DNA from: a virus
Length of the DNA: 26,369 nucleotides
Reading direction: 5' to 3' (one strand)
Virus record (IMG/VR): IMGVR_UViG_3300024346_004243
Location: 1 to 26,369 of that record
Both the position numbers and the translations under genes were made by a program. The notes beneath the pieces are model-generated. The model saw only the letters and a program-made list of their open reading frames with translations, was not told the DNA's origin and searched no databases. This document shows positions 1 to 26,369 of the stretch, one piece after another. Numbering within the stretch: position 1 is the first letter of the stretch; every line of letters begins with the position of its first letter.

Positions 1-736
1 ATATGTTAGATGGCGCGTTGTATTGTTTTATTATTGCTTCTATCTGTGTATAATAAGATCCAACAAGGTTACCTAAAATAATAACTAAAGCAACAATCCA
101 TATTAGTTCCCAGTCGATATAACCTATTATTTTACTCCAACTTTTAGAGTAATATACTAACCATATTGTGAATCCTGTGAAGAAACCAAAATAGTATTCA
201 GTAAAAAACACACACATTAATATGGTTACTAAAAATGGTATAACCACCATCGTTATGTTTTGCATATTAATTGGTTCATCTTTAACTTCAATATCTATTT
301 CATCATCTTTTAATGATAAGATATAATAAGTAATATATAACGCTGAGATTAAAAGCAATGGCCAGATATATGACATGAATTGCATATAGGTTAAACTCAA
401 TACAGCCATTGGAATAATAACAGTTTTCTCTAAAGGTGACCATAGATAATAATGATGTGTTGCTAGATAGTCGATGATGCCAAACTTCTTACGTTTCTTA
501 TTATCAACCGGCGCAATGCTATTCAACATAGACGCCGATAACGCAACGCGACCAGGGATCGGTAAGATCCCACCAAATAGTGATACTAAGAATACCACCA
601 TTCTCTTTGACTTAACTTTTTGTTCAAGTAGTCTGAAGATGTCCATAAGGTATCCTCTTTCTTTGAGGATACCTGTTACGAACATAATGAATATTAAATA
701 GACAAGGAATACTTGACCGTTGATTAGAATCTCCAT
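1..736 (-). CDS. DUF401-like integral membrane permease, 3' end cut by window edge
   Basis: Reading the minus strand from the ATG at 736 gives about 245 codons without a stop, so the C-terminus lies beyond the left edge. The protein is very hydrophobic, with several membrane-spanning stretches separated by short charged loops, which places it in the inner membrane. A GGILPIPGRVALSA motif near residues 55-68, followed by NKKRKK and a segment rich in H, Y, W and P, resembles the DUF401 family of predicted transporters (family recognised from memory, substrate unknown). The ATG lies inside the end of the outer-membrane protein gene, with a 13-nt overlap in another frame, so the two are probably translationally coupled. 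It could instead belong to another permease family. Confidence 0.6.
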   Translation of the reverse strand, partial: MEILINGQVFLVYLIFIMFVTGILKERGYLMDIFRLLEQKVKSKRMVVFLVSLFGGILPIPGRVALSASMLNSIAPVDNKKRKKFGIIDYLATHHYYLWSPLEKTVIIPMAVLSLTYMQFMSYIWPLLLISALYITYYILSLKDDEIDIEVKDEPINMQNITMVVIPFLVTILMCVFFTEYYFGFFTGFTIWLVYYSKSWSKIIGYIDWELIWIVALVIILGNLVGSYYTQIEAIIKQYNAPSNI

Positions 737-1608
737 GCGAATATAATTGTGGTTCTTGATTGTTTTGCGTCTTGATTTAAACCTGGCATATGCTCAATGT
801 TTAAATAACCCTTATTGTTGAAACGATATTGTACAAGTGGTCCAATATACCATTCTTTAGATCCACCTTCGAAGTCATTATATCTAAACATATGTGACAC
901 ACCTAATGTTAAATCATTATTGATTATGTTTCCATATGATGCGGTATATGCGTATTCTCTTTCTTGTTCTTCTTTGGTTCCAGCTAAGTTACCCTCGTAA
1001 ATTGCATTAAACCCCCAAATACCATTCTTACCAATTCTATCACCTAATAATAATTTTGGTTCAATACCCCAACGACCATCTAACATTTTGGTTTCGAAGT
1101 ATAGTGTTGGGTTACCCCATAATTTACCCCAATCAGCAAGAGCATAACGAAACTCCCAAGAGAATCCTCTCCATTTGAATTCCTTGTCACCATCTTCACC
1201 GTCATAAACTGTGTGAGAATAAAGATCTAATTGAAGTCTGTTACCTAAACCGAATGTGAATTCATCTCTCATTCTAATTTGTGCCGGTCCGTTTCTTCTT
1301 TGTCTGATGTCAAACCACTTCTCGTACATTGCGGTACCTGGTGGGTTCATCACATAAACTCTAGTGGATGCAAACATTCTCATTGTTGTCCAAAGTGGTT
1401 GACCATAAGGACCTACCTTGGTCATTAAAGGTACCTTCTTTGCTGTAACAACAATTTCTTGTAATTGATTAGGGACTGTGTCCGTTTGAACTTTTAAGGA
1501 TTGTTCTGAACCTTTCTGAATCGCACTACTACTGTATTGTCCAAATGACATAGTGGTAGTAAACAATAGTGCTAACATTAGCGATAGCATTGTGATTGTT
1601 TTTCTCAT
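724..1608 (-). CDS. Outer-membrane beta-barrel protein with signal peptide and TonB-box-like motif
   Basis: The 294-residue protein begins with a classic signal peptide: basic MRK, a hydrophobic core and SFGQ near residues 21-24, the ending common in Bacteroidota exports. EIVVTA at about residues 51-56 resembles the TonB-box region of TonB-dependent receptors. The rest alternates aromatic and polar residues in amphipathic strands and ends in AWRF, a terminal Phe typical of barrel proteins inserted by the BAM complex. The ORF stays open upstream to 1725, but those 39 codons lie inside a tRNA gene, so the start at 1608 is chosen. It follows an A-rich leader (AACAAAAACAAA). It lies between the tRNA and the overlapping permease gene. 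It could be an uptake channel, a receptor-masking protein or another surface protein; no specific family was recognised. Confidence 0.75.
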   Translation of the reverse strand: MRKTITMLSLMLALLFTTTMSFGQYSSSAIQKGSEQSLKVQTDTVPNQLQEIVVTAKKVPLMTKVGPYGQPLWTTMRMFASTRVYVMNPPGTAMYEKWFDIRQRRNGPAQIRMRDEFTFGLGNRLQLDLYSHTVYDGEDGDKEFKWRGFSWEFRYALADWGKLWGNPTLYFETKMLDGRWGIEPKLLLGDRIGKNGIWGFNAIYEGNLAGTKEEQEREYAYTASYGNIINNDLTLGVSHMFRYNDFEGGSKEWYIGPLVQYRFNNKGYLNIEHMPGLNQDAKQSRTTIIFAWRF

Positions 1609-1641
1609 TTTGTTTTTGTTTAAGAAAAGTTTATAAAATTG

Positions 1642-1731
1642 CGGGGAGGAAGAGATTCGGACTCTCGATTGAATGTTAAGTCCAATAGCAGCTTCGGAGG
1701 CTGTCGGTTTAAACCACTCACCCACCTCCCC
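1642..1731 (-). tRNA. Class II tRNA, Ser-like body; formal anticodon CCG
   Basis: The minus strand folds into a full cloverleaf. The acceptor pairs GGGGAGG (1731-1725) with CCTCCCC (1649-1643). The D arm pairs GGT with ACC around GAGTGGTTTAA. The anticodon arm pairs CAGC with GCTG around the loop CTCCGAA. The long variable arm pairs ATTGGA with TTCAAT. The T arm pairs GAGAG with CTCTT around TCCGAAT. The long variable arm, TG at 8-9 and discriminator G at 1642 are tRNA-Ser traits. With a standard 7-nt loop the anticodon is CCG (1697-1695), which would read the Arg codon CGG; a one-base shift gives CGA (Ser). The lowest anticodon-stem pair is an A-C mismatch. No CCA is encoded. It shares a promoter and probably a transcript with the downstream outer-membrane protein. 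Confidence 0.85.
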
Positions 1732-1744
1732 TTAATTTATTATT

Positions 1745-1773
1745 AATATAAACAAAAAATATCTGATAATCAA
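1745..1773 (-). promoter_or_regulatory. Sigma70-like promoter TTGATT-N17-TATATT
   Basis: On the minus strand, TTGATT (1773-1768), a 17-nt spacer and TATATT (1750-1745) fill the 42-nt gap between the methyltransferase stop and the tRNA. Transcription would start near 1738, a few bases before the tRNA 5' end. The same box pair with the same spacing occurs at 5987-6015 and 20983-21011. It should drive tRNA, outer-membrane protein and permease. Confidence 0.65.
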
Positions 1774-2439
1774 CTATCTTTCAATTAGAAATACTCCTAA
1801 TCCATTCCAAAAATCTTTTGAGTCTTCACCAGATGTATATAACTCCCTATGATGGGTTATCATTAAGTTGTTATCTTCAATAAATTTATCGAAGGCCCCG
1901 CTGTTCCAATTCCAATCATCCATAATTACTATGGTTTCTTTGGAGAAAATTGGTAGCATGTTTGTTAATGCAACATATTGATCATGATACTTTGTTTCAC
2001 CATCATAAAAGATAATATCAACATATGGTAGCGTTTTAAAATCAAATGTTTGGTAATCAGTTTTGTATACCGATATGTTATTCACATTACCAAATCGTTT
2101 TACATTATGTAAAAATTCTTCTTGTGGTAAAATATCTATATTGTGTTTGTAGTAGTTACCTAACTTCTGACTAACACCTTTTGGTGTTAAATTAGGTGAC
2201 ATAAAATTATCAATTGCAATTGATTTAATATCATTACCATATATCGCAGAACAAAATGTGGCACCCCTGAACACACCAACCTCAAGATAAGTTGCGTTAT
2301 CCAGACTACATATGTTATTAAGAAATGATCTCACTTTATTACTTGTAATCCCATGAATATCTAAAATGTCTTGTGTTAATTTAGATACCTCTAGTTTACC
2401 CCATTCAATTGAATCGTCAATATGTTTAACTAAGTCCAT
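1774..2439 (-). CDS. SAM-dependent methyltransferase (Methyltransf_24-like)
   Basis: A class I Rossmann methyltransferase of 221 residues is predicted. YLEVGVFRGATF matches the glycine-containing SAM-binding motif I, SIAIDNF supplies the acidic motif II position, and VDIIFYDGETKYHDQ followed by IVIMDDWNW resembles the metal-binding acidic pairs of the Methyltransf_24 group, which often methylates sugars or small O-substrates. The start at 2439 (MDLVKH) overlaps the upstream U32-like gene by 14 nt. An alternative ATG at 2463 would add eight residues and extend the overlap to 38 nt. It is the last gene of the radical SAM / U32-like operon and probably acts on the same substrate. The substrate cannot be read from the sequence. 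Confidence 0.7.
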   Translation of the reverse strand: MDLVKHIDDSIEWGKLEVSKLTQDILDIHGITSNKVRSFLNNICSLDNATYLEVGVFRGATFCSAIYGNDIKSIAIDNFMSPNLTPKGVSQKLGNYYKHNIDILPQEEFLHNVKRFGNVNNISVYKTDYQTFDFKTLPYVDIIFYDGETKYHDQYVALTNMLPIFSKETIVIMDDWNWNSGAFDKFIEDNNLMITHHRELYTSGEDSKDFWNGLGVFLIER

Positions 2440-3466
2440 ATGATTTCTTTTTGTGGTCAGCAACTACATCACAATAGTTACAATCCCAACATTGAAATTT
2501 ACATTTCTTTATTTTATTTCTCCAACCTTTTAATTCTTCGTGTGGTATACCATCAAGATAAAGATTTGATGTTTCAGATAAAATTTCATTACCTGCAACA
2601 TATGAATCCACAATCTCTATTGTTTCATTTAAACGATTAAAGCTATCTCTACCATGCATTTTAAAGACATCGATATATTCTAGCAATTCGTCAAACTCTT
2701 CTTTAAATGGTGGTATTGTTGCGGCTTTAAAAAAGAATGCATTGATCTCTTTTTCCCATTTGTATTCACATGTTACTTTAGATATCTCATGATGAAAATA
2801 TGGTAGCTCATTAGGTTGCCTAAGGTTATTATATGAATAGTGTTCATCCATTACTGGGCATCTACCTAAACAACCCTCGTTAACCAAGAGTGATAGTTTA
2901 ACATATCTACCCTTCTCTTCGTAATATTTTAATTGAGCTCGCTTAATGTTTTTAAGCTCCTCAATATCTCTCATTAAAATTCTATCAAGATTAATATAAT
3001 CAAATCCTTGATCAGCATTGTACCAAAAGTCCTGACCGGTTGCAACTTTTCTTAATATGGTGTTTTTAATTTCCATCTCTGGAAAATGTTTCTTCAATCC
3101 CATTGCAACCCAATGACCATGAGGAATGGTTATACACCTTAATCCCTTTTCATATAAAGGTTTTAAATTATCAACAAACAATTTATAATTCTCATATTTT
3201 GGAGAAACATTAATATTATTGAATGTTGCACTAATTCTAATACCTAGAGCCTTTTGTATAATCATTGCGTTTTCAAACACAATGTCTCTATCCTCTTCTC
3301 TAAAGATAGCACCCATTGCATCTTGTGTGAACGGTGGTATTCTACAGGTAAAATAAATGTCATAGATTGATTCCTTGTTCCTTTCCAGGAATGGGTAGAA
3401 CTCTTTCAAGAATACTTCTTCCGATAGCATCGGATTAAACGGTATTGAAAATATTTTATTTGTCAT
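2426..3466 (-). CDS. U32 peptidase-like TIM-barrel Fe-S protein
   Basis: This 346-residue protein shows the features of the U32 'peptidase' family, whose studied members (UbiU/UbiV, RlhA, TrhP) are mostly Fe-S hydroxylation factors rather than proteases. NEGCLGRCP with cysteines at about residues 199 and 203, a further Cys near 233, and a C-terminal cluster CKFQCWDCNYC (about 322-332) give enough cysteines for one or two Fe-S clusters. The N-terminal half has the alternating strand-helix pattern of a TIM barrel. The start at 3466 is chosen because its ATG forms an ATGA overlap with the upstream radical SAM stop. A longer reading from 3493 would add nine residues inside that gene. Coupling to a radical SAM enzyme suggests a joint modification pathway; the substrate is unknown. 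Confidence 0.65.
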   Translation of the reverse strand: MTNKIFSIPFNPMLSEEVFLKEFYPFLERNKESIYDIYFTCRIPPFTQDAMGAIFREEDRDIVFENAMIIQKALGIRISATFNNINVSPKYENYKLFVDNLKPLYEKGLRCITIPHGHWVAMGLKKHFPEMEIKNTILRKVATGQDFWYNADQGFDYINLDRILMRDIEELKNIKRAQLKYYEEKGRYVKLSLLVNEGCLGRCPVMDEHYSYNNLRQPNELPYFHHEISKVTCEYKWEKEINAFFFKAATIPPFKEEFDELLEYIDVFKMHGRDSFNRLNETIEIVDSYVAGNEILSETSNLYLDGIPHEELKGWRNKIKKCKFQCWDCNYCDVVADHKKKSYGLS

Positions 3467-4464
3467 TTGGTTCCTTCTAAACAACCACCACAAATTCCAT
3501 TACATTCTGTCTTGTAAAAAACACAATCTAAACATCCTTGTGGTATTGAATAATTTTTATGGTTTTCTATATAAAGTTTATCGAACTCTTCTCTAAGACC
3601 TAATATACCATTTTCTCCCGATATTTCCAAAACATTACTGATCTTTACTTTATCTTCTAATGGATAACAATGAATAGAACTACCATCTGGGAATATATCC
3701 AATGGCATAAACCCACATATTGTTTCATACTCTGGAATTTTAAATGTGGCAAAGTTTAATGAGTTTTCCATCACAGCCCCTTTTGTTTTACCCTCCCAAA
3801 GACATGGCGGAACTTGACAATCTGATGTTATTTTAATCTCATTATAACGTCCAAATTTAAGTATTTTGGTCATCTCAACGCCCATCTCTTTATTGTTGAT
3901 GAGATATGTTCCAGTAAGGTCTAAACCTAGTCTTATGGCGTTTATATTACCATCTAACTCGTGGTATAACCATTTGATATATTCATAAAAATTTCTATCT
4001 TTCCAATCACTTGACATTGTTAGTGCCAAATATAATCTTGGGTGGTTATCGAATCCCCATGTGTTAGCGTAAGCCTTATAGATTTCTAAATAGTTCTTTT
4101 TAAAAACAACCATTCGGTTTTTCTCATTGAGTTCCGCGGCATTAGGAAAGGCCCATCTAATGTTTTTAATATTATCTATAATATAATCTCTAGTTGTTTT
4201 TCCAAAAAGAAAATTACTAACTAGATTTACCTTATAACCTCTAGAGAAAATGTGATCCATTATCCCAATAAAATTAGAATGTTGTGTTGGTTCACCTCCG
4301 AGTATTGTGATTTCTTCGTTGGAGTTGTTTAGATGAAAATGGTCGATAACTTTATCGACCATGTTTATATCCATTTCTCCGAGTGTGTGTTTTAGTCTTG
4401 CGTCTTCTTTTGTGAAACAAAATGAGCATCCTTTGGCACACGTCCCGTTAATAGCTAAATTCAT
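3463..4464 (-). CDS. Radical SAM protein with C-terminal SPASM-like cysteine cluster
   Basis: CAKGCSFC at residues 9-16 is a canonical CxxxCxxC radical SAM motif and binds the 4Fe-4S cluster that cleaves SAM. ILGGEPTQH is the GGE motif that contacts SAM. The C-terminus carries cysteines at 311, 314, 321, 325 and 328 plus earlier ones in an ICGF...IHCYP segment, the pattern of SPASM auxiliary clusters seen in peptide- and sugar-modifying enzymes. The length of 333 residues is normal for the family. The radical SAM motif sits almost at the N-terminus, so this enzyme has a different layout from the four paralogs at 21015-26285. It starts on a TAATG junction with the upstream gene and overlaps the U32-like gene through ATGA. 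Confidence 0.85.
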   Translation of the reverse strand: MNLAINGTCAKGCSFCFTKEDARLKHTLGEMDINMVDKVIDHFHLNNSNEEITILGGEPTQHSNFIGIMDHIFSRGYKVNLVSNFLFGKTTRDYIIDNIKNIRWAFPNAAELNEKNRMVVFKKNYLEIYKAYANTWGFDNHPRLYLALTMSSDWKDRNFYEYIKWLYHELDGNINAIRLGLDLTGTYLINNKEMGVEMTKILKFGRYNEIKITSDCQVPPCLWEGKTKGAVMENSLNFATFKIPEYETICGFMPLDIFPDGSSIHCYPLEDKVKISNVLEISGENGILGLREEFDKLYIENHKNYSIPQGCLDCVFYKTECNGICGGCLEGTK

Positions 4465-5204
4465 TAAAAATCCATTTTCAATGTGAGAGGTGTTGTTGGA
4501 ATATTTTCATCTTCCCTTTGTTGTTTGCTCAATGCAACACCAAATTTTTCGTGCTTAAGTCTGTGGCAATCTGCGATGTTTACACACGCCTTAATTCTTT
4601 CTTCTAATAGTTGTTGTTCTAATAATAGATTTGCTAATTTAACATTATATGCTGTAACATTGTTAATTATCTTTTGTACAAATAATGTTTTATCTATATT
4701 TCTACCCGCACATAAAATATCTATGATCGGAGTTTGATAATCTTCGTCAGCTGTCCAACCAAACGCTTCTCTTTTCTGTTCTTCCCAAGTATCTTTTTCT
4801 AGTATAGAAGCATCAACCATTAACTCTTTATATCTTTCTGAAAATCTATCAGCAACAACTTTTCTCATTGCAGCTTTATTAAAAAGTACAGCTGATAGTT
4901 TGTCATCCTCATTAAGAAAATATTTTACTTTTTCTTCTTCAGACTCACTAGATTCGGCTAACTGAGGAATTTCGTCCATAATATGCGAGTTTGTTCTAAC
5001 GCTAATATAATCTTTATATATGTCAGCAAAAACAAAGCCTTTAGCCACAATTTCTGGTATAACTATTGCCCCAAGTTTATTCAACTCAACTCTCATATCG
5101 TTGTACTCGTCAGCAATTCTACCATAATTGTAATTTAAATACATCCCAACTACTTGTATGTAACCTGGAACGTCTCCCTGTACTTTAAAAAGAATATGTG
5201 TCAT
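4464..5204 (-). CDS. Unknown phage protein in radical SAM operon
   Basis: No family was recognised. From the ATG at 5204 (MTHILFKVQG) the protein has 246 residues, is soluble, and has no signal peptide or membrane segment. Its N-terminal half looks like a compact alpha/beta domain (VQGDVPGYIQVVGMYLNYNY). An acidic linker near residues 80-90 (SSESEEE) leads into a helical C-terminal half with a Leu/Gln/Glu-rich stretch (LLLEQQLLEERIK). An ATG at 5240 would add 12 residues but overlap the upstream gene by 56 nt; the chosen start overlaps by 20 nt. It lies between the structural genes and a radical SAM enzyme, so it could be a virion component, a chaperone or a substrate adaptor. Confidence 0.55.
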   Translation of the reverse strand: MTHILFKVQGDVPGYIQVVGMYLNYNYGRIADEYNDMRVELNKLGAIVIPEIVAKGFVFADIYKDYISVRTNSHIMDEIPQLAESSESEEEKVKYFLNEDDKLSAVLFNKAAMRKVVADRFSERYKELMVDASILEKDTWEEQKREAFGWTADEDYQTPIIDILCAGRNIDKTLFVQKIINNVTAYNVKLANLLLEQQLLEERIKACVNIADCHRLKHEKFGVALSKQQREDENIPTTPLTLKMDF

Positions 5205-5967
5205 TATAATAATTTTTCTGTTTCTGTTTATTTGGTTCACTTAATCTTAACTGATTTTTTAATGACTCTTCAATTGTAAAATTGTTTGTTGTTGCTTCTG
5301 TCATTAATTGGTTTATATTTTTATCGGTTGAGATAGTGTATGCTGACGCTAATGCTAACACTTGTTTTTGTTGTTCTGGGTCCATCATAAGAATTGAATC
5401 TAAGTTACCGGTACCAATTCTACCATATGAAATCATATCTAACATAGCTTGCTTTGCCATACGAACGGTCCAGTATTCGTGTTCATATTTTTCTTCTAAT
5501 TCGGGATTTCCAAATACATCGATTAATTTCGTTCCGTTAGGTAAAATCGCCTGATCAGATTCCAAGAATTCTTTTATCAAATCAATAAACCCTTGTCTTT
5601 CTCTATATGCGTCTTTAAGATTTCTATTAAACTTTCTTAAATCAATCATTTTATCAGCAATGGTTATATTAACCATTTCTTTTCTTTTGGGGTCGGTTAT
5701 AAATTCTTTACTTTCTTCATCCATTTGGATTTCAAGTTCCATCTTTCTAACAGTATATTCCAAATGTTCTACTGCATCTTCTCTACCTCTTAGCTCTAAT
5801 AACCACTGTTTTAACCTCGCGTAAGGTGTGATTTGCGCTCCACCCACAAAGTTATATGCTTTATATTTTGGTAATGCAAAAGACATGCTTTCAGAAATTT
5901 GCATTAGTTTTTCATCAAATGGGTTATTGATAAAATTTGATCTATCATATTTGTAACCTTGTTCCAT
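5185..5967 (-). CDS. Unknown, mostly helical conserved-type phage protein
   Basis: This 260-residue protein starts at 5967, 19 nt after a strong promoter match. Its middle (about residues 60-135) is rich in charged heptad-like helices, for example LEYTVRKMELEIQMDEES, suggesting a coiled coil. The later EYWTVRMAKQAMLDMI and YGRIGTGNLDSILMM segments look like a conserved core. I have the impression of similar segments in uncharacterised proteins of marine myoviruses, but this is memory and cannot be checked here. It is the first gene of the operon that continues into the 4464-5204 protein, the radical SAM enzyme, the U32-like protein and the methyltransferase. No catalytic motif was seen. A virion-assembly role is plausible but unproven. 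Confidence 0.6.
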   Translation of the reverse strand: MEQGYKYDRSNFINNPFDEKLMQISESMSFALPKYKAYNFVGGAQITPYARLKQWLLELRGREDAVEHLEYTVRKMELEIQMDEESKEFITDPKRKEMVNITIADKMIDLRKFNRNLKDAYRERQGFIDLIKEFLESDQAILPNGTKLIDVFGNPELEEKYEHEYWTVRMAKQAMLDMISYGRIGTGNLDSILMMDPEQQKQVLALASAYTISTDKNINQLMTEATTNNFTIEESLKNQLRLSEPNKQKQKNYYNDTYSF

Positions 5968-5986
5968 AATTAATTTGTTTTCATCT

Positions 5987-6015
5987 AATATACTTAAAAA
6001 TATTCATAAAGTCAA
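5987..6015 (-). promoter_or_regulatory. Sigma70-like promoter TTGACT-N17-TATATT
   Basis: In the 51-nt gap before the gene starting at 5967, the minus strand carries TTGACT (6015-6010), a 17-nt spacer and TATATT (5992-5987). The expected start point lies near 5980, leaving a leader of about a dozen A/T-rich bases without a ribosome-binding motif. Five of six -35 bases and five of six -10 bases match the bacterial consensus. Confidence 0.7.
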
Positions 6016-6018
6016 ATG

Positions 6019-7128
6019 TTATCTCCAACCACAATGTCCAGATGATGTCCCAGCGTTAACCCGTGGTGCTAATCCCGTAATGGCATTTGAACCTGTGTCG
6101 GTTGCATAAACCATTATCCAAGACGTATTGTTTTGTCCTGTTCCATCATAATTTCCTAACATATATTGCCAGTCTTGTCCTAATGCGAAGTTTTCTTCAC
6201 CACAGTTGGCATGTGGCTTTGCAACATTACCAATATTTGTATCGGTAGAGTTACTCCATCTTCTTAAGTTGTAACCCCCATTATATGAACCTTCATTCCC
6301 CGCATATCCTTTTCCAACCTTAGAACTAATTCCTTTTTGTTGAGCGTGTGCTCCCCATTGTGTTGACGATGAGGGAGTTTCATTTGAAAAATTAAACTTG
6401 ATACCTCCACTATTTGTCCAAGCATATCCAAAACTTTCGTCAAAGAATGCGGCTCCACCATCATTACCATTTATTGACGTTACACCAAATCCACTTACAT
6501 AACTTTCGTTAGATAGATTAAATTTTTCAATGGTTGTCGATCCACCTGAAATTAGATAGGCGAACTCCGTTTCTTTTTGCATAGTGGCAACGTCACTTCT
6601 AGCAATACCTGTGTTAAATTTAGCTTGATGAGCATAGTTTGTATCGTTAAACAAATTAATTGCTGATGTCCGAGTCCCATGAATACTATCTGGACCTTTC
6701 CATGCCCCATCATCATTTACTGACCAAATAAACAATATTGTTTTATTACAAGCACCGGATGTATAAGACGCTGGATAATCTAATAATTCACCAACGTGTG
6801 TTGTTTGATTCGTTGAGTTTGTTGTTTTATGTACGTTTCTCCACGGTGATGAATCTTTATAACCACCGGCTAAGTACGAATATGATAAAACTTGTCTATA
6901 TTTAAATGCTATTGGGATGGTTTCTTGTGCTGCAATTCTTTCCCATCCGTTATCAATATTTGATACTCCGGTATATAACATTAAAAAGCTACCACTAGTA
7001 GATTCTTCCAAATATAAAGAACCAGATAATGGTGAACCAGGTCTACTTGCTCTAACGCCTTTAGGTGGTCTATTAACTACACGATCTGATGTTAAACTTC
7101 CACTAATTTCTAAATTCTCGTATATCAT
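6019..7128 (-). CDS. Virion/adhesin-like protein, paralog 1 of 3 (beta-propeller-like)
   Basis: This 369-residue protein is the most downstream of three tandem paralogs. Its N-terminus (about 1-70) carries the ISGSL tag also found in the fibre, then GSLYLEESTSGSF and GWERI, like the segments that link phage fibres to a tip. Residues about 75-365 contain repeated blade-like units, such as FAYLISGG...IEKFNLSNE, FGYAWTNSGG...KFNFSNE and GGYNLRRWSNSTDTNIG, which suggest a kelch-type or related beta-propeller. KGISSKVGKGYAG and the C-terminal SSGHCGWR are shared by all three copies. There is no signal peptide or catalytic motif. A receptor-binding or decoration role follows from its position next to the fibre. 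The propeller call is inference. Confidence 0.7.
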   Translation of the reverse strand: MIYENLEISGSLTSDRVVNRPPKGVRASRPGSPLSGSLYLEESTSGSFLMLYTGVSNIDNGWERIAAQETIPIAFKYRQVLSYSYLAGGYKDSSPWRNVHKTTNSTNQTTHVGELLDYPASYTSGACNKTILFIWSVNDDGAWKGPDSIHGTRTSAINLFNDTNYAHQAKFNTGIARSDVATMQKETEFAYLISGGSTTIEKFNLSNESYVSGFGVTSINGNDGGAAFFDESFGYAWTNSGGIKFNFSNETPSSSTQWGAHAQQKGISSKVGKGYAGNEGSYNGGYNLRRWSNSTDTNIGNVAKPHANCGEENFALGQDWQYMLGNYDGTGQNNTSWIMVYATDTGSNAITGLAPRVNAGTSSGHCGWR

Positions 7129-7141
7129 ATTTTAATTAGTT

Positions 7142-8248
7142 TTATCCTCTCCATCCACAATGTCCGGATGACGTTCCACCATTAACACCAGGAGCTAAAC
7201 CACTAGGGTTTACTGTTCCTGTGTCTGTTGTGTAACTAAATTTCCAACTTGTATTATTTTGTGCACCATCATAATTACCTAACATGTATTGATGATCTTG
7301 CCCCATTGTAAAATTTTCTTCTCCACAGTTGCCATGTGGTTTAGCAACGTTACCAATATTAGTATCGTTAGCGTTGCTCCATCTTCTTAAAGCATATCCA
7401 CCATTATAAGAACCATCGGCACCCGCGTAACCCTTACCAACTTTTGAACTAATTCCTTTTTGTTGTGAGTGGTTTCCCCACATTCCACTTGAGCTGAATG
7501 TTTCTGTTGCAAAACTCATTTTAACACCTTCACTACTTGTCCATCCATATCCAAAATTTTCATCGGAGAATGCACTACCACCATCGTTACCGGTTATTGT
7601 TGTTAAATTAAAACCGGTGGCAATTGTTTCTGTATTCAAATCGAATTTTTCAACGGTTGCATTACCTCCACTAAAAATGTAGGCGGTGGCGGTTTCTTTA
7701 TGCATGGTACCACAATCTGACCTTATGTTTGTTATATTAAACTTTACATTATGTGCGTACTTTGTTTCATTGGTCATATTAACCGCCGCGGTTGTTGTTC
7801 CGTGTATATCTGATGCAGATTTCCACACATTATCCGTATTGACTGACCATATAAATAAGATATACCTACTACAAGCTCCAGATGTGTATGATGCTGGATA
7901 GTCCAACAACTCACCTAAATGTGTTGTTTGATCCGTTGCATTTATTGTTCTATGAACATTCTTCCATGGTGATGAATCTTTATATCCACCGGCTAGGTAT
8001 GAATAGTTAATAATTTGTCTGAATTTAAACCCAACATTAGCATTTACCTGAGACGATACTCTAACCCAACCACTATCGTTGTTACTTACACCAATATAAA
8101 CCATTAAAAAACTACCACTAGTTGCCTGTTCTAGATAAAGTGAACCAGTTTGTGGACTGCTCGGTCTATTTGCCCGTGTTCCAATTGGTGATTTTATCAC
8201 GCCTTGTGCTTTTAGGGACCCACTAATTTCAATATTTTCGTGTAGCAT
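7142..8248 (-). CDS. Virion/adhesin-like protein, paralog 2 of 3 (beta-propeller-like)
   Basis: At 368 residues this gene is colinear with its neighbours through the ISGSL N-terminal tag, the YSYLAGGYKDSSPW segment, LLDYPASYTSGAC, FGYGWTSSEG, QQKGISSKVGKGYAG and a SGHCGWRG end. Like paralog 3 it has the segment GQDHQYMLGNYDGAQ and the ending TGTVNPSGLAPGVNGGT, so copies 2 and 3 are closer to each other at the C-terminus than to copy 1. The variable parts lie in the middle blade-like units, as expected if the copies have diverged for different ligands. Only 13 nt separate it from copy 1, so the array is probably one transcript. The role in host attachment is inferred. Confidence 0.7.
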   Translation of the reverse strand: MLHENIEISGSLKAQGVIKSPIGTRANRPSSPQTGSLYLEQATSGSFLMVYIGVSNNDSGWVRVSSQVNANVGFKFRQIINYSYLAGGYKDSSPWKNVHRTINATDQTTHLGELLDYPASYTSGACSRYILFIWSVNTDNVWKSASDIHGTTTAAVNMTNETKYAHNVKFNITNIRSDCGTMHKETATAYIFSGGNATVEKFDLNTETIATGFNLTTITGNDGGSAFSDENFGYGWTSSEGVKMSFATETFSSSGMWGNHSQQKGISSKVGKGYAGADGSYNGGYALRRWSNANDTNIGNVAKPHGNCGEENFTMGQDHQYMLGNYDGAQNNTSWKFSYTTDTGTVNPSGLAPGVNGGTSSGHCGWRG

Positions 8249-8256
8249 ATCTTATA

Positions 8257-8285
8257 AATATAAATTTTATGTTCTCCAACCGCAA
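8257..8285 (-). promoter_or_regulatory. Weak promoter candidate TTGCGG-N17-TATATT
   Basis: On the minus strand TATATT (8262-8257) lies just before the paralog 2 start, and TTGCGG (8285-8280) is placed exactly 17 nt upstream, matching the spacing of the three stronger sites. The -35 box overlaps the end of the paralog 3 reading frame, where TTGCGG also encodes part of the conserved CGW ending, so coding constraint could explain it. Confidence 0.3.
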
Positions 8286-9406
8286 TGACCTGATGATGTT
8301 CCACCATTTACTCCTGGCGCCAAACCACTAGGGTTTACTGTACCAGTATCCGTAGTGTAACCAAATTTCCAACTAGTATTTACCTGTGCACCGTCATAAC
8401 AACCTAACATATATTGATGATCTTGTCCCATTGTAAAGTTTTCTTCACCACAGTTACCGTGAGGTTTTGAAACATTACCTAAATTAGTTTCAGTAAAAAC
8501 ATTCCATCTTCTTAAATTATAACCCCCATTATATGTTCCTTCATTTCCCGCATAACCTTTACCCACCTTTGAACTAATACCTTTTTGTTGACCACTCGCA
8601 CCCCACTGCTGATTATTTGTGAATGTATCATTTGCGAAGAATAGTTTTGTACCACTTTGTTGTGTCCATCCATAACCATAATTCTCATCTGAAAATCCTG
8701 ATGCACCAGAAGGGCCACTACCCGTGATTGATGATGTTGTTGTAATGTATGGGACACCCGCTTGGTAATAAACACTATACATTGTTTCGTTTGTTAAATT
8801 GAACTTCTCAACTGCAGCAACCCCAGCACCAAATATCCAAGCAAATTCTGTTTCTTGATGTAAAGTACCACAGTCATCTCTCGCATTTGCCAAATCCCAT
8901 TTTGATTGGTGTGCATATGATGTTTCATTTACCATATTAACACCACTGGTCCAAGTTGAATGAATAGTATTATCTCCTTTAAATGCTCCATCGGTATTTG
9001 TTGACCAAAGAAATAAAATACTTTTACTACACGCTCCGGAGGTATATGATGCGGGGTAATCCAATAATTCCCCTAAGTGAACCGTTTGATCTGTTGAATT
9101 GGTTGTTCTATGAACGTTCTTCCATGGTGATGCGGATTTATAACCACCAGCTAAGTATGAGTAATTAATAACCTGTCTATATTTGAACCCAGTTCTATCT
9201 GTGTTTTGCGAACCGACAGGTTCCCACCCATCGTCATAATTTGATGAGGCTGTGTATGTTACAACAAAACTACCACTAGTAGATTCTTCCAAATATAATG
9301 ATCCAATATCAGGACTAGATGGCCTATTTGCTCGTGGCCCTCTTGGTATAATATATTGTCCACTAACATTTAAGGACCCACTAACTTCTACATTTTCTCT
9401 TAACAT
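8267..9406 (-). CDS. Virion/adhesin-like protein, paralog 3 of 3 (beta-propeller-like)
   Basis: At 379 residues this is the longest of the three paralogs and lies directly downstream of the fibre gene. It keeps the N-terminal VSGSLNVSG tag, GSLYLEESTSGSF, YSYLAGGYKSASPW, KGISSKVGKGYAG and SGHCGWRT. It is longer because of an insertion of about ten residues near 206-222 (YYQAGVPYITTTSS region), which replaces a short turn in copies 1 and 2. The repeated FxYxW/GG...KFNLTNE units suggest a beta-propeller or related repeat fold. Position and the shared tag with the fibre argue for a tail-tip or virion-surface protein. Kelch-like sensory or enzymatic functions cannot be excluded, but no catalytic residues were identified. 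Confidence 0.7.
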   Translation of the reverse strand: MLRENVEVSGSLNVSGQYIIPRGPRANRPSSPDIGSLYLEESTSGSFVVTYTASSNYDDGWEPVGSQNTDRTGFKYRQVINYSYLAGGYKSASPWKNVHRTTNSTDQTVHLGELLDYPASYTSGACSKSILFLWSTNTDGAFKGDNTIHSTWTSGVNMVNETSYAHQSKWDLANARDDCGTLHQETEFAWIFGAGVAAVEKFNLTNETMYSVYYQAGVPYITTTSSITGSGPSGASGFSDENYGYGWTQQSGTKLFFANDTFTNNQQWGASGQQKGISSKVGKGYAGNEGTYNGGYNLRRWNVFTETNLGNVSKPHGNCGEENFTMGQDHQYMLGCYDGAQVNTSWKFGYTTDTGTVNPSGLAPGVNGGTSSGHCGWRT

Positions 9407-9413
9407 ATTATAT

Positions 9414-9442
9414 AATATACGGATTTTATCTTACAACTACAA
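9414..9442 (-). promoter_or_regulatory. Weak promoter candidate TTGTAG-N17-TATATT
   Basis: Minus-strand TATATT (9419-9414) lies just before the paralog 3 start, with TTGTAG (9442-9437) 17 nt upstream inside the last codons of the fibre gene. The -10 box and spacing match the stronger promoters. The -35 box shares only its TTG with them. Confidence 0.3.
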
Positions 9443-12400
9443 CCCTACCTGATCTAGAAGATGAAAAAGTTATTGTAACCACCGATGTGCTTGTTGTAAC
9501 GATTGATGATGGCCAGAACATATTATCTGAACTGTCATAAACAAATACTGCCACGTCTTTTGTTCCTAAACTATGTGTAACTGTTACTGATGATACACTA
9601 CTAAATGATGTTGAATATGATGAGTTAGCAACAGTTTTCACAACACTACCCGCAGAATACATTGCACCAGCAACACTAAATAAACCATCAGATGCTCTTA
9701 ATTCTGCTTTAATAGTTGGTGTTACTTGAGTTGATGTTCCTGATTCCCAAGTCCAACCAAATCCCGCGTTATCCTCAATAAACCGTCTTAATCCCCACGA
9801 AGTTACATATGTTCCTGCTGGTGCGGTAATATTACCATTCGGGCCACAACCTGTCGTCGCTGCTGGTGACATATAATCACACCACGCTGAATATGATGTA
9901 GAATACCAAGATATACCTGTATTCGCACCACTATCTCTCTTCATGTTAATACCCTTGTTAGAGAATAGTAAATTACCCGTCATGGTTCCACCCGATCTAG
10001 CTAATGCGGCATCTGCGGTTGTTCCTTGTGCTGCTGTTGCAAAATCTCCTGTTGCACTATTTGCCGCAGTTCCAAATGTTCTATATGCTAAAACGTTTGT
10101 ACCAATTGCTAAACCTAAATTTGTTCTTGCTGTTGTTGCGTCTGTTGCTGCTGTTCCACCATTAGCAATTGCAACCGTTCCAGATACGTTTGATACTGTT
10201 TGTGAACCAATGTTACCACTATGAATAACCGTTCTCCAAGCACTATATCCAGTTCCGCTTTGTAATGCTGATGTTCCTCTAAAATACATATTATCAGAGG
10301 TATATCCACCCGCAATTTGGAAAGCAACATCTGTACCATTAGCAACGTGTATCAAACTTAAATACCCAGAACCCGGACCATTAGATCCTGAACTTTCAAT
10401 CGCATATAAACCAGTTGCTCTTCCTGATAAATTATAATTACCTCCATCGCTTCTATCATCTCTTACCGTGAACTGACGATAGAAGGTTGCGTTTGTTACT
10501 GTTGCGGCATTACCATCAATCGATACTCCCGTTAATGTTTGTGATGCGGATGCCCTACCTAATGATATTGATGTTGTTCCAACATGAAAAGATGAGTTTG
10601 CCAAATATGCATTTCCAATTGCAGTACCGTTCCAAGTACCTGAAGTAATTGTGCCCACTGTGGTTATTGCTAATGCATTTACTCTCGCTAATGTTTCATC
10701 ACCCGTGTTTGTACCACTTAAGTTTAGTAAAGAAGACACACTAGCAAGTGAAACAGGAGCATAATAACCATTGCCTGTAGTACCCAAAACCCATCCTACA
10801 CCACTTGATATAGCAGTTGAACTAAAATTAGCATATCCAGCACTAGTACCCCATTGAGTGGCATAAGCTGAGGTGCCATCAATTGATATTCCCGTTAATG
10901 TTTGAGACGCACTTGTTCTACCTAATGATATTGATGTTGTTCCAACATGAAACGATGAGTTTGTTAATTGTGCGTTACTTAATCCAGTAACTTGTGCAGA
11001 ACCTGATATTACACCTTCAGTATTTAATTTAGTTTTAACACCCGTGGTAAATGTTGCTGACGATGTATCAATTGCAATATCATCAGCATTTACTGTTATA
11101 CCGTTACCCGCACCCACATTAATTGTCCGTGTTGTTGATATATCTCCGCCACCAGTTAAACCACTTCCTGCAGTAATTGAAACCGCCGTATGGTTTATAT
11201 GTTCATTTGCAACATAATTTGTTGTTGTATTGTGATTAACTTGAATGGATCCACTTAAAACACCTTCAGTATTTAATTTTGTTTTAATGGTTGTATTAAT
11301 AGAACTCGTAAAAGAGTTTAATGAACCTGTTGAAGTTTCAACATTACCTACTCTTGTAACGGCATTGTTAAATTCTGTTTCTCTTACTAATCTTTGTTCT
11401 GAACCTAATTGACCCGCAATCCAATAATCATTTGTTGCATCCCATAATAATGACCCTGATATTAAATTTGGACCTGTTGTATCTTTAACTCGTATACCAG
11501 CAAATGACGCACCATTACCATTTAAGTTAATTAGATTATTATCAACATCTAACGTTGTTGTATTAACGTTTGTTGTTGTACCTTTAACCAAGAAGTTACC
11601 TCTAACTGTAAGGTTAGAACCTGTTAACTCTATTGCCGTTAATAACGAAGAAGTAAATGTATTTAAACTTGATGTGGAGGTTTCGATAACACCAAATTTA
11701 GTATTAGCACTAGATGTAAATGTATTTAAACTACCGGTTGATGTGTGAATAGCACTTATGTTAGTATTATTAGAACTGGTATATGTGTTTAAAGAACTTG
11801 TTGATGTTTGTAAACTAGTTGCTCTAGAATCTATTGATGTAGAGAACGTTGAGTATTCAGTATTAAGAATTATTTTTTCTTCACTTCCTACAATTCCAGC
11901 CTTCCAATAATCATTTGTTGTGTCCCATAACAATGATCCTGAAATGGTATTTGGTGCTGTTGCATCTCTAACAACAATACCCGCATTGGTTGCACCAGTA
12001 CCATTTAATTGAATGATATTATCGCCAATGTTTACGGTTGTTGAATCGATTTGTGTTGTTGTTCCTTTAACAAGTAAATCTCCTTTAACTGTTAAATTAG
12101 AACCAGTAAGTTCAATACTACCTAATATTGATGAACTAAATGTATTTAAACTACCTGTTGATGTATGAATTGCATTTATGTTAGTAATATTACTACTTGT
12201 ATATGAATTTAAACTACTTGTTGATGTTTCAATACTTGTAATTTTATTATTCTGTGCATCACTGGTAGAACTAAAAGATGAAGATAAACTTCCAATACTT
12301 GAGCTTAATCCACTTGTTGTTGTAGCAACTGACGAACTTAATAATCCTACACTTGTTGATATACTTGAGCTGAATGTTGAATAACCAGTTGTTCCTGTTA

Positions 12401-13856
12401 TTATAACTTGAACACTTCCCGATATAACCGTTTCTGTGTTAAGTTTATTTTTAATTGTTGTGTCAATAGAACTAGTAAATGTATTTAAACTACTTGTTGA
12501 TGTTTCAATACTTGTTAATTTACCATTCTGAGTATCATTAGTGGAACTAAAAGACGAAGATAAACTTCCAATACTTGAGCTTAATCCACTTGTTGTTGTT
12601 GCAACACTAGAACTTAACCCACTAGTTGTTGTTGCAATTGATGAGGATAAAGAATCAACACTAGAACTCAAAGAACCAATGCTAGATGATAATCCACTTG
12701 TTGTGGTGGCAACTGAACTAGATAATGAACCTATACTTGTAGACACACTTGAGCTAAACGTGGAATATCCTGTTGTTCCTGTTATTAAAACTTGAACGCT
12801 TCCAGTTATAACTGCTTCCGTATTAAGTTTATTTTTAATTGTATTATCGATGGAACTAGTAAATGAATTCAAACTACTCGTTGCAGACTCGATTGATGTT
12901 AACCGACTATTTTGTGTTGAGTTGGTTGAATCGTTTGAACTTGTATATGATTGAAATGTTGTTTCATCCAATTTTCCTGTTCCAATTGCTTGACCATTCA
13001 ATGTAATTGAACCTGTGATATCAACGGAACCGGTCACCACTAAGGACCCACTTGTTCTTTGAATATTTGTAAAGTTATTTGACCCGGTTGTGGCAAGTGC
13101 AGTTGTATCTACGTTAATGAGACCAATACTAGATTGACCATGTATAAAATCCGAATATACTGTTATAGCATTACCCATCCCAACGTGATGGTCACACCAA
13201 TAATAGAATGTTGTGGCTGTGGCATCGGTAACATCAACTTCAACATAAAAAGGGTCGGAGTTGGTTGTTATTCCAGTGGTATATATTGTACCTCCATTGT
13301 GTTCCCCTTCGCTAGTTAAAGAAAAAAGTAATGGGTGTACGTTATTGTTATTAAAATAAAATCTATATTTGAATCCCTTAATGAAGGATAACCTTGGAGC
13401 TCTAACTCCGTTGATGAAATATTTCCCTCCCCCATCTGTAAGAGTAATATCAACAATGTTGTTACTACCTAAGTTTACTTTATTAAGTTTTAATGTCCCC
13501 GTAATTTCGGTATTTGAGTTAATTCTTAAGCCGTTTGCTGAAGAAATGGATGCTGTGGCAACCCCATCAGCAATCCGTGTTAAATTGAGCCCGGTAACTC
13601 CACTGGCCGGAATATTGTATAAACCACCGCCATCACCCTTAAACGATCCAGTAAACGCTCCGGTAGTATAAGACCCCGTAAATGTCTGGAAACTAGAGGT
13701 TAATGTGTATTTTGGGGCCTCGGATGCGCTTATCGCATTATCGGTTGTTCCAGATACAGTCCCACGAATGGTTCCAAGTACTGTTAAATCACCCGAAATT
13801 TCTCCCGAACCAGATACTGATAGGGAGCCCGATATGTGTGGATCAAATATATTCAT
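9426..13856 (-). CDS. Long tail-fibre-like protein with cupredoxin-like module and fibre C-terminal domain
   Basis: The 1476 residues are dominated by Ser, Thr and Gly. Domains in order: an ISGSLSVSGS tag (7-17); a cupredoxin-like module (about 148-236); Ser/Thr repeats with heptad-like spacing (about 300-580); two copies of an ELTGSNLTV...SLLWD..NDYW module (582-669 and 742-828); twin SSFHVGTTSISLGR modules (968-980 and 1088-1101); a knob-like domain ending AWRTVIHSGN (1206-1215); a GGTAATDATTARTNLGL fibre repeat (1233-1249); and a C-terminal VTHSLGTKDVAVFVYDS domain (1426-1442) common at phage fibre ends. Function: trimeric virion fibre for host attachment, inferred from this composition. 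No SD motif precedes the start. It heads the adhesin array and lies next to the sulfotransferase/oxygenase island. Confidence 0.85.
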   Translation of the reverse strand: MNIFDPHISGSLSVSGSGEISGDLTVLGTIRGTVSGTTDNAISASEAPKYTLTSSFQTFTGSYTTGAFTGSFKGDGGGLYNIPASGVTGLNLTRIADGVATASISSANGLRINSNTEITGTLKLNKVNLGSNNIVDITLTDGGGKYFINGVRAPRLSFIKGFKYRFYFNNNNVHPLLFSLTSEGEHNGGTIYTTGITTNSDPFYVEVDVTDATATTFYYWCDHHVGMGNAITVYSDFIHGQSSIGLINVDTTALATTGSNNFTNIQRTSGSLVVTGSVDITGSITLNGQAIGTGKLDETTFQSYTSSNDSTNSTQNSRLTSIESATSSLNSFTSSIDNTIKNKLNTEAVITGSVQVLITGTTGYSTFSSSVSTSIGSLSSSVATTTSGLSSSIGSLSSSVDSLSSSIATTTSGLSSSVATTTSGLSSSIGSLSSSFSSTNDTQNGKLTSIETSTSSLNTFTSSIDTTIKNKLNTETVISGSVQVIITGTTGYSTFSSSISTSVGLLSSSVATTTSGLSSSIGSLSSSFSSTSDAQNNKITSIETSTSSLNSYTSSNITNINAIHTSTGSLNTFSSSILGSIELTGSNLTVKGDLLVKGTTTQIDSTTVNIGDNIIQLNGTGATNAGIVVRDATAPNTISGSLLWDTTNDYWKAGIVGSEEKIILNTEYSTFSTSIDSRATSLQTSTSSLNTYTSSNNTNISAIHTSTGSLNTFTSSANTKFGVIETSTSSLNTFTSSLLTAIELTGSNLTVRGNFLVKGTTTNVNTTTLDVDNNLINLNGNGASFAGIRVKDTTGPNLISGSLLWDATNDYWIAGQLGSEQRLVRETEFNNAVTRVGNVETSTGSLNSFTSSINTTIKTKLNTEGVLSGSIQVNHNTTTNYVANEHINHTAVSITAGSGLTGGGDISTTRTINVGAGNGITVNADDIAIDTSSATFTTGVKTKLNTEGVISGSAQVTGLSNAQLTNSSFHVGTTSISLGRTSASQTLTGISIDGTSAYATQWGTSAGYANFSSTAISSGVGWVLGTTGNGYYAPVSLASVSSLLNLSGTNTGDETLARVNALAITTVGTITSGTWNGTAIGNAYLANSSFHVGTTSISLGRASASQTLTGVSIDGNAATVTNATFYRQFTVRDDRSDGGNYNLSGRATGLYAIESSGSNGPGSGYLSLIHVANGTDVAFQIAGGYTSDNMYFRGTSALQSGTGYSAWRTVIHSGNIGSQTVSNVSGTVAIANGGTAATDATTARTNLGLAIGTNVLAYRTFGTAANSATGDFATAAQGTTADAALARSGGTMTGNLLFSNKGINMKRDSGANTGISWYSTSYSAWCDYMSPAATTGCGPNGNITAPAGTYVTSWGLRRFIEDNAGFGWTWESGTSTQVTPTIKAELRASDGLFSVAGAMYSAGSVVKTVANSSYSTSFSSVSSVTVTHSLGTKDVAVFVYDSSDNMFWPSSIVTTSTSVVTITFSSSRSGRVVVVR
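11373..11636 (-). repeat. Fibre module copy 2 (ELTGSNLTV...NDYW)
   Basis: Encodes fibre residues about 741-828. ELTGSNLTVRGNFLVKGTTT, a NLINLNGNGA segment, SGSLLWDATNDYW and a GSEQRLV end align with copy 1 at 11850-12116, with substitutions throughout. This is an internal duplication of an about 88-residue structural unit. Confidence 0.8.
11850..12116 (-). repeat. Fibre module copy 1 (ELTGSNLTV...NDYW)
   Basis: Encodes fibre residues about 581-669: ELTGSNLTVKGDLLVKGTTT, IIQLNGTGATNAG, SGSLLWDTTNDYW and GSEEKII. It is the partner of the module at 11373-11636. The SLLWD..NDYW motif resembles short segments found in many phage fibres near a W-containing turn. Confidence 0.8.
12265..12329. repeat. 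65-nt near-identical direct repeat, copy 1
   Basis: This stretch is almost identical to 12541-12605, with differences at about three bases. It encodes the SLSSS/TTTSGLSSS part of the fibre. DNA-level identity beyond what protein similarity needs suggests a recent duplication or slippage. Confidence 0.8.
12541..12605. repeat. 65-nt near-identical direct repeat, copy 2
   Basis: Second copy of the repeat at 12265-12329, in the same orientation and reading frame. Further shorter copies of its end (the TTTSGLSSS-coding stretch) follow within 12590-12720, so this part of the fibre gene may change length by recombination. Confidence 0.8.
13149..13415 (-). other. Cupredoxin-like domain within the fibre
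   Basis: Fibre residues about 148-236 start with RAPRLSFIKGFKYRF, as in the strand before the first ligand of small blue copper proteins. They contain NVHPLLFSL (His174) and then FYYWCDHHVGMG with Cys221, His224 and Met227. His, Cys, His and Met are the four type 1 copper ligands, and C-x2-H-x2-M matches amicyanin spacing. Copper binding is inferred. The fold could also be kept as a structural scaffold. Confidence 0.65.
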
Positions 13857-13938
13857 CTAAATATGGTATTATTTACTTAGATAAATACTTTGGTTGTGGG
13901 TTATTCTTTCTGAATTAGTTATGAATTGGATTTATAAC

Positions 13939-14598
13939 TTAGATGATTTTTTTATTGGTCACATCTATTCTAACTCTTCTATTTGGGGATAGTATATATT
14001 CTTCGTAATGGGTTTCGATTAATTCTAACCTCAAGTATTCAAATAAGTCGTTTATAACACCCCTATCATGCTTTTCAAATATGTCTTCATAGTAAAATAA
14101 CGGGTATTTTTTATTTTGTGAAAGGTTATGTAGTATTTCACTAGATTCATTATATCTTTTAATCATTGTTTGAATATATGATTGTTCTATTTTTCTAACA
14201 TCATATATTTTCGGGGTATGCCAGCTAATCCCTCTTTCTTTACTCCACCTTTCATTTATGGTAAAACTTTCTGCCTGATAAGTTTTATTTTTCCTATCTA
14301 ATATTACTATTTTATCAAAAAATGTGTCACACCATTCAAAATACTCGTGTACACTGTTAAAGGTTTTTGTAGGGTATTCGTCATATCCCACTATTAATAG
14401 GTTTTTTACTAATATATTATCATGACTTAATAATGGTTCCGTTGTTTGACAATCAAATTCATCGAAATAATCCTTATAGTTAGAATCGTTATATGGTTCA
14501 ATGAACATTTTATAATTTGATAATTTTATATGAGAATCAATAAATTTAACCAAGGACGTTGACCCGCTTCTTGGGGTAGCTAATATTAAAATTTTCAT
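13939..14598 (-). CDS. Sulfotransferase-like P-loop protein
   Basis: The 219-residue protein starts ILILATPRSGSTSLVKF; TPRSGST at residues 8-14 is the 5'-phosphosulfate-binding loop of the sulfotransferase fold. A later KIVILDRKNK segment near residues 95-104 lies where the 3'-phosphate-binding strand normally is, although the usual R...S pair is not obvious. Length is short but within range for bacterial and phage members. Such enzymes transfer sulfate from PAPS to sugars, peptides or lipids; the acceptor is unknown. The ATG overlaps the stop of the upstream 2OG oxygenase by 4 nt (ATGA), so the two are coupled, and an APS kinase that could feed PAPS lies about 6 kb upstream. A plain P-loop kinase is the alternative. 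Confidence 0.65.
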   Translation of the reverse strand: MKILILATPRSGSTSLVKFIDSHIKLSNYKMFIEPYNDSNYKDYFDEFDCQTTEPLLSHDNILVKNLLIVGYDEYPTKTFNSVHEYFEWCDTFFDKIVILDRKNKTYQAESFTINERWSKERGISWHTPKIYDVRKIEQSYIQTMIKRYNESSEILHNLSQNKKYPLFYYEDIFEKHDRGVINDLFEYLRLELIETHYEEYILSPNRRVRIDVTNKKII

Positions 14599-15113
14599 AA
14601 AAGACTCCCAGGTTGCATTCTAAATTTATGTATAAACATTGCAATTGCCCATCTTTCTCCACTTAAAATTGGTGTGACTTGATGTGGTGTTTGGGATTGG
14701 TATATACATACATTACCTATCTTTTTGTCAATTGTTATAGGTTTATCATTTTCATCAAATACTAAATAATCCCCTCCCTTAAAATCATCATTTAAAACAA
14801 TACCAACATTCCATTCTTTTATCGGGGTTCCTGTATCAATGTGTTTACCGAATTCATCTCCTGGTATATAATGATGCAGATTTAAATTTGTTGGTCTGAA
14901 AAAAATGTGTAAATTCATTTCTTTTTCAAAATAGTTACACATTCTATTAATAACCCAATCTATATCTGGGGTACAATTTAATGCATAAAATTTGTACCTA
15001 AAATTGTCAAATTCGTCCCATCTACCATTATTACCTAATAGTGGGTATTTATTTTTTAAATTTATAATAGATTCGCATTCATCTTCGGTAAATAAAATAG
15101 ATTGAATTAACAT
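14595..15113 (-). CDS. 2OG-Fe(II) oxygenase (prolyl 4-hydroxylase-like)
   Basis: This 172-residue protein has the facial triad of 2-oxoglutarate/Fe(II) dioxygenases: GKHIDTGT gives His91 and Asp93, TPHQVTP gives His144, and GERWAIAMFI gives Arg154 for the 2OG carboxylate. LHHYIPGDEFGKH and GGDYLVFDEND between them follow the prolyl-4-hydroxylase subgroup (P4Hc). These enzymes hydroxylate protein side chains or small molecules using O2 and 2OG in the cytoplasm. Length matches the minimal catalytic core. It shares an ATGA overlap with the downstream sulfotransferase-like gene, so hydroxylation followed by sulfation of one substrate is an attractive but untested idea. Confidence 0.85.
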   Translation of the reverse strand: MLIQSILFTEDECESIINLKNKYPLLGNNGRWDEFDNFRYKFYALNCTPDIDWVINRMCNYFEKEMNLHIFFRPTNLNLHHYIPGDEFGKHIDTGTPIKEWNVGIVLNDDFKGGDYLVFDENDKPITIDKKIGNVCIYQSQTPHQVTPILSGERWAIAMFIHKFRMQPGSLL

Positions 15114-15140
15114 TTATAACCATTAATTTTTTGTTTATTA

Positions 15141-15659
15141 CTATATGATTTTTAACTTATTGTATTTTATTTGTGATTTTTTAAAAAAAATCAAAACAAC
15201 GTTTCTAATTCCTTCTTTTATTTCATAAAGTTCATGTTCATGTATTGATTCAAAAAAATAACAATTGCCAATGATTTTTTCGAAATTAAATGTTTCAGTA
15301 TTATTAATAACAAATTCACCTCCCTCAAAATCATCATTTAATAATAAACCTAATCCATATAATCTATTGTGAATACTATCAGTATGTCTATTAAATTTAT
15401 CCCCTTTAACATATGTTTGTAAATAGAACTCATTACTGTCCGCATTTTCCCAATCAATGGAAACGTCTAATTCTTTACTTACCCACAATATAAATCTATC
15501 TAATATCCACCTATCCTCAACATCGTTCATATTTTTATATGTGTAACTTATACTTGACTTGTGTACTTGATTTCCATCAATAGGTTTAGTCGCATACTTT
15601 TTTAAAATTAAATCACATTCTTTTTTTGAAAAAAGTATTTCTTGTTTCGGTGCCGACAT
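15141..15659 (-). CDS. 2OG-Fe(II) oxygenase-like protein
   Basis: A second small oxygenase of 172 residues. YVKGDKFNRHTDS supplies His92 and Asp94, GLLLNDDFEGGEF is the conserved strand-turn of the P4Hc group, and IHEHELYEIKEGIRNVV supplies the distal His (140 or 142) and Arg152. Overall it resembles the oxygenase at 14595-15113 in size and order, so the two are likely distant paralogs, but the N-terminal 80 residues have little in common by eye. It stands between that oxygenase (27-nt gap) and the sulfotransferase-like gene upstream (1-nt gap). The substrate is unknown. Confidence 0.8.
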   Translation of the reverse strand: MSAPKQEILFSKKECDLILKKYATKPIDGNQVHKSSISYTYKNMNDVEDRWILDRFILWVSKELDVSIDWENADSNEFYLQTYVKGDKFNRHTDSIHNRLYGLGLLLNDDFEGGEFVINNTETFNFEKIIGNCYFFESIHEHELYEIKEGIRNVVLIFFKKSQIKYNKLKII

Positions 15660-15660
15660 A

Positions 15661-16392
15661 TTATAAAATAGATTTTGTTCTTTTAATTGCTCCGTCTATG
15701 TATTTGTCCACAAATTCTATCAATTCGGGAGTTTTTGTTATCGCACAGTAATCTATTTTTGTTTGATTAACGTGTGATAATTTGAAATCAACATTAAGTT
15801 TTTCAGACATATAATCTTCAAATTCCTCTATTCTGTCAAAATGAAATTCCTTAACTTTTACTGTATCGTTTAGTATCCAATTATATTGTGATATAAATGT
15901 CAATATATGAAGTGAAAAACGATTAACAAACTTTTTATCTTTTTTCAATTCTTCGGGAAACTCTAACTCATCAAGTAGTTTAAGAAAAATTTTTTTTACT
16001 ATATCATCATCCCCGTATGCATTAATAAAATCGTTATAGTTATTTTTTATAAAACTAATTAAAAATTCATTGTTTTTATTTTTAATTTTAATTAATGTGG
16101 AAGAATCTAATAACTCGGAACATTGTGCTATAAAAAATTTCCACGCTGAAATAAATCTATCTGTTGAATTTCTTAGTATGCAAACGTAATCTAAATTAGT
16201 GTCAAATGTCCTAATTAAAGATTGTACTTTTGTGTGAATGTGTTTATTTTTTTGGCCCTCTTCCTTCATTGTATTTTCCCATAAAGTATTGGAATATTTT
16301 AAATCGAAATCATATTCCTTACAGGTGAATTCTACCGACCATGATGCGTTTTTTGGTATTGGGATGAACGCAATTTTATTATTTATAACCAT
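15661..16392 (-). CDS. Sulfotransferase family 2-like protein
   Basis: Residues 9-20 (FIPIPKNASWSV) match the 5'-phosphosulfate loop of the Sulfotransfer_2 group, usually IPKNAGTS; here the Gly-Thr pair is Ser-Trp. Residues 70-85 (VCILRNSTDRFISAWK) match the 3'-phosphate strand, with Arg74, Arg79 and Ser82 placed as in RDPVERFLSAY-type motifs. Both halves of the PAPS site are therefore visible, which makes this the clearer of the two sulfotransferases. Length is 243 residues. Relatives sulfate glycans. The changed P-loop residues could alter donor binding. The ORF sits between two 2OG oxygenases, and TATAAATA lies one base before its ATG, too close to act as an ordinary promoter. Confidence 0.75.
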   Translation of the reverse strand: MVINNKIAFIPIPKNASWSVEFTCKEYDFDLKYSNTLWENTMKEEGQKNKHIHTKVQSLIRTFDTNLDYVCILRNSTDRFISAWKFFIAQCSELLDSSTLIKIKNKNNEFLISFIKNNYNDFINAYGDDDIVKKIFLKLLDELEFPEELKKDKKFVNRFSLHILTFISQYNWILNDTVKVKEFHFDRIEEFEDYMSEKLNVDFKLSHVNQTKIDYCAITKTPELIEFVDKYIDGAIKRTKSIL

Positions 16393-16396
16393 TTAT

Positions 16397-16960
16397 TTAT
16401 ATAAAACTTTTTATATTTTTAACAACTTCTTTTATTTGGAAACCTAATGTTAGAGTTATCCTAGGTTTTTCACCTATTACGGGGATGCTACCGTGTTTAA
16501 CTTTACCAGCAACACATCTCCAAGCCATTCTTTCCTTTAATTCGTTTATTTTACCGTTATATATAGAATGTCCACCTTCTTCTGGATAAGATAGTATAAT
16601 GTTATATCTAACATGTGTATACCCATCTAAATTCATGTCAGTATGTGTATGGATTGATCCACCTTCTTTATTGATACCAATAGCGTCTTCAAAAATTGGG
16701 TCTGATATCCAGTCGTTAATTTTTTCTATCTCAACTACCCTATCTTTTATTTTTTTTACTAAGTCTAATGGGGAATTTGGTATCCTTGTTAGTACACCGA
16801 TTTGTCTAGACCCGTATGGAGCATTTATGGTATGACTATTTGTTCTGTTTATTTCAAATAGATGTGAATTATTATTTGCCCAAAGTAAAAGAATTTCTTG
16901 TTCTTCATTTGTTATAAATTCCTCATAACCATAGGTATCGTTCAACTCTATGTGTTTCAT
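16397..16960 (-). CDS. 2OG-Fe(II) oxygenase-like protein (HTHTD type)
   Basis: This 187-residue protein contains HTHTDMN (His106, Asp108 as the likely metal pair), VKHGSIP (His156) and EKPRITLTLGF (Arg167), with EEGGHSIYNGK between them. This order is the 2OG-Fe(II) oxygenase fingerprint. The double HTH before Asp leaves His104 as an alternative ligand. It belongs to a different subgroup from the two smaller oxygenases downstream, and its HTHTD signature recurs in the gene at 18699-19337. It ends 4 nt before the sulfotransferase start, consistent with one operon. It is a candidate hydroxylase of protein or nucleobase substrates; the substrate is not identifiable. Confidence 0.8.
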   Translation of the reverse strand: MKHIELNDTYGYEEFITNEEQEILLLWANNNSHLFEINRTNSHTINAPYGSRQIGVLTRIPNSPLDLVKKIKDRVVEIEKINDWISDPIFEDAIGINKEGGSIHTHTDMNLDGYTHVRYNIILSYPEEGGHSIYNGKINELKERMAWRCVAGKVKHGSIPVIGEKPRITLTLGFQIKEVVKNIKSFI

Positions 16961-16976
16961 AAATTAATTTTACAAT

Positions 16977-17096
16977 TTACTGATTTGTAACGTCAGTATA
17001 AATAAGGGCGGCAACCTCTTGCATTATAGTTGCGACATTCGTGTTAGTTGTTGTACTTGTCAGTACAACTTCTGGAAATATTATTTTTGGTTTCAT
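16977..17096 (-). CDS. Small ORF, 39 codons, Thr-rich peptide
   Basis: Between the oxygenase and the ATP-grasp/Hint gene the minus strand has an ATG at 17096 and TAA at 16977. The product is 39 residues with a basic start (MKPKIIFPEVV), a Thr/Ser/Asn run (TSTTTNTN, about residues 13-20) and a hydrophobic end (AALIYTDVTNQ). It fills the gap almost exactly and is preceded by an A-rich leader like those of the other genes, which supports real translation. No homology was recognised. Because it lies beside an ATP-grasp-like protein and modifying enzymes it might be a modified peptide precursor, but a chance ORF or a small regulatory protein is equally possible. Confidence 0.45.
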   Translation of the reverse strand: MKPKIIFPEVVLTSTTTNTNVATIMQEVAALIYTDVTNQ

Positions 17097-17097
17097 A

Positions 17098-17129
17098 TTT
17101 TTATCTTTTTATCTTTTTATCTTTTTATC
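17098..17129. repeat. Four perfect tandem copies of an 8-nt unit
   Basis: TTTTTATC (GATAAAAA on the coding strand) is repeated four times, with a fifth imperfect copy running into the stop codon of the ATP-grasp/Hint gene. It forms the leader of the 39-codon ORF. As a simple-sequence tract it could change copy number by slippage and so alter spacing in front of that ORF. Confidence 0.9.
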
Positions 17130-17132
17130 TTT

Positions 17133-18665
17133 TTATATTTTTTCTCTTCGTCCGCCACAATAAGAACAATTATTACATGACCACCAACCACATCCGCCAC
17201 CAAAGCCAATACACCAACTTAAACATGCGTTATGTTGTATAAATGCTAAACCTAAAGTTTCATCTAAAACTGGTAGGAATACATCACTTTGTTCAACATT
17301 TATGTCATATATCATTCTATTTTCATAAACTATCTCTAAATTTGTTATTTTAGATTTAGTTAATGTATCATTAATATAATCATAAAACACAATAGAATCA
17401 CCTATTCTAAATGTATTTGTCAACGAATATGTGGTAAGGAGTGTGTCAAACTCTTCAACAATCATGTTACTACTAGGTAAATCTTCATATATTAAACCAT
17501 TTTCTAAAGTAACTCTAATCATAAAACATTCTTTTTGAATGCCACTTATCTCTTCAACAGTTGTTGATGACATTGTAAATCCTGTAAGGTCATCTGTAAA
17601 ATTACCACTATTAACGCCAGGCATAAAATTAGGGACACCATCAATTAATTCATCGTCAATGGGTACCCATGGAAGTAATAATGTTTTTAATGTACTATTC
17701 TCCATTATTTGACTTGGTAATACTAAATTACCTTCACCATTTAATATTTTTGTATCGTTGTCTAAAATGTAAACGTTACCAAGTATACTTGGGGATTTAC
17801 TCAACCATAACACTCTAGATGATTGTAACATCAATCCATTTGAATCATATTCTGTTGACCATTCGTTATGTTTAACTTGTGCGGTCATCATATAAGACCC
17901 CAAATGTAAGCAACTAAGTGTTCCACCATATAGTATATCTAAACTCCTAATTACACCCATTTTTTCATTTACAATATTGTCAGGATGAGTATGATATTCT
18001 TCTATATATTCTGATTCAGTTAATGAATCTTTTAATGATTGTAAGTTTTCAAGTGATGTGATTTTATACAATTTTGGGTACGCAACAAGATTTGTATTAG
18101 GATATCTTGGTTTAACAATGTAATTTGGTGTATCACCATTTGTAATATGTAAATTAATTAATTGGTCAATATTTAAATTGGTATTAATACTAGATGAATA
18201 AAATATGTTTGGTGAGTATGGTTTATTTTGAATCAATCTATGAAAATTAACTTTATCCTTGGTATAATCTTCATCCACAACCGCAGTGGTATCATATGAT
18301 GTTCTTATAATTAATGTGTTATCACCATCCTCGATATATGGAACCGTTATTGAATTATTTGCCACTTTATGAAAGGTAAATGAACCTCCTAAATCACCTA
18401 TAATTTCTTCCATTTTATCTTTAATAGTAACATCATTAAGATTCGTACTAAATGCACCATCTTTTTCACTATAAATCATATTTCCCTCAGTTACAATAAG
18501 ATGTAAGCTATTTATGGAATTATCTATCAAAAATTGATTAAAAGAGCCCCAATCTAAATTTGGTACAATTTTATTATGTATATCAACATTCGTATTTGTT
18601 TCAATTATTCTTAGATTTCCATTTGAATCTTTTAATAGATCCGTACCGATTATTACTGCTTTCAT
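17133..18665 (-). CDS. ATP-grasp-like protein with C-terminal degenerate Hint domain and Cys-rich tail
   Basis: The 510-residue protein has three parts. Residues about 1-300 look ATP-grasp-like: RIIETNTNVD (19-28) resembles a metal-binding ExN motif, YIVKPR (182-187) an ATP-binding Lys strand, and IEEYHTH and GVIRSLDILYGG (221-248) later strands; the order is unusual. Residues about 370-479 look like a Hint (intein/hedgehog) domain: VTLENGLIYEDLPSSN, FRIGDSIVFYD, IVYENRMIYDINVEQSD and a terminal Gln-His-Asn at 477-479. The N-terminal Cys and the block B His appear absent. Residues 480-510 form a tail with six cysteines. Ligase activity and C-terminal self-cleavage are hypotheses. It lies between two oxygenase genes. 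Confidence 0.6.
   Translation of the reverse strand: MKAVIIGTDLLKDSNGNLRIIETNTNVDIHNKIVPNLDWGSFNQFLIDNSINSLHLIVTEGNMIYSEKDGAFSTNLNDVTIKDKMEEIIGDLGGSFTFHKVANNSITVPYIEDGDNTLIIRTSYDTTAVVDEDYTKDKVNFHRLIQNKPYSPNIFYSSSINTNLNIDQLINLHITNGDTPNYIVKPRYPNTNLVAYPKLYKITSLENLQSLKDSLTESEYIEEYHTHPDNIVNEKMGVIRSLDILYGGTLSCLHLGSYMMTAQVKHNEWSTEYDSNGLMLQSSRVLWLSKSPSILGNVYILDNDTKILNGEGNLVLPSQIMENSTLKTLLLPWVPIDDELIDGVPNFMPGVNSGNFTDDLTGFTMSSTTVEEISGIQKECFMIRVTLENGLIYEDLPSSNMIVEEFDTLLTTYSLTNTFRIGDSIVFYDYINDTLTKSKITNLEIVYENRMIYDINVEQSDVFLPVLDETLGLAFIQHNACLSWCIGFGGGCGWWSCNNCSYCGGRREKI
17136..17228 (-). other. Cys/Gly/Trp-rich 31-residue tail after Hint His-Asn
   Basis: Residues 480-510 of the ATP-grasp/Hint protein follow His478-Asn479 directly. 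Cysteines are at 481, 485, 492, 497, 500 and 503, with GFGGGCGWW, a CNNCSYC core and a basic RREK end. It is unlike the rest of the protein. It could be a released peptide, a metal site or a substrate for the nearby radical SAM enzymes. Confidence 0.7.
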
Positions 18666-18698
18666 TATTTTTATTGTTTATATATAAATATCCTTATT

Positions 18699-19337
18699 TT
18701 AAATTATCGATGAGGTCTTCTTAACGAATTCTAGACCAACATTTCCCGCTAAAACTATCCTATCTACTCTCGAATTAGGTGCATAGTTAGGGGAATGGGG
18801 CATATCTCCTTTCATGATTATTAACTCATCTTCCTCTGGTTTAACTCGATATTCAACACCCTTTTTATTTTTAAAATATAAAACCCCGTCATCACCATTC
18901 ATAACATCAGGCATTTGAATGTAATAAACAAAGGTAAAGTTGGGGTAAAATGACTTTATTTTTTTATTAATATCCGTGTGAGTGTGGTATCTATCGACAT
19001 TTCTCCAAAATTCCGTTTGTACGGGATTTTTATGTCTAATTCTATTTATCCATGTTTCCACGTTAATTTTATTAAAAGGAATCTTTTCATCCTCATATAT
19101 TTTTTTACACTCATCAATCCCTATTTGAGAAATTTCGTCCATTTTATTTGTTACATGCAACTCACCTGATGAGTTTATATTGTCTCTCCAATCTATAACA
19201 GCAAACCCATCTTGTTTAGACATGGGTTGAGACTTTATTATGTCATTTGCCTCTTCCAAAAGTGAGGTTTTGTATTTTACCAAATTTAATTTTTTTTTCC
19301 ATATAAATGTAGTTTCGTCAAAGTATATTTTTTTCAT
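18699..19337 (-). CDS. 2OG-Fe(II) oxygenase-like protein (HTHTD type)
   Basis: A fourth candidate oxygenase, 212 residues. RYHTHTDINKK gives His120 and Asp122, GDMPHSPNYAPNSRVDRIVL gives His181 and Arg190 or Arg193, and GDDGVLYFKNKKG fills the segment in between. The HTHTD signature matches the oxygenase at 16397-16960, although the N-terminal regions differ. FVYYIQMPDVMNGDDG resembles the FxxYLN-like strand of phage 2OG oxygenases that act on proteins or tRNA. Its ATG overlaps the stop of the methyltransferase gene at 19334 by 4 nt (ATGA), so it is probably co-translated with a GAMT/RMT2-like methyltransferase. It ends 33 nt before the ATP-grasp/Hint gene. The substrate is unknown. Confidence 0.75.
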   Translation of the reverse strand: MKKIYFDETTFIWKKKLNLVKYKTSLLEEANDIIKSQPMSKQDGFAVIDWRDNINSSGELHVTNKMDEISQIGIDECKKIYEDEKIPFNKINVETWINRIRHKNPVQTEFWRNVDRYHTHTDINKKIKSFYPNFTFVYYIQMPDVMNGDDGVLYFKNKKGVEYRVKPEEDELIIMKGDMPHSPNYAPNSRVDRIVLAGNVGLEFVKKTSSII

Positions 19338-19942
19338 AATAAAACTTTAGTCTCTATTTTTTTATAAAAATGGGTTCCATTAAATGTTGTATATTTTAAC
19401 TCAAATTCACCATTTCTAAAATAATCATTTTTATATGGTAATGTTTCATATTCTACATCTGTTAATTTATGTCTAACCGCGTTAAATATATAATCATCAA
19501 CAGGAGTATCAAAAAAACCAACTATAGTCCCTTCTTCACAATTTGGTTTTACGTAATCTAAAAATTTAGAAATATTTGGGTCCCTATGTGTGTCATGTAA
19601 AATACCGTCAAATTTTGATTGTAGTGTTGGTAGGATGTCAACCCAATCGCCTAAAATTATTTTCACGTTTGGTTTATTTTCTGCCCATAGTAATGCGTTT
19701 TTATACATCTCAGGATGAATTTCAATTATTGTATGCGATGTTACATTTAGATTGGATTGAACAGCGTCGGCTGATAAATGCATACCAAACCCGATTTCAA
19801 GTATGTCTCCACCGTTTTTTGTTACGATCTCCGCCAATTTAGACATTAGGGATTTTTCTCCTTTATGCATTACCCAATCTTTTTTTAAATTTGTAATTCT
19901 AATCGCATCGTCAGATATTGTTACTTTTTCTGTTCCCTTCAT
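19334..19942 (-). CDS. SAM methyltransferase of the guanidinoacetate/RMT2 arginine type
   Basis: This 202-residue class I methyltransferase shows ILEIGFGMHLSADAVQ (residues 47-62), HTIIEIHPEMY (70-80), KIILGDWVDILPTL (94-107) and FDGILHDTHRD (111-121). This series matches GAMT and the RMT2 protein-arginine methyltransferase group, whose signature is EVGFG...IIE....WxD..P.L...FDGILYDT. Those enzymes methylate guanidino groups (guanidinoacetate or the delta-nitrogen of arginine). In a phage operon the acceptor could be an arginine side chain or a guanidino compound; this is inference. It is followed by a coupled 2OG oxygenase and preceded by the DUF2061 gene 13 nt away. Motif spacing looks complete. 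Confidence 0.75.
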   Translation of the reverse strand: MKGTEKVTISDDAIRITNLKKDWVMHKGEKSLMSKLAEIVTKNGGDILEIGFGMHLSADAVQSNLNVTSHTIIEIHPEMYKNALLWAENKPNVKIILGDWVDILPTLQSKFDGILHDTHRDPNISKFLDYVKPNCEEGTIVGFFDTPVDDYIFNAVRHKLTDVEYETLPYKNDYFRNGEFELKYTTFNGTHFYKKIETKVLL

Positions 19943-19955
19943 TTATAAAATATTT

Positions 19956-20165
19956 TTATTTTTTTAATCCATATTTAATCCATCTATACCACACTCTTTC
20001 GTGAATATAATATTGAATCGGTTTATATACTAACTCTGCTACACCAAAAGCGGCACCAACCTTGATTGACCCACTTATCCACCACATTATCACAAACCCA
20101 ATTAAGGTACTAATAACTCGATAGGATATGGTTTTCGCAATATGTCTTTTACGTTCAACTATCAT
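19956..20165 (-). CDS. DUF2061 small inner-membrane protein
   Basis: Sixty-nine residues with a basic N-terminus (ERKRHIAKTISYRV), a hydrophobic helix (STLIGFVIMWWISG), a second amphipathic or membrane helix (VGAAFGVAELVYKPIQYYIHERVW) and a basic end. This order, with TISYRV..T and the HERVW segment, matches the DUF2061 family of two-helix membrane proteins. In bacterial and phage genomes the family is often near sulfate-activation genes. Here it overlaps the nucleotidyltransferase by one base (TAATG) and follows the APS kinase. It may be a sulfate- or nucleotide-related accessory protein; no mechanism can be read from the sequence. Confidence 0.8.
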   Translation of the reverse strand: MIVERKRHIAKTISYRVISTLIGFVIMWWISGSIKVGAAFGVAELVYKPIQYYIHERVWYRWIKYGLKK

Positions 20166-20545
20166 TATCCTTTTGTTTGATCATATTTAATCTCACCATC
20201 AGGTGTCATGTGACCGGTTCTAATGGCTGTTCCGCTAATCGTTGCTATCTCAGCTGGCGGTTCGTGGTATATTACATCATAACCAACACCTCTACCATAA
20301 TTAATGCTCTCAATATCAGGAATAATTGATATGTTAATTCTTTGTGAATTTTCTCTAAAGAAAGGTTCTTCACTAAGATCCATCATGACTTGCTGTGCGG
20401 TCTTAGGGTTATTTTCATCCGTTGGCACGTTCCTAATTGCAACCCACACATCTTTTCCTTTATCTAATTGTTGGTTAATAAGCCATTCGTGACCCTTATG
20501 CCAATTTTGCCATCTACCAACATACATTGCGTATTTTTTACTCAT
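20165..20545 (-). CDS. HxGH nucleotidyltransferase (cytidylyltransferase-like)
   Basis: This 126-residue protein has YVGRWQNWHKGH (residues 8-19), where His16 and His19 form the HxGH signature of nucleotidylyl transferases, and ISGTAIR (103-109), the matching ISxTxxR signature. Length fits a single Rossmann-like domain. Family members adenylylate or cytidylylate small substrates (nicotinamide mononucleotide, glycerol phosphate, pantetheine phosphate); ATP sulfurylase shares the same fold and motifs. It is wedged between APS kinase (4-nt overlap upstream) and DUF2061 (1-nt overlap downstream). A role in making APS from ATP and sulfate would complete the pathway, but the sequence is much shorter than known ATP sulfurylases, so NMN or other adenylylation is an equally good reading. 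Confidence 0.75.
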   Translation of the reverse strand: MSKKYAMYVGRWQNWHKGHEWLINQQLDKGKDVWVAIRNVPTDENNPKTAQQVMMDLSEEPFFRENSQRINISIIPDIESINYGRGVGYDVIYHEPPAEIATISGTAIRTGHMTPDGEIKYDQTKG

Positions 20546-20976
20546 AATGATAATTTTTTTAACAGTTCATAATATGAATCTGTTTCGTTTTTTATTGTTG
20601 TGTCTATATCTATAAAATTTTCTAATGGCGGTTCATATTCCTCAACGTGGAATTGATTCCTACCTCTATCTTCTGTGGTGTGAACATAAATCTCAACAAC
20701 CGATGTGCTGAACTTAAACGCCTCTCTTTGATCTCTATACGGTGAAACTAGGGATACAATAACATTGTGTCCTTTACTATGCATGAATTGCGCAATGTAT
20801 TGTGCTCTTTGAATATTTAATCTTCTTCCTGTAATGGAATAGTCTTTATTCTTAAAGATGTCTCTTAGATCATCCCCATCAATGTGAGTAACCTCGTTTT
20901 GAGGGAAATATTCCACCAAGTATTTTGCTAGGGTTGTTTTACCTGCTCCGGGTTGTCCTGTTAACCAGTATATCAT
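20542..20976 (-). CDS. cysC: Adenylylsulfate (APS) kinase
   Basis: This 144-residue protein phosphorylates APS at the 3' position to give PAPS, the donor for sulfotransferases. GQPGAGKTT (residues 7-15) is the Walker A loop, HIDGDDLRD (31-39) the APS-contacting strand, GRRLNIQRAQYIAQF the family's RxxNIxR segment, and VSLVSPYRDQRE the substrate loop with the conserved SPYR. The protein is shorter than bacterial CysC (about 200 residues), mainly at the C-terminus, but the catalytic segments are present. A strong promoter (20983-21011) starts here, and the nucleotidyltransferase overlaps its stop by 4 nt. The -10 box ends six bases before the ATG, so the message may be leaderless. Confidence 0.85.
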   Translation of the reverse strand: MIYWLTGQPGAGKTTLAKYLVEYFPQNEVTHIDGDDLRDIFKNKDYSITGRRLNIQRAQYIAQFMHSKGHNVIVSLVSPYRDQREAFKFSTSVVEIYVHTTEDRGRNQFHVEEYEPPLENFIDIDTTIKNETDSYYELLKKLSL

Positions 20977-20982
20977 AATGAT

Positions 20983-21011
20983 AATATACCTAAAATAAGT
21001 TGAAAAGTCAA
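20983..21011 (-). promoter_or_regulatory. Sigma70-like promoter TTGACT-N17-TATATT
   Basis: Minus strand TTGACT (21011-21006), a 17-nt spacer and TATATT (20988-20983) fill the 38-nt gap between the radical SAM stop (21015) and the cysC ATG (20976). Start would fall at about 20976-20977, at the start codon itself. The boxes are identical to those at 5987-6015, which makes chance less likely. Confidence 0.7.
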
Positions 21012-21014
21012 TTT

Positions 21015-22238
21015 TTAATCAATAAAAATATCACCTAACCATGGGCATATTTCCTTATAATCGGTTTTATTAATTTCGTCAAATCTCCTTAAGGTTTCCG
21101 GTAGTGAAATAGTAACATATTTCTTCTTATCTAATAGGTGGCTATAAACTTCCTCATCCTCAGTGTTTCTTAAATATTTAACAAATTCAATCAACGTATA
21201 TCTACAAAGTGATGTTAAATTGTTTATGTTGTTTTCATAAAGTTCTATTAACGCTTGTTTCATGTCACCCTTACAAATTCCAGGTGCAAAATAAAAAGGT
21301 TGAGTCACGGTATGAAACCTAATGTGATCTGAATGGAGGTAATTTTCTTCAACAAACTTTATGAAATCAAAAGAATGGTACATGTTTATTGTTGAAATAG
21401 TATAATCAATAGAAACTTTGAAATTGTCGTTGGTTTCTTTAAACTTAATTAGCGTTTCCAGATTTTTAAAGAATTTTTCAGAATTAAATCCTGGTCTTTG
21501 ATATTCACCAATTTTACCATACCCATCACATGAACAAGAGATGTCTACAGTTTTAAAACGTTTAAGTTTATCAAGTATGTCAATACCTTTGTATGTTAGT
21601 GTGGATAAGTTTGTATTAATTAATATATAAACATTTTTAGCCTGTTCGTCACTGAATCTATCTAACAAGGTAAATGTTGTTGGTGTTATAAATGGTTCAC
21701 CACCAGCTAAATAAACTTTACGAATAGAATCAATATTTTCTTCTGAGAACTTATCAAGAGCGTCGTCACCTGCTGTTAAGTACTTGGTATTGATGGTATC
21801 ATATTCTGGTTGATTTTGAACATAACCCCAATACTCAAACCAGGTTGATGATGACCCATGAAAACACATTCTACATTTAAAGTTACAATGATTAGAAAGT
21901 CTCAAATCTGTGTAAACAATTTTGTTTACACTATAGTCTTCATTATATAGTGATGGGTCCGCTATTTCTTCTCTAAACTCAATGTTACTATGCTCTTTGT
22001 GTCTATTTTTATAAACAAAACATTCCGCACATTCAGATGGTGCAATATTAGATAACATCTCTTTTCTAATGCGTTTATATGGTTCACTATTAATTGCTTC
22101 ATCAACAGAATTGAAATCCTTGAAATGAATATTCTCTTTAAATGGAGAAGCCACACAACAAGGTGATAGTGTGCCAGATGCCCCAACATAAATTGAACCA
22201 AAGGGTAAATAACAAAATTTCTCTGAGATGGTATTCAT
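21015..22238 (-). CDS. N-terminal twitch radical SAM protein, copy 1
   Basis: 407 residues. The N-terminus holds FCYLPFGSIYVGASG, PCC (Cys9, Cys27, Cys28) and ECAECF (Cys70, Cys73), the cysteine set of an N-terminal SPASM/twitch domain. CNFKCRMC (118-125) is the CxxxCxxC radical SAM motif, preceded by YTDLRLSN, and LAGGEPF is the SAM-contacting GGE motif. The family is annotated in many marine phages as twitch-domain radical SAM protein, function unknown. Usual SPASM domains lie at the C-terminus, so the order is reversed. Its stop is followed by the cysC promoter, and its ATG overlaps the stop of copy 2 by one base (TAATG), so the four copies form one operon. Peptide or sugar modification is the likely role. 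Confidence 0.85.
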   Translation of the reverse strand: MNTISEKFCYLPFGSIYVGASGTLSPCCVASPFKENIHFKDFNSVDEAINSEPYKRIRKEMLSNIAPSECAECFVYKNRHKEHSNIEFREEIADPSLYNEDYSVNKIVYTDLRLSNHCNFKCRMCFHGSSSTWFEYWGYVQNQPEYDTINTKYLTAGDDALDKFSEENIDSIRKVYLAGGEPFITPTTFTLLDRFSDEQAKNVYILINTNLSTLTYKGIDILDKLKRFKTVDISCSCDGYGKIGEYQRPGFNSEKFFKNLETLIKFKETNDNFKVSIDYTISTINMYHSFDFIKFVEENYLHSDHIRFHTVTQPFYFAPGICKGDMKQALIELYENNINNLTSLCRYTLIEFVKYLRNTEDEEVYSHLLDKKKYVTISLPETLRRFDEINKTDYKEICPWLGDIFID

Positions 22239-23536
22239 TACAATAATTTTACATTATCATCTTTTGGTAATTCAATGATAACATTTGGATCGATAAAATC
22301 TCTAAACTCAGTAAACACAGAAAAGAAATCATCACCTCTGAATGTGTCAACCATGTCTGTCATTTTTAAAAACTTTTGGAACATTTCTTCGTCTCTTTCT
22401 TGATTTAACAAGTCTATTACAAATTCAAATTGTCCTATATCTCGTTGTGCTTCACTGTTATCCGCTATGTTATTTTTTATCCAAATTATAAGGTTATTAT
22501 ACAATATTCTAAGAACCTCTTTATGTCTTTCAGGTAGCATTTTTATCTGAAGGTGTTCTGGATGTGTCAATAAATTAATATGAATTTTACCAGGAAGTAA
22601 GTAGCCATTTTCTATCCAATTTTTATATAAATCAATTATGGTATAGCTATTCATTATGTTAATTGTTGGTACAATTCCAAAAAAAGTATCTGGTAGTTCT
22701 CTCAAAAGTGTTTTTCTATTCTCAACTATTTCAGACCATTTGGACCCGCTTCTAAGATATTGACCTCTCTCTTCAAACCCATCTATACTCGCTGTTATCT
22801 CAACAGCTTTGAACTTCTTCCACATCTCAATTATATTGTAATCTTTATAATATAATTTTGTGAAATTGGTTGTAACCCACACTGTTATATTTTTAGCATA
22901 GTCATTGTCTATGCAGTATTGTAATATTTGATAATGTTTATCTTGTGTTAATGGTTCGCCACCAGCAAAAAATAATGACTTAACATGCTTTAATTGGCTT
23001 AAAATAAAATTAAACTCATCATCATCAACCGACATACTATATGGTTGACCATAATCTTTAAAATTATTGAAGCCTAACGCTTTATACTCTTTATATAATG
23101 ATGATGAAAAACCGGGATTACAAATCCTACATTTTAAATTACATTTATTATCAAAACGTAGATCTAAGTGTTTAAATTGTATAATTTTTAATGAAAAATC
23201 TTCATTTGTGTTATCCACAATGTTTTCTATTTCATCTTCAAACTGTTTGTTTAAATTAAATCTGTAACTATCAACTTGGCTCTTCCCTTTTGAAACCTCT
23301 TCTCTATACCAGCAAATTTGACACTCATTTATCTTCTCGCCATTCCACAATCTTTTTCTAATATCCTTTGCAACATCAGAATTATACATTTCATTTAATG
23401 GAACACCTTGTTTAAGTTCTCCGAAAACTCGTTCTTGTTTATATAAACAACAAGGAACAACATTTCCAAATGTACTTAAATGCGATGCAATCCATGGAGC
23501 AACACAAAAGGTTTCTTTATTATAATTTTTTTCCAT
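22238..23536 (-). CDS. N-terminal twitch radical SAM protein, copy 2
   Basis: 432 residues with the same layout as copy 1: FCVAPWIASHLSTFG and PCC (Cys11, Cys29, Cys30), ECQICW (Cys72, Cys75), CNLKCRIC (132-139), FFAGGEPLTQD, and later ASIDGFEERGQYLRSG, the strand-turn segment present in the other copies. The CAPWIxxHxxxxGxxxPCC start matches the consensus of the family closely. It begins directly after the stop of copy 3 (0-nt gap) and overlaps copy 1 by one base. Divergence between copies is high outside the motifs, which argues for different substrates or successive steps rather than recent gene duplication. The reaction is unknown. Confidence 0.85.
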   Translation of the reverse strand: MEKNYNKETFCVAPWIASHLSTFGNVVPCCLYKQERVFGELKQGVPLNEMYNSDVAKDIRKRLWNGEKINECQICWYREEVSKGKSQVDSYRFNLNKQFEDEIENIVDNTNEDFSLKIIQFKHLDLRFDNKCNLKCRICNPGFSSSLYKEYKALGFNNFKDYGQPYSMSVDDDEFNFILSQLKHVKSLFFAGGEPLTQDKHYQILQYCIDNDYAKNITVWVTTNFTKLYYKDYNIIEMWKKFKAVEITASIDGFEERGQYLRSGSKWSEIVENRKTLLRELPDTFFGIVPTINIMNSYTIIDLYKNWIENGYLLPGKIHINLLTHPEHLQIKMLPERHKEVLRILYNNLIIWIKNNIADNSEAQRDIGQFEFVIDLLNQERDEEMFQKFLKMTDMVDTFRGDDFFSVFTEFRDFIDPNVIIELPKDDNVKLL

Positions 23537-25009
23537 TTAGTTTAAATCATTTTTTTGTCTGGCTTCATTTCTAGCCATGATGTCTGGTTTATATTCACCA
23601 AGCTCCCAACCTTCCATACCACCACCAGACAATTTAACATCTGGTATATAGTTGTCTATTTGAATAGAATCGTACCAATCAACTAACATTGGAAATGTTT
23701 TTCTAAAGTCTTTGTTCCTTCTGATATCATATTGTAGATAAAAACTTTTGAAATCATGAAAGTGTTTATCTTTATCGAACTCAGCTCTAGCGTGTCCTTG
23801 ATCAACAACATCAATGTAATCGATTACTCTTTGAGTTTGTGTTATCTCATGTTCTAATAATAAACCAGAATCTCTGTTCTTATCTAACCAAACTTGAATT
23901 TTATTTTTAGCTTCAATCTTAATATTATCTGGTAAATTTAATGGTGACATAAATCCTGGCCATCTTAAGAAGTTAAGATCCATTGTTGGTTTATTAGGGC
24001 CATACTTTTTCTTTAACTCCAACATATCATCCATGAACTCAGTAATAGACATTAATGATAAACCAGTCACAGTCATCATGATTACAATTTGTCTAATGTT
24101 CGCTTCTTCAATCATTCTAACAACATTACCTCTCCATTTTGGATAAATCAAACCATCTCTAAGATATTCAGCATGATCACCATATGATTCACAACTTGTA
24201 TAGATATCATATGATTGAATATCTAATTCGTGTGTTGTTCTAATTAATTTATCGATCAATTCATCTTTAACACCTAAATTAGAATTTATTGATAGATTCA
24301 ACTTAGGATATGATTGGCCCTTAATTTTATCTAGGAATTTCCAAAAGTTATGACTCGTTGATGGTTCCCCGCCAGTGATTCTTAATGTTTGTAAATCTTT
24401 TGATAAGTCTGGCCACCATTCTAGGAATGCTGTAACATATGGGTTATCACCAATAAATTTATTTTCAGGATCTGCCCATGAACCATTTTGTTGATATGCA
24501 CCGGCAGTTAATGTTTTAAACTTTTGATATGGACCATGTTCGTCAATATCTCTACCCCAAGTTGTTGAATAACTTGGATTACAATATGAACAAGCAAAAT
24601 TACAACTTCTATCAAATGATAATTCAACAGTTCTTAAATTAACATCAGCATCCCATGGTAGATCTTTTAACATGTCAATATCTTCATGTTTATATTCCAT
24701 GCTTCTATATACTCTATCTGATATGTTATTTCTACCAATATCTTCTACCTTCCAACAATAAGAACATTCGGCTGGTCTAATACCTGATAACATCATTCTT
24801 CTCATTTTCTTTTTATGTGAAGTATTATGTAATGCCGATGGGTTTGTTTTAATTTCCTCCAAATCAATTGGGTGAGGTAATGGTAGGAAACATGACCTAC
24901 TATACCCACTACCTAAATCAATAGTTGCGTTATACCACTTGGCAGGACAGAAGCTACAGCTAACTGAATCTAATTTTTCTTCTTTAAATTTTAATAGTCT
25001 TTCTGACAT
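23537..25009 (-). CDS. N-terminal twitch radical SAM protein, copy 3 (long, variant Cys pattern)
   Basis: At 490 residues this is the longest copy. The N-terminal cysteines are CSFC (18, 21) and a single Cys40 (SRSCFLP) instead of the PCC of the others, followed by ECSYCW (82, 85). The radical SAM motif is SCNFACSYC (Cys136, 140, 143), with ITGGEPSTSH as the GGE motif. CSFC at 18-21 and the SYSRSCF context differ enough that the auxiliary cluster may have different ligands. The extra length lies mainly between the second cysteine pair and the core, and in a C-terminal helical region. It is one base downstream of copy 4 and abuts copy 2. Substrate unknown. Confidence 0.85.
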   Translation of the reverse strand: MSERLLKFKEEKLDSVSCSFCPAKWYNATIDLGSGYSRSCFLPLPHPIDLEEIKTNPSALHNTSHKKKMRRMMLSGIRPAECSYCWKVEDIGRNNISDRVYRSMEYKHEDIDMLKDLPWDADVNLRTVELSFDRSCNFACSYCNPSYSTTWGRDIDEHGPYQKFKTLTAGAYQQNGSWADPENKFIGDNPYVTAFLEWWPDLSKDLQTLRITGGEPSTSHNFWKFLDKIKGQSYPKLNLSINSNLGVKDELIDKLIRTTHELDIQSYDIYTSCESYGDHAEYLRDGLIYPKWRGNVVRMIEEANIRQIVIMMTVTGLSLMSITEFMDDMLELKKKYGPNKPTMDLNFLRWPGFMSPLNLPDNIKIEAKNKIQVWLDKNRDSGLLLEHEITQTQRVIDYIDVVDQGHARAEFDKDKHFHDFKSFYLQYDIRRNKDFRKTFPMLVDWYDSIQIDNYIPDVKLSGGGMEGWELGEYKPDIMARNEARQKNDLN

Positions 25010-25010
25010 C

Positions 25011-26285
25011 TTATATTAATTTTGTTGTTTTTGTAATATTATATATTTCTTCTAAATCCGCAAATGTATCAGCAAAAGATTCATTCCTTAAAATGTCTAA
25101 TGCTAATGTTTGTCTCTTAAATTCTTGCCAATCGCCTTGTGTACCCTCGACAGGTAATTTTAATGTGTTTATAACTTTATGTGCTTGCCTCATTACATCC
25201 CATCTATATTGTTTTTCAGAATCATCTATTGTTGTATCATCATTAATTTGTAAAATCCTAAGATTATATTCGGATTCAAGTTTTTCTAAAATAAGTTTTT
25301 TACACTTCTCTGGCATATACCCAATGTGTAAATGTCTAGGGTTGTAAACAAAAGCTATCATTAATTTTAAATGATTCTCAATAACAAAATCAACCATCTC
25401 AAAAACATAAAGAACATTTAGCATTGATATAGTACAACACACCTCAAAGATTATTTTATGGTCTGGAATTAATTTAACTTTATTTTGCCAAATATTAATA
25501 TTTTCACTAACCACATCCCATTTACCAAAATGTCTTAAATAGTTGAATCTTTTACCAACACCATCAATACTAAAACCAATTCTACACTGTTCAAATGAGC
25601 TTAAAATATCAATATATTTCTCATTTATAATTGTGCCGTTTGTATTAAAACTCATTTGTTGTGTTTTAGAAAATCCTAACTTAACGGACATTTCTAAAAT
25701 CTCCCATTGCTTTTTCATCAACATTGGTTCACCACCATATATGTCTAAACTTCTAACTTCAGGAAGTATGCTCATTAATTCAGCCCAAACAATACTATTG
25801 TCTCTAAATGCTTTTGAATATTTATCTACATAATAGTCTAATCTTTCTTCGGTCACATCGGTTTCTGTTACATGATGAAAGTCTTTCCATTTTGATGATG
25901 CAGATATATGACATATTCTACATGCGAGATTACATGTGTTACCAAGATTTAATTCTAAAAAAAATAAATCAGAATCTTTTCTTTCTGGATATAATTCAAG
26001 AGTAGTCTTATATGTTTCATTATCTCTTTCTCGTTTGCTAACAAATCCAGCATCTTCTGCTGACCAACAAACAACACAAGCCGGATGCCTAATATCATTT
26101 TTAAAATCATCTAACATTTTCATTCTAGTTGGGCTTTTTAACCCTTCTTCAATTGAATGTGTGCTAGCTAACATTTCATCACCATTTTCATCTTTAAATG
26201 GGTTATTAAACGTGTGACAACACGCAAAATAGCCCCCAGATGTTGCTATTCTAAAACCGTTTGTTAGATTTTTACACTCAATCAT
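25011..26285 (-). CDS. N-terminal twitch radical SAM protein, copy 4
   Basis: 424 residues. The opening MIECKNLTNGFRI lacks the usual aromatic before the first Cys (Cys4), but SGGYFACCHTF (Cys22, Cys23) and ACVVCW (Cys70, Cys73) fit the twitch domain. TCNLACRIC (Cys118, 122, 125) is the radical SAM motif, DIYGGEPMLMK the GGE motif, and FSIDGVGKRFNYLRHFG the shared strand-turn. Its ATG shares one base with the stop of a gene that continues off the right edge, so the operon extends beyond the window. Four adjacent members of one family at 21015-26285 are unusual and suggest sequential modification or several acceptors. Confidence 0.85.
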   Translation of the reverse strand: MIECKNLTNGFRIATSGGYFACCHTFNNPFKDENGDEMLASTHSIEEGLKSPTRMKMLDDFKNDIRHPACVVCWSAEDAGFVSKRERDNETYKTTLELYPERKDSDLFFLELNLGNTCNLACRICHISASSKWKDFHHVTETDVTEERLDYYVDKYSKAFRDNSIVWAELMSILPEVRSLDIYGGEPMLMKKQWEILEMSVKLGFSKTQQMSFNTNGTIINEKYIDILSSFEQCRIGFSIDGVGKRFNYLRHFGKWDVVSENINIWQNKVKLIPDHKIIFEVCCTISMLNVLYVFEMVDFVIENHLKLMIAFVYNPRHLHIGYMPEKCKKLILEKLESEYNLRILQINDDTTIDDSEKQYRWDVMRQAHKVINTLKLPVEGTQGDWQEFKRQTLALDILRNESFADTFADLEEIYNITKTTKLI

Positions 26286-26369
26286 TATTCAATTGTTAAA
26301 TTATGTCTAATATTATTTGAAACTGGTAATCTATGGTATATTTCAACCATATCTTTATAATTAGGGTGT
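26285..26369 (-). CDS. C-terminal end of a gene cut by the window edge
   Basis: The minus strand at the right edge reads an open frame of 27 codons ending in TAA at 26285, which overlaps the ATG of radical SAM copy 4 by one base. The visible residues end in NNIRHNLTIE. They are too few to assign a family. The coupling shows only that the radical SAM operon begins upstream of this window. Confidence 0.6.
   Translation of the reverse strand, partial: HPNYKDMVEIYHRLPVSNNIRHNLTIE

Follow-up and report, generated by a model that had tools for sequence, protein, structure and literature searches.

A phage carrier protein with an ATP-grasp-like domain, a Hint domain and a putatively released cysteine-rich peptide

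Does a phage protein that ends in a Hint domain followed by a short cysteine-rich tail serve as a carrier on which a peptide is made, modified and released? This question is raised by a 26-kb virus record (IMG/VR IMGVR_UViG_3300024346_004243), the whole of which, 26,369 nucleotides, is referred to as the window. A sequence-only reading of its letters had proposed an ATP-grasp-like enzyme fused to a Hint domain and a tail that might be a cargo peptide. The gene concerned, designated the carrier gene, is a complete open reading frame with an ATG start and lies within a same-strand gene island that is flanked by radical SAM-like genes (21015-26285) on one side and by a set of fibre genes (6019-13856) on the other. 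Its minus-strand orientation and the conserved small open reading frame beside it were missing from that reading. The features of the carrier locus are the following:

17133..18665, minus strand: carrier protein, 510 residues, with ATP-grasp-like domain, Hint domain and six-cysteine peptide; 102 distinct homologues
17790..18665, minus strand: ATP-grasp-like domain, residues 1-292, apparently circularly permuted (motif residues; weak RimK/CofF matches)
17229..17771, minus strand: Hint domain, residues 299-479 (AlphaFold2 model, Foldseek PDB matches and conservation)
17229..17234, minus strand: His478-Asn479, where C-side cleavage is predicted; conserved without exception in the family
17136..17228, minus strand: six-cysteine, Gly/Trp-rich peptide, residues 480-510, predicted released product (cysteine conservation)
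16977..17096, minus strand: small open reading frame of 39 residues, conserved partner, MKPKIIFPEVVLTSTTTNTNVATIMQEVAALIYTDVTNQ (36-52 residues in 91/91 loci)

The carrier family and its two folds

The carrier family was gathered from IMG/VR by repeated scans with an alignment that grew each time; the scans gave up to 218 relatives each, of which at most 80 were taken per scan, and two more were queried with the homologue L015 and with a DNA pattern, respectively. This resulted in at least 102 distinct complete carrier proteins, all from uncultivated phage contigs, some of them 180-290 kb in length. Many contigs with carrier loci are fragments, and neighbour counts are given over 91 unique loci. 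Among 50,697 phage records no relatives were found (one chance match, E 0.6), and 84,980 prokaryote genomes, scanned twice, held no host or prophage copies. Thus, the carrier represents a family of uncultivated phages. The protein matched no family in Pfam, NCBIfam or the PDB sequence families, its single PHROG match was at chance level (E 0.28), and PDB sequence searches with the protein and with family profiles yielded nothing or chance matches. Likewise, the family is not described in the open-access literature searched, and a single chain that combines a ligase with a release domain and a peptide was found neither in these papers nor in the family libraries searched.

The N-terminal domain carries the Mg/ATP residues of ATP-grasp enzymes (E-x-N site, Lys, Q/E-E-Y/F) in a permuted order: the Mg-site motif GTDLLKDSNGNLRIIETNTN is located at the very N-terminus and is followed by a Lys strand (K185), a QEF/EEY strand (222-224) and an Arg strand (R240). 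Within this domain, D9, E22, N24, R121, D125, D131, K185, R240 and D243 are invariant and E223 nearly so. The motifs VDIL..G.LV.EVN, the K strand and the QEY[I] strand of RimK/LysX/CofF ligases recur in the carrier; however, the carrier has the Mg-site first, and its HMM matches stay below the cut-offs (RimK E 0.013-0.057, CofF E 0.017, rimK_fam E 0.12). Alignment of the native and permuted N-terminal profiles to a four-sequence RimK alignment by hhalign was not significant, the permuted profile met only chance matches in the PDB, permuted segments did not match RimK systematically better, and a RimK search in five large phage records gave nothing. From the motifs and weak matches, which are not statistically secure, the first 292 residues are likely to form a circularly permuted ATP-grasp domain. 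The assignment in the sequence-only reading accordingly stands as probable from its motif residues, with matches too weak to prove it statistically.

An AlphaFold2 model of the carrier computed from 74 sequences reached a mean pLDDT of 83 and about 90 over most of the Hint domain; a model from only 14 close relatives was set aside (pLDDT 42). In a Foldseek comparison with the PDB, the top 50 matches were all Hint proteins (inteins, BIL, hedgehog), headed by BIL2 of Tetrahymena (6y75, E 1.8e-7) and hedgehog (2.3e-7), with RecA, DnaB and RadA inteins among the further matches; the TM scores (target) of the best matches were mostly 0.66-0.78. According to the predicted structure, the carrier contains a Hint fold, as had been proposed, yet its extent differs from the residues 370-479 given before. 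A Hint domain limited to this range is ruled out by block A at 299-335, YILDNDTKILNGEGNLVLPSQI, and the modelled domain spans residues ~299-479, starting near residue 299, YILDNDTKILNGEG.

Among 74 representatives, only Asp461, His478 and Asn479 are fully invariant within the Hint domain (299-479). All 102 distinct complete homologues, even those at ~30% identity, have the C-terminal His-Asn, followed in every one by Cys at +2/+3. The domain lacks Cys1 and the block B His, as had been noticed from the letters: Tyr299/Ile300 replace the cysteine (family members have His, Ile, Val or Phe at position 300), and residues 396-399 read LPSS in place of T-x-x-H, with no conserved His. Asp461 also replaces the block F His, to whose position in the established intein motifs we take it to be aligned. 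At +1, the window protein has Ala480 and not a splicing nucleophile (Cys, Ser or Thr); across the family this residue varies (S39 G17 P16 A13 T6 and others). With Asp461, His478 and Asn479 as sole invariants and no Cys1 or block B His, the pattern is that of a Hint domain confined to Asn cyclisation on its C-side. It is therefore predicted from conservation that the first Hint is retained for this reaction only, with release of what follows, which agrees with the earlier view that splicing is unlikely and C-terminal release possible. Because +1 is commonly occupied by Ala, Gly or Pro and Asp stands in for the block F His, the rate of cyclisation is uncertain.

A comparable reaction is described for A-type BIL domains, which cut on the C-side through Asn without ligation or splicing (PMC7765530). 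The carrier shares with them the Hint fold and the invariant C-terminal His-Asn. Nevertheless, its first Hint lacks the intact N-side motifs (Cys1, block B His) that together with the His-Asn end characterize the A-type, and moreover it follows a ligase-like domain, ends in a cysteine-rich peptide and occurs on phage contigs only.

The cysteine peptide, the second Hint and the small partner

The window tail comprises 31 residues with six Cys and three Trp and, as pointed out before, is unlike the rest of the protein (Cys 21 vs 0.5%, Trp 8 vs 0.7%, Gly 13 vs 4.8%). Six cysteines are found in 93/102 homologues and 7-9 in the remainder, with one residue (rarely two) between the HN and the first of them in 102/102; His-Asn is missing from none of the homologues, and its conservation goes hand in hand with that of the tail cysteines. 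The refuting conditions of the sequence-only reading that lend themselves to computation were thus all examined, and none of them spoke against it. In single-Hint members, the tails abound in Cys, Gly, Trp, Tyr and Pro, measure 25-33 residues with one exception (L011) and, in 86/91, carry Lys among the final three positions. In L011, a stretch of ~70 residues past the tail (7534-7743, plus strand) is like the C-terminus of a virion structural protein (phrog_6121, E 1e-6) and by eye resembles an S74-type chaperone. A carrier-blind DNA pattern for HNxCWC.Wx.YCG matched only the carrier or contig-end fragments of it; a second pattern, in which the cysteines were spaced, found no locus and was probably badly specified. 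Where overall identity is 60-70%, tail positions other than Cys show 43% identity vs 64% in the other domains. The peptide exhibits a precursor-like conservation, with faster-changing positions between its cysteines, as for a ribosomal peptide that would be modified and later cleaved.

In six homologues (L280, L281, L286, L302, L303, L306), a second Hint domain directly follows the cysteine peptide. This domain is intact, with Cys1 (CFIG/CFVA and similar), T..HPF, mostly the block F His and VHN at its end, and it exceeds the Pfam cut-offs (PF14890 up to 52.7 bits, cut-off 35.8; PF07591 up to 57.7, cut-off 27.7). Its intact N-side motifs and HN end are those that characterize A-type BIL domains. 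From the Asn of the first Hint to Cys1 of the second, these members contain exactly six Cys in 23-32 residues. Since the intact domain comes straight after the peptide, the latter is bracketed by a predicted C-cleaving and a predicted N-cleaving site, which we consider the strongest evidence for the peptide being cut out. The cargo-peptide model of the sequence-only reading gains support from these six proteins, with its chemistry as a prediction.

For cargo flanked by Hint domains, a further precedent exists: BIL2 of Tetrahymena dispenses flanking ubiquitin-like cargo onto lysines (PMC8616854) and is thus a precedent for Hint-driven conjugation. The double-Hint members resemble the layout of these BUBL loci. 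In contrast, the carrier cargo is a six-Cys peptide of ~25-31 residues instead of a ubiquitin-like protein, and an ATP-grasp-like domain is added.

Directly downstream of the carrier gene (2-63 nt), an open reading frame of 36-52 residues is present in 91/91 unique loci, very divergent ones included. Differences at its three codon positions amount to 565/299/1096, and this excess at the third position identifies it as a coding sequence. The partner in the window has neither Cys nor Trp. Database searches with it gave no match apart from a weak one in PHROG (E 0.055). The window also has a tandem 8-bp repeat (ATAAAAAG, coding strand) at 17095-17143, between the genes of carrier and partner.

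The enzyme island and its common C-terminal tag

As the sequence-only reading had stated, the carrier gene sits among oxygenases, sulfotransferases and a methyltransferase and near radical SAM enzymes, several of which were named by eye, as were several of the neighbour families across loci. The genes of the island in the window are the following:

25011..26285, minus strand: radical SAM-like (by eye), C-terminal TKLI
22238..23536, minus strand: radical SAM-like (by eye), C-terminal VKLL
20542..20976, minus strand: APS-kinase-like (by eye); family tag 1/25, near the carrier in 25/91 loci
20165..20545, minus strand: small nucleotidyltransferase-like (by eye); family tag 0/30
19334..19942, minus strand: methyltransferase-like (by eye), tag ETKVLL; cluster c14, tag 13/13
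18699..19337, minus strand: 2OG oxygenase-like (2OGb), tag TSSII; cluster in 74/91 loci, tag 69/73
16397..16960, minus strand: oxygenase-like (by eye), tag IKSFI; cluster c31, tag 7/7; phrog_13746
15661..16392, minus strand: sulfotransferase-like (STa), tag TKSIL; phrog_3347 galactose-3-O-sulfotransferase, E 6e-6; tag 87/89
15141..15659, minus strand: 2OG oxygenase (2OGa family), C-terminal LKII; family tag 183/185
14595..15113, minus strand: 2OG oxygenase (2OGa family), C-terminal GSLL
13939..14598, minus strand: sulfotransferase-like (STb), C-terminal NKKII; family tag 80/82

The radical SAM-like genes form a run of four consecutive related genes of 407-490 residues (21015-26285, minus strand). 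The APS-kinase-like protein probably supplies the sulfotransferase cofactor. On its other side the island adjoins fibre genes, as it also does in a 198-kb relative. Three tandem paralogous proteins of ~370 residues (6019-9406, minus strand) with a common C-terminal GTSSGHCGWR lie beside the large fibre gene, and a tRNA-Arg (anticodon ccg) at 1641-1731 (minus strand) overlaps the start of a called open reading frame.

Across the 91 loci, the same families recur near the carrier: 2OG oxygenases in 88, with a second 2OG-like family in 74, two sulfotransferase-like clusters in 81 and 75, SGNH-like proteins (SGNH hydrolases) in 54, nucleotidyltransferases and radical SAM proteins in 31 each and APS kinases in 25. 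A tagged, zinc-ribbon-like protein of ~95 residues is usually found upstream of the carrier (80/91, e.g., L149:880-1164); none was seen in the island of the window. Tryptophan halogenases occur in 43/91 loci (PF04820, E 1.7e-85; e.g., L073:656-1894), the window island itself being without one. In the double-Hint phages L280, L281 and L306, the halogenase is longer and untagged. A correlation between the Trp content of the tail and the presence of a halogenase was not separable from phylogeny. Cyanophages and pelagiphages possess similar oxygenases and halogenases and have no carrier relative. Trp-halogenase genes (PF04820) in phages are also exemplified by VirX1 of cyanophage Syn10, a viral flavin-dependent halogenase; the halogenases of carrier loci differ in lying near a gene for a Trp-rich peptide and in their tag, which is absent from the checked homologues of cultured phages.

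This tag, -K-x-[ST]-[LI]-[LI] at the C-terminus with the consensus K-x-K-[ST]-L-I, is common to unrelated island enzymes in the window (13939-26285) and in the 91 loci. Its bearers are oxygenases and sulfotransferases, SGNH hydrolases and methyltransferases and, in loci other than that of the window, tryptophan halogenases. A C-terminal hydrophobic pair with final Leu/Ile ends 680/706 proteins of 15 enzyme clusters vs 3/257 in the carrier and 12 other clusters, figures that describe a two-peaked distribution and not a p value, as the clusters were sorted after the tag had been seen. A positional check in the 198-kb relative found the tag in 12/22 open reading frames of the 27-kb island region vs 10/154 elsewhere (p 2e-7). 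An artefact at the DNA level was ruled out, as the variation of synonymous Ser, Thr and Leu codons is close to background; ATA is in excess at the final codon, which fits ATGA overlaps. Judging from these codons, the tag is set at the protein level. Homologous oxygenases and halogenases of the few cultured cyanophages and pelagiphages checked lack it; therefore, tag and carrier go together. The APS kinase, nucleotidyltransferase and carbamoyltransferase-like families, which probably act on small cofactors, are also without the tag, a distribution in keeping with a docking signal for enzymes that would share one large substrate.

Proposed route, competing readings and meaning

The reading preferred here, with a probability of about 60%, is that enzymes dock on the carrier, modify its peptide and leave it to be released by Hint Asn cyclisation, in a RiPP-like system whose carrier, ligase and release domain form a single polypeptide. 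Carrier and partner, whose genes are observed, would be translated, and the tagged island enzymes would dock via their C-termini on the carrier or on the 39-residue partner. Cys, Trp, Tyr or Pro of the tail may then be modified by 2OG oxygenases, sulfotransferases, the methyltransferase and radical SAM enzymes, in other loci also by a tryptophan halogenase and an SGNH hydrolase; that the tail is their target is suggested more strongly by the common tag. Conservation predicts that Asn479, aided by His478 and Asp461, would cyclise and the Asn-Ala bond be cut, releasing a peptide that begins with Ala480. The predicted 31-residue product starts with ACLSWC and has a calculated average mass of 3374.9 Da in reduced form, or 6 Da less with three disulfides. 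Speculatively, the ATP-grasp domain could finally place an amide or ester bond on the peptide, cross-link it internally or ligate it to an acceptor. Candidate purposes are an antibacterial or anti-competitor agent, a host-surface agent or a decoration of the virion. Graspetide RiPP pathways likewise feature a small variable ribosomal peptide, an ATP-grasp-like enzyme and tailoring-type enzymes nearby; in the carrier, however, the peptide is fused to the ligase with Hint release domains before or after it, a separate precursor is lacking, and the system is phage-encoded. The graspetide synthetase families of Pfam and NCBIfam did not match the carrier.

A catalytically dead Hint with a purely structural His-Asn, whose cysteine tail is a metal-binding or disulfide knob shaping a virion or an enzyme, would account for the loss of Cys1, block B His and block F His together, for the odd +1 residues, for the virion-protein-like extension of L011 and for the adjacent fibre genes. 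Nevertheless, it is unlikely, as exactly Asp461, His478 and Asn479 stay invariant while most other Hint residues drift, six members have an intact second Hint that encloses the peptide from its far side, and the non-Cys tail positions change faster than the fold domains, which is not expected of a structural metal site. The fibre genes also bear on whether the island enzymes act on tail fibres, surface glycans or host molecules, with the carrier and its peptide as neighbours that have a separate task. The contact of island and fibre genes in the window and the 198-kb relative and the similar enzymes of cyanophages and pelagiphages that have no carrier speak for this reading; against it, the tag is found on island enzymes and is absent from the checked homologues of carrier-less cultured phages, and the neighbour families recur in up to 88/91 carrier loci, which leaves it doubtful.

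The constant position of the partner directly downstream of the carrier might alternatively indicate that the 39-residue protein is itself the substrate, a scaffold peptide extended by the ATP-grasp domain, with the cysteine tail as sensor or recruitment domain; indeed, RimK-type ATP-grasp ligases act on C-termini. Still, a partner devoid of Cys and Trp is a poor target for a tryptophan halogenase, and the second Hint bracketing the cysteine peptide would be left unexplained, so that this reading is improbable. A bolder form of peptide release is put forward as a tentative idea: one or two Hint domains would cut out the six-Cys peptide, a halogenase, oxygenases and sulfotransferases drawn in through the tag would decorate it, and the ATP-grasp domain or a thioester of the second Hint would join it to an acceptor such as the lysine-rich small partner, in a ubiquitin-like manner of dispensing. 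If this held true, it would offer a native substrate for the tryptophan halogenases of phages.

If the preferred reading of docking, modification and Asn-driven release is right, phages produce tailored peptides of their own and set them free from a single-chain carrier that unites ligase, release domain and peptide. The released peptide would then be a candidate for the native substrate of the tryptophan halogenases, 2OG oxygenases and sulfotransferases of phages. The occurrence of single-Hint and double-Hint variants makes the release step directly testable. Moreover, a common C-terminal tag on unrelated enzymes would represent a new way to assemble a biosynthetic team.
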